A DNA stretch of 54,487 bases from Hyphomicrobiales bacterium (GTDB lineage: Bacteria; Pseudomonadota; Alphaproteobacteria; Rhizobiales; Rhizobiaceae), in NCBI GenBank assembly GCA_021775415.1, contig JAJFHV010000005.1, positions 1-54,487 of the forward strand, in the 5' to 3' direction. The notes beneath the pieces are model-generated. The model saw only the letters and a program-made list of their open reading frames with translations, ran no database searches and had not been told where the DNA came from. This document shows, piece after piece, positions 1 through 54,487 of this stretch. Position numbers and translations under genes: made by a program. Position 1 is the stretch's first letter; each line of letters opens with the position of its first letter.

Positions 1-127
1 GCTGCCAGCGATCCCATATCTCGGACTTCTGTTGTCAGGTAAAATACAGTCTGCTTCGTCTCTTCATCGTAACACTCCATCTTTGCAAAAAAGATTAAAG
101 TGTTGCGTCGATCAGTTGTGACCACCA

Positions 128-142
128 CCCAAAGCGGACATT
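128..142 (+). repeat. 3' fragment of the dispersed palindromic repeat
   Basis: Only the right end of the repeat family (CCCAAAGCGGACATT) is recognisable, about 70 bases upstream of the AraC gene. Sequence further left is too diverged to assign. The rest of the 209 bases before the first gene shows nothing else I can name. Confidence 0.6.
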
Positions 143-209
143 CTTTGACTTGACGGGGAATGAACAGGTCAACTAGTCCCAATAGAGACTTGCATGTTAT
201 GCTTCGTAA

Positions 210-1028
210 ATGTTGAACAACGCAGCGCAATTTTCGGACTACTGGAGAGACGCGGATATGGGGAACCTAGAGTTCTTATCTGCGCGCTTCAAAAATCATT
301 GCTACCGCAGCCACAGCCATCCTGGATATGTCGTCGGCGTGGTTACGGCTGGGCGCGAAGCATTCTATTGTCGTGGAACCATTCATAAGGCTTCAAAAGG
401 CGATATTATTCTGATCAATCCGGACTCCCAACATGATGGCGAAGCCGCATCTGAGGGTGGTTGGCAATATCGAGTAATTTACCCGACAGAGACACATCTG
501 GCTGGGCTTGGAGGTAGCGGATTTAATCCTAGATTTCGCCATTCGCTCGTGCGTGATGAAGAGCTAGCAACACGGATTTCGACCTTTCACCAAAGCGTCG
601 AAAAGAATCATTGCGCAACGGAGCGGGAAGCACTTTGGCTCGACATTGCATGGGACCTTGTGGCAAGGCATGGTGAAACCTCACCAGAAGAAACCTATGA
701 ATACAAAGACCCTAACCGCATCCAGATAATCCAAAACATCCTGAGTAATGAAGCAACAAGCAGCATAACGCTCGATGAAGTCGCTAAGCGCGTTGGTTGG
801 ACAACGTGGCATATGGTGCGCTCTTTCAAAGCGGCACTCGGTATTTCGCCACACGCCTATTTGGTTGATAGACGGCTCCATCGCGCCAGGTCTCTTATCG
901 ATGACGGTGTTGAGATTGCCATGGCGGCAAGTGAGGCCGGTTTTGTTGATCAAAGCCACTTTTCGCGACACTTCGTAGCCGCTTACGGTTTTACACCTGG
1001 CAGATATCGCCAAGAAATGCGCGCATAG
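210..1028 (+). CDS. AraC family transcriptional regulator
   Basis: A 272-residue regulator with an N-terminal cupin-like sensor domain (about residues 10-150) and a C-terminal pair of helix-turn-helix motifs (about 170-270). The second motif carries the typical family pattern around GFVDQSHFSRHF and ends in TPGRYR. It lies 66 bases upstream of an M20 amidohydrolase on the same strand, so it probably controls that gene in response to a small molecule bound by the cupin domain; this is inferred from position only. An overlapping short frame starting at 194 is a shadow. Confidence 0.9.
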   Translation: MLNNAAQFSDYWRDADMGNLEFLSARFKNHCYRSHSHPGYVVGVVTAGREAFYCRGTIHKASKGDIILINPDSQHDGEAASEGGWQYRVIYPTETHLAGLGGSGFNPRFRHSLVRDEELATRISTFHQSVEKNHCATEREALWLDIAWDLVARHGETSPEETYEYKDPNRIQIIQNILSNEATSSITLDEVAKRVGWTTWHMVRSFKAALGISPHAYLVDRRLHRARSLIDDGVEIAMAASEAGFVDQSHFSRHFVAAYGFTPGRYRQEMRA

Positions 1029-1094
1029 CGCAATTTCATACAATAGTGTTGTCTTTGAACAGCCTAGCCTTTCTGAAAATGAAAGGCACTCTAT

Positions 1095-2270
1095 ATGACA
1101 CAGAACGACATAGTGGATCAGAGCACTGATGAGGTGATCGGTTGGCAACGACAAATTCACCAGAACCCTGAACCTGGATTCAACGAGCACAAAACCGCAG
1201 AATTTGTTGCACGAAAGCTGAACGAATTTGGTCTTGAGGTACACACGGATGTTTCTGCCACTGCTGTTGTTGGTGCATTAAAATCAGGGTCCAGCGACCG
1301 CAAGGTTATTTTCCGCGCGGAACTGGACGCCCTTCCAATTCAGGAAAACACTGGACTTGCTCACAGCTCAAAAGTTGATGGCACAATGCATGCCTGCGGA
1401 CATGACGCACATAGCTCGATTCTCCTGGGAGCAGCCAAGCTTCTCGCAGAAACGCCGAACTTCGATGGAACCATATATTTTGTCTTCCAGCCAGCAGAAG
1501 AAGTATTGGGCGGTGGCAAGCGCATGATAGATGATGGTCTCCTCGATAGGTTCTCTGCGGATTCAGTGTATTCCCAGCACAACTGGCCGGGAGTCAAAGA
1601 GGGTGCCGTTGCCATCGCCACCGGTCCCATGATGGCGGCGGTTGATGACTTTACCCTCACATTTAAGGGGTCTGGTTGTCACGCAGCGATGCCAGAACTG
1701 GGAGATGATCCGGTACTTGCTGCTGCCGAATTTATGACTTCCGCACAACGCATCGTCAGCCGCACGGTGGACCCGCAATCAGCTTTGGTTCTGTCTTTTA
1801 CGCAGGTTCATGGAGGTACGATCAACAATATTGTTCCTACGGAAATGGAAGTGCAGGGCACCGCACGATTTTTTAAGCAGGGATATTCAGATCATGTCGC
1901 CGATACGCTGGAACAAATTGCGAAAGGAATTGCACAGTCTCATGGTGTTGAATTCGAGCTGAACTACAGACGCGGCTATCCTGCTGTTATAAACAGCGCG
2001 GTAGGGGCTGCGAAAGTCGCTCAAGCTGCGTCGTCCTTCCTACCAAATAACCTCGTGCAGACCGATCTTCCACCTTCGTTAGGTTGTGAAGACTTTTCAT
2101 ATCTTCTAAACGCAGTTGGGGACGGTGCATATATCTGGTTGGGTGCAGGTGAAGTGGGACCGCGCGAAGGCTTGCATGGCGACTGTTATGTTTTCAATGA
2201 TAAGCTCTTCCCACTGGGGTTGCGGTTGTGGATGTCACTAGCAGAAACTGCGTTGCCTCGTGGCACATAA
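1095..2270 (+). CDS. M20 family amidohydrolase (hippurate / N-acyl amino acid hydrolase type)
   Basis: A 391-residue metallo-aminoacylase expected to cleave an N-acyl or carbamoyl group from an amino acid in the cytoplasm. The binuclear metal site is visible: HACGHDAH (C101, H103), the QPAEE motif with the paired glutamates at 135-136, and HNWPG. RAELDALPIQE at 74-84 is also typical of the IAA-amino-acid hydrolase/hippuricase group. A ribosome-binding site AAAGG sits eight bases before the ATG. The gene follows an AraC regulator that may control it. The exact substrate is not predictable. Confidence 0.88.
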   Translation: MTQNDIVDQSTDEVIGWQRQIHQNPEPGFNEHKTAEFVARKLNEFGLEVHTDVSATAVVGALKSGSSDRKVIFRAELDALPIQENTGLAHSSKVDGTMHACGHDAHSSILLGAAKLLAETPNFDGTIYFVFQPAEEVLGGGKRMIDDGLLDRFSADSVYSQHNWPGVKEGAVAIATGPMMAAVDDFTLTFKGSGCHAAMPELGDDPVLAAAEFMTSAQRIVSRTVDPQSALVLSFTQVHGGTINNIVPTEMEVQGTARFFKQGYSDHVADTLEQIAKGIAQSHGVEFELNYRRGYPAVINSAVGAAKVAQAASSFLPNNLVQTDLPPSLGCEDFSYLLNAVGDGAYIWLGAGEVGPREGLHGDCYVFNDKLFPLGLRLWMSLAETALPRGT

Positions 2271-2298
2271 AACCTAGCTTAGGCATAAGCCACGACAA

Positions 2299-2372
2299 AA
2301 TGTCCGCTGTTGGCACAAGGCAGACATCATCAACTGATGAGCCGACTTCCGCTTTCAGGTACAGAGTTGACA
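2299..2372 (+). repeat. Dispersed palindromic repeat, partial copy
   Basis: The left hairpin (TGTCCGCT ... GGCAGAC) and central part of the repeat family are present, beginning 28 bases after the amidohydrolase stop codon. The right hairpin is not recognisable. The orientation matches the copies between 3.5 and 17.7 kb. Confidence 0.75.
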
Positions 2373-2534
2373 TATTGAGCAAGAGCAGGCCAGCGATCCG
2401 GAAGTTACAGATTCGGTTATCGGTCTAAATCCTCGCCTACCACAAACATTCCTCTTGATGGGCGTGAATTTACTTGGTTTGCGTAACACCTGTGCCCGTG
2501 GAATACTGCTTTTTCAATCCTAGGAGTCGCGCTC

Positions 2535-3398
2535 ATGACGATGGATATGGAATTCGAACCCCTGACAGGAACCTTTGGTGCGATAGTTCACGGTGTTGAC
2601 CTGAGCCGCGCACACGATGATGTCACCATCGATAGCATCATGAACGGCCTCATGGAGCATCTGGTTCTGGTGTTCCCACAACAGGACATTACCGAGCAGC
2701 AGCACTTCGATCTGGGAAACCGACTGGGTGATCTGGAACCGAGACATCCCCTCATCGATCATGTGGCCGATTTCGAAAACCTGTTGTTGCTGGAAAACGG
2801 ACCGGATCGACCGCCCAACAACGAGGACTGGCATGCGGATATGACATTTCGCGCGGCTCCACCCCATTGCTCATTACTGCAAGCCAAAGTCCTGCCAACG
2901 CGTGGTGGAGATACAATGTTTGCCAACATGTGCGCTATCTATGAAGATCTTTCAGACACCCTGAAAGCGATGATTGAAAACCTGACGGCCATACATGATG
3001 TGGAACGCGGATTTCGCAAAGTTCTCGATGATCCAAAGGATCAGGCTACCTTGCAAGCCATGGAAAACATGGACCCGACCAACAGCCGCGTTTCCCATCC
3101 TGTTACTGGCATACACCCGGTTAGCGGTCGTCGGTATCTGAATGTAAGCGAGTGTTACACCAGTCAGATCGACGGAATGCCCCAAGACGAGGGCGATGCT
3201 CTGCTTAAGATGCTGTCGGCTCAGGTCTGGAAACCCCGGTATCAACTTCGGCATCGATGGGCAGTAAATGATCTGGTGATGTTTGATAACTTGGGCACCC
3301 AGCACTACGCGGTTGGGGATTATACCGAGTACCGCCGCATGCACCGCATTACCGTCAAAACCTACCACGCAACCACTGCCCGTGAACGCGTGGCCTGA
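2535..3398 (+). CDS. TauD/TfdA family Fe(II)/2-oxoglutarate dioxygenase
   Basis: A 287-residue non-haem iron dioxygenase, expected to hydroxylate a small substrate using 2-oxoglutarate and O2, often releasing sulfite, amine or another leaving group. The iron facial triad is visible as H100-A-D102 (WHADMTF) and distal H257 (GTQHYAVGDY), with R268 in the YRRMHRIT segment binding 2-oxoglutarate. The ATG has a good AGGAG eight bases upstream. It stands between two repeat copies, so no operon partner is evident; the AraC/M20 pair upstream is separated by 264 bases. Substrate unknown. Confidence 0.88.
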   Translation: MTMDMEFEPLTGTFGAIVHGVDLSRAHDDVTIDSIMNGLMEHLVLVFPQQDITEQQHFDLGNRLGDLEPRHPLIDHVADFENLLLLENGPDRPPNNEDWHADMTFRAAPPHCSLLQAKVLPTRGGDTMFANMCAIYEDLSDTLKAMIENLTAIHDVERGFRKVLDDPKDQATLQAMENMDPTNSRVSHPVTGIHPVSGRRYLNVSECYTSQIDGMPQDEGDALLKMLSAQVWKPRYQLRHRWAVNDLVMFDNLGTQHYAVGDYTEYRRMHRITVKTYHATTARERVA

Positions 3399-3570
3399 GC
3401 GAAATCCATGTGTACGTTTTCAGCACCAATCGGACAGGTTGAGTTGATTGCATAAGAGATAGGTTCTGTCTCATCGAAATTCTGAGAGGATCTATGATGA
3501 CGAACAAACACAAGCACCGATAAGACCGGCAGCGCTTTTGGACCAAAGCTGCCGTTGGGACAATAACCAC

Positions 3571-3668
3571 AATGTCTGCTATTGGCACAAAGCAGACTCG
3601 CCAATCCTGTCGCAGAATGAATATCTAAATGATTGTTGATGGTCGCTTTGCCCACATTGATGCCATTT
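3571..3668 (+). repeat. Dispersed palindromic repeat, 98-bp variant form
   Basis: The left hairpin is typical (TGTCTGCT ... AGCAGAC). The remainder, including CCTGTCGCAGAATGAATAT and a GGTCGCTTTG segment, differs from the 120-bp form but matches the copy at 17592-17690 closely over its full length. It occupies the 341-base gap between the dioxygenase (ends 3398) and the DMT gene (ends 3740); I see nothing else in that gap. Confidence 0.8.
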
Positions 3669-3739
3669 CAGTATTTCCATGAGACTTCTGCTTCGGCTAG
3701 CCTACCACCATCCGTCGCGGCAAATTGGGGCGCCAACGC

Positions 3740-4648
3740 TCAGTGAAACTCGATCAGAATTGCACCAAACGCAATCAGGCATATGATGATCAGCCGTTTC
3801 AGGTCGACTTTTTCCTGAAACAGGAAAACACCAATTATCATTGCAAAGATGATTGAGGTTTCCCGCACGGCCGCAGCCTCCGCTACCTTGCCAATCCGTG
3901 TTGCCAGCATTAGCGAGCCGAAACTGAATGCACCAACAACGCCGCCGATTATCCCGCGGACAACAAGCGGTGGCAGGGGCGGTTTCGTTTCAAGCTTGCG
4001 CCAGCGGGAAATCGCAACCAGTGGAAAACCAAACCCTCCCATAAAAAATACCCAGACTACATAAGTGAATGGATCAACCGCCTGCCGGATGCCAAATGCA
4101 TCGATTGTGGTGTAGAGCGCGGTATTGATGCCGGTGCAAAACGCGAAAATCAGCGCCAACCTTAGTCCGCGCCGGGTTTGGCTACCTGGGTCTGCTTCGC
4201 TGAAATTAACAATACCCAGTGACAGAATGGCGCTGGAAAGCAGTAACAGCCCAAACCATTGGGTGGGTTCAAGTTGTTCTGCAAATATCAACACCGCAAA
4301 TATTCCGGTGATGGCTGGGCCGGTTCCCCTTGCGACCGGATAAACTACAGTGAAAGCACCGCGTGTGAAGGCCGCTGCCTGAAACCATTCATACGCCACA
4401 TGAACGGCAAAAGAAGCAATAAGGGCAATGATTACTATGCCTTCGGGAAGCGGAAAAACAAACAGGGCAAAGGGTGCGGCCATTAGCGAGTACGCGATAT
4501 TGATTGCACCGCGGTTGAGATAGGGGTCGCGGCCGCCCTTGCAGATTGCCCCGAAAATTGCATGAGCAACGGCCGATACCAGTGCCAAAATCAGGGCAAG
4601 ATTTTCACCCGCCGGCGTTCCGGCAAGGGATACAAACGTTTCACCCAT
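3740..4648 (-). CDS. EamA/DMT superfamily transporter
   Basis: A 302-residue inner-membrane protein with about ten hydrophobic segments arranged as two EamA repeats (roughly residues 15-145 and 160-300). Members export metabolites such as amino acids. It is divergent from the HAD phosphatase at 4745, with a 96-base shared upstream region. The C-terminal IICLIAFGAILIEFH and the FQEKV segment before it fit the end of an EamA repeat. Substrate unknown; two other DMT genes occur in this window. Confidence 0.85.
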   Translation of the reverse strand: MGETFVSLAGTPAGENLALILALVSAVAHAIFGAICKGGRDPYLNRGAINIAYSLMAAPFALFVFPLPEGIVIIALIASFAVHVAYEWFQAAAFTRGAFTVVYPVARGTGPAITGIFAVLIFAEQLEPTQWFGLLLLSSAILSLGIVNFSEADPGSQTRRGLRLALIFAFCTGINTALYTTIDAFGIRQAVDPFTYVVWVFFMGGFGFPLVAISRWRKLETKPPLPPLVVRGIIGGVVGAFSFGSLMLATRIGKVAEAAAVRETSIIFAMIIGVFLFQEKVDLKRLIIICLIAFGAILIEFH

Positions 4649-4744
4649 ATTTCACTGGCCTGCCCCTGGATTCTGAACAATGATATTTGCCAGTCCAGCC
4701 GAGAACTGTCAAAGATAACGACCGAGGGAATTGGGAAGGGCAAC

Positions 4745-5446
4745 ATGGAAATCAAGGGCATTTTGTTTGACAAAGACGGTACACTGATCAATTTCGAGGA
4801 AACGTTTGGGCCAGCAACCGAAATTGTGCTTCAAGAATTGAGTGTCGGGCAGCCGGATGTCTTCGTGCGTATGGCCAACGCATGGTCTTTCGATGCTGCC
4901 GCGAAAAAATTTGCCCCTGATTCAATTGTGATTGCGGCGTCCGGGTACGAAATGGCGGAGGCAATTGCCCCGGCTCTTCAGCGTACCGATGTGAGTGCAC
5001 TGCGTACTGAACTGGATGAAATGTATGGGGAGGCCAGTCCACAATTCGTTAAACCGCTTCCAGGCGCACTCGAAGCACTGGAACAGCTTGATCGTGCAGG
5101 CATTCGATTGGGTATCGCCACCAATGATTCAGAGATAAATGCGGTAAATCAGATGAAAATTCTCGGCATTGATCATTTGTTTGCCGCGATCTTTGGTGCT
5201 GATTCAGGTCACGGTGCCAAACCAGGGCCGGGTATGGTCGAGGCGTTTATGAAAAAACACGGATTTTTACCGCAGGAAGTCATGATGGTTGGCGATAGTC
5301 TTCATGACATGGAGGCTGGATTGCGTGCCGGCTCACGAACCGTTGCGGTCGAAACCGGTCCTGCAACCCGCGCAGATCTTGAGGGTAATTGTGATCTTGT
5401 GCTGGCATCTGTGGTTGATTTGGTCGCCTTGACCAATTCGGCTTGA
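4745..5446 (+). CDS. HAD-family hydrolase, phosphoglycolate phosphatase-like
   Basis: A 233-residue cytoplasmic phosphatase. HAD motif I is FDKDGT (nucleophile D9, acid D11), motif II is ATNDS, the conserved lysine is in GAKPGPG, and motif IV is MVGDSLHDMEAG. The cap region between motifs I and II is of the helical (C1) kind seen in Gph-type phosphatases. The frame is open from 4562, but ATG 4745 places MEIKGILFDKDGT at the usual start and has GGGAAGGG upstream. Its natural substrate (phosphoglycolate or another sugar phosphate) is not certain. Confidence 0.88.
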   Translation: MEIKGILFDKDGTLINFEETFGPATEIVLQELSVGQPDVFVRMANAWSFDAAAKKFAPDSIVIAASGYEMAEAIAPALQRTDVSALRTELDEMYGEASPQFVKPLPGALEALEQLDRAGIRLGIATNDSEINAVNQMKILGIDHLFAAIFGADSGHGAKPGPGMVEAFMKKHGFLPQEVMMVGDSLHDMEAGLRAGSRTVAVETGPATRADLEGNCDLVLASVVDLVALTNSA

Positions 5447-5448
5447 AC

Positions 5449-5856
5449 CTAGTGTATGCGCCTGGACCGATTTGATTCCTGCAGACACACAAGTACGGCT
5501 GCATAAGAGCGTACAAACCGGGTAACTTCTTCGGGCACTTCATCACCCGTCAGTACACGGATCACACCATTGTCCCGGTTATAGAGTATGAAGACCTCAC
5601 CGATCGAAGTGTGTTCGCCGCAAGAAATAGCTGCAGCCCTTGTGTCCGGTGTGGCAAAGAGTGCGCCTGGAACCTCAAACAACAGTTCACATCCTGCCTT
5701 GTCAGCTGCTCTGGCAACGGTTTCAAAAAACCCGGTTTCATCAATACCGGCTTCTACCGCCTCACGAATACGGGTTACCGGACTGTGGGATTGCTCAGTT
5801 GTAACGGGTTTTCGCGGGCCTTTTTGCTCGCCAATATGGTCGACATTTCTTCGCAA
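5449..5856 (-). CDS. Hypothetical protein, about 135 residues
   Basis: Unrecognised. The frame is open from 6027, but the upstream part overlaps the DUF1499 gene and reads poorly. I favour TTG 5856, which has AGGGAG seven bases before it; GTG 5874 is an alternative. The product is soluble, mixed alpha/beta in appearance, with the conserved-looking stretch GCELLFEVPGALFATPDTRA and a C-terminal helix containing EEVTRFVRSYAAVLVC. It converges with the HAD gene (stops three bases apart) and is divergent from the DUF1499 gene. No function proposed. Confidence 0.55.
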   Translation of the reverse strand: MRRNVDHIGEQKGPRKPVTTEQSHSPVTRIREAVEAGIDETGFFETVARAADKAGCELLFEVPGALFATPDTRAAAISCGEHTSIGEVFILYNRDNGVIRVLTGDEVPEEVTRFVRSYAAVLVCLQESNRSRRIH

Positions 5857-5996
5857 CTCATCTCTCCCTGTCACTGTCCTTATTGTTTTCAATAAAAAAG
5901 CCTTGCTCCGTGACGATTCTGGGGCGAAATAAAGGTAATAATCGGTCGCTTGTCTCGGGGACTGTATAAATCTGTGAATCGGGAGTTTTTTCAGCT

Positions 5997-6869
5997 TTGG
6001 CCGGTATATATGAACGCAAAAAATCAAGCGCTGCCATCTGGTGCCAACGCTTTGCCGTCTTTTTGGTGCCTTATTTCATTCTGGCGATCTTGCTTCATCG
6101 CTTTGACAAGATTGAAACACCGCAATTGTTCTCGCTCCTGGCAATTGGTTTTGCAGCTGCAGTATTGGCCCTGGTCTTTTCATTGCGGGCGGGAGCGGAT
6201 CTTTGGTACAAAGGTCACAAAGGTGGCCGGGCAACAGTCCGGGGCACTTTCCTCTCGATTCTTGTTTTGCTGCCATTTGGCTATCACACATATCTGGCGC
6301 TATCCCTGCCACTGGCACATGACATTGCGACGGATACATTCAACCCCCCGAATTATGTGACCGCCGGTGCGGTGCGTACGGCAAATCGAGATGCCGGGAT
6401 GAACCGGATCGTGGAGTATACAGACGGCTACGCCGACATGATTGTGCTGGCGTATCCAAAACTGCAATCGAGGCGGTATCCGGCAGGTCCAGAGCGGGTG
6501 CTTGAGGCCGTTAATTTCATTATTCAGGATAATGAATGGCAAATTACCGGTTCCTCCGGTATCCCGGACACAGCCAATGGCGGCGAAACCGAACTTGCAG
6601 ACAATGCCCAAAACAGCGAAGGCAACGTCCTGGAAGGCACGGTGGATGCCCCCGATGACATCTATGTTGAAACGTTGATCTACAGCATGGTATTTGCATT
6701 TGAAAATGACATGGTAATCCGCATTGTCAGCGAAGATGAGAATACTCTCGTTGACGTACGTTCCTCATCGCGTTGGGGAGCTCATGATTTTGGCTACAAT
6801 GCCAATTTGATAGACAAATTCATGATGCAGCTCGATACAGCGCTCCTGGGGATCGCAGGCGAAGGCTAA
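5997..6869 (+). CDS. DUF1499 domain membrane-anchored protein
   Basis: A 290-residue protein with three N-terminal hydrophobic segments (about 18-34, 43-62 and 81-103) followed by a soluble domain that resembles DUF1499, with the typical elements AYPKLQSRRYP, VETLIYSMVFAFENDMVIR and VDVRSSSRWGAHDFGYN. DUF1499 proteins are common in Proteobacteria and have no established function. The only in-frame start preserving the first membrane segment is TTG 5997. It converges with the MBL hydrolase gene, their ends nine bases apart. Confidence 0.75.
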   Translation: MAGIYERKKSSAAIWCQRFAVFLVPYFILAILLHRFDKIETPQLFSLLAIGFAAAVLALVFSLRAGADLWYKGHKGGRATVRGTFLSILVLLPFGYHTYLALSLPLAHDIATDTFNPPNYVTAGAVRTANRDAGMNRIVEYTDGYADMIVLAYPKLQSRRYPAGPERVLEAVNFIIQDNEWQITGSSGIPDTANGGETELADNAQNSEGNVLEGTVDAPDDIYVETLIYSMVFAFENDMVIRIVSEDENTLVDVRSSSRWGAHDFGYNANLIDKFMMQLDTALLGIAGEG

Positions 6870-6878
6870 AGATAGGCA

Positions 6879-7787
6879 TCAGGCCTCAAAATACTCACCG
6901 TTGATCGCCGGTGGCTGGTCGCTGATAATTTTTCCTTTCATCAGCAAATCCTCGATATGCGCCAACACAGACAGTGCCGCTGCGCCGTGCAGCTTGGGAT
7001 TTGTATCACGATAGATAATCTTGACGATTTCCGGGATCGTTCGATCTCCGGCTCGAATGCGGGAAAGAACAGCCGTCTCGCGCATTTTCCTGTGCGCTCG
7101 CAACGCGCGCACAAATTCCCGTGCCTTCAAGACACGTCCGCCATGGCCTGGAAGATAGGTCTTCTCTGGCCGTTCCAGCATGACATTAAGGGATGTCATG
7201 TACTCTGCCATTGATCCGTCCGGCGGCGCCACAATACTGGTCGCCCACGCCATGACGTGATCGCCTGAAAAGAGTGTGTCGCTGCCCCGGAGCCCGAAAC
7301 ACGCGTGATTTGCAGTGTGTCCAGGTGTCAGGACAGTTTCAAGCGCCCAGTCCTTGCCTTCAATGAGTTCACCATCTGCAAGTACATGATCCGGCTTGAA
7401 GTCTCTATCTGCTGCCGCATCTAGCGGGTTGTACTCGCCGATGTGCAGATCACGGGCAGCGCGGTGCGGTCCTTCTGCTAGAATTGGTGCACCTGTTTTT
7501 TCTTTAAGCGGCGCTGCAAGCGGCGAGTGATCGTTGTGCGTATGCGTAATCACAATGTGCGAAACCGTGCGTCCCTTGAGGGCCTCCAACAGAAGATCAA
7601 AATGGCTATCGATCTGGGGCCCGGGATCAATCACCGCAACACTTGCCTCACCCACAATGTATGAATTCGTGCCGCGATAGGTGAAGGCGCTCTCATTTGG
7701 TGCGGTAATGCGCTGGATACCCGGTGCGATATCCACCACGTCACCATGCGCCGGTTCGAATTTCTGTCTGAATTCAGGCGATGCCAT
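6879..7787 (-). CDS. MBL-fold metallohydrolase, LACTB2-like
   Basis: A 302-residue zinc hydrolase. The HxHxDH motif is HTHNDH (82-87), with downstream ligands in LTPGHTANH, LFSGDHVM and LPGHGG. A C-terminal winged-helix-like segment (RTIPEIVKIIYRDTNP onwards) is the accessory domain seen in LACTB2-type proteins. I chose ATG 7787, which has AGGAAAG upstream, over the TTG-ATG-ATG cluster at 7823-7815. It is divergent from bioY. The substrate is unknown; relatives act on nucleic acids or thioesters. Confidence 0.85.
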   Translation of the reverse strand: MASPEFRQKFEPAHGDVVDIAPGIQRITAPNESAFTYRGTNSYIVGEASVAVIDPGPQIDSHFDLLLEALKGRTVSHIVITHTHNDHSPLAAPLKEKTGAPILAEGPHRAARDLHIGEYNPLDAAADRDFKPDHVLADGELIEGKDWALETVLTPGHTANHACFGLRGSDTLFSGDHVMAWATSIVAPPDGSMAEYMTSLNVMLERPEKTYLPGHGGRVLKAREFVRALRAHRKMRETAVLSRIRAGDRTIPEIVKIIYRDTNPKLHGAAALSVLAHIEDLLMKGKIISDQPPAINGEYFEA

Positions 7788-7890
7788 CCGCTTTCCTGTG
7801 TTGAATGCTGCTCCCATCATCAAGAGCTGTTGCGAGGACCCTTATTAATCAATATACCTTCGCACATCTACGTAATTTATGGAGCGAAAC

Positions 7891-8484
7891 ATGTCTTCGA
7901 ACAATTCCAATACTGCACTTGCCACCCATGTTCTGGGCGGTGCCTCGACTAATTTTGCAACCAAGATCTTCCTCATTGCATTAGGCGTTGCGCTGATTGC
8001 CATTTCTTCAAAATTCAAAGTGCCGCTTTGGCCTAATCCAACACCGGTTACCATGCAGACACTGGTTATCTTTTCCCTTTCAGCAGCCTATGGCAGCCGC
8101 TTGGCGGTGGTTACCTTGCTCGCCTATATGGTGACTGGCGCACTAGGTATGCCTGTGTTCACCGGTACTCCTGAAAAGGGCATTGGCCTTCTTTATATGG
8201 CGGGTCCTACTGCTGGTTATCTTGCTGGTTTCGTTGTAATGGCCGCAATCACCGGTTGGGCAGCCGATAAAGGTTGGAGCAAAAATCCATTCAAACTGGG
8301 TTCCGCAATGCTTGTCGGCGAAATCATAATGTTGCTGATGGGCGCCTTGTGGATGGGTTATCTGTTCGGCTCTGACAAGATCATTGCCTGGGGTGTTGGT
8401 CCATTCATCGTGACGGATCTAATCAAACTGGCAATCGCAGCCTGTATCGTGCCTGCGGTTTGGGGCCTCTTAAAGAAAAAGTAA
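7891..8484 (+). CDS. bioY: BioY family biotin transporter S component
   Basis: A 197-residue membrane protein with about six hydrophobic segments. The family signature PNPTPVTMQT (after the first segment) and AGPTAGYLAGF are clearly present. BioY is the substrate-binding component of energy-coupling factor transporters and can work alone for biotin in some bacteria; no ECF A or T gene is next to it. ATG 7891 has GGAG six bases upstream, better than ATG 7879. A strong terminator follows 27 bases after the stop. Confidence 0.93.
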   Translation: MSSNNSNTALATHVLGGASTNFATKIFLIALGVALIAISSKFKVPLWPNPTPVTMQTLVIFSLSAAYGSRLAVVTLLAYMVTGALGMPVFTGTPEKGIGLLYMAGPTAGYLAGFVVMAAITGWAADKGWSKNPFKLGSAMLVGEIIMLLMGALWMGYLFGSDKIIAWGVGPFIVTDLIKLAIAACIVPAVWGLLKKK

Positions 8485-8510
8485 GCTCCGCGCCAATTGC
8501 GAATACAAGA

Positions 8511-8536
8511 ACCCCGGTCACTGGCCGGGGTTTTTT
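8511..8536 (+). terminator. Rho-independent terminator after bioY
   Basis: The stem CCCCGGTC/GGCCGGGG (one G-T pair) with a short loop is followed by TTTTTT. It ends the bioY transcript. The remaining bases up to the next repeat at 8664 contain nothing I recognise. Confidence 0.92.
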
Positions 8537-8663
8537 GTTATATGGATGAAATGAATTCAGGTGCGGTTTGTAGTTGTCCAGAAAATTGCTTGTACCAATA
8601 TCTGTTTTGAGCCCATTGCTGAAATTGTCATACTGTCGTGAACAGGATACTTTGCAATCGTCG

Positions 8664-8695
8664 TGACTTCCGTTAATGACCCAAAGCGGACATTC
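8664..8695 (+). repeat. Dispersed palindromic repeat, right-hand hairpin unit only
   Basis: A 30-base palindromic unit: GACTTCCGTTAATGACCC followed by AAAGCGGACATT. It abuts the stop codon (8697-8699) of the converging minus-strand gene, so it would form the 3' stem-loop of that mRNA. Confidence 0.85.
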
Positions 8696-8696
8696 T

Positions 8697-9785
8697 TCAT
8701 GGTTTAATTTGTTTCCCAAAATAGATGTAGAAGTCGGTCAGAGACAATCCAAATGCCCGCTTAAAAGCAATAAGAGAATTTCCCTCAATTCCGAGGGCCT
8801 CTCCGTACGTGCGGAAACTATCAAGTCCGGATCGTTTGAACAAAAGGTGGCCTGCGAGGCCCGCACCATAATAGTGTACATCGCCGCTAAAAATATTTGC
8901 AGACTCACTCCGCTTAAGTTCCTGACTGTCGATAGAATTTTTCATTCTATACCACGCCAAGTTGCGATCAAGAGAATTGCTTGGAATCGCGTAATGATTA
9001 TCGATTACCATTGCCATTGCTTCAAGTAGCCATCTTGGGCCGCGCTTTACAAATTCTTCGCCAGGCAGCTGAGTATGAAGGTATCCACTGAGTTGATTAA
9101 GTACCTCGTGTGAAATCTCGTGGGCTAACGTGTGCCTCAGCGATATCAGCTGATCTTTTGTAAACGCCCGACCGGAACTCAATTCCTTGCCAAGACAAAT
9201 CGCGATTATATGCTCAAACGCCGCCCCTGAAACTGATCGACTGGGGTGGCAGTGTTTTTTCAAATCGGCTTGAATTTGTGCGTCGGTGTATACGCTTCCT
9301 GCTTCTGCGCGAACCACAGGAAGCATGTCTTGGAGACTATTCGACGCAACAATTTTGACTGGCTCCGCCAGATCAAAACCCAATTCGGAATTAATAAATT
9401 TAAAAGCTCTACGTGCTTCCTTTCGAATGGTTTTGCTCTGGGACTTTGAGAGGTTGTTTAACAGCGATAGCTGCAACGGATTATTGTGAGATGGCCAAAA
9501 CTTTCGTAGTTTCGGATGGATCTGCCCTAATCCACGACACCATACTATAGCGTTGAGCCGACTGGGATATGGTAATTGTTTGGATGGGTAATTTGTCAAA
9601 TATTGATTTGCAGCGTTCTCAAGTTTGCGGTGCCAGAAACCAGACGCTACCCCAACATCAATTCCAAGGTCATTGAGCTGGATTTGCAAGCATTTAATTG
9701 ATGGTTGGAAATTGGCAGCACTGGGATTAACAGGAAGAAATGTGGCAAAAACCGCTATCAGTAAAATTGGTAAGAACTTTTGCAT
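8697..9785 (-). CDS. Putative secreted zinc metalloprotease (HEISH motif), otherwise unknown
   Basis: A 362-residue protein with an N-terminal signal peptide (MQKFLPILLIAVFATFLPVNPSAA). The zinc motif H222-E-x-x-H226 (HEISH) is followed 29 residues later by E255 in WLLEAMA, the spacing and context expected of gluzincin-type peptidases. Residues 30-65 look like a peptidoglycan-binding-type repeat but weakly. ATG 9785 has AAGGAG upstream; the GTG at 9797 lies inside that site. Protease activity is inferred from motif only; no family could be named. Confidence 0.7.
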   Translation of the reverse strand: MQKFLPILLIAVFATFLPVNPSAANFQPSIKCLQIQLNDLGIDVGVASGFWHRKLENAANQYLTNYPSKQLPYPSRLNAIVWCRGLGQIHPKLRKFWPSHNNPLQLSLLNNLSKSQSKTIRKEARRAFKFINSELGFDLAEPVKIVASNSLQDMLPVVRAEAGSVYTDAQIQADLKKHCHPSRSVSGAAFEHIIAICLGKELSSGRAFTKDQLISLRHTLAHEISHEVLNQLSGYLHTQLPGEEFVKRGPRWLLEAMAMVIDNHYAIPSNSLDRNLAWYRMKNSIDSQELKRSESANIFSGDVHYYGAGLAGHLLFKRSGLDSFRTYGEALGIEGNSLIAFKRAFGLSLTDFYIYFGKQIKP

Positions 9786-9902
9786 GCAAACAATCACTCC
9801 TTGGTATCGTAGTAGGTAGCAGATGCACTCTAAACAAAAGCTTGTATACTAACCGATAGCTGGATTGGTAACTGATTAACAGACAACATAGAAAGTTTAC
9901 AT

Positions 9903-10580
9903 ATGCCAGGCGATTACGCTATTCGTGAAGGCAAGAAGTATTTCAACTTCACTGTGAAAAGGTTTTGCCTTCGCGTTAGCAGCGACTATCTAATCGTATC
10001 AGAGATCGAGCAAGACAAGGAATTATCACGTACCAGCTTCGCGGATATTGAAACTGTAGCTATTTCGGTTAGGGACGACTACGGCCCTGGATTTGGCAAC
10101 CATGTTTCACTCACAATAACTACTTCTGCCAACGATGACGTCCTTGTTTGGCACGCAGACATTTTTAGACATCAGGAAACCTACAGGGAACTCTTGGCCA
10201 CCCCAATTGTAGATTTCCTTGAAAAACTGGGAAGGCTCAATTGTAGCGGAGGCAAAATGGCGACAGTCACTCTAAATACAGGTTCGAAGTTTTGGTCGGC
10301 AGCTGTCTTGGGTTCTACAATAACAATTGTAAGTACAGCCGCTTTCGCGATCTATAAATTAGTTGATGGCGGGTTCGATGGCTATTTGCTGTTAAGCATT
10401 ATTTGTTTAATTGCATCTATTTTGCTTGTGCCCATGACTTTTTCACGCGTTTCCTACAGGACTTACAACTTCGAAGCTGTCGATTTTGAATCACAACGGG
10501 GCAACATCATGAAGCACTTATTCCCTTGGAAATTTGGCCTGTACAAACGTTTTGGTTGGGATCAGTCGAATAAAGACTGA
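9903..10580 (+). CDS. Hypothetical membrane protein with PH-like N-terminal domain
   Basis: Unrecognised 225-residue protein. The first 120 residues look like a beta-rich bacterial PH-type domain (short alternating strands such as LRVSSDYLIVSEI and ETVAISVRDD). Two adjacent hydrophobic segments follow (about 132-150 and 160-177), then a basic tail. Its layout resembles the protein at 13346-13966, with the order of domain then membrane hairpin conserved though sequence identity is low. A repeat copy begins 43 bases after the stop. Confidence 0.65.
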   Translation: MPGDYAIREGKKYFNFTVKRFCLRVSSDYLIVSEIEQDKELSRTSFADIETVAISVRDDYGPGFGNHVSLTITTSANDDVLVWHADIFRHQETYRELLATPIVDFLEKLGRLNCSGGKMATVTLNTGSKFWSAAVLGSTITIVSTAAFAIYKLVDGGFDGYLLLSIICLIASILLVPMTFSRVSYRTYNFEAVDFESQRGNIMKHLFPWKFGLYKRFGWDQSNKD

Positions 10581-10623
10581 TTGGCCGAGGAAGCCGGTAT
10601 TGGTGCATCTGAATTTTATCCAG

Positions 10624-10738
10624 AATGTCCGCTATTGGCACAAAGCAGACGTCAAGGAGCGATCAGCTGACTTCCGCTTTCGAGGATAAAGCAGACATCG
10701 CGGATTGGTGCTCCGACTTCCGCTAATGACCCAAAGCC
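10624..10738 (+). repeat. Dispersed palindromic repeat, full-length copy
   Basis: It begins AATGTCCGCTATTGGCACAA, has a central CTTCCGCTTT ... AAAGCAGA hairpin, and ends CTAATGACCCAAAGC. The final GGACATT of the family is replaced by sequence of the adjoining IS110 left flank, so the element may have been the IS insertion site. Confidence 0.9.
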
Positions 10739-10746
10739 GATGGGGT

Positions 10747-10824
10747 GGATGGCTCCTGCTCCCGGCATCTAAAGTGCCCAAGTGTGGTTGTCATTGAGAC
10801 GACCACGAGCAATAGGAGCCATCC
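10747..10824 (+). other. Inverted-repeat stem-loop in IS110 left flank
   Basis: GGATGGCTCCTGCTC (10747-10761) pairs with GAGCAATAGGAGCCATCC (10807-10824): an 11-bp perfect stem plus four pairs after a small bulge, enclosing about 45 bases directly before the transposase start. IS110-group elements encode a structured bridge RNA in this flank; that this segment is its remnant is inference. Confidence 0.45.
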
Positions 10825-10827
10825 GCT

Positions 10828-11107
10828 ATGAAGATTACCACACTTGGTCTGGACCTGGCCAAGAACATTTTTCAGGTTCACGGAATTGATGAAAAAGGGA
10901 CAGTTGTTGTGCGTTCGCGCTTGCGGCGTCGGCAGGTGCTGGGGTTCTTTGCCAAGCTTGAACCGTGTCTGGTTGGCATGGAAGCGTGCGGTACAAGTCA
11001 GTATTGGGCACGCGAACTGACCAAGCTAGGCCATGAGGTTCGCTTGATGCCGCCGATTTACGTCAAGCCCTATGTGAAGCGTGGAAAGAGTGATGCGGGT
11101 GATGCGG
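10828..11107 (+). pseudogene. IS110 family transposase, truncated N-terminal part
   Basis: About 93 residues of the DEDD (RuvC-like) catalytic domain remain: LGLDLAK with the first Asp, GMEACG with the Glu, and KSDAGDAE with the last two Asp. Full-length members are several times longer and carry a C-terminal Tnp_20 domain with a catalytic Ser. Here the gene stops exactly where a repeat copy starts at 11108; the frame then runs a few meaningless codons to a stop at 11133. The rest of the element is not found downstream, so it is a dead remnant. Confidence 0.92.
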
Positions 11108-11228
11108 AATGTCCGTTATTGGCACTTAGCTGACATTGAGGAATTGGAGCCCTGACGTCCGCTTTCTGGGGTAATCCAGACGTCATGTAAAATATGCTTT
11201 ATGTCAGCCTTTGACCCAAAGCGGACAT
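11108..11228 (+). repeat. Dispersed palindromic repeat, full-length copy cutting the IS110 gene
   Basis: A 121-bp copy starting AATGTCCGTTATTGGCAC and ending TTGACCCAAAGCGGACAT. Its first base follows directly on the transposase codons GAT-GCG-G, which gives an exact left boundary for the repeat family. Confidence 0.92.
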
Positions 11229-11246
11229 ATCCAATTAAAGGCAAAG

Positions 11247-12353
11247 ATGTTAAATAGAGGTATGACTTGTAGTGAGTTTAACTGCTGGCAGCAATGTGGA
11301 TTGAGATTGTTTCTGATTAGCTTAATCGGGCGGCACCGCAGAGCAGTAAGCAGTTTGTCGACAATTTGTCTTTTACTAGCTTCGACATTGCTCTCGGATG
11401 CCGAGGCGAAAGCCGAGAAAACGCTGGCCGAACTCGCCTGCGTCAACTTTGTCGAACGCCTAATTCAGGATGATTACCGTGCGCTCATCGAAATTGGATA
11501 TGTTGAATCCGATACATGGGTGAATTGCAAAAAAGCACATGAACTGAACCCAAATAATCCGGTCTATTCATTTGGTTATGCGAAAACCCTGGAGCTTCCT
11601 TTTGGAAGGCGCACAGCAACGCAAGAGCACCTGGACAATGCTGTGAAGTTGCTTAGAACGGCCTCTGCGCAAGACTATGAACCAGCTGTCTTTCAGTTGT
11701 TCCGATATATCTGGCAAGAACGAATGCTGGAAGACCCGTTTCTTCGCACTAGATACTCGTTGTCTTACAAAATCGATGACAAACCAGGTTTTTTTATTGA
11801 AAAACTGAAAAATTCAGAAAGCCAAAGGATAACTGATTTTGTCCTTGGATATCTGGTTCGCCATTTTAAAAATCCTGAACTAGCCGTCAAGATTGCGATG
11901 AGAAATGTTGATCGTGGAAGCCGCAAAGCGACATTCTATCTTGGTTTGATGCACATCGCTGGCCAGGGCGTCCCTCGGGATAAAGAACTGGGATTTGCCA
12001 AGCTTAGAGATGCGGCATTGTTGGGTGACACGGAAGCCCAAGTTACCTATGCTCATCTCACTAATGTCATTGCTCCTGTAGATGAATTCCCTCTGAAAGC
12101 GAATTTTGTTGAGGCGCATAAATTTATGACAGAAGCAGCAAACGGCGGTGACTTTACCGGATTTATCTTGCTTGATTCAATTGTGAAGCAACTACTGATA
12201 AATACTCGCGAACTTCCGGAAGAAGAATGGCAGGCGACAGCGCCAAACAGAGACTTCCTATTGATGGAAATTGCCTGCAATCTGAATGATACGGTGAAGC
12301 GAAGATTGTTGTACTTCAGTGAATTGCCGGATTGCGATACGGACTTCCGTTAA
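11247..12353 (+). CDS. SEL1-like repeat protein, secreted or membrane-anchored
   Basis: A 368-residue protein with a hydrophobic segment at about 30-45 after a basic stretch (signal or anchor) and, at about residues 220-275, one or two SEL1-type helical repeats (YLGLMHIAGQGVPRDKELGF then LRDAALLGDTEAQVTYAHL). SEL1 proteins usually scaffold protein-protein contacts. ATG 11247 has AAAGG five bases upstream; the earlier TTG lies in the repeat. The last codons and the TAA stop are supplied by the repeat at 12341, so the native C-terminus may have been replaced. Confidence 0.75.
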   Translation: MLNRGMTCSEFNCWQQCGLRLFLISLIGRHRRAVSSLSTICLLLASTLLSDAEAKAEKTLAELACVNFVERLIQDDYRALIEIGYVESDTWVNCKKAHELNPNNPVYSFGYAKTLELPFGRRTATQEHLDNAVKLLRTASAQDYEPAVFQLFRYIWQERMLEDPFLRTRYSLSYKIDDKPGFFIEKLKNSESQRITDFVLGYLVRHFKNPELAVKIAMRNVDRGSRKATFYLGLMHIAGQGVPRDKELGFAKLRDAALLGDTEAQVTYAHLTNVIAPVDEFPLKANFVEAHKFMTEAANGGDFTGFILLDSIVKQLLINTRELPEEEWQATAPNRDFLLMEIACNLNDTVKRRLLYFSELPDCDTDFR

Positions 12354-12370
12354 TGACCCAAAGCGGCCAT
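12341..12370 (+). repeat. Dispersed palindromic repeat, right-hand hairpin unit overlapping a stop codon
   Basis: The unit GGACTTCCGTTAATGACCCA then AAGCGGCCAT is present without the left part. It encodes the final DFR residues and TAA of the SEL1-like gene. Confidence 0.85.
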
Positions 12371-12397
12371 CTGGTGCGATTTGTACAACACCTTTCT

Positions 12398-13087
12398 TTA
12401 TTCTCGCCCAAAACACGAAACTAATTGTTCCGTTCCATCTTTGATTTCTCTCCAACGAGCCATCTCTCGGCTTTGTATTGAGAATATAAACTCGGCATAT
12501 TTGTTTGAAGCCAAGTAGGAGAAACATGTTTCTATTCCATCAGGATCAGCAACCCTCTCACATACAACGGTAGACAATATTTTTCGGTTCTCCAAATCTA
12601 GATAAATATCGAATTCTGGGGACGGCGAATCGCCTTCTAGCCTATGCAAACCATTTTCCTCTGGAACGAATTGGAGAATCTTACCGGGTTGATCAATAAA
12701 CTGCTGTGTAATCTCATTCATCGATTGATGATAATTTCCACTGTGTCCAATTCCCCTAATTGTAATACTTCCTTTTTTTTTGAAGTCCTCTGTGATTGAC
12801 GCAAAGTTGGAGTCAAACGGAAGCAGCGTTTTGGGGTCAAAGTTGAGCATTAACTGCTGTCTGACCTCGTCAAGATCACGCTCCCAAATCGGCAAATAAG
12901 TTTCCGGAATATGTAGAGTAATTGGCTCGTTGGAGCCGTTAACAATTTTTGTTTCAACCGGAGAACTGCCAATGCTTTTGAAATCACAATTAGCCAAGCC
13001 AAAAGAAGATTGTGCAAAAGAAGGTTTGCCGCATATGAGTGACAATAAAATGAGAACCCAAAATCGAATAGCGCCACTGTAGTTCAT
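12398..13087 (-). CDS. Hypothetical secreted protein
   Basis: Unrecognised 229-residue protein with a clear signal peptide (about residues 1-25, ending SFAQ). The mature part has five cysteines, two of them in CERVADPDGIETC, compatible with disulfides after export. No membrane segment follows, and no known domain was recognised. It converges with the SEL1-like gene and starts 33 bases from the next repeat copy. It is part of the orphan-gene stretch between 8.6 and 17.6 kb. Confidence 0.7.
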   Translation of the reverse strand: MNYSGAIRFWVLILLSLICGKPSFAQSSFGLANCDFKSIGSSPVETKIVNGSNEPITLHIPETYLPIWERDLDEVRQQLMLNFDPKTLLPFDSNFASITEDFKKKGSITIRGIGHSGNYHQSMNEITQQFIDQPGKILQFVPEENGLHRLEGDSPSPEFDIYLDLENRKILSTVVCERVADPDGIETCFSYLASNKYAEFIFSIQSREMARWREIKDGTEQLVSCFGRE

Positions 13088-13120
13088 GAATGAGATTTAA
13101 CAGCTGAGTAAAGTTATTAC

Positions 13121-13240
13121 AATTTCCGCTATCGGCACAAAGCAAACATGGAAGCAGCTGATTGCTATGTCTACATTCAAGGGTAAAGCGGAAGTCACAT
13201 AATGATAATCTTACGTCCGCTTATGACCCAAAGCGGACAT
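13121..13240 (+). repeat. Dispersed palindromic repeat, full-length copy
   Basis: A 120-bp copy starting AATTTCCGCTATCGGCACAA and ending TTATGACCCAAAGCGGACAT, with the central segment AAGGGTAAAGCGGAAGTC. It lies between the starts and ends of two minus-strand genes. Confidence 0.9.
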
Positions 13241-13345
13241 GGTCTGCAAAACGCTAAAGGTCAGCAATGCGGACTTTGCGACAATTCTGAACTTTGAAAA
13301 TTGTCCGTGCTGCGACTTGGATGTTATTTGTCTGAGAACCTACTA

Positions 13346-13966
13346 CTAGATGCGTAAGAACTTCTCAAATGCGTCATCTAAGTTATCTTCTTTGATCTGG
13401 ATAGGAGGAGACATCATATCTAAAGAATTCCTGGCATTTGACATATGGATTGACGCCCCCAGGAGGCTAGGAATCATCAGGGCTTTTGCAAAACCGGTCT
13501 TTGAAAACATTATCTTTATCAAAATTGTAATGCCAGTCCACGCGAATATGGAATACCAAGCGTAGATTGTATATTTGGCTGTGTAATATAAATATTTGTT
13601 GTAATACATCACTAGCCAAAAATTGTTTTCTTTGTTTGCATGACTAAGTAATTTTTGGCACATGCTCTTGAAGCGTTTTACCATTTTCTCATTATCATAG
13701 TGAACCATCGCTTTGGATAGTGGAACTGGTCTTAACTCAAGTCGAGTGCAGAAAACGGTATCGCCGACATAAATCTCCAGCCTCTTGTATCCCCGCCAAA
13801 ACCACCATCGATAAAAATGCCTAAGTCTAAGCATCTCAATTTCATCATATCGGATTATTTCACCTTCAAATTTCAGGTGTTTTTCCGCAAGCGATATCAC
13901 AGAGGTATCAAAATCGTATTCGATTTGTTTTTTGCCCGAGTACTCTTTTTTGCTACCTATTTCCAT
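13346..13966 (-). CDS. Hypothetical membrane protein with PH-like N-terminal domain
   Basis: Unrecognised 206-residue protein. Residues 10-85 are strand-rich and resemble a bacterial PH-type domain (ISLAEKHLKFEGEIIRYDEI); an aromatic and basic segment RHFYRWWFWRGYKR lies in the middle. Two hydrophobic segments follow near 125-145 and 150-170. Architecture parallels the 9903-10580 protein. TTG 13990 is an alternative start; ATG 13966 is preferred although no clear ribosome-binding site is seen for either. Confidence 0.6.
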   Translation of the reverse strand: MEIGSKKEYSGKKQIEYDFDTSVISLAEKHLKFEGEIIRYDEIEMLRLRHFYRWWFWRGYKRLEIYVGDTVFCTRLELRPVPLSKAMVHYDNEKMVKRFKSMCQKLLSHANKENNFWLVMYYNKYLYYTAKYTIYAWYSIFAWTGITILIKIMFSKTGFAKALMIPSLLGASIHMSNARNSLDMMSPPIQIKEDNLDDAFEKFLRI

Positions 13967-14080
13967 GTGTTCTAGAACTTGGAATTCCAAATTTATGACG
14001 AAAATGTCCTGCTACGTATGCAATCCGGGTGATGGCAGAGCAAGGACTGTACAGCACCAAAAGTGAGCCAAATTGCATCG

Positions 14081-14551
14081 TCACCTAATTCTTCTGAATA
14101 CCCCACGTCCCAAACTACCGGATGCATTTGTTATTTTGTTTTTTCCGTTCCAGCGCCAGTGCGAAGTTTTGGTACAATGATGATAACCTTTGCTAGAACC
14201 AGTTGAAACTAGCTTAATTTCGGTGCCATTCACATAATATGTATGCGTGCACTTAGCTCTGGTGGTCTTCGGTGCTTTGCTTCCATCTTCCCATTGGCTT
14301 CCACCTCTTAACCTACTGTGGCAGGTGCTGGAGTAAGTTCCGCGGTAAACGTTGTTTCTGATTTTCGATGAAATTTTCGCTTTGGCGGTGCATCGAAGAG
14401 ACCAAGTCGGAAAGACGCCGCGATAAGTCATGTACCACGTGCCTCTAAGGTCTGATTCTAATGTACTTTTGTTTGCAGCATTACCTGTGACTATTGATGA
14501 AAAGAGTACAGCCACAATTAGGTGAAGACCAAGCCACTTCATTTTATTCAT
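14081..14551 (-). CDS. Hypothetical secreted basic protein
   Basis: Unrecognised 156-residue protein with a signal peptide (MNKMKWLGLHLIVAVLFSSI, cleavage near GNA-A). The mature part begins LRGTWYMTYRGVFPTWSLRC, contains four cysteines (two pairs possible), many Thr/Ser/Lys/Arg, and ends in SLGRGVFRRIR. This reads like a small beta-barrel of the kind found in protease-inhibitor or lipocalin-like proteins, but no family can be named. A GTG at 14563 is an alternative start. Confidence 0.65.
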   Translation of the reverse strand: MNKMKWLGLHLIVAVLFSSIVTGNAANKSTLESDLRGTWYMTYRGVFPTWSLRCTAKAKISSKIRNNVYRGTYSSTCHSRLRGGSQWEDGSKAPKTTRAKCTHTYYVNGTEIKLVSTGSSKGYHHCTKTSHWRWNGKNKITNASGSLGRGVFRRIR

Positions 14552-14727
14552 ATTCTTTCTCACTCAATGGTACGAAAGTACAAGTAATATGTAATTCAGT
14601 TTCAGTTAATTATGCAAGGTCTTCCAATGGGTCGAAGGATCGCCAACCGGATCATAAATTATCTGAGTTACGACACTATACATTACGTCTGCTTAGGGCT
14701 CACAGCAGACCTTAGCAGATTATACTC

Positions 14728-14847
14728 AATGTCCGTTATTGGCACACAACGGACCTCACACGGCCTAATGTTGATGTCTGTTGTTGGGGGAATAGCGGAA
14801 GTCGGTGTGCACAACGATCAGGTCCGCTTTTGACCCAAAGCGGACAT
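14728..14847 (+). repeat. Dispersed palindromic repeat, full-length copy
   Basis: A 120-bp copy starting AATGTCCGTTATTGGCACAC and ending TTTTGACCCAAAGCGGACAT. It lies in the roughly 350-base gap between 14551 and 14903; the remaining bases of the gap hold no gene or site I recognise. Confidence 0.9.
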
Positions 14848-14902
14848 GACGTGCCAGGCACTGATGCCGCAGTTGTACTGGCAAGGGGACTTTGGCCAGC
14901 TT

Positions 14903-16837
14903 TCAATTTTGGGCAACTCTGCAGTTTAAGCCACGTCTTTGCGCTTCAAGCTTGTATCCATTTTCACTTTTCCATTGAAATGATCCGTCGGAAAATTTTG
15001 TGGAGTTTGAACAAAGTTCATCATCTTTACACACACTCACTCCCTTAAGCGAACAGGTGTTCATCATTCTCAAACATCGACTGTTATGTTGTTTTTCAAA
15101 CTGGACAAATGGATTATTAGGTTCATGTCGAAACACATACCTCATTCCAACAAGTCTGGTTGCATGCTCACATATTAAGTAAGCATCACATTTTTCAATT
15201 TGTCCTCCACAACTCCATTCAATGATTTTCGCATATACATTCATGTCAGCCTTAATGGTTGGAGCTTCGGAACTCTCACTGACATCGCCAACAACATTCG
15301 TTTCAGGAATTTCAACCGGGCCAATGGCATCTACCGCTGCTTTCAAGATATTGACGTTGGTAAGGCCGGAGTGGTCTTTTGAAATATCAACTAAGACATC
15401 TGGCCGAAGCAAATTTCCTCTATTCCGCGCTCCTTTGTGACGGTCAACACACATGAGTGGTATTAATATTCTAACTCTGGTGTTAGGCAGTTGATGCGCA
15501 CCAGGCGCGCTTGCGCAGGATGTCTTCATGGAGGCATCGCCAATGTTGCCGACAATCTTTGCACCCATCTTCCGCTTTAGAGTTGTTGCAACAAATGTGG
15601 CAGCAGAATCTGTTTTCGGGTTTATCAGGACCGTCAATTCTCCCCGGTAAGATTTATTGCCAAACGACGTTGACGCTATACCGAGGCGATACTGCCCCTT
15701 TCGTTTTCTGACTCTCCTGAACTGTTTGATATCTTGCGTAAAAATTTTGCGAGTTTCCGATGAAAACCAAAAGAAATCAGGGTCAGAAATCTCTTCTGCA
15801 ATTTGCGCACGCATGTGACTACCGACTCTGCTTGAAGTGGTGAGGAAGTAGGATAGGAACCTTTGAGCAACCGGTGAGTTTCCACCAGGATTGTCCATGA
15901 GATCAACAATCACGTGGTTTGGGCCTGCCTTCACTATGTCGCGGATTTGGGTATCGATAGCCTTTGTCTGCCTTACACCGCCACCAAAGCTCGGAACATA
16001 CACATAATAAATTGATTGATCAGAACTCGCACGCACCAAGATTTGTTCGTATGATTTTTGGGCATGCCGCCATTCACTTTCCCTGATCGAAATGCCCAGA
16101 CGTTCTAGAAGAATTGAGCGACCAGCGGATGTTTTGCCTAATCCGATTGTACTCTTCCGGCGCCAGCTAATCGCATTGAGACTCAGACTTGTAACCTCTT
16201 CAGTGTCTGAATTTTTGAGTTTCACATCATATTGTGGACCAAACCCCAAAAATTTGCTCAACAGAATTGGTGTCATAAAATTACTATCGATGTGATGGGA
16301 AAACAATACATCAACTTTCTGACAGGCATCTTCCGAAGTTAGGGATTTTAAGAATGAAATGATTGCGGCACTACTTTTCCCATTGATGGCGATAACTTCA
16401 GGGTTTTTTTTGCCTACACCAGAATTGTCGAGATAAAGGTTTTTGCCTACAACAACCAACCCAAAGGGAAAATATTGAGAGACAGACGGACTACTGGAAG
16501 TCCACCTATTGTTTCGCAAAACCTCTGTGTGCTCATCGCAAACTGCAGCAAGTATTTGCTGAAATAGTGTTGCCGCGTCTAAGTAACTGGGCGAGTTCGG
16601 CAGTTTTGATTTAACGTTTTTCCAAATTGAATTAAGCTTGCTTGGTTGCCGATGTGCATAGAGATTTGGATGGTATTTTTTTAGTAGTTTTTCTAAAGAT
16701 TGAGCGTCTTGCAAGACCTGATCCCGAGTAAATGTTGATTGCGAAAATGCGTAACTTGTCATTATCGAGACATAAAGCATCACAGCGACCAGAGATGTTA
16801 TGCAGAGCTTGTAATTTTGTTTACCCACCACAAGCAT
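14903..16837 (-). CDS. S41 family (C-terminal processing-like) peptidase, secreted
   Basis: A 644-residue protein with a signal peptide (hydrophobic segment about 12-26, ending AFSQ). The S41 core shows VIVDLMDNPGGNSP (about 309-321), matching the DLRxNpGG motif, and the nucleophile region INPKTDSAATFVATTL with S411. An N-terminal helical region resembles other S41 hydrolases. The last 120 residues are Cys-rich (ten or more Cys), an unusual extension suggesting disulfides. ATG 16837 overlaps the stop of the upstream gene (TGATG), implying translational coupling. The target is unknown. Confidence 0.8.
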   Translation of the reverse strand: MLVVGKQNYKLCITSLVAVMLYVSIMTSYAFSQSTFTRDQVLQDAQSLEKLLKKYHPNLYAHRQPSKLNSIWKNVKSKLPNSPSYLDAATLFQQILAAVCDEHTEVLRNNRWTSSSPSVSQYFPFGLVVVGKNLYLDNSGVGKKNPEVIAINGKSSAAIISFLKSLTSEDACQKVDVLFSHHIDSNFMTPILLSKFLGFGPQYDVKLKNSDTEEVTSLSLNAISWRRKSTIGLGKTSAGRSILLERLGISIRESEWRHAQKSYEQILVRASSDQSIYYVYVPSFGGGVRQTKAIDTQIRDIVKAGPNHVIVDLMDNPGGNSPVAQRFLSYFLTTSSRVGSHMRAQIAEEISDPDFFWFSSETRKIFTQDIKQFRRVRKRKGQYRLGIASTSFGNKSYRGELTVLINPKTDSAATFVATTLKRKMGAKIVGNIGDASMKTSCASAPGAHQLPNTRVRILIPLMCVDRHKGARNRGNLLRPDVLVDISKDHSGLTNVNILKAAVDAIGPVEIPETNVVGDVSESSEAPTIKADMNVYAKIIEWSCGGQIEKCDAYLICEHATRLVGMRYVFRHEPNNPFVQFEKQHNSRCLRMMNTCSLKGVSVCKDDELCSNSTKFSDGSFQWKSENGYKLEAQRRGLNCRVAQN

Positions 16838-17517
16838 CACAGGAAGCTTCTCACACACGAGACAAATTCTTCTTGATCCATTTTTGGTACTACCATCATT
16901 GTGTGAAATGGTTGCTCTTCGTTGGTTTCGAAGTTCAGCAACGCACAACCGTCACTAACAACTTCCCTGTTAAATTCGGGTTTGGATATTTTGCCTTCCA
17001 TAAAGGATTCAAAGCTTAGAATGTGGGACTCGCTGTGTCTATCAAACTCGATAATCAGAACGTTGAAGTATTTCTTAATTTCTTCCTCATCGGTACTGAA
17101 CTGCTCCAATGAGACAATGTGATAATCATTCTCTATCGCTATTTTTTCCAGGCTTTCTTGGTTCGCCAACTCTCCAGATATAAACACAAACTGCGTTTGT
17201 GCATCGTTCGAAATACCGAGTAATGCCTTGGTTTGTCGCGGCCAATTCGTAATGCTCACATAACTAACGATAAACACGAGTAGTCCAAGACCTAAAGTTG
17301 AAGGCAAACTGCTCCACATATCTTTTTTCCAGTCATCGAAAGTGGGCAACCATCTCCGCTTCACAGATTTGCCTTCAAGACTGTCCTCTACGCCTTTTTT
17401 AATCTCCCCATACATTCCAAAGAATTGCTTTATGTTCAGCAGAAGTACAATCACAACTGCTGCTACAACAATCCTGAAACTAGGCATTAAATCCACGATT
17501 GATTGCCAAAATTCCAA
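16837..17517 (-). CDS. Hypothetical two-pass membrane protein
   Basis: Unrecognised 226-residue protein. Hydrophobic segments at about 12-28 and 74-90 flank a charged loop, and a soluble C-terminal domain of about 120 residues follows, with an alpha/beta look (TQFVFISGELANQESLEKIA). TTG 17517 is the best start, with GGAG nine bases upstream. Its TGA overlaps the start of the S41 peptidase, so the two are probably co-translated and may act together, for example as membrane partner and periplasmic protease. Confidence 0.65.
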   Translation of the reverse strand: MEFWQSIVDLMPSFRIVVAAVVIVLLLNIKQFFGMYGEIKKGVEDSLEGKSVKRRWLPTFDDWKKDMWSSLPSTLGLGLLVFIVSYVSITNWPRQTKALLGISNDAQTQFVFISGELANQESLEKIAIENDYHIVSLEQFSTDEEEIKKYFNVLIIEFDRHSESHILSFESFMEGKISKPEFNREVVSDGCALLNFETNEEQPFHTMMVVPKMDQEEFVSCVRSFL

Positions 17518-17591
17518 CGTATTTCACTCCGATTGGTGAGATAAGCACCCTGTTGCTATATTTATTCTTTACCCTGGCATCTTTTCTTCTC

Positions 17592-17690
17592 AATGTCTGC
17601 TATTGGCACAAAGCGGACTCTGCAATCCTGTCGCAGAATGAATATACAAGTGAATTTTGATGGTCGCTCTGTCCGCATTGCTGCCATTGA
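17592..17690 (+). repeat. Dispersed palindromic repeat, 98-bp variant form
   Basis: Near-identical in layout to the copy at 3571-3668, including TGTCTGCTATTGGCACAAAG, CCTGTCGCAGAATGAATAT and GGTCGCTCTG. It starts about 74 bases upstream of the 226-residue membrane protein gene and ends 27 bases from the stop of the CoxE-like gene. Confidence 0.85.
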
Positions 17691-17716
17691 CCGATACGCA
17701 TTAGAAGCCACGGGAA

Positions 17717-18900
17717 CTAGTGCGACAGTTCCTTCAAACCCGCATCCAGTCCTGAGAGCGTAAGCGGATACATCCGCTCACCAAACAAATTGCGGATCAT
17801 CTGGGTTGATTGAGTATAGCGCCAGTGATTTTCAGGCGTCGGGTTAAACCAGATGGCATTGTGCCATTGTTCGGTTACCCGCCTTAGCCATGCCTCTCCG
17901 GGTTCTTCATTCCAGTGTTCGACGGAGCCCCCCGGATAGGCAACCTCATAGGGGCTCATCGCCGCATCGCCAACAAAGATGACCTTGTAGTCCGGTCCGT
18001 AGGTGTGGAGAATGTCCCAGGTTGACGAGCGTTCGGTATGGCGCCGATTGTTGTCCTTCCACACCCCCTCATAAAGGCAGTTGTGGAAATAAAAATATTC
18101 CAGATTCTTGAGCTCGGTACGCGCTGCAGAAAAAAGTTCTTCCACCAGCTTCACGTGATCGTCCATCGACCCACCGATATCAAGAAACAATAAAACCTTC
18201 ACCGCATTTCGGCGCTCGGGTCTGGTTTTGACATCCAGATAACCGTGTTCGGCGGTTGCCTGAATGGTGCCGCCAAGATCGAGCTCTTCTTCCGCCCCTT
18301 GTCGCACCCATCGCCGCAGGCGTTTCAGGGCAATTTTGATGTTGCGAGTACCCAGTTCAACACTGTCATCAAGGTTCTTGAATTCACGTCTGTCCCACAC
18401 TTTCACTGCGCGCCGGTGGCGACTTTCATGCTGGCCAATCCGCACACCTTCCGGATTGTACCCATAGGCACCAAATGGCGAAGTGCCGGCAGTACCGATC
18501 ATCTTTGACCCGCCCTGATGGCGCCTTTGCTGTTCTTCAAGCCGCTTGCGCAGCGTTTCCATCAACTCTTCCCAACCACCCAGCGCTTCAATTTTTTTTT
18601 CTCTTCCTCGCTTAAGTGTTTCTCTGCAAGCTTGCGAAGCCATTCTTCAGGAAGATCAACGTTTTCGATTTCATCACTGCCGCCGATGCGTTCAATACCT
18701 TTGAAGACCTCAGAGAACACAACATCAAACCGGTCGAGATTGCGCTCGTCCTTTACCAGTGCGGAACGCGCAAGATAGTAAAACCCTTCCACATCATAGG
18801 TGACGAGATCCTTTTCCATAGCTTCGAGCAGGGTCAGATACTCCCGTAGCGTTACGGGAATTTTCGCCTGCTTGAGTTGGAGAAAGAACGGGAGGAACAT
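17717..18900 (-). pseudogene. coxE: CoxE-like VWA-domain protein, split by a frameshift at an A9 tract
   Basis: Two overlapping frames together make one CoxE-like protein of about 394 residues, the usual family length. The N-terminal piece (18900 to about 18592) contains VTLREYLTLLE and YYLARSALVKDERNLDRFD. The C-terminal piece (about 18592 to 17717) contains GTAGTSPFGAYGYNP and the VWA metal site FLDIGGSMDD. Joining them needs a -1 shift, or one extra A. Such proteins work with MoxR-type ATPases (one lies at 22074) in metal-centre or complex maturation. It may be a pseudogene, a slippage-expressed gene or a sequencing error. Confidence 0.85.
18592..18600 (-). other. A9 homopolymer at the coxE frameshift
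   Basis: On the coding (minus) strand the reading GAG-AAA-AAA-AAA-TTG leads to a stop 12 codons later, while the frame ending ATT-GAA continues the family sequence (IEALGG). Nine A residues are long enough for polymerase or ribosome slippage, and also a common site of sequencing error. Confidence 0.75.
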
Positions 18901-18908
18901 GGGAAATA

Positions 18909-19283
18909 CTAACGTGATTTCGTATTCTTGCGAAGCCAGGCATCCAGATTGTCTTTGTTGAATGTTCCCGCTTCAAGGTGCGTGTAGATGAATTCAATCA
19001 AGGCATCATTCCCTGCCGTGATCAAAATGCCGTTTGCTTCCAAAAAGATATCGGTACAAGCAAGCGCAACCCTCTTGTTTCCATCTACAAACCCATGGTT
19101 CATAGCCAGGCTTTCCCAAAGTGCAGCGGCTTCCTCGATCGTATCTCGATAGTACCCGGTTTGCGGGCGCAACAAGGCGGCCTCCACAAGGCCTCGGTCC
19201 CTGACACCCGGTGACCCACCAAATTCAACGATCTGGGTGGCATGGATGTCCAGCGCCTCTTCAATCGTTAGATAAATCGGCAT
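18909..19283 (-). CDS. doc: Doc-type (Fic fold) toxin of a type II toxin-antitoxin pair
   Basis: A 124-residue protein with the Doc/Fic signature HGFVDGNKR at 63-71; the His and the GNxxR residues are those used by Doc to phosphorylate EF-Tu, blocking translation. The N-terminal YLTIEEALDIHATQIVEFGG is typical of the Doc subfamily. It starts eight bases after the stop of the Phd-like antitoxin gene and ends eight bases before the coxE-like gene begins. The signature residues are intact, so the toxin is probably functional. Confidence 0.92.
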   Translation of the reverse strand: MPIYLTIEEALDIHATQIVEFGGSPGVRDRGLVEAALLRPQTGYYRDTIEEAAALWESLAMNHGFVDGNKRVALACTDIFLEANGILITAGNDALIEFIYTHLEAGTFNKDNLDAWLRKNTKSR

Positions 19284-19291
19284 CGGTGAAG

Positions 19292-19522
19292 TTACTTAGC
19301 CAGCGCTTCATACACTTTGCGACGGCGCTCAATGCTCCGTTTGTGCAATTCCTTCACCAATGGACGAACGGATTGAGTGTCGCCCAGTTTGTCGAATGCA
19401 GCCTTGGAGAGAATGACTACGGCATCCCGCCCGTTCTTTTGAACAAGAATCGGCTCAACCATTGCTTCATCAATCAATTCACCGAATTTGTTTTTGGCAT
19501 CTGTTGCGGAAAAATGTTTCAT
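19292..19522 (-). CDS. phd: Phd/YefM family antitoxin
   Basis: A 76-residue protein. Its N-terminal half (FSATDAKNKFGELIDEA then EPILVQKNGRDAVVILS) is the Phd/YefM dimerisation and DNA-binding fold; the C-terminal charged helix (about 48-76) would bind and neutralise the Doc toxin. ATG 19522 is preferred because the predicted promoter's -10 box lies at 19554-19559, too close to the upstream TTG 19555 and ATG 19543. It precedes doc as expected in this class. Confidence 0.88.
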   Translation of the reverse strand: MKHFSATDAKNKFGELIDEAMVEPILVQKNGRDAVVILSKAAFDKLGDTQSVRPLVKELHKRSIERRRKVYEALAK

Positions 19523-19553
19523 CTGGGCTGTTCCATCAAGCATAGGTTTGTCC

Positions 19554-19582
19554 AAAATAGCTTAATTAGCTAAAATAGTCAA
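19554..19582 (-). promoter_or_regulatory. phd-doc promoter with palindromic operator
   Basis: Reading on the minus strand, TTGACT (19577-19582), a 17-base spacer and TATTTT (19554-19559) form a good promoter. The spacer contains TAGCTAATTAAGCTA (19558-19572), with TAGCT and AGCTA as inverted arms, a plausible Phd autoregulatory site. Confidence 0.65.
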
Positions 19583-19584
19583 TA

Positions 19585-20412
19585 TCACGACAGTGGTACA
19601 CCCTCAATCGTGATGCGGTGCATTTCGCGCCTCTGGCCCGGGTAATCATTGATCGCCATATGCTGCGTGGCGCGATTGTCCCAAATGCCAAGGGTACCGG
19701 GCCGCCAGCGTATCCGGCAGGTAAAGTCGGCCCGCGAAGAGTGTGCGTAAAGCTGGTTGAGTAGTGGTTGTGACTCTTCTTGCGTCCAACCATCGAAATG
19801 AGTGGTGAAATCTGCATTCACATAAAGGCATTTCTTGCCGGACAGGGGATGGGTGATCACGACAGGATGAAGCGAATCCTGGGTGGCTGCTTCCTCATTG
19901 CCAATACGACCGGTCGCATGGGCCTCCTCATCCGCCAATTGAATGCCAAACGCATGGCGCGAGGAATGCCAGGCTTTCATGTTGCCGAGTGTCTTTTTCA
20001 TGCCCTCTGAAAGCGCTTCGTATGCCGCTGACTGGCCCGCGAATGCGGTGTCGCCACCAACTTCCGGCGTTTCCCGGGCAAAGAGCATCGAACACATCGC
20101 GGGTTCCGTGTCATAGGAATGATCCGTATGCCAGGATTCACCAATCGCTGATGTTTGATCCGCTTCTTTCAAAACCACAGCGATTTCAGGATGGCTGTCC
20201 AGACGTTGAAAAAACCGGTTCACATTGATTTTTCCCCAACTGCGGGCAAACTCCAGATGCTCATCCGGCGACAAATCCAGATCGCGAATAGCAATCACGG
20301 AATGGTCCACAAATGCCTTGTGGATGGCTTTGCGGTGATCTTCCCGTCCAAGGTCAGCACCGATGATTTCAGCACCAAGGTTTGTGGTCAGGGGTCTTAT
20401 TTCAACACTCAT
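19585..20412 (-). CDS. TauD/TfdA family Fe(II)/2-oxoglutarate dioxygenase
   Basis: A 275-residue non-haem iron dioxygenase. The iron ligands are H95 and D97 (WHTDHSY) and H251 (RATQHMAINDY), with R262 (GQRREMHRIT) for 2-oxoglutarate. The opening EIRPLTTNLGAEIIGADLG is the canonical family start. It follows metA on the same strand with a nine-base gap, so it may share the metA transcript; a sulfur-related role (desulfonation) would then make sense but is inference. It is not closely similar to the dioxygenase at 2535. Confidence 0.9.
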   Translation of the reverse strand: MSVEIRPLTTNLGAEIIGADLGREDHRKAIHKAFVDHSVIAIRDLDLSPDEHLEFARSWGKINVNRFFQRLDSHPEIAVVLKEADQTSAIGESWHTDHSYDTEPAMCSMLFARETPEVGGDTAFAGQSAAYEALSEGMKKTLGNMKAWHSSRHAFGIQLADEEAHATGRIGNEEAATQDSLHPVVITHPLSGKKCLYVNADFTTHFDGWTQEESQPLLNQLYAHSSRADFTCRIRWRPGTLGIWDNRATQHMAINDYPGQRREMHRITIEGVPLS

Positions 20413-20421
20413 GGCCGCAAT

Positions 20422-21339
20422 TTATCCTCCGATATCATCAAGCTCAAACGGAGTAGTTTGATACATCTGATTGATCCAGTTGCCAAACAAAAGATGGGCG
20501 TGAGATTTCCAGCGATTTTGCGGTGGCATTTTAGGATCGTCTGCCGGAAAGTAATTATGCGGGATGTCAATCGGCGTACCGTTTGACACATCTCGCTGAT
20601 ACTCTTCATTAAGTGAATGAGAATCATATTCTATGTGATTGAATATATAAAGACGGTTGCCCTTCGTCTCTGAGATCAAACACGGACCGGTCACATCGGA
20701 CTCCATCAGCAATTGAAGCTCTTCAACCGGTTTGATGTCAGCAGAGCGCATTTCGGTCCAACGCGAAACTGGTATGGAAAAATCATCTGAAAAACCTGAA
20801 AGATATCGAGACGAGGGCGCAAGGTTGCGGTGCCGGTAGACGCCAAATGCTTTCTTCTCAAGCATGTATTTGTTGATCCCGTGATAATGATTAATTGCGG
20901 CCATGGCCCCCCAGCAGATAAAGAAACTTGAGTGGACATGGGTCGTGGTCCAGTCGAGTATCTGCTGCAGTTCCTTCCAGTAAGTAACTTCTTCGAAAGG
21001 TAGCGTCTCGATTGGCGCGCCGGTGATAATAAAACCATCGAATTTTTGGTCGCGTATTTCGTCCCAGGTTTTGTAAAAATCAATCAGATGATCTTCTGAT
21101 GTGTTTTTGGCCTTGTGGGCGCCGATACGCACAAGCGTCAGTTCCACCTGCAATGGTGATGAACCGATAAGTCGGGCTATCTGTGTTTCAGTACGAACCT
21201 TGTTGGGCATCAGGTTCAAAAGCCCAATCTGCATCGGGCGAATATCCTGCCGTGCCGCATCGGATTCGCTCATCACCATCACGCCTTCAGATTTTAGCGT
21301 TTGGCGGGCGGGCAGTCTGTCTGGGATTCTAATCGGCAT
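20422..21339 (-). CDS. metA: Homoserine O-acyltransferase MetA (probably acetyl-CoA type)
   Basis: A 305-residue enzyme activating homoserine for methionine synthesis. The catalytic triad residues are C142 (FFICWGAM), H235 and E237 (IFNHIEYD). Residue 111 is Glu (PIETLPF); in characterised MetA enzymes Glu at this place goes with acetyl-CoA use and Gly with succinyl-CoA, so I predict an O-acetyltransferase. It is preceded by a SAM-II riboswitch and a terminator. A TauD-type dioxygenase follows nine bases after its stop. Confidence 0.96.
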
Positions 21340-21350
21340 GATGTAATCTC

Positions 21351-21382
21351 AAAATAAAAACCGGTAACAGTTGCTACCGGTT
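21351..21382 (-). terminator. Intrinsic terminator between the riboswitch and metA
   Basis: On the minus strand, AACCGGTAGC pairs with GTTACCGGTT around an AACT loop, followed by TTTTTATTTT. The 5' arm and loop contain TAGCAACT, fully complementary to AGTTGCTA in the riboswitch 3' region, so the two structures would exclude each other. Confidence 0.85.
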
Positions 21383-21396
21383 CCGATTACGCGGGC

Positions 21397-21464
21397 CCTT
21401 TTAGCAACTTGTTTAACGTGGCTGCAAGCTGGCCATCCTCAAGGAAGGCAAATCACCACAAGCG
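21397..21464 (-). promoter_or_regulatory. SAM-II riboswitch upstream of metA
   Basis: The minus strand carries the SAM-II core in order: CGCTTGTGGTGATTTG, then CTTGCAGCCACGTTAAACAA, then GTTGCTAAAAGGG, matching the conserved alphaproteobacterial metA leader. An extra small hairpin (GCCTTCC...GGATGGC) is inserted between the first two blocks. It senses S-adenosylmethionine and is expected to turn metA off when SAM is abundant. Confidence 0.9.
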
Positions 21465-21510
21465 ACCAATTTAATGCATGGAGCATGATGGGTCAATTGA
21501 TGGTCACGCT

Positions 21511-22041
21511 CTAGCTTTTCTTCGCTGCCTCAATTGAGGAAACAATCATTTTCTTGGCTTCTTCCGCATCACCCCACCGGTCGATTTTCACCCACTTGCC
21601 GTCCTCAAGGTCCTTGTAACGCTCGAAGAAGTGCGAAATCTGCTTGCGCTTGATGTCTGGCAGGTCAGCGATCGAGTTGATGTCGTTATACATTGCCGAA
21701 ACACTGCTGGATGGTACAGCGATCAGTTTTTCATCACCCCCGGCTTCATCGCGCATGAACAGCACGCCCACCGGACGGCAATTGATAACGCAGCCGGGGA
21801 CCAGGGGACGGCTGTTTGCAATCAACACATCCAGCGGATCACCATCGTCAGAAAGCGTGTGCGGAACAAACCCGTAATTACCGGGATACCGCATGGAGGT
21901 GTAGAGAATACGGTCCACCACCATGGTGCCTGCATCCTTGTCCATCTCATATTTTACTGGTTCACCGCCGACAGGAACCTCAACGATAACGTTGATATCT
22001 TCGGGTGGGTTGTTGCCAATGGTGATCGCGTCAATGCGCAT
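21511..22041 (-). CDS. ppa: Inorganic pyrophosphatase, family I
   Basis: A 176-residue cytoplasmic Mg-dependent enzyme that hydrolyses pyrophosphate to phosphate. The family signature is intact: [16 protein letters not shown] near the start, [12 protein letters not shown], and the metal-binding DDGDPLDVL. The C-terminal [20 protein letters not shown] is also typical. The length is normal. It lies between metA and a MoxR ATPase on the same strand, each gap too long or too ordinary to prove an operon. Confidence 0.96.
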
Positions 22042-22073
22042 ACAAGGTTCCTTTAGGCTTGGTTGTGTCTAAC

Positions 22074-22913
22074 TCAGCGCGTTTGCCGGGCCATAAATGC
22101 AAGGCGCTCAAACAGATGCACATCCTGCTCGTTTTTCAACAATGCACCATGCAGCCGCGGTAACGCGTCCTTGCTGTCTCCTCGAAGGTCAGTCGCATCC
22201 ATATCCTCGGCCACAAGCAACCGGATCCAGTCAAGTGCTTCCGAGGTTGAGGGTTTTTTCTTGAGACCAGGAGTTTCCCGAATCTCATAAAATTGCGTAA
22301 GCGCTGCGCGGACCAGTGATTTCTTGATGCCGGGGTAATGTACGTCAACGATTTGTTGAAGCACTTCAGGTTCCGGAAAGCGGATGTAATGAAAGAAACA
22401 GCGTCGCAAAAATGCGTCCGGCAATTCTTTTTCGTTGTTGGATGTAATAACCACAATCGGCCGGTTCACGGCTTGTACTACTTCGCCAGTCTCATAAACA
22501 TGAAACTCCATCCGGTCGAGTTCCTGTAGCAGATCGTTTGGAAATTCGATGTCGGCCTTGTCGATCTCGTCTATCAGCAGAACGGTTTTTTGTTCTGCTT
22601 CAAAAGCCTCCCAGAGTTTGCCGCGCTTGATGTAGTTCTTGATGTCGTGAACGCGCTCGTCTCCCAACTGGCTATCGCGCAGGCGTGATACCGCGTCATA
22701 CTCATACAGTCCCTGTTGCGCCTTGGTTGTGGATTTGACATGCCATTCGATCAGCGGCAGCTCGAGCGACTGCGCAACCTGGATCGCGAGTTCTGTTTTG
22801 CCGGTTCCAGGTTCCCCCTTGACCAGTAGCGGACGTTCGAGCGCGATTGCTGCATTTACTGCAATCTTGAGGTCATCAGCGGCGACATAAGAGGACGTGC
22901 CATCAAAACGCAT
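22074..22913 (-). CDS. MoxR family AAA+ ATPase (CoxD-like)
   Basis: A 279-residue ATPase with Walker A GEPGTGKT (33-40), Walker B VLLIDEIDKAD, sensor 1 VITSNNEKELPDAFLRRC and the arginine-finger region. This subtype is the usual partner of CoxE-like VWA proteins, here at 17717-18900, and the pair is often linked to maturation of molybdenum hydroxylases such as the cox set at 37-41 kb. The pair is separated in this genome by ppa, metA, a dioxygenase and the toxin-antitoxin genes. Confidence 0.92.
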   Translation of the reverse strand: MRFDGTSSYVAADDLKIAVNAAIALERPLLVKGEPGTGKTELAIQVAQSLELPLIEWHVKSTTKAQQGLYEYDAVSRLRDSQLGDERVHDIKNYIKRGKLWEAFEAEQKTVLLIDEIDKADIEFPNDLLQELDRMEFHVYETGEVVQAVNRPIVVITSNNEKELPDAFLRRCFFHYIRFPEPEVLQQIVDVHYPGIKKSLVRAALTQFYEIRETPGLKKKPSTSEALDWIRLLVAEDMDATDLRGDSKDALPRLHGALLKNEQDVHLFERLAFMARQTR

Positions 22914-23074
22914 CAGTCAAAACTTCCCTGTTTGTGTAGTTGAGCCCTGCATGGTTGCATGTGGCTCAAGCCCGCATATTTATCGGTCTAATCCGGCAGC
23001 GGCAAGAGGCATAAATCAATAGATTACGCCACTTGCGACATCGGGTTTGAGCGATTATAGAAACATCCATCTGT

Positions 23075-23149
23075 TGGGGTGTGGCCAAGTGGTAAGGCAA
23101 CGCTTTTTGGTAGCGTGTATCGTAGGTTCGAATCCTACCACCCCAGCCA
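23075..23149 (+). tRNA. tRNA-Gln (anticodon UUG)
   Basis: A full cloverleaf: acceptor TGGGGTG/CACCCCA, anticodon stem ACGCT/AGCGT with loop TTTTGGT (anticodon TTG), T arm GTAGG-TTCGAAT-CCTAC, discriminator G and encoded CCA. Apart from this gene the 401 bases between 22914 and 23314 show nothing I recognise. Confidence 0.97.
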
Positions 23150-23314
23150 AACACTTTTCGAAAATTGTAAATATGCGGGAGTAGCGGTAATAGCTGTCCC
23201 ATTTCCGGTTTGTATTCGAGGAAAATCTCGCCAGGCAAACTGCGCGGTACACATATAATTCTTGAAGAGGGTGGGCCGACTGGCCAACATACCCGCGTGA
23301 GAATGAATATAAAT

Positions 23315-24178
23315 TTATTGGGTCGACAAAACGCAAGCGCCAGCAAAGATCAGGATTGCCGCTAACCATTGAATTGTCGTTAAACGTTCTTTCAAAAACA
23401 ACCAGGCCAGGATCACAGTTACTGCTCCAAAGGCGGCAGAAATTACTACTGTTATTTCGCGATTTTCTCCAAAACTTCCAAACAACAAAAATAAAATGCC
23501 TGCGGAATCCAGAACGCCCTGCACGATTAAGACAGGCCACCAACGAAACGGAAGAGAAAGTGCTCGCAGGTTGAAAGAGCAAAACGTGATTAGCACTCCC
23601 AGCGCTATCAATCGTCCAAACCAAAGTGTGCTGTAGACACCGTTAACAGCAGCCGATTTCTGCCCAAATATGAGCATGGCAGCATACAGCAAGCTGGCCA
23701 CCGCAGATATCGCAATTGCCTTATGATGATTTGTGGCTTGAGGTTCTTCGCCAATCGAACCCTCACCCAAAGTCGAGTAGGAAATGGCAATAACTCCAAC
23801 AATGCTCATGGCAAAACCAATGCCCTGAAATGTTGAGTAACTGGCTCCGTTCAAAATAGCCCAGACAACCACTAGTGCAGGATGACTGGCAACTAACGGC
23901 GCTACCAACTTAATCGGCCCAATTGCAAGCGCGGCGTACAAAGCCAGCATAGCAGCGGTAAAAAACACACCGTGTCCGACAATTAGCCAGATTGACGACG
24001 CGTTCGGGTATGGGAGAGTTTCAAATTGAAGCATGTAGGCGGTCAGTATGATGCAACTCACCAACAGCATTCCGAACAGCGAGCCTTTGTAACCTATCGA
24101 TTGAGACGTGAAGCGTGCTGCAAAATCTGCACTCCCCAGCGAAATCGCGCTCAAAACTCCCCAAAGCACTTGATTCAT
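23315..24178 (-). CDS. EamA/DMT superfamily transporter
   Basis: A 287-residue inner-membrane protein with about ten hydrophobic segments in two EamA halves (about 5-140 and 155-285); the ending LAWLFLKERLTTIQWLAAIL is the classic close of the second repeat. It is divergent from the hypB-like nickel module (278-base shared upstream region). The operator palindrome at 24297 could also affect it, but its distance makes that uncertain. Substrate unknown. Confidence 0.85.
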   Translation of the reverse strand: MNQVLWGVLSAISLGSADFAARFTSQSIGYKGSLFGMLLVSCIILTAYMLQFETLPYPNASSIWLIVGHGVFFTAAMLALYAALAIGPIKLVAPLVASHPALVVVWAILNGASYSTFQGIGFAMSIVGVIAISYSTLGEGSIGEEPQATNHHKAIAISAVASLLYAAMLIFGQKSAAVNGVYSTLWFGRLIALGVLITFCSFNLRALSLPFRWWPVLIVQGVLDSAGILFLLFGSFGENREITVVISAAFGAVTVILAWLFLKERLTTIQWLAAILIFAGACVLSTQ

Positions 24179-24260
24179 ATTTGCCCAACCTCAAATCAGC
24201 ATCTTCGCTACAAAACATGATGGTTAGTTGAAAAACCCGCAATGCTCAAACCAGCCAAGC

Positions 24261-24326
24261 TTGACAGATCGAACCAAATTTGTTGATATTGGATTAGATT
24301 GACTAGTCAATCAAATAAAACATAAT
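24261..24326 (+). promoter_or_regulatory. Promoter and 16-bp palindromic operator of the nickel/ureohydrolase operon
   Basis: TTGACA (24261-24266), a 17-base spacer and TGATAT (24284-24289) place a transcription start near the perfect palindrome GATTGACTAGTCAATC (24297-24312). A second promoter, TTGACT (24299-24304), 16 bases, CATAAT (24321-24326), overlaps the palindrome itself. The palindrome has the size and form of a TetR-family operator, and a TetR gene ends this operon. Confidence 0.65.
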
Positions 24327-24456
24327 AAAAACAATTGGTTAGTGTGAGTACAAGATTATTGGAGAGTTTTTGGTGATGTATTTCGCTTCGTAGGCGATGC
24401 TAAAGCAGCGAATTGAGACTGAACATTGAGTTTAGTTTTTAGGGAGGGAATGACCA

Positions 24457-25353
24457 ATGTGCACTGTTTGTGGCTGTGACTCGCAAAGCCAGCATAAGCA
24501 CTCGATAAATTCCGACCGTGATCAACACGTCCACCCCCACGATGGGCACCATCATCATGAGCACCATCATCATGATACTCACGGCGGCCATCATCACTAT
24601 GGCAAAAATGAAATAGGGTTATCGGCTCCTGGGCGAAGCTCAGCCGAGCTTGTGGAAATTGAGCGGGATATTCTCTCCAAGAATGATGGCTATGCCAATG
24701 CAAACCGGCAGCGGTTTGAAGATTTACACATTCTTGCACTAAATTTGGTTTCCAGTCCCGGTGCCGGAAAAACCACTTTACTCGAGACAACGGTTGCCAG
24801 GCTCAAGCCAACAGTTTCAGTCAGCGTTGTTGAAGGAGATCAAGAAACCGCAAATGACGCTGAACGCATTCGTGCTTTGGACGTTCCCGCAGTCCAGATC
24901 AACACAGGTCGCGGATGCCATCTGGATGCCCACATGGTTGGGCATGCGATTGATGATCTTAGTCCACAACAGGATAGTGTGATTTTCATTGAAAATGTTG
25001 GAAACCTTGTTTGCCCTGCATCGTTCAATCTCGGCGAGGCCGCCAAAGTTGTGATCCTTTCTGTGACTGAAGGGGACGACAAGCCGCTCAAATATCCAGA
25101 CATGTTCGATGCGGCAGATGTGTTGGTTCTCAACAAAATTGATCTTCTTCCCTACGTTCCATTTGACATCGAAAAAGCCATCGACTGCGCTTTGCGTATC
25201 AACCCAAATCTGCAGATTTTGCAGTTATCAGCACTCACTGGTGAGGGAATGGATGAATGGGTGAATGCTATTGAGAAAATGAGGCCCACTGCAATTCATG
25301 TGGGCTCCGGGTCTGATGCGCCTCAATCGTCGGCACAGGCGGGAGGCGGCTGA
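24457..25353 (+). CDS. HypB-like nickel-binding GTPase (metallochaperone)
   Basis: A 298-residue HypB homologue. It begins MCTVCGC, the high-affinity nickel site of HypB, followed by a His-rich stretch (about 13-47, including HHHHEHHHH) for nickel storage. The GTPase domain has the P-loop SSPGAGKTT (99-107), metal ligands C154, H155 (GRGCHL) and C186 (NLVCP), and NKID (226-229). No hydrogenase structural genes are nearby; the next genes are hypA and two ureohydrolases, so nickel delivery to a ureohydrolase is the likely job, as known for guanidine hydrolase accessory proteins. Confidence 0.93.
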   Translation: MCTVCGCDSQSQHKHSINSDRDQHVHPHDGHHHHEHHHHDTHGGHHHYGKNEIGLSAPGRSSAELVEIERDILSKNDGYANANRQRFEDLHILALNLVSSPGAGKTTLLETTVARLKPTVSVSVVEGDQETANDAERIRALDVPAVQINTGRGCHLDAHMVGHAIDDLSPQQDSVIFIENVGNLVCPASFNLGEAAKVVILSVTEGDDKPLKYPDMFDAADVLVLNKIDLLPYVPFDIEKAIDCALRINPNLQILQLSALTGEGMDEWVNAIEKMRPTAIHVGSGSDAPQSSAQAGGG

Positions 25354-25354
25354 T

Positions 25355-25789
25355 ATGCATGAATTGGCACTGGCGCGCAGCGTGATTGAATTGGTTGAAG
25401 AGTATGCAACCGAAAACAACTGTAGCCGTGTGGAGCGAGTTCATGTGAGGTTAGGGCAACTTTCAGCCATGACCCGGGCGCTCTATTTCTGTTTTCGATC
25501 AGCCTCTCGTGGCACCTGTTGTGAAGGTGCAACCCTATGCATCGAAGAAATTCCGTTAACAGTCAAATGCGGCTTTTGTGACGATGTAAAGCAACCCAGT
25601 GGACGTTACAATTTTCGTTGCCCGGATTGTGGGCGCCCGACTCCTCAAGTGGTGACCGGACGGGAAATGCAATTGGTTTCAATTGAACTTGATCGTGGCC
25701 CCAATGATCACCCGCCAAATTTCGGGTCCGATCCGTTAGCAAACCAGAAATCACGAAATACAGAACCGGGAATACAACATGTCGAGTAG
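25355..25789 (+). CDS. HypA-like nickel metallochaperone
   Basis: A 144-residue protein starting MHELALARSV; the N-terminal Met-His-Glu is the nickel site of HypA. The zinc-binding pairs are C72/C75 (CGFC) and C89/C92 (CPDC). The C-terminal 30 residues are an extra, polar tail beyond the usual end of HypA. It starts one base after the hypB-like stop and its own stop lies inside the start of the first ureohydrolase (ATGTCGAGTAG), so the three proteins are translationally coupled. Confidence 0.93.
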   Translation: MHELALARSVIELVEEYATENNCSRVERVHVRLGQLSAMTRALYFCFRSASRGTCCEGATLCIEEIPLTVKCGFCDDVKQPSGRYNFRCPDCGRPTPQVVTGREMQLVSIELDRGPNDHPPNFGSDPLANQKSRNTEPGIQHVE

Positions 25790-26858
25790 TGCAGAAAATC
25801 CATGGAGCTTTGTACCGCACCAACATCGCGGTCCGCATCAGGAAACGGCTCCAGATGCACACACAAGATCACCCAGCAAGCACAATGGTGCCGTCAAATC
25901 AGCTGGGTTGATGACGTTCATGGGAGCACCCTATTGTGAACCCAACCGGGACAAAGTCAGAGAGGCTGGAGCAAAGATCTGCTTCCTCGGTGCGCCGTGG
26001 GATTTGGGCACCATCGTGCGGACCGGCACATCAAGCGGCCCGCAGGGAATCCGGGAAGCTTCGACACAGTATTTTCCCTACATGTTTGAATATGATGTGG
26101 ATTTGCTGACTTTCTTCAATGTGGTTGATTGTGGCGACGTACCGATTGTGCCCGGCAACAATGAAAAGTCCCAGCAATACATCTGTGACTATGTTCGTGA
26201 ATGTCTGGAAGGTGGCGCGCAGGTTATTCTTGTTGGTGGTGATCACTCGGTCCCCATTCCCGGTGCCAGGGCATTGTCCGAATTTCTCGCGGCCAACAAG
26301 CCGGATGAAAAAATGGGGTACCTCCACATTGATTGTCATCTGGATGCCGCTGTCGACTGGGGCGGTATTGAAATCACCAATGCATCCGGCCCGACCGAAG
26401 CCCTGAAACTTGTCAATTGCAATGCCGAAAACATGGCCCACATGGGTTCCAGAAATGGCTTGAACCCAAAGGACTGGATGGACTTCTGGATTGATAATGA
26501 CATCCCGATTATTCCCATGTCCGAGGTTGTTGAAAAGGGTGTTGTGGATCGCACTCGATACATCTTTGAACGCGCCTGGAATGGTTCAAAGGCGGTTTAT
26601 TGTTCATGGGATACGGATTCGCTGGATTGCAGCTGTATGCCGGGAACAAGTTGTCCGGAGTGCTATGGTATCAACGCCCGTGAGGCAATCCAGTTAGCCC
26701 GCACAATGGGCGAATATGGAGCAAACGTGCTCGAATTGGCGGAATTGTCACCAATCTTTGACGCTAGTCAGATGAGCATGAAACTCGCCTGCAACATGAT
26801 CTACCACTATCTCGGCAGCCGTGCAGTCGCACTACAAAAGCGTGGTGAAACACCATGA
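25779..26858 (+). CDS. Ureohydrolase (arginase/agmatinase family), catalytic subunit, probably Ni-dependent
   Basis: A 359-residue ureohydrolase-fold enzyme expected to hydrolyse a guanidino compound, releasing urea, guanidine or a related product. All six binuclear-metal ligands are present: H156 (GGDHS), D185, H187, D189 (IDCHLDA) and D278, D280 (WDTDSLD); the conserved Glu is E322 (AELSP). CysXxx replacements around the site (IDCH, DCSCMPGTSCPEC) are unlike ordinary agmatinases. The N-terminal 40 residues are polar and His-rich. Coupling to HypA/HypB-like chaperones points to nickel rather than manganese. The substrate is unknown. Confidence 0.9.
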   Translation: MSSSAENPWSFVPHQHRGPHQETAPDAHTRSPSKHNGAVKSAGLMTFMGAPYCEPNRDKVREAGAKICFLGAPWDLGTIVRTGTSSGPQGIREASTQYFPYMFEYDVDLLTFFNVVDCGDVPIVPGNNEKSQQYICDYVRECLEGGAQVILVGGDHSVPIPGARALSEFLAANKPDEKMGYLHIDCHLDAAVDWGGIEITNASGPTEALKLVNCNAENMAHMGSRNGLNPKDWMDFWIDNDIPIIPMSEVVEKGVVDRTRYIFERAWNGSKAVYCSWDTDSLDCSCMPGTSCPECYGINAREAIQLARTMGEYGANVLELAELSPIFDASQMSMKLACNMIYHYLGSRAVALQKRGETP

Positions 26859-26910
26859 TGATTTACTTGCCAAATATCAAAGCAGATTTTTACAAAAAGG
26901 ATACGACCCA

Positions 26911-27957
26911 ATGAATCCTGCAAAGGCTTTTGCACATTTGTTTTCGCCACTTGGTGGTGATGATGCGGAGAATTATCGCTCTCCTGGCCAGATTTCATTT
27001 ATGAGGGCTCCCTTCGTTGAAATTGAGAAAAAGGCCTTGAAAGAAACCGGCGTGCGTTATGCCTTTTTGGGGGTGCCCTTCGACGAAGGAAATGTTGGAA
27101 AGCCCGGTTGCGAAGATGGCGCAAGAGAGTTCCGCGTCGCATCACTCGACTACTTCCCATATTGGTTCGAGTTCAATGTTGACCTACATGGCTGTTCTGT
27201 TGATTGCGGCGATGTGCAGATGCCCAGGGTCAATCCCGAGGTTGCACGTAAAAGAATTTACGAAGCCGTAAAGACTGTGTTGGAAGCAGGCCTGACACCG
27301 ATCATTTGTGGAGGCGATCGGTCAATATCGATTCCGGCAACCCAAGCGCTTTCGGATCATATCGGTGCCAATAAGAAAATGGGCTATATGCACCTCGGTG
27401 CACATTTGGATATGGCAGATAGCTGGGCTGGCGAAAAATATGTAGGTCCATGCACGCTGGCGCGCATCACCGAACTTGGAAATTTGGCACCGGAAAATGT
27501 AGCGCATATCGGAGCCAGAAATTCGTTCAATCCCAAAGATCACATCGATCTGATCAAAAAACGCGGAATACGATTCCATCCAATGTTTGAGCTTCTTGAT
27601 CGTGGCATCGATGAAGTTATGGACGAAGCGACAACAAGCGTTTGGGACGGCACTGACGCACAATATTTGAGTTTCAATTTCAATGTGATGGATTCATCTG
27701 CGGCACCTGGGGTGACCGCAACGGAGCCTGGCGGCCTGGAATCCAGGGAAATGATGCGTATCGCAGCCAGGATTGCCGACAGAGGTGGTCCAACCGTAAT
27801 TGATATCAGTGAGCTTTGCCCGATGTTTGATATCAGCGGCTCCACCTCCCGTATGGCGGTATGCGTTGCATCTCGCATCATGGCAGGAGTTGCGGTGAAA
27901 AATGGCGAAATGATTGACGATTCTGTCAGGCGACCAGGATGGAAGCATGGCAAATAA
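26911..27957 (+). CDS. Ureohydrolase-like pseudo-enzyme subunit lacking four metal ligands
   Basis: A 348-residue protein clearly related to the preceding gene (shared RAPF/GAPY start region, YFPYWFEFNVDL versus YFPYMFEYDVDL, SRNxxNPKD). Four of six metal ligands are replaced: R137 for His (GGDRS), G163 for Asp (HLGAHLD), N256 and N258 for both Asp (SFNFNVMD); only H165 and D167 remain. It cannot bind a normal metal pair, so it likely serves as a structural or regulatory partner of the first enzyme. ATG 26911 with AAGGA upstream is preferred over GTG codons overlapping the first gene. Confidence 0.9.
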   Translation: MNPAKAFAHLFSPLGGDDAENYRSPGQISFMRAPFVEIEKKALKETGVRYAFLGVPFDEGNVGKPGCEDGAREFRVASLDYFPYWFEFNVDLHGCSVDCGDVQMPRVNPEVARKRIYEAVKTVLEAGLTPIICGGDRSISIPATQALSDHIGANKKMGYMHLGAHLDMADSWAGEKYVGPCTLARITELGNLAPENVAHIGARNSFNPKDHIDLIKKRGIRFHPMFELLDRGIDEVMDEATTSVWDGTDAQYLSFNFNVMDSSAAPGVTATEPGGLESREMMRIAARIADRGGPTVIDISELCPMFDISGSTSRMAVCVASRIMAGVAVKNGEMIDDSVRRPGWKHGK

Positions 27958-28035
27958 ATTGCTCAGCAAACTGATTGCTCAGCATAAGGGTGCCTTGGGA
28001 ACGCACTGAATTCTAACTAAAACAGGGATGGAAAA

Positions 28036-29127
28036 ATGACATATAATACAAGCAAACTGTTTTCCGGCATAGACCGCCGCACATTTCTTGGTGCTTCTGC
28101 GGGTGCTGTAGCAGCTACCACGATGATACCAAACTTCGCTGCTGCTGCGGGCAGCCTGAATGTTTTGGTCTGGTGTGATCATGCGGACGCAAAACTGATT
28201 GAGCCGTTTGAGGCAGCTCACAATGTGAAAGTAAATGTAAAAACATATGAAGGGACTGGCACTGCGCTGTCGATCCTGGAGCAATCAGCCCCGGGTGACT
28301 GGGACGTTCTGGTGATTGATGCGCCTGATGTTCCCCGCGTCGCCAAAGATGGTATCTTGATGGAACTCCCCAAAGAGATTGCCCCGTGGGATACCATGTT
28401 CCCCGAATTGCGCGATGCCCCTTATACAAGCGTGGATGGCAAGTACTATGCTATCCCAGAGAAGTTTGGGTATTACGGATTTTGTTACGACAAGCGGGTT
28501 GTAGACCCAGCGGACGCCAGTAGCGGTGACATTGGCTGGAATGAAAAATATAAAGGCCGTATTGGCGTTTATGATTACTACTTCCCGATCCTTCAAATGA
28601 TCGGGTTATCCATGGGCTTGAAACCAGCGGATATCAAACAATCGGATCTGGCAGAAATTCGCAAACGTTTGCTCGCGATGAAACCCAATGTAAAAGTCAT
28701 TGGTGACATCGTCAGCGTTCAAAATGCGTTGGTTACAGGAAGTGTGGATGTCATCGTCGGTGGCGCTGAGTTCACCGTTTCCAACCTTATTCCTACTAAC
28801 CCCCATCTTGACTGGACGATTGCAGATGAAGGCGGTCTGATTTGGAACCAGGGTATCGGGGTTTTGGAAAAATCCAATCAGAAAGACCTGGCAATGGAGT
28901 TTGTGAAATGGATTCTGTCTCCAAAAGGTCAGGGCCTGCTGGCGACATCAGAATGCTTCTGGGCCATGCCGGCAAATTCTGCTGCAGAAATCGATGATGA
29001 ATCCAAAGGCCATTTGCGTTGGGACAATCAATCGGACTTCCTGAAGCGTTCTCACGTGTCTTTATTTCCGGACGCTGAAATGGATGCCGCAATGCTGGAT
29101 ATCTGGACTGAGTTTTTGCAGTCGTAG
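28036..29127 (+). CDS. ABC transporter substrate-binding protein, spermidine/putrescine (PotD) type, Tat-exported
   Basis: A 363-residue periplasmic binding protein. The N-terminus carries a twin-arginine signal (DRRTFLGASAG, R14-R15) followed by a hydrophobic stretch ending in AAAAG. The mature protein begins LNVLVWCDHADAKLIEPFEA, the typical opening of PotD/PotF-like proteins, and includes YYAIPEKFGYYGFCYD and the C-terminal WAMPANSAAEIDDE. Such proteins bind cationic amines; in this operon the ligand is likely the guanidino compound cleaved by the ureohydrolase pair. It follows the second ureohydrolase by 78 bases. Confidence 0.9.
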   Translation: MTYNTSKLFSGIDRRTFLGASAGAVAATTMIPNFAAAAGSLNVLVWCDHADAKLIEPFEAAHNVKVNVKTYEGTGTALSILEQSAPGDWDVLVIDAPDVPRVAKDGILMELPKEIAPWDTMFPELRDAPYTSVDGKYYAIPEKFGYYGFCYDKRVVDPADASSGDIGWNEKYKGRIGVYDYYFPILQMIGLSMGLKPADIKQSDLAEIRKRLLAMKPNVKVIGDIVSVQNALVTGSVDVIVGGAEFTVSNLIPTNPHLDWTIADEGGLIWNQGIGVLEKSNQKDLAMEFVKWILSPKGQGLLATSECFWAMPANSAAEIDDESKGHLRWDNQSDFLKRSHVSLFPDAEMDAAMLDIWTEFLQS

Positions 29128-29178
29128 ATTATTGCAAACACTGTATCCTATTGGAGCAGTGTTTATGGAGCAGAAGAC

Positions 29179-30072
29179 ATGACTAACATCTCTGTCCCAA
29201 GGGAGCGGACTGAACGTCCTCCCTCCTCCCTGGGTGGGCTACCTGTTACCAAATGGGTGGCCTACCCGGCCTTTATTTTTTCAATTCTTTTTTTCGTTGC
29301 GCCATTTCTGATTATGTTTGCGGTCAGTTTTTGGCAACGCATATCCGGGCGTCTTGAAGCTACCTGGACGATCCAGAACTACGAGAAATTCTTTTCCAAA
29401 AGCTATCTGGTTGAAGCACTGTTCAATTCGCTAGAGGTAACAATCATCACCACAATCATCAGCGTGCTAATCGCTTATCCTCTGGCCTATATTGTGGCGT
29501 TTAAAGTGCCAACGAAATGGCAGCGGATTATTCTGCTGCTGACCATTCTCCCCTTTTGGACGGCCTATGTTGTGCGGTCCTACAGTTGGCTGTTGGTATT
29601 ATCTGACAACGGAATTGTGAACTCCACCATGTTGTCACTGGGGATAATCAATGAACCTTTGAAACTTGCTTACACAAGAGGCGCCACAATTTTGGGATTT
29701 GTGCATTTCTTCACCATGCTGCTGGTGCTTACGATCTATGCGAATTTGATTCAGATACCGAAAAATCTACTTCATGCGGCCTCTGACTTGGGCGCGAGTG
29801 CGACTCAGACATTCTTGCGTGTAACACTGCCCCTGAGCCTGCCCGGTGTGGCGGTTGGTGCTTTCTTGACCTTTGTCATCACCATCGGCGATTACATTAC
29901 GCCACAGATTCTTGGGGGCAATACGGAGTTGCTGGTCCCCCAGGCGATTATGTTGCAAATCTCCAGAACAGCCGATTTCCCAATGGCAGCTGTTATGAGC
30001 ATCGTCTTGATGGCCGTTGTCACCGGACTCTATTTGATCTTCCAACGTTATTTGAAACTGGATCGAATATGA
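29179..30072 (+). CDS. ABC transporter permease, PotB type
   Basis: A 297-residue inner-membrane permease with six predicted segments. The cytoplasmic EAA loop is AASDLGASATQTFLRVTLP followed by SLPGV, the contact with the ATPase. The region after the first segment is long, as in PotB. Its stop overlaps the start of the second permease by four bases (ATGA), showing tight co-translation. It forms the import channel with the next gene for the substrate bound by the Tat-exported binding protein. Confidence 0.93.
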   Translation: MTNISVPRERTERPPSSLGGLPVTKWVAYPAFIFSILFFVAPFLIMFAVSFWQRISGRLEATWTIQNYEKFFSKSYLVEALFNSLEVTIITTIISVLIAYPLAYIVAFKVPTKWQRIILLLTILPFWTAYVVRSYSWLLVLSDNGIVNSTMLSLGIINEPLKLAYTRGATILGFVHFFTMLLVLTIYANLIQIPKNLLHAASDLGASATQTFLRVTLPLSLPGVAVGAFLTFVITIGDYITPQILGGNTELLVPQAIMLQISRTADFPMAAVMSIVLMAVVTGLYLIFQRYLKLDRI

Positions 30073-30863
30073 ATGAGCACCAAAATCTAAACTGGCCCGC
30101 CGCGAGCTACCTGGTTGTTGTACTCGGCTTCATTTATTTGCCGGTGGTAATCCTCGTCTTGTTCTCATTTCAGGATGGTCTGTTGCCCGTTCCGCCTTTT
30201 AATGGGCCAAGCTTACAATGGTATTACAAGCTCTTAAGCAATGAACGGCTCGTCGATGCGCTTTTGAACTCGGTGATTGTTGCTGTGCTGTCGGGCCTGG
30301 TCACAACACTGCTGGGCTTCCTGGCGGCCTACGGTCTTTCCAGATCACCCGTTACTTTTTCCGGTTCCGCACGATTTCTGCTTATCGCCCCGATAACCGT
30401 TTCCTATCTGATTATCGGCATTGGATTGCTCATTACATTTAATCTTGTAGGCGTTGGAAAATCGCTGTTTTCTGTTGGATTAGGTCATGTGGTAATCAAT
30501 CTGCCCTTGGCTTTTGCGATCATTTCCTCGCAGATGAATGACAGTCACAAGAATATCGATGCAGCTGCTCACGATCTCGGTGCCAGCGATTTGCAAACGA
30601 TTGTGCTCATTTCTGCCCCAATGATGAAACCATCGCTTCTGGCAGCGTTCTGTTTGTCGGCAACCCTTTCCTGGGACGAGTTTATCGTGGCATTCTTGCT
30701 GAGCAGGTTTGAGGTTACCCTGCCGGTTATGATTTTTGAAATGCTGCGTGCCGGTTTAACCCCGGAGGTTAATGCGGCCGGTACCATTGTATTTGCGATT
30801 TCACTAATGATCGTCCTGTTTGCCGCGAGCACATTATTAATCAAACAACGAGACACCAAATGA
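30069..30863 (+). CDS. ABC transporter permease, PotC type
   Basis: A 264-residue inner-membrane permease with six predicted segments and an EAA loop AAHDLGASDLQTIVLISAP. PYLPVVILVLFSF-like wording at residues 20-40 (YLPVVILVLFSFQ) is typical of PotC proteins. It overlaps the gene on each side by four bases (ATGA), so all transporter genes from 29179 to 31936 are translated together. Confidence 0.93.
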   Translation: MNEHQNLNWPAASYLVVVLGFIYLPVVILVLFSFQDGLLPVPPFNGPSLQWYYKLLSNERLVDALLNSVIVAVLSGLVTTLLGFLAAYGLSRSPVTFSGSARFLLIAPITVSYLIIGIGLLITFNLVGVGKSLFSVGLGHVVINLPLAFAIISSQMNDSHKNIDAAAHDLGASDLQTIVLISAPMMKPSLLAAFCLSATLSWDEFIVAFLLSRFEVTLPVMIFEMLRAGLTPEVNAAGTIVFAISLMIVLFAASTLLIKQRDTK

Positions 30864-31936
30864 CCGGCAATTTTGTAGAATTCTCAAACATTACAAAAAA
30901 ATTTGATGAACTGGTTGCCCTCGACGACGTCAATTTGACGATTGATCATGGTCAGTTTGTCGTCTTGCTGGGCCCATCAGGTAGTGGCAAGACGACCTTG
31001 CTATCCATTCTTGGGGGATTCCTGAATCCGACCTCCGGCGAAGTTCGAATAGAGGGTGAAACAGTAACTGACCTTCCACCGGCACGCAGGCCAACGGTCA
31101 CTGTTTTTCAGGACTATGCCTTGTTTCCGCATATGACGGTTCGTGACAACATCGCCTTTGGACTTGCAATGCGTAAGGTTACCAAGTCTGAGCGGCACCA
31201 ACGGGCCGATGAGATCCTGGCAACTGTGGGGCTTGAGGGTTTGGGGAGCCGCAAAATCCAACAATTGTCAGGCGGTCAACGCCAGCGTGTCGCCTTGGCA
31301 AGAGCTATTGTCGTCGAACCGAAAGTCTTGTTACTTGATGAACCGTTGGGCGCGCTGGACCTCAAGATCAGGCGACAGATGCAAGACGAGCTTGTTCAAT
31401 TGCAACGGCGGATTGAAACTACCTTTGTTCATGTTACTCACGACCAGGAAGAGGCCATGAACATCGCCGATGTAGTGGTTGTCATGAGCAATGGTCGTAT
31501 CGAAGACGTTGGGCCACCCGAACGGGTCTACCTGCGTCCATCCAGTTTGTTTTCAGCAAATTTCATGGGCGACACGAATATTCTGGAAGGTCGCACCGTC
31601 GGCAAGTCGGCGAACAAAGTGAAAATGGAAACATCAGTCGGAACCATTGCAGCTGTTGGGAATGTTGGTGCGAATGAAGATGTTTCACTCTCGATCCGCC
31701 CGGAACAATTGTATCTGGAAAAACCCAAGGCGAGTGATGCGGTAAATCTTGGAAATGTTCGAATCCAGTCCACGGTGTTCCAGGGCCCACAAAGATTGTG
31801 CCATGCAGTTTCAGTTGATAGTTCAAAGAACACCTGGCTCATACGATTGCCAGCTCAGCTAACAATTGAGGATGAAACTGTTATCCCGCTTTGGGCGAAG
31901 CAGTCTGAAATTGTTGTTATTCCGGGCATTTCCTAA
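30860..31936 (+). CDS. ABC transporter ATP-binding protein, PotA type
   Basis: A 358-residue ATPase with Walker A GPSGSGKTT (38-46), Q-loop VFQDYALFPHM, signature LSGGQRQRVALARA, Walker B VLLLDEPLGALD and the H-loop VTHDQEEA. The C-terminal 110 residues form a TOBE domain, where polyamine and other import ATPases sense or regulate. It powers uptake through the two upstream permeases. It begins with a four-base overlap with the second permease. Confidence 0.95.
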   Translation: MTGNFVEFSNITKKFDELVALDDVNLTIDHGQFVVLLGPSGSGKTTLLSILGGFLNPTSGEVRIEGETVTDLPPARRPTVTVFQDYALFPHMTVRDNIAFGLAMRKVTKSERHQRADEILATVGLEGLGSRKIQQLSGGQRQRVALARAIVVEPKVLLLDEPLGALDLKIRRQMQDELVQLQRRIETTFVHVTHDQEEAMNIADVVVVMSNGRIEDVGPPERVYLRPSSLFSANFMGDTNILEGRTVGKSANKVKMETSVGTIAAVGNVGANEDVSLSIRPEQLYLEKPKASDAVNLGNVRIQSTVFQGPQRLCHAVSVDSSKNTWLIRLPAQLTIEDETVIPLWAKQSEIVVIPGIS

Positions 31937-31962
31937 TGCCCAAATTTAACGGGAGTGCCTGA

Positions 31963-32583
31963 ATGAATGTTCAAGTAAAATTGAATAAGAACGAAAAAGC
32001 AGATGAAATACTGGAAACTGCATTTGAATTGTTTTCGAGGAATGATTTTTCAGACGTTTCAATGAAGGACATAGCGAGTAAGTCAGGCACAACTTATTCT
32101 CTCGTGTATTACTATTTCAAAAGTAAGGATGAAATATTCCACTCGTCTGTTAGGTGGGCCTTACAAATATCAATCGATTCCTACAAAAAAATTGATCACG
32201 CTAAACACGATCCGGTGGAAGCAATAAACATGTGGCTGGATATCAACATAAAACACTCAAAACACTTGAGGCGTTTATGCAGAATCATGCTTGAATCATC
32301 CAGCAGACTCGGAAGAGCACCCAATATTGAAGCGCACATAAAACAGTTCTATAAATTTGAAAATGACATTCTCACAAACAGCATAAGAAGAGGCGTGGAA
32401 TCCGGCGCTTTTAAGTGCGACGATCCGGTGAGCATGGCCGCTTTCGTTTCAACAGGTATTGATGGAATCTACTACGGAACTCTGACGCGACCTGGCTTCA
32501 GAATTCGCAAAGCAATTGAACTGTTACGCACAAATACCTTCAATTTATTGGGTTTTGCAGAAGCAGAAAGCGCAAGTGGCTAA
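31963..32583 (+). CDS. TetR family transcriptional regulator
   Basis: A 206-residue repressor. Residues 10-60 are the TetR helix-turn-helix (ILETAFELFSRNDFSDVSMK then IASKSGTTYSLVYYYFKSKD), and the C-terminal helical domain would bind an inducer. It follows the importer ATPase by 26 bases in the same orientation, so it is probably the autoregulated local repressor. The palindrome at 24297-24312 in front of the operon is the best candidate operator. The inducer may be the imported guanidino compound. Confidence 0.9.
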   Translation: MNVQVKLNKNEKADEILETAFELFSRNDFSDVSMKDIASKSGTTYSLVYYYFKSKDEIFHSSVRWALQISIDSYKKIDHAKHDPVEAINMWLDINIKHSKHLRRLCRIMLESSSRLGRAPNIEAHIKQFYKFENDILTNSIRRGVESGAFKCDDPVSMAAFVSTGIDGIYYGTLTRPGFRIRKAIELLRTNTFNLLGFAEAESASG

Positions 32584-32660
32584 AACGCACAAGCAACAAT
32601 CTGGTGGATGTGAGCGTTCCGGTTGGAACAAGAGTTATATCAAATGAAGGAGAAAATTAG

Positions 32661-32855
32661 ATGAAGTTTATTTACCAGCCCATCGGATTGATTGTGATAA
32701 TTTGCAGTTTTTATCTCACCTCAGCTCATGCTCATCCCAGTAGTCAAATTGTTCATTCGCACACAAATTGGACAGGTCTTGTAGTCATCGCTGCGGTAGT
32801 TGTTGCCTTGATGGTTCTGAATACAATGATCATTGCCAAACGACAAAAAACATAA
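32661..32855 (+). CDS. Small His-containing membrane protein
   Basis: A 64-residue protein, unrecognised by name. A signal-like hydrophobic segment (5-22) is followed by a short periplasmic-looking loop rich in His (AHAHPSSQIVHSHTNW), then a second hydrophobic segment (38-56) and a basic end. Small His-loop membrane proteins of this kind accompany some nickel and cobalt uptake systems, so a role in nickel acquisition for the upstream enzyme is possible but unproven. AAGGAG lies about nine bases before the ATG. Confidence 0.6.
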   Translation: MKFIYQPIGLIVIICSFYLTSAHAHPSSQIVHSHTNWTGLVVIAAVVVALMVLNTMIIAKRQKT

Positions 32856-32895
32856 CAAATTTGGGGTGTAAATACATTTAGTTGGAAGTGTGTGC

Positions 32896-33636
32896 ATGGC
32901 CCTGTCTATCGTCTCAGCAAAAGCCTGGTATGAAACCCGCAAACTGGCTGATGACATCACTTACATCGGTGAACCCTTCATCAAAGAGTTTTACCGCTGC
33001 AACATTTGGCATGTGCGTGGTCGGGATATGGATATGTTGGTTGACAGCGGAATGGGAGTTGTCAGCCTGCGAGAACACATTCCGCTTGTAACCGAGAAAC
33101 GATGTATCGCAGTCGCAAGTCATACCCACTTTGATCACATAGGGTGTCATCACGAATTTGAAGAGCGTATTGTCCATAAATCGGAGGAGCAGCTTCTTTC
33201 CAATCCCACTCGCGCCAACACCCTGGCCGATCCATATGTCACCGACGACATATTCACCGGACTGCCACCGGCACCTTATACATCCGCTACATATTCAGTT
33301 CGTTCCGCACCAGCCACCCGCGTGGTGGAAGATGGAGATGTCATGGATTTGGGGGATCGGACATTTGAGGTGGTTCACACACCCGGCCACTCACCAGGCG
33401 GCATTGCTTTGTGGGAGGCTGAAACCGAGATATTGTTCTCTGGCGATATTGTCTACGATGGCCCTTTAATTGAAGACACCTACCACTCCAACGCGGTTGA
33501 TTATTTTGCAAGCATGAAGCGATTGCTCGATTACCCTGTTCGCGTCGTCCACGGCGGGCATTTTCCAAGCTATGATGGCGAGCGGCATCGTTCAATTATT
33601 CGCAGCTGGCTTGATCAAAAGGATGCTGGTAACTAG
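32896..33636 (+). CDS. MBL-fold metallohydrolase
   Basis: A 246-residue metallo-beta-lactamase-fold protein with HTHFDH (the HxHxDH motif), a downstream HTPGHSPGG, the bridging Asp in FSGDIVYDG and a terminal His in VVHGGHFPS. This is a glyoxalase II-like, small-molecule type rather than a beta-lactamase. It follows the small membrane protein by 40 bases and may be the last gene of the nickel/ureohydrolase operon, where it could process a reaction product, but this rests on position alone. A GTG at 32890 is an alternative start. Confidence 0.82.
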   Translation: MALSIVSAKAWYETRKLADDITYIGEPFIKEFYRCNIWHVRGRDMDMLVDSGMGVVSLREHIPLVTEKRCIAVASHTHFDHIGCHHEFEERIVHKSEEQLLSNPTRANTLADPYVTDDIFTGLPPAPYTSATYSVRSAPATRVVEDGDVMDLGDRTFEVVHTPGHSPGGIALWEAETEILFSGDIVYDGPLIEDTYHSNAVDYFASMKRLLDYPVRVVHGGHFPSYDGERHRSIIRSWLDQKDAGN

Positions 33637-33694
33637 CCGGAAGCATTTTTGAAAAACTCTTCTCGTTTTCTCCGATAAGCCACCACAGTTAAGT

Positions 33695-34621
33695 ATGCTG
33701 AAATTCCAAACTCACCCATTTGTTGCAACTGCTGTGGTCATTTTTGCAGCTGCAATCTGGGGTCTGTTCTGGATTCCATTACGATTTTTTGAAGCGCACG
33801 GGTTGGATGCAGCGTGGGCAACTGTGGCTCAGTTTGTAGTGCCGGCCTTGTTGCTTTTGCCGGTTGCACTTTGGCGTGTTGCCCACCGACAACCCATCGG
33901 TCTCAATCACTATTCGACCGGGTTACTCATCGGTGCCGCGTTCGTTCTTTATTATGAGAGTTTGTTGTTGACCGATGTCGTGCGGGCTCTGCTGTTGTTT
34001 TACATCACTCCGATTTGGAGCACGATACTGGAGGTCGTGTTCTTGCGCAGGCGGGTCAGGTTGCCCCGGTTGTTCGCGTTGTTACTTGGCATTTCTGGCC
34101 TCTTCATTGTGCTGGGCGGTAGGAGCGGAATTCCGTTGCCTCAAAACCCTGGGGACATGATGGCGCTGCTTTCAGGAATTGTGTTCGCGTTTGGTAGTTT
34201 ACGCGTACGATCTCGTCCCCAACTGGAGACCTTTGAGCATGTGTTCTCGTTCTTCATCTATGGTGCGCTGTTTGCAGGCGCGATGACATTGCTGCCAATA
34301 TCAGAGTTAGGTACGTTTCCGGCAATTTCTACCTGGATGCGCCTGTCACCATGGTTGTTGATCATGGCAGTATTTTTTCTAATACCTGTAATGTGGGGGC
34401 TTTTATGGGGGGCAAGACATCTTGATCCCGGTCGACTGGGTATTCTTCTACAAATGGAAGCCGTGATTGGAATTGGTAGCGCTGCCATCTTGACTGATGA
34501 GCCCTTCGGCCTGCCAGAAATATTGGGCACAATACTAATCCTTGGCGCCAGTGTCGTTGATGTTTTGGGCAGTGATAATTCTGCATTACCCGAGGTACAA
34601 AATGACAGTGAGATTGGTTGA
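33695..34621 (+). CDS. EamA/DMT superfamily transporter
   Basis: A 308-residue inner-membrane protein with about ten hydrophobic segments in two EamA repeats; the first ends near SGLFIVLGG and the second near LGTILILGASVVDVLG. It follows the MBL gene by 58 bases. Its stop codon (TGA, 34619-34621) shares its last base with the start of a repeat copy. Export of a product of the upstream pathway is possible; substrate unknown. Confidence 0.82.
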   Translation: MLKFQTHPFVATAVVIFAAAIWGLFWIPLRFFEAHGLDAAWATVAQFVVPALLLLPVALWRVAHRQPIGLNHYSTGLLIGAAFVLYYESLLLTDVVRALLLFYITPIWSTILEVVFLRRRVRLPRLFALLLGISGLFIVLGGRSGIPLPQNPGDMMALLSGIVFAFGSLRVRSRPQLETFEHVFSFFIYGALFAGAMTLLPISELGTFPAISTWMRLSPWLLIMAVFFLIPVMWGLLWGARHLDPGRLGILLQMEAVIGIGSAAILTDEPFGLPEILGTILILGASVVDVLGSDNSALPEVQNDSEIG

Positions 34622-34650
34622 ATGTCCGCTTTGGGTCATTAGCGGGCATC
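34621..34650 (-). repeat. Dispersed palindromic repeat, single hairpin unit, reverse orientation
   Basis: AATGTCCGCTTTGGGTCATT followed by AGCGGGCATC is the reverse complement of the right-hand unit. It begins on the last base of the DMT gene's stop codon and fills the gap to the converging MATE gene. Confidence 0.88.
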
Positions 34651-34670
34651 GAGAAACCGGGGTTTTAAAT

Positions 34671-36080
34671 CTATTTTGTTAAAATCAAAAAGCGCAGCGC
34701 AAGCAGGCTACCCGTAACGGTTAATCCAAGGGCCATTCCCCACCAAAGTCCATCGACCCCCATTCCAGTTGGAAATGCAAGATACCAACCGCCCCCGACG
34801 CCAAAAATCCAGTAGCCAACGGTTGCCAGATAAAATGGAACCACGGTGTCCTTCAGGCCTCGAAGTGCCAAAGATGATATCACCTGCAGTCCGTCAAAAA
34901 TTTGAAAAAAGGCTGCGAGAACAAGAAGCCGTGTAGTTAAAGATAGAACGGATTCAAAGCCGGGATCGCTGGGTTCCAAAAACAACCGGACCAACGGCTC
35001 AGGAAAATTCAAGGGTATAGCCATCAGGACAACTAGCAATGTTAACCCCATACCAATGGTTAGCAATCCAGCCTGTCGTGCAGCAGCAATACTTCCGCGG
35101 CCAACGCCATGCGCGACCCGGATCATACCAGCTTCGGCAAAGCCGTGTGCTGTCATGAACGCAATACCAACCCACGCAATGATTACCTGATAGGTAGCGA
35201 GCGGGATTGCGCCAAGAACACCAGAGAATATCGACGTCGCAGCAAACAAGCCTGCTTCCAATATTACGATACCCGCAACTGGGGTCCCAAGATAAAGTAT
35301 CTGTTTGCAGATATCAGGATCAAACACGATCCGTCCGCGAAACAAGCCATATCCGCGAAAGGTGGGAGTCACATAAGCATACGCCAATAGTGCCAGAAAC
35401 ATGAATACTGAAACAATGGACATCGCCCAGCCGGCGCCAGCTACACCCATTTCCGGCATTCCGTAAACGCCTTCGACCAGTCCTTTGCACAAAACATAGT
35501 TGAGACCGATGGCCGAGACTGAAATCACCATAATCGCGCCGGTTTTTGCCAATGATGCCACGAATGTGCGTAAGACAAAAAACCAAAGTAGGGGCAGCAT
35601 ACCGAAGGAAAATGGCACCAGATAAGGACCCATCAGAGCAACCACTTCCGGGTCTTGACCTGTTAGTGCAAGAATAGAACCGAGGTTTGCAACAAGAATC
35701 GTTATGGGAATTCCAAGAAACAATGAGACAATAAAGCCCTGACGGGCAGCATTCCCGGCATCTGCTTTTAGGCCGGCACCCTCGGCTTGCGCCACCAATA
35801 CTCCAACAACTGACAGTACACCTGCAAAAATCAGAAAGATTTCGATGGCAAGATCACCAGCAAGACCGACACTCGCCAACTCTCTATAACCCAACTTACC
35901 AACGATTGCCTTTGTCGTCAGAAGCATGGCAGCTTCGGCCAAATATGCAGCAATAAGAGGGCCCGCGATTACACATAAAATTCGAGCCTCAAATCGCCGA
36001 GAAGGCAGCATAGCTCTGTTCGAGCTAACTTCAGCGTTATTGTCTATGGTGGATTCCCCCATGTTTTCGTTCTTTATCAT
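34671..36080 (-). CDS. MATE family multidrug/metabolite efflux protein
   Basis: A 469-residue inner-membrane protein with twelve predicted segments in two MatE halves (about 30-190 and 250-410). Segments such as GLAGDLAIEIFLIFAGV and the C-terminal GLWWGMALGLTVTGSLLALR fit the NorM/DinF group of cation-coupled exporters. The start is uncertain: ATGs at 36119, 36080 and 36062 all lack a good ribosome-binding site; 36080 is a compromise. It converges with the DMT gene. The exported compound is unknown. Confidence 0.85.
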   Translation of the reverse strand: MIKNENMGESTIDNNAEVSSNRAMLPSRRFEARILCVIAGPLIAAYLAEAAMLLTTKAIVGKLGYRELASVGLAGDLAIEIFLIFAGVLSVVGVLVAQAEGAGLKADAGNAARQGFIVSLFLGIPITILVANLGSILALTGQDPEVVALMGPYLVPFSFGMLPLLWFFVLRTFVASLAKTGAIMVISVSAIGLNYVLCKGLVEGVYGMPEMGVAGAGWAMSIVSVFMFLALLAYAYVTPTFRGYGLFRGRIVFDPDICKQILYLGTPVAGIVILEAGLFAATSIFSGVLGAIPLATYQVIIAWVGIAFMTAHGFAEAGMIRVAHGVGRGSIAAARQAGLLTIGMGLTLLVVLMAIPLNFPEPLVRLFLEPSDPGFESVLSLTTRLLVLAAFFQIFDGLQVISSLALRGLKDTVVPFYLATVGYWIFGVGGGWYLAFPTGMGVDGLWWGMALGLTVTGSLLALRFLILTK

Positions 36081-36145
36081 CGCTACAGGGAGGGGGCCAA
36101 AATCACAATGGCCATGCATAGGTATCTGACGCTCAATATCTAGAA

Positions 36146-36220
36146 ATATGCGCTTTGGGTTATTTGCAGATCAGCACGCTAATCTGTGGTGGCTGCTTTA
36201 CCCCCAAAAGCGGACTTTCC
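36146..36220. repeat. Degenerate copy of the palindromic repeat
   Basis: A diverged reverse-orientation unit (ATGCGCTTTGGGTTATTTGC) followed by ACCCCCAAAAGCGGACTTTC matches the family ends with several changes. It lies between the start of the MATE gene and the stop of the SET-domain gene. Confidence 0.55.
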
Positions 36221-36242
36221 ATGGGTGCATGTGACTGTGCCA

Positions 36243-36776
36243 TTAGCAGCCATCCAGATAGCCCTCACTCACTCCATAATGCTCGCAAAGAATGTCATAG
36301 AAAGGAGGGTCAACAGTGTCGGCTGCATAGTCGTTCGTAAATTCTTCGCCAATTTCGATATCTCGAGTTGCTACCAAGGCATACCGGACATCAAGGAGCG
36401 CCTTGGTCACATTTTGAATATAATGAGTTGATGTCACATCGAGCGATGTTTCGATTGCAACGGAATTGTTCACGGCCAGATTCGCATTGCTCGAATGATT
36501 GATCAGCACGCTGTCGTCATAAATCCTGATAAGGCAACCCGGCAGTTCCTTTAGCCCAAATACATGCGTTAGTTCATAGACAACTTCGGCGTGCGCCATT
36601 TTTTCGATCGCTGCTTTGAACGTTTGCTCATCGTACACAATGTACTGGCCAGTAACATGGCGCCAGACGATGTTTCCCTGCTTTATCAATTCATCCGCAA
36701 ATACGCCCAGCCCCTTATCCGCTGTTTTTTTGACCGCATACGGGAAGCAAAATCCGTTCTTCTTGTCGGTGATCAT
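36243..36776 (-). CDS. Small SET-domain protein
   Basis: A 177-residue protein that is essentially one SET domain: KGLGVFADELIKQG (SET-I start), VLINHSSNANL (the NHS motif binding S-adenosylmethionine) and ATRDIEIGEEFTNDYA with the conserved Tyr near the active site. No pre-SET or post-SET cysteine cluster is present. Bacterial SET proteins may methylate lysines in proteins such as ribosomal or chromatin-like proteins; the target here is unknown. ATG 36776 with GAGGAAG upstream is preferred over 36899. It is divergent from the cox genes. Confidence 0.82.
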   Translation of the reverse strand: MITDKKNGFCFPYAVKKTADKGLGVFADELIKQGNIVWRHVTGQYIVYDEQTFKAAIEKMAHAEVVYELTHVFGLKELPGCLIRIYDDSVLINHSSNANLAVNNSVAIETSLDVTSTHYIQNVTKALLDVRYALVATRDIEIGEEFTNDYAADTVDPPFYDILCEHYGVSEGYLDGC

Positions 36777-36998
36777 GATACTTCCTCGGTTCAGCGGATC
36801 TGTTGGCAACAATCCCGGCAATGTATAGCCGAGACAGATTAGGGAACATAGGTACTGAGCAGCGTGGATGCCAGAATCGACAATCCCGCTATAAACCAAA
36901 GGTTTAATGCCAAAGCATGCGAGTTAGGTTATGCTAACATCGCAGGATCAAGTTTCAGATTGATTATCCCCGGCCTGAATTGTGATAATGAGTACTGT

Positions 36999-37451
36999 AT
37001 GGATATTAGCGGTGAACACTTAATTGAAGCCGACCGGGAGCATGTTTGGAAGCTCCTGAACGACCCGGATGTATTGAAAAAGTGCATTCCCGGATGTGAA
37101 TCGCTGGAGCAAAATTCACCCGATACATTCCGTGCGAAAGTTGTACTGAAAATCGGCCCCATGAAAGCCTCTTTCAACGGTGATGTTGAATTGAAAGACA
37201 AGGTTTTTCCAAGCAGCTATCGCATTTCCGGTGAAGGCAAGGGTGGCATTGCCGGTTTTGCCAGCGGAGATGCCGCGGTCAATCTGGTTGAAGAAAATGG
37301 TGGAACGCGGCTCGTCTACGAAGCGGATGCCAAACTGGGTGGTAAAATCGCCCAGCTTGGTTCCAGACTGGTGCAATCAAGTTCAACGAAGCTTGCAAAA
37401 CAGTTTTTCGATACGTTTTGCGAAATTGCATCGCAAGAGGCGACTGTCTGA
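36999..37451 (+). CDS. coxG: CoxG-like SRPBCC family protein
   Basis: A 150-residue protein beginning MDISGEHLIEADREHVWKLL, the standard opening of the CoxG family, with the START/SRPBCC elements CIPGCESLE and FRAKVVLKIGPMKASF. CoxG-like proteins accompany molybdenum hydroxylase (CO dehydrogenase-type) genes, and some act in membrane anchoring or carrier roles. Here it directly precedes coxS-L-M. ATG 36999 is selected by homology; the open frame extends upstream to 36864 without sense. The 222 bases to the SET gene hold no recognised site. Confidence 0.9.
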   Translation: MDISGEHLIEADREHVWKLLNDPDVLKKCIPGCESLEQNSPDTFRAKVVLKIGPMKASFNGDVELKDKVFPSSYRISGEGKGGIAGFASGDAAVNLVEENGGTRLVYEADAKLGGKIAQLGSRLVQSSSTKLAKQFFDTFCEIASQEATV

Positions 37452-37505
37452 GAGGGAATAGAAGAAACGGCAAACAGGAAACCGAAAACATAATCTGGGA
37501 GGAAA

Positions 37506-37985
37506 ATGATGACATCAATTTCAATGTCGGTGAACGGCAAAGCGGTTAGCGGTGACGTAGAAGACCGCACGCTTCTGGTTCAGTTCATTCGGGAAGATCT
37601 CCGGCTTACCGGAACGCACGTAGGTTGCGATACCTCCCAGTGTGGAGCCTGTGTTGTCCACGTCGATGGTAAGGCCGTTAAATCCTGCACCATGCTCGCG
37701 GTTCAAGCCTCGGGCTCGGAAGTAACGACCATCGAGGGCCTTGCCAATGGGGGTGATCTGCACCCACTCCAGACAGCGTTCAAGGAAAATCACGGCCTGC
37801 AATGCGGGTTCTGTACGCCGGGCATGATCATGTCTGCTGCCGACATGATTGCACGCTACAAGGCGAGCGGCTCGAAGCTTGATGAAAAGGCCATCCGCGA
37901 AGAGCTTGAAGGCAATATCTGTCGCTGTACCGGATACCACAACATTGTGCGCTCGATTGAAGACGCTGCAGCAAAGATGAGCTGA
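37506..37985 (+). CDS. coxS: CoxS-like [2Fe-2S] small subunit of a molybdenum hydroxylase
   Basis: A 159-residue iron-sulfur subunit with two clusters: the plant-ferredoxin type (C41, C46, C49, C61 in CDTSQCGAC...C) and the second helical cluster (C100, C103, C139, C141 in CGFC and CRC). It transfers electrons from the molybdopterin site of CoxL to FAD in CoxM. GGGAGG lies just before the ATG pair at 37506/37509. It sits between coxG and coxL in a compact operon. Confidence 0.95.
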
Positions 37986-38022
37986 ACGCCGAGCTCGAAC
38001 ACACGTATCAGAGGAGAAAATT

Positions 38023-40383
38023 ATGAGTGAAGGTATTGGCGCACGGGTCCTGCGCAAAGAGGATAAACGGTTCATTACTGGCGGCGGTCGCTACACAGAC
38101 GATATTGTCGAACCCAATCAACGTTATGCAGCATTTGTGCGTTCTCCCCACGCGCACGCCAAAATCAAGGGCATCGACAAAACTGCAGCCGAAAAAATGG
38201 CTGGCGTTGAAGCGGTTCTCGATGGCAAGCAACTGACCGCTGATGGAATTGGAAACATCATTTGCGGCTGGTTGATCCATTCCAAGGATGGGTCGCCCAT
38301 GAACATGGGGGCCTGGTCGGCACTTGCGACTGAATTTGTCCGATATGTTGGTGATGCGGTGGCAGTTGTTATTGCCGACAGCATTGCGAATGCGCGAGCA
38401 GCTGCTGAAGCGGTCGCCGTGGATTACGAAGTTTTGCCCTGTGTCACCCGACCCGATGCTGCGCTTGAAAAAGGCGCTCCACAACTTCACCCAAACGCCA
38501 AAAACAATCTGATATTTGATTGGGAGCTTGGTGATGGGGCGGCGACGGATAAAGCGATATCTGGGGCAGCACATGTTGTTGAGATGGATTTCACGAATAA
38601 CCGTTTATCACCAAATGCCATCGAGCCGCGCTCTGCTATAGCGACATTCAACGCTGCAGAGGATCACTATACACTTTATACCACCAGCCAGAATCCGCAT
38701 TTGGCGCGGTTGGTACTCTCGGCCTTTTATCAGGTTGCACCGGAACACAAATTACGGGTGATCGCGCCGGATGTGGGCGGTGGATTTGGTTCCAAGATTT
38801 ATATTTATCCGGAGGAAATCGTTTGTCTCTGGGCGTCAATGAAAACCAATTGTTCGGTCAAATGGACTTCCGACCGCAGCGAAGCGTTTCTGACCGATGC
38901 CCATGGCCGGGATCATATCTCGACGGCAAAAATCGGCTTCGACAAGAACCACAAGATCGTTGGCCTAAAAGTTGATACGATTGCCAATCTTGGCGCATAC
39001 ATGTCGCTGTTTTCCTCTGCCGTACCAACCTATCTGTATGCGACCCTGTTATCTGGCCAGTACGACATCGAAAATATTCACTGCAACATGCGCACGGTTT
39101 ATACCAATACCGCACCGGTAGATGCCTATCGAGGTGCCGGGCGACCCGAAGCTTGCTTTGTTGTTGAACGGATTATGGAAACCGCCGCCCGCAAATTGGG
39201 GGTCGATCCGGCAGAGCTACGGCGCAAGAATTTCGTTACCGAGTTCCCGCATCAAACGCCGGTTATCATGTGTTATGACGCCGGTAATTTCGGGGCCAAT
39301 CTTGATGCAGCCCTGGCGGCATCAGACTATGCCGGTTTTGAAAAACGCCGGGATGAAGCAGCAAAGCGCGGCAAGCTTCGTGGCATCGGCATGTCATCCT
39401 ACATTGAAGCGTGTGGCATCGCACCGTCGGCGGCAGTTGGTTCGCTTGGTGCAGGTGTTGGCTTATGGGAATCGGCAGAGGTTCGGGTCAATCCGGTCGG
39501 TACAATTGAAATTCTCACCGGTTCCCACAGTCACGGGCAGGGCCACGAGACGACATTTGCCCAACTTGCAAGTGAACGCTTTGGAGTGCCGATCGACAAT
39601 GTGCAAATCGTCCATGGTGATACGGACAAGGTACAGTTCGGTATGGGCACCTATGGTTCGCGCTCCGGAGCGGTTGGAATGTCCGCAGTCGCCGGTGCCT
39701 TGGACAAGGTTGAAACCAAGGCGAAAAAGATTGCAGCACACATGCTCGAAGTGGATGAGAACGAGATTGTCATTGAGGATGCTGAAGTAAAAGTTCCCGG
39801 TACCAATAAGACGCTTGGTTGGCACGAAGTTTGCCTCAACGCCTATATGGCGCACAATCTACCGGAAGGCATGGAGCCCGGCCTCAAGGAAGGTTCGTTC
39901 TACGACCCAGCAAACTTCACCTTCCCGGCCGGCACATACATCTGCGAAGTCGAGGTTGATCCGGAAACCGGACATACAGACATCGTTCAGTTTGTGGCAT
40001 CTGATGATTTCGGCACCATCATCAATCCGATGATTGTTGAGGGTCAGGTGCATGGCGGCATTGGACAAGGTGTTGGCCAGGCATTGCTTGAAGAAGCAAT
40101 CTACGACGAAGACGGCCAATTACTGACCGGTTCATACATGGACTATGCGATGCCGCGGGCAGATGATTTGCCGAGTTATCAAGTGAGCCATGAATCAACC
40201 CTGTGTCCGAACAACCCGCTTGGTATCAAGGGTTGCGGTGAAGCCGGCGCTATTGGAACGCCGCCGGCGGTCATCAATGCAATTACCAACGCCATTGGAA
40301 ACAATGATCTGTCCATGCCCGCTACCCCATCCAAAGTGTGGGCAGCCATTCAGGCAAGTGGCGTCAAGCAGGCAGCGGAATAA
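38023..40383 (+). CDS. coxL: CoxL-like molybdopterin large subunit, form II
   Basis: A 786-residue xanthine oxidase-family large subunit. The active-site loop is AYRGAGR (368-374), the form II signature, instead of the AYxCSFR loop of form I carbon monoxide dehydrogenases; it therefore lacks the Cys that holds the copper-sulfur of CO-oxidising enzymes, so CO is an unlikely main substrate. Conserved molybdopterin contacts ([30 protein letters not shown]-like [19 protein letters not shown]) are present. It hydroxylates an unknown compound. AGAGGAG precedes the ATG. Confidence 0.93.
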
Positions 40384-40488
40384 GGGTGAAGAATGGTCTG
40401 TCGAATTTGTTCGACAGACAAAACAAAGAAATTGTTTTGAATGATGAACGCCCGAAAGCGACGCTGCTGGAGGGCAAGGAGAGACAAA

Positions 40489-41289
40489 ATGTATGAGACC
40501 AAATATCAAAGGGCATCTAATGTTGAAGATGCAGCGAAGATGCTGGCTGCGACTGATGACGGCAAATTCATCTCCGGCGGCCAAACACTGATCCCGACGA
40601 TGAAGCAACGCCTTGCTGCTCCTTCGGATTTAATTGATGTCCGCAACATTGATGCAATGAAGGGCATTGCTGTTGACGGTAGTAATGTGAGCATCGGGGC
40701 GGCCGCCACCCATGCGGAAGTTGCAAACAGCAACGATGTACACAAGGCCTGTCCGGCCCTATGCGATCTTGCCGGTATGATAGGTGATCCGCATGTGAGG
40801 CATATGGGAACGATTGGCGGCTCAATTGCCAATAACGACCCGGCAGCCGATTATCCGGCGGCGATGATTGCGCTCAATGCGCAAATCACAACCAGCAAAC
40901 GTACAATTGGCGCTGATGATTTCTTCACGGATTTGTTCGAGACCGCACTTGAAGAAGATGAGATTGTTACATCGATCACATTTCAGGCACCTTCAAAGGC
41001 AGCCTATGCAAAGTTTCCGAACCCGGCTTCGCGCTATGCAATGGCTGGTGTGTTTGTTGCCCAAGTCGAAGATGGCGCGGCGCGCGTTGGCGTCACCGGA
41101 GCAGGGTCCAGCGGCGTTTTCCGGCATGGGGAGATGGAAGCGGCACTTTCCAAGGATTGGAGCGAGGCTGCTATCAAGAACTGCAAGGTGGATGAAGCTG
41201 CAATGCTTTCAGACCTTCACGGAAATGCCGCTTATCGGGCCAATCTGGTGAAGGTAATGGCAAAACGGGCTGTTGCGGCAGCTGGTTAA
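40489..41289 (+). CDS. coxM: CoxM-like FAD-binding medium subunit
   Basis: A 266-residue flavoprotein with the FAD-binding motifs SGGQTLIPTMKQRL (near the N-terminus) and HMGTIGGSIANNDPAADYP. It accepts electrons from CoxS. ATG 40489 has AAGGAG seven bases upstream; the open frame extends to 40441 without a ribosome-binding site. The order S-L-M with coxG first fits form II sets. It converges with the gene at 41380. Confidence 0.94.
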   Translation: MYETKYQRASNVEDAAKMLAATDDGKFISGGQTLIPTMKQRLAAPSDLIDVRNIDAMKGIAVDGSNVSIGAAATHAEVANSNDVHKACPALCDLAGMIGDPHVRHMGTIGGSIANNDPAADYPAAMIALNAQITTSKRTIGADDFFTDLFETALEEDEIVTSITFQAPSKAAYAKFPNPASRYAMAGVFVAQVEDGAARVGVTGAGSSGVFRHGEMEAALSKDWSEAAIKNCKVDEAAMLSDLHGNAAYRANLVKVMAKRAVAAAG

Positions 41290-41379
41290 GTAACTTCCTT
41301 GAGTTACCAGAAGGCAAAGAGCAAGAGCGTGTTAAGTGGAACTCCGCTTTGCCCTCGAATGCGGATATTTCCCACCCGA

Positions 41380-41964
41380 TTAGTCGTTGTCGCTCAAGCC
41401 TGCTCCAGCCCCTGCCATTCGGGATTCTTCTGTCGCTGGCGCATAGGTACGATGGGCGAATTTCGCGAGTGTGGAAACATGCACCGCGTCGCTATCGGGC
41501 ACTCTGCTCTTCCGATCAGTGGGGGGCACCACCTTGCCATCATGTATGAAGCCACATTTCGCTTCTGCAGTGAGCGATTGCGCTGCAGACCCTGAAAACA
41601 GATATCCATCTTTTGAGATGGTAAATTGCTGATCTCCACATTGAAGCCTGCAACTAGGCACCGCGAGTGACTGGGCGACAAACGGGATGAGCAAAAGCGG
41701 TGTACGAATATTCCCCAATTCGCCTTCTTCTGGTGAAGCTCCGTCGGAAACTCCCGCACCATTTTGCAAAGGGCACTTGTCAGGATCAATCCCACTCATT
41801 TCACATTGTTCAAGATATTGCGCCAGCGCCTGTACACCCGGCATTCCGCGAGCTTGTAGCCATCGAACCGCAAGGCCTGCTTCTTCCGCCAGCCCCCAGG
41901 AAAAGCCGGCACCACGAGCAGCCTTCATTGACAATGTGCGAATTTCAACCAGCGACCAGTTCAT
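41380..41964 (-). CDS. DUF3726-like hypothetical protein
   Basis: A 194-residue protein starting MNWSLVEIRTLSMKAARGAG, which resembles the DUF3726 family found near dipeptidase and dehydrogenase genes in alphaproteobacteria; the assignment is from memory of the family and moderately sure. It has five Cys and no membrane segment or signal. Its start overlaps the upstream gene's stop by four bases (ATGA), so it is the fourth cistron of the ALDH operon. No function is known. Confidence 0.7.
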   Translation of the reverse strand: MNWSLVEIRTLSMKAARGAGFSWGLAEEAGLAVRWLQARGMPGVQALAQYLEQCEMSGIDPDKCPLQNGAGVSDGASPEEGELGNIRTPLLLIPFVAQSLAVPSCRLQCGDQQFTISKDGYLFSGSAAQSLTAEAKCGFIHDGKVVPPTDRKSRVPDSDAVHVSTLAKFAHRTYAPATEESRMAGAGAGLSDND

Positions 41965-43679
41965 GTCGTCACCAGTGGGGGATAGGCGAGATCATCCGGG
42001 TCCATCGACGACAACTCCTCTGGATAGGGCGCACCTTGATACATGGTGATGCGCACCCATCGGTCGGAACGCGGGTCGAACTTTGTGGCGCCAAAAAATG
42101 ACAATTTGCACCGCAGCAGATCAATTGGCAGCATGTCGGCTGCAATGGTGTTGTCCTGGATTTCTGCGTAGGGGAGAAATGCCACGAGCTGCACCCGACG
42201 GACCATGTGGCGGTGTTCGGGATGCTTCATTAAAAATTCCGCCACCGTGTCCTTTTCATCCCAACCTTCCAACGCATGATAAACGGCGGCGGCATCGCGG
42301 GCAGGAGCCAGAGGTTGTTCATAAGGTTCAATCGGCTCTTCAAACCGCTCACCCAGCCGTGGTTCGAGTTTTTCTTCGGAGACGTACCAGACCCTGGCAA
42401 TCGCTTCTTTATTCGAAAAGTCCGCACTAAGGGTCCAGCCGTAGTGTTCTTCAATCTCCCGCCTCAGATTTCCAATGCTCGACATGCCGTCAATCGTAAA
42501 CAGCTCGCTTTCATTGGCCTGCATAGTGGCTGGAAGGTCATCTACCAGCTCTGCATGTGCATCAATCATCAGGGAAACAATTTGTTCCTGACCTTCCACA
42601 CTGAGCGTTCGGTCAGCCCATCGGTAAAGTGCGTCCCACGGAAGCTCGGACTCAAATACATCGCCCTTTAAATGTTCAACCATGAGGGTGAAATCATTTC
42701 GCAGCGCTTCAATTTTCTCAATTTGAAGCGGATGAGCTGAACCCCAGTCCATTGCGTTTATATGCGCCCTGGCCATCAGGTTTCTAAACTTGCTTACAGC
42801 GTCCGGTGCCGCGATTTGTTGTGAGCGCACTCTCCCAAGAGCAATCTCCCGAGCGCTGATCCATGAATGGATAAGGGCTGGATGGTTCAATAAAAACGGC
42901 GCCATCCCGAGACCGGTGGAGTTGCCGACACCAAACCTGCGGCGGATATCCTTATCCATCGCAACCACGGTGTCCGGTGCTCGCACTCTTGCAAGATGTT
43001 CCACCAGATCGAGCGTGAAGCTTCTTGTCAGCCAGACGGAAAGAAGTTCCGGTTGAAAAGAGCCAACAAATTCATCGCGGTCCGCCCATTTGTCTCGGTC
43101 CGCCGCGCCAAATTTGCCTGAGCCATACACCGCAGTGGTGCGCATCAAATAGCCAACCGGTTCAATGACATCGAGTTCTGGCTGCTCACCGCGTGACAAC
43201 CGGTCGATGACATATTCAAACAATCGCACGGAACGATTTGCGCGCGAAAGGCTCAACTCACTTTCAGAAACACGCCCCGCTTCCTGCAAGGGGACGTTTT
43301 TGGACAGCCGTTCAATATCTTCTTCTGTAGGTTCCCCGTCAAACAGGGCAAAAGTTGCGTCCCATGCATCTGCAATCACCCGGTCAGAGCGCTTTTCCGC
43401 AGGCAGATCATGGGCGAATGCCACCAAGGTATAGCTGCGCTCGGGACCGCTTGCCCGATAGGTTGCAACCCCAACGCCCTTGTCATCAATGCGCCAAATC
43501 GGCCGGTCAAATGTCCAGTTCTGTGTTTTGAGGCGACGTAACAAAACCCGCATGAAACTCAACCGGCTCTGGTGAAACGAACCCAAACGCGCCAAACGCA
43601 TCACCTGTACCGCCGGGCGCAAATTCACATGCGGATAGCCACTTGATAATTGTGTATGCGAATTTTTTGCCATCCGCAT
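41961..43679 (-). CDS. Large conserved-looking hypothetical protein, 572 residues
   Basis: Unrecognised. A soluble, mainly alpha-helical protein with many acidic and basic residues and no signal peptide or membrane segment. Features include WRIDDKGVGVATYRASGPER, RLFEYVIDRLSRG and GVGNSTGLGMAPFLLNHPAL. The start is supported by GAGGGAG immediately before the ATG. It lies seven bases after the dipeptidase stop and overlaps the DUF3726-like gene by four bases, so it is part of one pathway with them. No function proposed. Confidence 0.75.
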   Translation of the reverse strand: MRMAKNSHTQLSSGYPHVNLRPAVQVMRLARLGSFHQSRLSFMRVLLRRLKTQNWTFDRPIWRIDDKGVGVATYRASGPERSYTLVAFAHDLPAEKRSDRVIADAWDATFALFDGEPTEEDIERLSKNVPLQEAGRVSESELSLSRANRSVRLFEYVIDRLSRGEQPELDVIEPVGYLMRTTAVYGSGKFGAADRDKWADRDEFVGSFQPELLSVWLTRSFTLDLVEHLARVRAPDTVVAMDKDIRRRFGVGNSTGLGMAPFLLNHPALIHSWISAREIALGRVRSQQIAAPDAVSKFRNLMARAHINAMDWGSAHPLQIEKIEALRNDFTLMVEHLKGDVFESELPWDALYRWADRTLSVEGQEQIVSLMIDAHAELVDDLPATMQANESELFTIDGMSSIGNLRREIEEHYGWTLSADFSNKEAIARVWYVSEEKLEPRLGERFEEPIEPYEQPLAPARDAAAVYHALEGWDEKDTVAEFLMKHPEHRHMVRRVQLVAFLPYAEIQDNTIAADMLPIDLLRCKLSFFGATKFDPRSDRWVRITMYQGAPYPEELSSMDPDDLAYPPLVTT

Positions 43680-43686
43680 GTCTCCC

Positions 43687-44661
43687 TCAAACCGGCCCGA
43701 AACTTTTGTCGTAAAATTTCAACCAATTTTCACCCATGATGCCTGCCACTTCACTATCGGATAATCCTGCCGCAAGCAGGCCTTTTTCGATATTGCCAAA
43801 ATCGCGATTGTCATTGAACCATGTTGGCATGGGTGGAAATCCCGCATTGCTGGCAGAACCTTCACCATAATCAATCTCCTTGGTCCAGCGTCCTACCCGC
43901 ATCCATTCCACAATACTATCGGGTTGGTCTTGACATAGATCAGTTCCAATACCGATATTTTCGACACCCATCAGTTCAGCGGTCTTGGCAATCATTCCGC
44001 AAAAACTCTCCAGTGTACATTTGGAGCCATCCTTGAGATGATGTGGATAAATCGAAAAGCCCAACATACCGCCGGACTGGCCAAGCGCCTTCAGCACGTC
44101 ATCTGACTTGTTGCGCAAGGCTTTATGCCAGAAAGACGGGTTTGCGTGGGTGATCGCAATGGGACGCTCTGAAACTTCCATCGCTTCAAGGGTTGAACGC
44201 TCAGCCGAATGGCTCATGTCGATGACGAGGCCCACCCGGTTCATTTCCTTGATAACCTGTTTGCCCATACGGGTAATGCCGGTGTCTTCTGCCTCGTAAC
44301 ACCCGGTCGCGAGCAGCGACTGGTTGTTGTAAGTGAGTTGCATGAACCGTGCGCCAAGCGTGTGGCAAATTTCAACCAGGCCAATGTCGTCTTCTATGGG
44401 CGATGGGTTCTGGAACCCGAAGAAAATTGCCGTTCGGCCTTCCTTTTTGGCACGGCGTACATCTTCTCCGGTGCGGCCCTGGAATATCAGTTCCGGAAAA
44501 CGTTCAAACCAGCGATTCCATTTTTCCACATTGGCAACGGTCTCGCGGAAGTTCTCGTGATAGGTGATCGTTACATGAACCGCATCAACATTGCCTTCGC
44601 GCATTTGGCGAAAAATTTTCTCCGACCAGTTTGCGTATTGAAGATTATCAATTCTGTGCAT
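43687..44661 (-). CDS. Membrane dipeptidase-like (peptidase M19) hydrolase
   Basis: A 324-residue renal-dipeptidase-fold protein. Zinc-region motifs are visible: the Glu in GLVEICHTLG, IDMSHSAERS and AITHANPSFW supply Glu and His ligands, and GIGTDLCQD follows. The usual N-terminal HxD pair is not present as such; the protein begins MHRIDNLQYANW, so one ligand may differ. It has no signal peptide, so it is cytoplasmic. It sits between ALDH and the 572-residue gene, with gaps of 15 and 7 bases. An unusual amide or lactam substrate is likely. Confidence 0.85.
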   Translation of the reverse strand: MHRIDNLQYANWSEKIFRQMREGNVDAVHVTITYHENFRETVANVEKWNRWFERFPELIFQGRTGEDVRRAKKEGRTAIFFGFQNPSPIEDDIGLVEICHTLGARFMQLTYNNQSLLATGCYEAEDTGITRMGKQVIKEMNRVGLVIDMSHSAERSTLEAMEVSERPIAITHANPSFWHKALRNKSDDVLKALGQSGGMLGFSIYPHHLKDGSKCTLESFCGMIAKTAELMGVENIGIGTDLCQDQPDSIVEWMRVGRWTKEIDYGEGSASNAGFPPMPTWFNDNRDFGNIEKGLLAAGLSDSEVAGIMGENWLKFYDKSFGPV

Positions 44662-44676
44662 ATCGGTGCCGCCTGC

Positions 44677-46128
44677 TTATTCCGGTGTGCCCGATAAAAT
44701 GTACGAGGTCTTTACGGTTGTATAAAACTCCTCCGCATAGCCACCTTGTTCGCGTGGGCCATATGAACTGTCGCCACGTCCGCCGAATGGCACGTGATAA
44801 TCGGTGCCTGCCGTCGGGAGGTTGACCATCACGCAACCGGTCTGTGCGTTCCGGCGGAAGTGTGTCGCACGAGCAAGATTGGAGGTAATAATCCCGGAAG
44901 TCAGGCCGAAGTTGGTGTCATTTACAGTAGCAATCGCTTCATCATAGGAATGGACTTTGATGACACAGGCGATTGGTGCAAACATTTCCTCGCGGTTGAT
45001 CCGCCAGTCATTGGATGTCCCGGATACAACAGCCGGGGTCATGTAATACCCTTCGGTGTCCCGCTCGACACGCTCACCGCCACAAAGTACCTCGCCGCCT
45101 TCTTTGCGGGCAAGGTCCATATAGGCGAGATTTTCGTTAAGCTGCGTTTCACTCACGACCGGACCGATTTGGGTTCCTTCCTTGAGTGCGTGATCGACGA
45201 CCATCGCTTTGGCACCTGCAACCAGCCTGTCAACAAACGCATCATGCACTGTATCATGCACGATAAGCCGCGAGGATGCTGTGCACTTTTGCCCGGTGCC
45301 ACCAAATGCACCCCCCAGCGCACAAGCCACCGCAATGTCCAGGTCACCGTCGTCCATGATTGCCAGTGCGTTCTTGGAACCCATTTCCATTTGCACTTTG
45401 GTGAGATTCTGAATTGCAGCGGCGGCAATTCCCTTGCCTACCGGCACCGAGCCGGTGAAACTGATCGCATTAATAAGCGGGCTTTCAACCAGCTTTTGAC
45501 CGATCGCGCCTCCTGGACCCATCACCAGGTTGAACAGGCCTTTTGGCAGGTCCTGTTTTTCGATGATTTCAGCAAGCGCAACTGCGGAAGCTGGAACAAG
45601 ATTTGCTGGCTTCCAGATTAAAGCGTTACCAAATGCAAGCGCTGGAGCAATTTTCCAAACCGCCGTTGCAGTTGGAAAGTTCCAGGGGCTGATAATAGCC
45701 ACCACACCCACAGGTTCGCGCCGTACATCAACTTCAATGCCGGGACGCACACTGTCCGCCGTGTCACCGATCTGCCGCAGGGTTTCGGCCGCGTAGTAGG
45801 TGAAGAACTGTCCGGCGCGATACACTTCGCCTTTGCCTTCAGCACGCGGCTTTCCTTCCTCGCGGGCGAGCAATTCGCCCAGTTCAGCCGAGCGCTCTAT
45901 GAGCTCATTGCCAATCGCCATCAGGGCGTTGTAGCGCTGTTCAAGTCCGGATTTCGCCCATATCTTTTGGGCTTCGCTGGCTGCATCAAGAGCGCGTTCG
46001 AGTTGAGCAGCATCTGCCTGCGCATAAAGTCCGATGACGTCAGACAGATCAGAAGGGTTGCGATTTTCGATTTCGCTAGCGCCCTTTGTCCATTCACCAG
46101 CGATAAAGTTCAATTTTTGATCAGCCAC
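44677..46128 (-). CDS. NAD(P)-dependent aldehyde dehydrogenase (semialdehyde type)
   Basis: A 483-residue ALDH with catalytic C282 (GTGQKCTASSR), the Glu in VQMEMGSKN, the NAD(P) site SFTGSVPVG and the oxyanion Asn in PWNFP. It is closest in feel to alpha-ketoglutaric semialdehyde and related semialdehyde dehydrogenases. It is the first gene of a four-gene operon and divergent from a LysR regulator, with 97 bases between the two starts that presumably hold the operator. The true aldehyde is unknown. Confidence 0.92.
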   Translation of the reverse strand: MADQKLNFIAGEWTKGASEIENRNPSDLSDVIGLYAQADAAQLERALDAASEAQKIWAKSGLEQRYNALMAIGNELIERSAELGELLAREEGKPRAEGKGEVYRAGQFFTYYAAETLRQIGDTADSVRPGIEVDVRREPVGVVAIISPWNFPTATAVWKIAPALAFGNALIWKPANLVPASAVALAEIIEKQDLPKGLFNLVMGPGGAIGQKLVESPLINAISFTGSVPVGKGIAAAAIQNLTKVQMEMGSKNALAIMDDGDLDIAVACALGGAFGGTGQKCTASSRLIVHDTVHDAFVDRLVAGAKAMVVDHALKEGTQIGPVVSETQLNENLAYMDLARKEGGEVLCGGERVERDTEGYYMTPAVVSGTSNDWRINREEMFAPIACVIKVHSYDEAIATVNDTNFGLTSGIITSNLARATHFRRNAQTGCVMVNLPTAGTDYHVPFGGRGDSSYGPREQGGYAEEFYTTVKTSYILSGTPE

Positions 46129-46225
46129 AATATACCTCGTTACGAATAATATTCTGGCATATGGACATTTTCGAATTATTCAGTCAAATTTAAATTTCTG
46201 TAGGAAATTTCAGTTTTACTTAAGT

Positions 46226-47098
46226 ATGATCAAGCTTGAAACTTTGCGATGTTTTCTCGCCACTGCCCATGGTGGCAGTCTGGCTGCGGCAGCTGATACG
46301 CTGGGTCGTACCCAGTCGGCCGTCTCAATGGCACTTAAACAATTAGAAGCTGAAATCGGTGCAGAATTGTTTGAACCCGGCCGCAAGGACCAGCTAACAC
46401 CATTGGGCGAACATACATTGGCGCTTGCGTCCAAATCGCTTGAACATTTCGACCAGTCGGTCCAGTCCATCCGGGCCTTTGCGACGTCAAAAACCGTGCA
46501 TGTGAGTATTGCAGCAGTTCCTTCTGTGGCTCAGGTCATGCTGCCATCGGTTGTGGAGGATTTCATGTCCCGACATCCCGATGTCAGTGTTGAACTGCGG
46601 GATATGGATTCTGCTGCAGTGTTGCGCGAATTGAAATTGGGAACCGTTGATATTGGGATTGCATCCAACGTGCCTGAAACATCGGACATTACAAGGGAGC
46701 ACCTGTTTTCAGATGCGTTTGGGATTGTAAGCCATCCAAATGACAATTTGGGCACGCCAGGCAAGCCCCTTGACTGGGAAGACGTCAAAACGCGCCCGTT
46801 TCTGGCCAACGGGTTGTGTCAGTCCATCGAAGACGGGGAATTTCGAAAATTGCTGGGTGAATCCAGGCTCATGGTGCTTAATACGGGTTCTTTACTGGCC
46901 ATGGTGCGCAGCCGTATGGGCATCACCCTGCTCCCCCAACTGCTGACACGTCGAACCGACTGGGATTTGAAATTTGACCGGGTAGCAAACAAGTCGTTAC
47001 GCCGCGATTTGTATGTGGTGCGTCGCGCTGCCAGAGCGTTGAGCCAAGAAGCCAATGCAATGTTGGAGACAATTTTTGGCTTCGCTGGTAGCTTTTAG
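46226..47098 (+). CDS. LysR family transcriptional regulator
   Basis: A 290-residue regulator with the N-terminal winged helix (LRCFLATAHGGSLAAAADTL then GRTQSAVSMALKQLE) and a periplasmic-binding-type effector domain from about 90. It is divergent from the ALDH-dipeptidase operon, the classical arrangement for LysR activators of an adjacent pathway. The effector is unknown. Confidence 0.93.
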   Translation: MIKLETLRCFLATAHGGSLAAAADTLGRTQSAVSMALKQLEAEIGAELFEPGRKDQLTPLGEHTLALASKSLEHFDQSVQSIRAFATSKTVHVSIAAVPSVAQVMLPSVVEDFMSRHPDVSVELRDMDSAAVLRELKLGTVDIGIASNVPETSDITREHLFSDAFGIVSHPNDNLGTPGKPLDWEDVKTRPFLANGLCQSIEDGEFRKLLGESRLMVLNTGSLLAMVRSRMGITLLPQLLTRRTDWDLKFDRVANKSLRRDLYVVRRAARALSQEANAMLETIFGFAGSF

Positions 47099-47196
47099 CC
47101 AGCCAGCAGCCAGAAAATAAAACGCTGTACTGCCAAATTTCAAAGTGCACTGCTCAAGTGCAGCTGGTAGCTGAATTAAGGAGATATTACAGGAAT

Positions 47197-47802
47197 TCAG
47201 CTTTTTGCTGAGCTGCATGTCCGCTGGAAGGGCTTGCTGGGTAGCTCAAAATACTCCGGAAATGCGCGGTTGACCGGGCAAATTTCCTGACGACAGACCT
47301 CCAGATCGCAGAGCCTGCAAACCACATGCTGATCGTCACCAGGATGCACAACATGGGGTGTCAGTTTTCCAATCAACTCAATAATGGTTTTCTTTTCATT
47401 TGCATCTAGTGCCCCAACCATGCCGTTGAGTACACCGCGTCGGGCATCAAGTATTTTTGAAAAACATTTTTCGCCTGCGTCCGTCAGTCTAATAACGACC
47501 TGACGCTGATCGCTTGATGACCCGCGAGCACGGATCACCAGCTCTTGGTCCTGCAATCGGTCAATCATCCGAACGACGGTTGAATGTTCCAGATTGAGCA
47601 TGCTGCGCAATTTCTCAATTGACAGCGCTTCATCACCATCTTCTTCCGAGCCGATTTGAACGATTGCATAACATGCAGAGCAACTGAGCTTTGTCGCCGA
47701 AGTTACTGCTTGATCCATTCGGTCACACAATGCGCGTGAGAATGCGCCAATTGCATTGCCGACAAACAAGTCGCTAAAATTCAGTTCGTTGAGATCATCC
47801 AT
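47197..47802 (-). CDS. MarR family regulator with a four-cysteine C-terminal tail
   Basis: A 201-residue regulator. The MarR wing-helix region includes LRSMLNLEHSTVVRMIDRL, then ARGSSSDQRQVVIRLTDAG. The unusual part is the tail with C162, C165, C170 and C175 (CRLCDLEVCRQEICP), spacing C-x2-C-x4-C-x4-C, suited to an iron-sulfur cluster or zinc. More Cys occur at SCSAC near the N-terminus. ATG 47802 is preferred over 47850. It faces the LysR gene and lies about 290 bases from the next gene upstream. Confidence 0.88.
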   Translation of the reverse strand: MDDLNELNFSDLFVGNAIGAFSRALCDRMDQAVTSATKLSCSACYAIVQIGSEEDGDEALSIEKLRSMLNLEHSTVVRMIDRLQDQELVIRARGSSSDQRQVVIRLTDAGEKCFSKILDARRGVLNGMVGALDANEKKTIIELIGKLTPHVVHPGDDQHVVCRLCDLEVCRQEICPVNRAFPEYFELPSKPFQRTCSSAKS

Positions 47803-48094
47803 TGTAGTTCCACACTGTTTGCTGTTAGCAGACAACACAATTAATCGCACGGAGTAAGTCAGGACACAAGGTCACTTAAGCTTATCACACCTTATTTTGC
47901 ACTGTGGTGAACCAGAAATAAATACCAAAATCCAGAATTTGGTAAACAAATACAAGTGTCAATTAGACTTATTTATCTAGTCGACATGTGTGGCAGGTTT
48001 CAGTTTCCACAACTCCTACTCAATTTAATGGGTTCGATTGCGAGGTTAATTCAACTGCGCTGTTGCTCAAGAATTTCATATCAGTATCAAAATT

Positions 48095-49036
48095 TCATGC
48101 ACGAATACCGTCGCGAGCCAGTCCGCTGGCACAATAGGCAGTCTTGCCGTTGAAGTACTCGATCCACCTTTCAACAATCCGGTGGCCGTAGATTACCGGT
48201 AGTTCGTGGGTGTGTACTTCCTTATGTTGTTCGGCAAATGCCGGATCCTTGTGACCAGCGACCCAATGTGTGCCATCAGCGGTAACATGGACCGGGCACA
48301 ATGAAGTATCTGTCATCGCTTCATAGTTTTGGATGGTGACAGTCGCAACTCTTTGCCAGCGCTCAACACATTTTTTCATTACACCTTCGAGTTTTTTCAA
48401 ATCTTTTTCTTCGTGGGCGGGTTTCCCCAATGCTGTTTTGGTGCTGTCAGCCACAAATTTGGAAAACGCGTAGACATCCGATGAAACGTTCACACAAGGG
48501 TAGGGGGTAGCCATAAGGGGATCATAAAGAGGATCCGATTTGTCCATAGACTGCGGACAAAACGCAATACATTCAAAGTCGTCAAATGTGGTTAGCTGGT
48601 TGGTAACCGGACATCGCAGGGAAATTGAATTGGTAAGCGCCTCGCCATTTGCAAGTTCATTGGCGGTTCTATCACCAAGTTGTGCCACTTCTGCTGCAAG
48701 AAAATGAAATGCTTTGGATGTATCTCCCACTCCATCGTAATAGCGGGGATCATTGAATACAAAAAGGCACGCTACGGCACGTCCTTTCGAAAGCTCCTTT
48801 TTGTATTCTTCAAATATTTCTTTCACATTTCCGCGGTTTGCAACCCGGATAAAATATCGCCCGCGGTTGAATTCCCGCCGGCCGGCAACGCAGGGCAGCT
48901 TGGTTTTCATCCAGTCAAGCATCTCATTCAACACTTGCGTATCGGACTTTGGGGCTACAACGTCGGGCACATCCCTGAAACGCAATCCCCCGTGATCATA
49001 AGGACACACATTATTAGCCAGAGCGGACGGCTTCAT
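48095..49036 (-). CDS. YqcI/YcgG-like protein (possible haem-dependent N-oxygenase family)
   Basis: A 313-residue soluble protein whose segment LPCVAGRREFNRGRYFIRVA and the following alpha/beta pattern resemble the YqcI/YcgG family, which includes haem-dependent N-hydroxylases acting on guanidino compounds. The match is judged by eye, so the family call is tentative. C49 and several His near the C-terminus (HVTADGTHWVAGH, EVHTHELP) are candidate cofactor ligands. ATG 49036 has AAGGGA upstream; TTG 49084 is an alternative. It stands alone on the minus strand. Confidence 0.5.
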   Translation of the reverse strand: MKPSALANNVCPYDHGGLRFRDVPDVVAPKSDTQVLNEMLDWMKTKLPCVAGRREFNRGRYFIRVANRGNVKEIFEEYKKELSKGRAVACLFVFNDPRYYDGVGDTSKAFHFLAAEVAQLGDRTANELANGEALTNSISLRCPVTNQLTTFDDFECIAFCPQSMDKSDPLYDPLMATPYPCVNVSSDVYAFSKFVADSTKTALGKPAHEEKDLKKLEGVMKKCVERWQRVATVTIQNYEAMTDTSLCPVHVTADGTHWVAGHKDPAFAEQHKEVHTHELPVIYGHRIVERWIEYFNGKTAYCASGLARDGIRA

Positions 49037-49375
49037 GATCAATTTCCCTTGTTCAAACGAAGGTTTAATGTATCCTACATACAAAATTATTGAAGGTATT
49101 TCTGCTATTTCTTGTACGCACGCGATTCTGGCATAAGAAAATGAACAAATTCCGCTACGTCATTTAGGTCGAACGGGTGTCTGTAGTTTAGTGGATAATT
49201 GGTTTACATTTGGGGCGCAAAGAGAAAGAAAGAATGCAGCTCGTAGTACTATGACAGTTCACGGATTAAACATCACAGCCGCTGAAGACACTTCATTGCG
49301 AGGTCAATATGCGGTTTTTTGATATCATTGTATTCGCTACCCATTTCCGCCACGGGTGTGCCCGGAAACCACTGA
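49037..49375. other. Intergenic gap of 339 bases
   Basis: The gap holds divergent promoter space for the genes on each side. Around 49179-49215 a D-arm-like GTAGTTTAGTGGATAAT occurs without a matching T arm or acceptor stem, so no RNA gene is called. Confidence 0.5.
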
Positions 49376-50530
49376 ATGCGTAGATATTTTTCAGAATATT
49401 ACGATTTTTTTGACAGGAAAATTCTGCTTACGTTTGCAGGTTCGTTGATTTTCCAGATTCTTCAAATTGCGGCATACCCAATTGTCTTGGCGCAAAGCCT
49501 GAACAACCAATCCTATGAAAACACATCGATCGGTGCATTTGTTTCTGTGTCCTGGATTGTGATGTTATTTGTTTCACCGTTTGTGCCGCGAATTGTCAGG
49601 TTTGCCGGTTATTTGCACACCAATACAATTTCATTCGTCCTGACGGTTGTAAGCTTCATCATAATTCATCAGTCGGCTAACGCATACTGGATCTTCGTCT
49701 CTGCTGTGCTGATGGGTTTTGCGCTGATCATCCGGTGGATCAACTGCGATACATTAGTAGTTAAGCTCTGCACCCCCGAGGCAAGAGGCAAGGCGATTGG
49801 GCTCCACGAGGCGCTGATGGGTCTGGGTATCGGCCTTGGATCGCTGTTGTTTGTCGTCGGTGACATCAAAACCGTGATGGAAATATGTATTGGTCTTGCT
49901 GTGATCGGTCAGATATTTTTCTTCATGACAGGTTTGGGCGCGGATCAATATGTTGCAGACGTGGAAGAGTCCCAAGGAGGCTTCACCTACAGTTTGATAT
50001 TTGTTGCGCTGATTGCAGCTTTTGTTGCTGGCCTGATCGAAAATTCATCCATCGCATTTTTCCCGCTGCATTTTGAAAGCGCTGGCTATCCCCTGGCAGT
50101 AAGCGCTGTGTTCGTCAGTTCGTTTGGTTTTGGTGGCACTGTTCTGCAACCGCCGCTTGGATGGGTTGCAGACCGCTATGGCTATGCATTTTCTCAAGGA
50201 CTATGTGCGCTTGTGTTGATCGCATCTTGCTTGGCGGTGCTCGCATTTTCCATGGCCCCGGCAATCATGCTTATCGTACTGTTTTTTCTTGGGGGGGCAG
50301 CCGGAGGTCTCAACACACTGGCGGTTATTGAAGTTGGAAAGTCGCTGAACATGAAACAAATGCCTGCTGCCATGACCGCCATTGCAGTGGCCTACACGAT
50401 TGGCAGCATATTGGGCCCATTGGTGTCAGGGAGTGTTCTGGGCTCATTCCAAAACACAGGCATGATCCTGTTCTTTGGTGTGACATCAATTCTGTTTGGT
50501 GTTGTATTGTTGGTACAGCGAAAAGCCTGA
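49376..50530 (+). CDS. MFS transporter
   Basis: A 384-residue inner-membrane protein with twelve predicted segments. The loop between segments 2 and 3 is short, and LGWVADRYGYAFSQ after segment 8 is the usual basic MFS loop. It converges with the flavoprotein gene, their stop codons touching. As it lies next to amine-catabolic genes it may take up an N-methylated compound, but its orientation gives no operon evidence. Confidence 0.88.
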   Translation: MRRYFSEYYDFFDRKILLTFAGSLIFQILQIAAYPIVLAQSLNNQSYENTSIGAFVSVSWIVMLFVSPFVPRIVRFAGYLHTNTISFVLTVVSFIIIHQSANAYWIFVSAVLMGFALIIRWINCDTLVVKLCTPEARGKAIGLHEALMGLGIGLGSLLFVVGDIKTVMEICIGLAVIGQIFFFMTGLGADQYVADVEESQGGFTYSLIFVALIAAFVAGLIENSSIAFFPLHFESAGYPLAVSAVFVSSFGFGGTVLQPPLGWVADRYGYAFSQGLCALVLIASCLAVLAFSMAPAIMLIVLFFLGGAAGGLNTLAVIEVGKSLNMKQMPAAMTAIAVAYTIGSILGPLVSGSVLGSFQNTGMILFFGVTSILFGVVLLVQRKA

Positions 50531-52954
50531 TCAACCCCGCAATCTGGCACCGGTCGGATCAAAAGGTGGATCGCTCAGCAGCTTTGCACGATGTGGAATG
50601 CCAAGTACCGCCACATCAAATTCCGCGCCATCTTTTACATGATCGGTTTTGATAAAACCAAGCGCAATTGAAGCGCCAACCGAGTGGCCATACGCCCCCG
50701 AACTCACCCTTCCCACCGGTGTTCCGTCAGTTGCGAAAATTGGTTCGCCGCCGGATGCATCTGCAGTCGTCGTTTCGACTTCCAGCACCACCAGTTTTTC
50801 TCGTGGTTTGTTGTTCTTGATCGCCAGATAGGCATCCCGGCCGAGAAACTCGGGTTTGTCTAGTTTGATCAGGCGTTCCAGTCCCACTTCCTGAGGCCAG
50901 TACTCGGGAGAATACTCCCGCCCCCAACTGCCGTAACCCTTCTCAATTCGAAGTGAAAGCAAAGAGCGGCCACCAACCGGGCGAACACCCAAATCCGCGC
51001 CGGTTTCAAGCAAGGTTTTATAAAGTGCCACCTGGTCAGCCTCATCTGCATAGACTTCCCAACCGAGATCGCCGGTGAACGAAACCCGTAGTGCTACAGC
51101 TTCAATGCCACCAACCGTGATTTTGCGGGAGCGCATGAAACGGAATGCTTCATTTGATAAATCTTCATTGGTGAGGCGTTGGAGCAGTTCGCGCGATTTG
51201 GGACCCGCCACATTAAAGCCAGCCATTTTGTCGGTAATCGAGGCGAAGTGAACGCTTTGTGGTCGAGGAACCATGTCAAAAAAGCGCTGGTGGTAGCGTT
51301 CCGCCATACCGGAACCAACCATCAGAAAGTCCTCCTCACCAAGCTTGGTAATGGTGAAATCGCCGGCAATGCCACCCCGCACACCCAATAATGGCGTAAG
51401 ACAGGAGCGACCAATTTCGGTTGGCACATTATTGGCGACAACCTTGTTCAACCAGTCGGCTGCACCTTCGCCCCTGATTTCGTATTTGCCGAAATTCGAA
51501 ACATCAATGATACCGACATTTTCACGCAGCGCCGCACATTCGGCCTTGACCGCGTCAAACCAGGGCTGGCGTTCAAAACCGTAGGTTTCAGATGCATCAT
51601 TGCCTTCACCGGCAAACCACAGGGGATGCTCCCAGCCATAGTTGAGACCAAAAACCGCTCCGAGTTGTTTTTGCACCTCGTAAGCGGGTCGCGTTTTGAC
51701 CGGTCTCCCGGCGTCTCGTTCTTCATAGGGAAAATGAATTTTGAAGCGATGCGCATAGCAATCAAGCGCACGGGCTTTGACGAAAGTCTTCGGCGTCCAG
51801 TCCAATCCATATCGTGCAAGATCCCAGGGAAAGAGATCAAATTCCGGTTCGCCCTCGACAATCCACTGGGCGAGCAAAAGCCCAAGCCCGCCGGATTGGC
51901 TGAAGCCTGGAATAATACCATTGCAGCAGTAATAATTTTTCAGTTCCGGCACCGGGCCAAACAGCGCCGAACTGTCGGGCGACCAAATCATCGGACCGTT
52001 GATGACTCTTTTAACACCAGCTTCCGCGAGCACTGGAATGCGTTCGCAGGCCCGCATGATGTTTTCTTCAATTCGATCCAGATCATCTGGTAGCAATTCG
52101 TGACCAAAGTCATTGGGTGTGCCGTTTTCTGCCCAGAACCGCCCGTCTTTTTCGTAAGCCCCAACCAGCAGCCCCAACCCTTCCTGGCGCAAATAATACT
52201 CGCCATCACGGTCCGCAATGCCCGGTAAGCGACGACCAATGGCTTCAATCTCGGGAATGGTTTCGGTGACGAAATACTGGTGTTCCATGGTCATCAAGGG
52301 CAGTTCAAAGCCAGCAAGTGCGGCCACTTCCCGCGCCCACAATCCTCCGGCATTGATCACAACGTCTGCATGGATTGTGCCTTTAGATGTCACCACATCC
52401 CAGGTGCCATCGGCGCGCTGGTTGGTTTCGGTCACCGGTGTGAAACGGTGAATATCCGCTCCATTGTTTCGTGCGCCCTGGGCATAGGCGTGGGTGACGC
52501 CAGATGGATCGACATTGCCACCATCCGGTTCAAACATGATGCAGCGAATGCCATCAAAATTCGTCAGCGGATGGAGTTCCTCAGCTTCCTTGTTGGAAAG
52601 CTCATGGAATTCAACCTGAAAATACTTCGCTTTTGCGGCCTGGATGCGCAGCTGGTGCTCGCGGTCTTTGGTTTGTGCAAGATACAGCGCACCGGGCTGA
52701 AAAATTCCACAGCCCTGTCCGGTTTCCTTCTCCAACTGCTCATAGAGTTGCATGGTGTAATACTGAAGCTTGGAAATGTTGTTGTGGTCATGCAAGCCGT
52801 GGATGCCCGCCGCTGCGTGCCACGTGGAACCGGAGGTAAGTTCATCGCGCTCCAGAAGCACAACATCTTTCCAGCCAAGTTTTGTCAGGTGGTATAAAAC
52901 CGAGCAGCCGACAAGACCCCCGCCGATTACAACGGCTTGCGCATGTGTTTTCAT
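50531..52954 (-). CDS. Dimethylglycine/sarcosine dehydrogenase-like FAD protein (DAO plus GcvT domains)
   Basis: An 807-residue oxidoreductase with an N-terminal DAO-type FAD domain (GGGLVGC at 11-17; SGSTWHAAAG with H46, the residue that holds FAD covalently in this family), a middle FAO_M region at about 370-430 and a C-terminal aminomethyltransferase (GcvT) part from about 430, including TGDLGWEVYA, which binds tetrahydrofolate. It should N-demethylate a glycine derivative and pass the one-carbon unit to folate. It is divergent from an ArgE-like gene. Confidence 0.92.
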   Translation of the reverse strand: MKTHAQAVVIGGGLVGCSVLYHLTKLGWKDVVLLERDELTSGSTWHAAAGIHGLHDHNNISKLQYYTMQLYEQLEKETGQGCGIFQPGALYLAQTKDREHQLRIQAAKAKYFQVEFHELSNKEAEELHPLTNFDGIRCIMFEPDGGNVDPSGVTHAYAQGARNNGADIHRFTPVTETNQRADGTWDVVTSKGTIHADVVINAGGLWAREVAALAGFELPLMTMEHQYFVTETIPEIEAIGRRLPGIADRDGEYYLRQEGLGLLVGAYEKDGRFWAENGTPNDFGHELLPDDLDRIEENIMRACERIPVLAEAGVKRVINGPMIWSPDSSALFGPVPELKNYYCCNGIIPGFSQSGGLGLLLAQWIVEGEPEFDLFPWDLARYGLDWTPKTFVKARALDCYAHRFKIHFPYEERDAGRPVKTRPAYEVQKQLGAVFGLNYGWEHPLWFAGEGNDASETYGFERQPWFDAVKAECAALRENVGIIDVSNFGKYEIRGEGAADWLNKVVANNVPTEIGRSCLTPLLGVRGGIAGDFTITKLGEEDFLMVGSGMAERYHQRFFDMVPRPQSVHFASITDKMAGFNVAGPKSRELLQRLTNEDLSNEAFRFMRSRKITVGGIEAVALRVSFTGDLGWEVYADEADQVALYKTLLETGADLGVRPVGGRSLLSLRIEKGYGSWGREYSPEYWPQEVGLERLIKLDKPEFLGRDAYLAIKNNKPREKLVVLEVETTTADASGGEPIFATDGTPVGRVSSGAYGHSVGASIALGFIKTDHVKDGAEFDVAVLGIPHRAKLLSDPPFDPTGARLRG

Positions 52955-53149
52955 ATTGTCCGCGACGCTCCAATTATTCAGACTTCGAACATTTACGGTT
53001 GTTGGAAAAGGTTCAAGGAAATTATGCGCGACATCTCATGCCAATTGCGACATCGTGCAATTGTAGTGTCGGCACTATCGACTGTTGGAGGCAGCTTCTG
53101 ATAGGTCTTTTGCAGAAAATTTTATCGCCAAAGAGACCGCCGCAGTCAC

Positions 53150-54298
53150 ATGAACACCATTGAACATCTCGAAAAGCTGATCAGCTTCAATACCGTCAGC
53201 CGCGAATCCAATCTAGCGCTGATTGAATTCGTCCGCGAATATCTCTTGAGCCACGGCATTGAAAGCAGCCTTACCCATAATGATGAGAAGACCAAAGCCA
53301 ACCTCCATGCGGTGATTGGACCATCAGATATCCCCGGCGTCATGCTGTCCGGTCATACCGATGTGGTCCCGGTTGAAGGGCAGGACTGGACAAGTGATCC
53401 GTTTACAATGCGTGCCCATGAAGAACGGTTGTATGGTCGCGGCACAGCTGACATGAAGGGCTTCATCGCCAGCGTGTTGGCAATGGTGCCAAAAGCGGTA
53501 AAGGCTGATCTCAAGCGCCCAATCCATCTGGCATTTTCCTATGATGAGGAAATCGGCTGCATCGGCGTGCGCCGGATGATCGATGTCTTGGCCGATGCGC
53601 CAGTGAAGCCGGCCTTTTGCATCATTGGCGAACCCACCGAGATGGGCGTCGCAATCGCCCACAAGGGCAAGACCGGCGCGGTCTGTATGTGTACGGGCGT
53701 AGAGGCGCATTCTGCCCTTGCGCCAACCGGCCTCAATGCGATTTATCTCGCCAGCGAGATGATAACTGCAATCCGGAAACTGCAGACAGTGATTGAACAG
53801 GATGGCAAAAAAGACTCCGCCTACGCTGTCCCTTATACAACCTTGCATGTAGGCACAATCGAGGGTGGCACTGCGCTCAACATCGTACCGAACCAGTGCA
53901 GCTTCAGGTTTGAAATTCGGGATCTGCCGGAAGATGATCCTGCAATCTTGATGCAGAAATTGGCAGCGGAGGCAGCGAAGATTGTTGAGCCGCACAAGGC
54001 GCAATTTCCGGATGCCGATATCGACATTGAAATCTTCAATGAGTATCCCGCACTTGATACCAATCCGGAAGATGAAGTGGTGACCTTCGTCAAATCACTC
54101 ACCGGCGCGAATGATCATTTCAAGGTAGCCTTTGGAACCGAGGGCGGATTGTTCCAGCAGAAGCTTGGCCTGCCAACCGTGGTCTGTGGACCGGGTTCGA
54201 TGGAGCAGGGCCACAAGCCGGATGAATTTATCGCACTTTCAGAACTTGAAAAATGCGACCGGTTTCTCGACAGGTTGCTGGAGCATTTGAAGGCTTGA
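53150..54298 (+). CDS. argE: Acetylornithine deacetylase-like M20 peptidase
   Basis: A 382-residue metallohydrolase with metal motifs SGHTDVVPVEG, GRGTADMKGF, the catalytic Glu in YDEEIGCIG, and GEPTEMG. These match ArgE in alphaproteobacteria, which remove acetyl groups from N-acetylornithine or similar N-acyl amino acids in arginine metabolism. No arg genes flank it, and a DMGDH-like gene is divergent 195 bases away, so a catabolic N-acyl substrate is also possible. Confidence 0.88.
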   Translation: MNTIEHLEKLISFNTVSRESNLALIEFVREYLLSHGIESSLTHNDEKTKANLHAVIGPSDIPGVMLSGHTDVVPVEGQDWTSDPFTMRAHEERLYGRGTADMKGFIASVLAMVPKAVKADLKRPIHLAFSYDEEIGCIGVRRMIDVLADAPVKPAFCIIGEPTEMGVAIAHKGKTGAVCMCTGVEAHSALAPTGLNAIYLASEMITAIRKLQTVIEQDGKKDSAYAVPYTTLHVGTIEGGTALNIVPNQCSFRFEIRDLPEDDPAILMQKLAAEAAKIVEPHKAQFPDADIDIEIFNEYPALDTNPEDEVVTFVKSLTGANDHFKVAFGTEGGLFQQKLGLPTVVCGPGSMEQGHKPDEFIALSELEKCDRFLDRLLEHLKA

Positions 54299-54326
54299 GT
54301 CTGTTGCAAGCGGGTCGGGTTATTGA

Positions 54327-54356
54327 AATGCCAGCTTTGCGTCAACAGCGGACATT
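54327..54356 (-). repeat. Dispersed palindromic repeat, single hairpin unit, reverse orientation
   Basis: AATGCCAGCTTTGCGTCAAC followed by AGCGGACATT is a diverged copy of the single unit. It starts 28 bases after the ArgE-like stop codon. The remaining bases to the window end show nothing I recognise. Confidence 0.65.
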
Positions 54357-54487
54357 GCGACTGGGTATTGTGAGTTATCGTTTTGTCGGTGACTTCCGGG
54401 TATTTCATCCACAGGCGAGCTGATTGTGTGGCCAAATTGCCACTTTTGATCCGGAAACAGCGTGGCAGAGGCGAATTTCAAGTGATT

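Follow-up and report, generated by a model that had tools for sequence, protein, structure and literature searches.

Here, we describe a gene cluster whose products, judging from sequence comparison, probably import and hydrolyse a small N-alkylguanidine, with N,N-dimethylguanidine as the leading candidate. The cluster lies within the window (the whole 54,487-nucleotide stretch of DNA that was analysed) and is built around a predicted ureohydrolase of two different subunits, alpha and beta, encoded next to the nickel chaperones HypB and HypA. The initial annotation had suggested that such a system might be undescribed for this lineage and substrate; however, the two-subunit nickel kind was already reported in 2024, as metformin hydrolase (MefH) and its presumed ancestor, the N,N-dimethylguanidine hydrolase DmgH. 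The novelty lies in the sub-clade to which the window's enzyme belongs, with its pocket, its importer and its loose link to urease, and not in the two-subunit nickel design.

Gene order and gene limits

The list of open reading frames, reading of the DNA and family scans agree on the gene content of 24457–27957, namely hypB-hypA-alpha-beta; these genes and those that follow all lie on the + strand. HypB (24457..25353) is a nickel chaperone GTPase with a His-rich N-terminal part, matching TIGR00073 at 288 bits (cut-off 121). HypA (25355..25789), a nickel chaperone with an MHE start and two CxxC pairs, scores 94 bits against TIGR00100 (cut-off 88) and 99 bits against Pfam HypA (cut-off 29). The longest frame for hypA already opens at 25298, and the preferred start is the ATG one base past the hypB stop. 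Alpha (25779..26858), predicted from phmmer, residues and tree to be the catalytic ureohydrolase subunit of the MefH/DmgH kind, has a start that overlaps hypA by 11 bases, and the tight coupling that the initial annotation saw between the chaperone genes and a ureohydrolase gene is thereby borne out. For beta (26911..27957), a degenerate ureohydrolase subunit by phmmer and residues, the longest frame runs from a GTG at 26821 and would overlap alpha; homology and an ATG (MNPAK) begin at 26911, leaving a gap of 52 bases after the alpha stop.

The initial annotation ended the module with beta. Its four genes stand, but the module extends further, since a PotABCD-type importer and a TetR-family regulator follow at 28036–32583. 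The importer comprises a PotD-like periplasmic binding protein (28036..29127; Pfam SBP_bac_8, PotD model below cut-off), conserved after beta, two ABC permeases, PotB-like (29179..30072) and PotC-like (30069..30863), and a PotA-like ABC ATPase (30860..31936); for the last three, PotB, PotC and PotA, respectively, are the top NCBIfam models, each below cut-off. The TetR-family gene (31963..32583; Pfam TetR_N), which has a relative at the same place in 6/14 loci of the clade described below (the window included), probably regulates this operon. Farther downstream, a metallo-beta-lactamase-fold hydrolase (32890..33636; Pfam Lactamase_B), which adjoins the pair in 3 loci, is possibly an accessory only. 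An Rfam scan of 22000–36000 gave a tRNA only, with no guanidine riboswitch.

The two subunits and the nickel setting

Both subunits match Pfam Arginase (alpha at 175 bits and beta at 193 bits; cut-off 22). By phmmer, alpha matches metformin hydrolase subunit A at 525 bits (E 1.3e-156, ~62% identity) and beta matches subunit B at 532 bits (E 6e-159, ~66% identity), neither of which could be a chance match. All six metal ligands of MefH are present in alpha, which also retains W192, N199 and E320 (MefH numbering, here and below), whereas in beta only two of the six survive, the counterparts of H185 and D187, and the other four are gone, in line with the original description of one intact and one merely ureohydrolase-like gene. 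The cap residues Y22 and F82 are retained in beta of 14/14 clade members. A phylogeny had been proposed as a check on whether the proteins belong with agmatinases or guanidinobutyrases. Neither falls inside the agmatinase clade; alpha shares a separate branch with MefH/DmgH (support 100/99), and beta does likewise (100/100). Guanidinobutyrase lies outside the tree's rows and was compared by score, giving 92 bits for alpha versus 525 for metformin hydrolase A. The agmatinase model TIGR01230 gives 126 and 117 bits for the two proteins, below its curated cut-off of 174; with scores under the cut-offs and the tree position apart, an agmatinase identity was dropped. A "probable agmatinase 2" (7esr/7oi1) scores 157 bits versus 525 for metformin hydrolase A, and 7oi1 is presumably the guanidine hydrolase GdmH. 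GdmH is a nickel-dependent ureohydrolase activated by HypA/HypB-like proteins; it resembles the window's system in that respect and differs in being a single-gene enzyme.

The genome is 97% complete and holds a single HypA gene, that of the window. Neither urease alpha subunit nor NiFe-hydrogenase was found in it, so the absence of hydrogenase and urease first remarked within the window extends to the whole genome. A search for nickel clients other than alpha/beta, covering urease alpha and NiFe-hydrogenase, thus found none. No urea carboxylase in the genome reaches the cut-off, the best three matches, which lie in frames of 683, 683 and 459 residues, covering no more than roughly the first 440 of the model's 1201 positions, and the idea of urea carboxylase in place of urease was dropped. 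A dimethylamine route was not found at the genome level, which counts against the proposed function: one HODM-like gene stands beside ruvA and ruvB with no partner genes adjoining, has no NCBIfam match at 1e-20, and was given no weight as support for a dimethylamine monooxygenase. Also counted against it is the finding of Li et al. that the metformin enzyme is active in vitro without chaperones under nickel excess. Taken together, the sequence relationships, the conserved metal ligands, the linked chaperone genes and the gene content of the genome nevertheless point to the nickel-dependent hetero-oligomeric hydrolase of a small guanidino compound that the initial annotation had envisaged.

The clade of the window's enzyme

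The window falls in a well-supported clade, drawn from alpha- and gammaproteobacterial metagenome genomes, that sits between relatives of DmgH on the tree. The window is on a separate branch (100/100 with locus L020), and an AU test rejects grouping it with the DmgH/MefH rows. All 14 complete alphas of the clade carry T80, C184 and T288-S289-C290, a pocket signature that differs from those of DmgH, MefH and a third, often urease-linked class. T80 and C290 are invariant in the clade and occur in 0/20 other alphas; that these two positions are unlike every DmgH-class and TTA-class alpha compared was counted against the N,N-dimethylguanidine reading. Of the eight alpha columns specific to the clade, six are at most 3 residues away from a pocket residue, in test windows picked post hoc and among related rows.

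DmgH of Aminobacter niigataensis DSM 7050 (L031) has the same hypB-hypA-alpha-beta order, metal ligands, cap residues, N199 and W192, and the window's alpha is 63.1% identical to it on aligned columns. Its pocket, however, reads Q80, S184 and S288-T289-S290, and its locus has a codB-like transporter and HupE in contrast to the window's PotABCD-type importer. Urease lies downstream in Aminobacter according to the authors (PMC11399263), whereas urease alpha was not found in the window's genome. By branch and by pocket residues alike, the window's enzyme stands outside DmgH proper. MefH (MetCaCb, MfmAB; plasmid pMET-2, L083), a solved di-nickel enzyme (PDB 8snf, 8snk, 8sp2, 8x3g, 8ryi), resembles the window in gene order and in both subunits. 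Of its characteristic C184 with N288-S289-A290, the window's alpha has C184 and S289 only; MefH differs in Q80, N288 and A290, and in lying on a wastewater plasmid with a codB-like transporter and HupE. TTA-class pairs (e.g. L028 and L087, none matched to a characterised protein) likewise have paired subunits, the ligands, N199 and C184, but carry Q80 and T288-T289-A290; their loci contain an SsuA-type importer (7/11), a type III glutamine-synthetase-like gene (7/11) and urease genes after beta (6/11). Two tested pairs, RsMetCaCb and HmMetCaCb, could not be matched to the sequences compared, as the main text describing them gives no accessions.

A PotABCD-type importer is found in 14/14 clade loci with sequence past beta, and urease alpha exceeds the cut-off in only 4/14 clade genomes. 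A 57–67% identical importer adjoins one DmgH-class pair (L090). In two assemblies, JAJFHE and JAJEAD, a clade copy occurs alongside a TTA copy. A draw across the phylum gave 1/398, the window itself; a plasmid search returned 14 records with a match, of which three exceed 60%, all Pseudomonas. A literature search on sponges, symbionts and guanidine turned up no paper on this enzyme.

Proposed function and alternatives

In the mechanism we propose, the PotABCD-type importer would take up a cationic substrate, and HypA and HypB would aid the loading of two nickel ions into alpha. Alpha would be active only when complexed with metal-free beta, whose N-terminal end would cap the active site, in an expected alpha2-beta4 assembly. 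Hydroxide on the metal would attack the guanidinium carbon to give urea and an amine. Since the genome search yielded no urease alpha and no urea carboxylase over cut-off, the cell probably makes use of the amine and probably excretes the urea. Guanidine and biguanide, two of the substrates first listed, are unlikely because characterised relatives used neither; the alkylguanidine option fares better, as the documented non-drug substrate of this kind is N,N-dimethylguanidine. Sinn et al. found it hydrolysed by the Aminobacter enzyme and by a 70%-identical Hyphomicrobium enzyme (PMC11399263). Its natural source is unknown according to the same authors and to a 2025 paper citing DmgH as its own work, which we counted against it as the favoured substrate.

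A substrate distinct from N,N-dimethylguanidine is also possible. That the clade represents an enzyme in its own right, acting by the same mechanism on a different small guanidino compound, neither N,N-dimethylguanidine nor metformin, strikes us as unlikely, if worth serious attention. The clade-specific pocket residues and nearby columns speak for it, as does an importer unlike both the SsuA-type one found with TTA-class pairs and the codB-like transporter of Aminobacter. The double copies in JAJFHE and JAJEAD count against the two classes doing the same job, which would be redundant. Further, Li et al. report that a pair sharing 61.7% identity with MetCa, identified with none of the sequences here, is inactive on metformin. 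Nevertheless, the cap residues, W192 and N199 are unaltered, L090 has an importer of the same type, and the column test carries the caveats given above. Broader still, and held only tentatively, is the view that heteromeric nickel ureohydrolases include a third functional class, formed by this clade: its pocket would be re-lined by T80, S289 and C290, its PotABCD-type importer would be dedicated to it, its link to urease would be slight, and its substrate would be an unrecognised natural N-alkylguanidine of which the amine rather than the urea is used.

Two other readings carry very little probability. C184 and S289 would suit a natural metformin or biguanide hydrolase, but N288 and A290 are lacking, and DmgH required C184 plus N288-S289-A290 for some activity on metformin (Sinn et al., PMC11399263); the inactive pair of Li et al. 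points the same way, and biguanide is left untouched by MfmAB. Equally improbable is an ordinary manganese agmatinase-like enzyme that the chaperones adjoin by chance. Generic agmatinase models do match both proteins, under cut-offs, yet the tree position, N199 where the usual catalytic His stands, and a HypA gene beside alpha in 16/16 clade, 8/8 DmgH-class and 7/11 TTA-class loci all argue against it, as does the lack of any NiFe-hydrogenase or urease alpha found for the chaperones to serve.

Import and hydrolysis of an N-alkylguanidine thus remains our preferred reading. Metformin hydrolase, which breaks down a diabetes drug, evolved recently, and the window's enzyme is a natural cousin whose active site is lined differently and which has a predicted importer of its own; the clade bears both on the natural role of the family and on how metformin hydrolase arose. 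Because the clade has its own importer, the binding of a substrate to the periplasmic protein and its hydrolysis by the enzyme lend themselves to separate assays. The tree suggests that C184 and A290 are ancestral and that S289 also arose in the window's clade. Of the four residues examined as a switch to metformin, N288 would then be the only one lacking a counterpart; none of the 34 other complete alphas in the comparison has it.

An intact operon related to metformin hydrolase

The module is real, intact and conserved. The initial annotation described it as four genes at 24457-27957, with HypA- and HypB-like chaperones linked to two ureohydrolases, and this arrangement holds: hypB ends at 25353, hypA (25355-25789) starts at 25355, and hypA overlaps by 11 bases the gene for the predicted catalytic subunit, alpha (25779-26858). 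HypB and HypA both score over curated cut-offs, and alpha and the degenerate subunit, beta, each carry an Arginase-family domain, while agmatinase models fall below cut-off for both in family scans. The beta frame is open from a GTG at 26821; an ATG and homology to the beta subunit of metformin hydrolase (MefH) begin at 26911. The extent first proposed was too short, as genes for a PotD-like binding protein, two permeases and an ATPase, and then one for a TetR regulator, follow in the operon (28036-32583). For each transporter gene the top-ranking general model is a Pot model, but every one is below cut-off, and hence these models do not tell the importer's substrate.

Among solved structures, the best phmmer matches of alpha are the metformin hydrolase alpha subunits 8snf, 8snk, 8x3g and 8ryi (521-525 bits), followed by the beta subunit of that enzyme (187 bits) and "probable agmatinase 2" (157 bits). 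The top match of beta is the metformin hydrolase beta subunit (532 bits), with the alpha subunit next (204 bits). On aligned columns, alpha is 63.1% identical both to MefH (L083, Pseudomonas mendocina plasmid pMET-2) and to the N,N-dimethylguanidine hydrolase DmgH (L031, Aminobacter niigataensis DSM 7050), and beta is 64.7% and 65.5% identical to their respective partners. In the alignment (MefH numbering), alpha retains H158, D183, H185, D187, D276 and D278, together with W192, N199 and E320; beta has lost four of six metal ligands and retains Y22 and F82, residues that in the solved structure form the lining of the capped pocket together with W192 (Li et al., PMC11271267). In a 58-row tree, which took in 15 other ureohydrolases and eight betas and whose long outgroup branches were flagged by the program, the 35 alphas group together (100/99), as do the betas (100/100), both apart from the other ureohydrolases.

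According to Sinn et al. (PMC11399263), MefH and DmgH are nickel-dependent, require both subunits and depend on co-expressed chaperones; according to Li et al. (PMC11271267), the chaperones are required in the cell and not in vitro with nickel added. The absence of hydrogenase and urease, initially noted for the window, extends to the whole genome, which at 3.46 Mb on 23 contigs is 97.3% complete and shows neither NiFe-hydrogenase nor urease alpha, and thus no other HypA/HypB client among those looked for. This genome has one HypA, no urea carboxylase over cut-off, and four arginase-family genes beyond the pair, 26-32% identical to alpha.

Judged from sequence, the most likely function is hydrolysis of an N-alkylguanidine, foremost N,N-dimethylguanidine. 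In the work of Sinn et al. (PMC11399263), the only tested compounds that MefH accepted were metformin and, to a lesser degree, N,N-dimethylguanidine, methylguanidine not being used; DmgH and a Hyphomicrobium homologue used N,N-dimethylguanidine and not metformin; and S184C plus N288-S289-A290 gave DmgH some metformin activity. Li et al. (PMC11271267) found the metformin enzyme inactive on dimethylguanidine and saw no metformin hydrolysis by a pair at 61.7% identity; they list 56 such pairs in four phyla.

Pocket classes of the catalytic subunit

A scan of genome contigs with alpha gave 51 loci, 32 of them (L007-L038) at least 62% identical and 19 at 27-31%. We obtained 43 alpha frames, dropped six repeats (L058, L081, L084, L085, L086, L089) and compared 37; two of these (L035, L038) stop short of residue 276 and do not enter the trees or column counts. 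Classes are named by residues 288-289-290. The window's class, TSC, has T80, C184 and T288-S289-C290 in 14 of 14 complete alphas, T80 and C184 being present in the two cut ones as well. The TTA class (n = 11) has Q80, C184 and T288-T289-A290; the STS class of DmgH (n = 8) has Q80, S184 (six) or A184 (two), and S288-T289-S290; and MefH (n = 1) has Q80, C184 and N288-S289-A290. A single locus, L020, has N80, C184 and T288-T289-Y290 on a long branch within the TSC branch. Its pair (9324-11534) is divergent in both subunits, with Asp in place of Y22 in beta.

Support for the TSC branch, L020 included, is 100/100 in the trees of alpha alone and of alpha plus beta (34 pairs). Where this branch joins the STS group and two TTA rows, the values drop to 88/91 and 95/89. 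Grouping of the window with the DmgH/MefH rows was rejected by the AU test. With L020 left out, eight TSC-invariant alpha columns hold a residue absent from the 20 others. Two are pocket residues (80 and 290; p 0.04), and six lie no more than three residues from one (p 0.0006); these hypergeometric values, over 192 TSC-invariant columns, are rough, as distances were picked after the data were seen and rows are related. Columns 79 and 80 of beta, adjoining F82, are also TSC-specific.

Fitch parsimony places Q80, C184, T288, T289 and A290 at the base of the alpha tree. C184 and A290 of MefH would then be reversions to the older state, and S289 also arose in TSC, leaving only N288 new; this is only a lead, since the basal forks are moderately supported (bootstrap 87-92).

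The initial suggestion that the module may be undescribed must be divided: its kind was described in 2024, but we found no description of the TSC sub-clade in the literature searched, which was covered in part. Li et al. (PMC11271267) may have included this clade in their set of 56 pairs.

Importers, urease and co-occurrence of classes

The TSC sub-clade has its own pocket, its own importer and little link to urease. By tblastn on fetched flanks, a PotABCD-type importer, or as much of one as the contig holds, is present in 14 of 14 TSC loci with sequence past beta; the contigs of L035 and L038 stop inside alpha. It directly follows beta in 12 loci, with binding proteins 57-79% identical outside the window; in L010 and L011 it lies upstream with the ATPase reversed and a binding protein at 49%. 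No such importer was found in the flanks of L020 or of the TTA loci (0/11), and one STS locus, L090, has it. TTA loci carry an SsuA-type binding protein (7/11), a type III glutamine-synthetase-like gene (7/11) and urease genes after beta (6/11, two cut by the contig end). In the five Aminobacter STS loci, a codB-like transporter and HupE are present. Chaperone genes accompany TSC (hypA 16/16; hypB 14/16, the remaining two loci starting close to hypB) and STS (hypBA 8/8), and are nearby in only 7/11 TTA loci.

Urease genes were found in the flanks of 0/16 TSC loci. Urease alpha exceeds cut-off in four of 14 TSC genomes searched, the window's counted, and one further genome gives a partial match that falls short of it; absence is soft outside the three genomes of known completeness (window 97%, G275 99%, G309 71%). 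In G275, one of the four, urease alpha adjoins the TTA copy. Among same-genus genomes without the pair, G010 and G184 have urease; G114 has none either.

TTA pairs L028 (3399-17565), L087 and L022 have an SsuA-type importer and a type III glutamine-synthetase-like gene on one side and a full urease operon on the other; the whole is a candidate cassette for assimilating an alkylguanidine. A further ureohydrolase gene, 30-32% identical to alpha, lies near the pair in L024 (12404-13354), L013 (19318-20271) and L030 (17325-18221).

Two classes occur together in four assemblies: TSC with TTA in JAJFHE (L007, L028) and JAJEAD (L010, L023), and STS with TTA in VFKA (L024, L027) and G235 (L090, L087). 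JAPUJA has two TTA copies. TSC and STS were together in no assembly seen here, which is compatible with both doing the same job beside TTA, although four assemblies are few and TSC may have a substrate of its own. In L023, 1.9 kb separates beta from alpha; beta is split in two pieces in L037, and was not found in L026 (TTA) despite 5 kb of sequence after alpha.

Distribution and genomic setting

In samples of relatives, alpha is matched at 1e-30 in 24 of 199 genomes of the same family, exceeding 60% only in the window and G051; at 1e-90 in five of 397 genomes of the order, window counted; and in one of 398 across the phylum, the window itself. The other complete TSC members all come from MAG records (13/13), labelled Hyphomicrobiales, Rhodobacteraceae, Rhodospirillales, Magnetovibrio, Gammaproteobacteria, Thiotrichales, Arenicellales or "bacterium".

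A tRNA-Gln (23075-23149) marks the left edge of the region holding the module. In G010, conservation on the left side runs up to this tRNA, and the next 15.8 kb has no close match to window genes; in G114, window genes of 41380-47098 and 53150-54298 adjoin that genome's tRNA-Gln. Because gene order next to the tRNA differs between same-genus genomes, we place the module in a variable region, consistent with horizontal gain. Neither G010 nor G114 has an alpha match at 1e-30, and G184 has one only, at 35%.

A metallo-beta-lactamase-fold protein is encoded near the pair in the window (32890-33636), L013 (16921-17643) and L105 (3853-4581), 68-77% identical and spanning two pocket classes. Six of eight other pair-bearing genomes have relatives at 58-78%, in most elsewhere in the genome; of the remaining two, an Aminobacter has one at 42% and the other none. 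Of three same-genus genomes that lack the pair, one has a relative at 45%, one at 43% and one has none.

The window also holds a CoxG-like gene with a three-gene molybdenum hydroxylase of CO or aldehyde dehydrogenase type (36864-41289, below curated cut-offs), and two small minus-strand genes resembling a Doc/Phd toxin-antitoxin pair (18909-19555, by eye from the ORF list). On the minus strand, 50531-52954 encodes a fusion of an FAD oxidoreductase with a GcvT-type folate domain, an arrangement seen in enzymes that act on N-methyl compounds.
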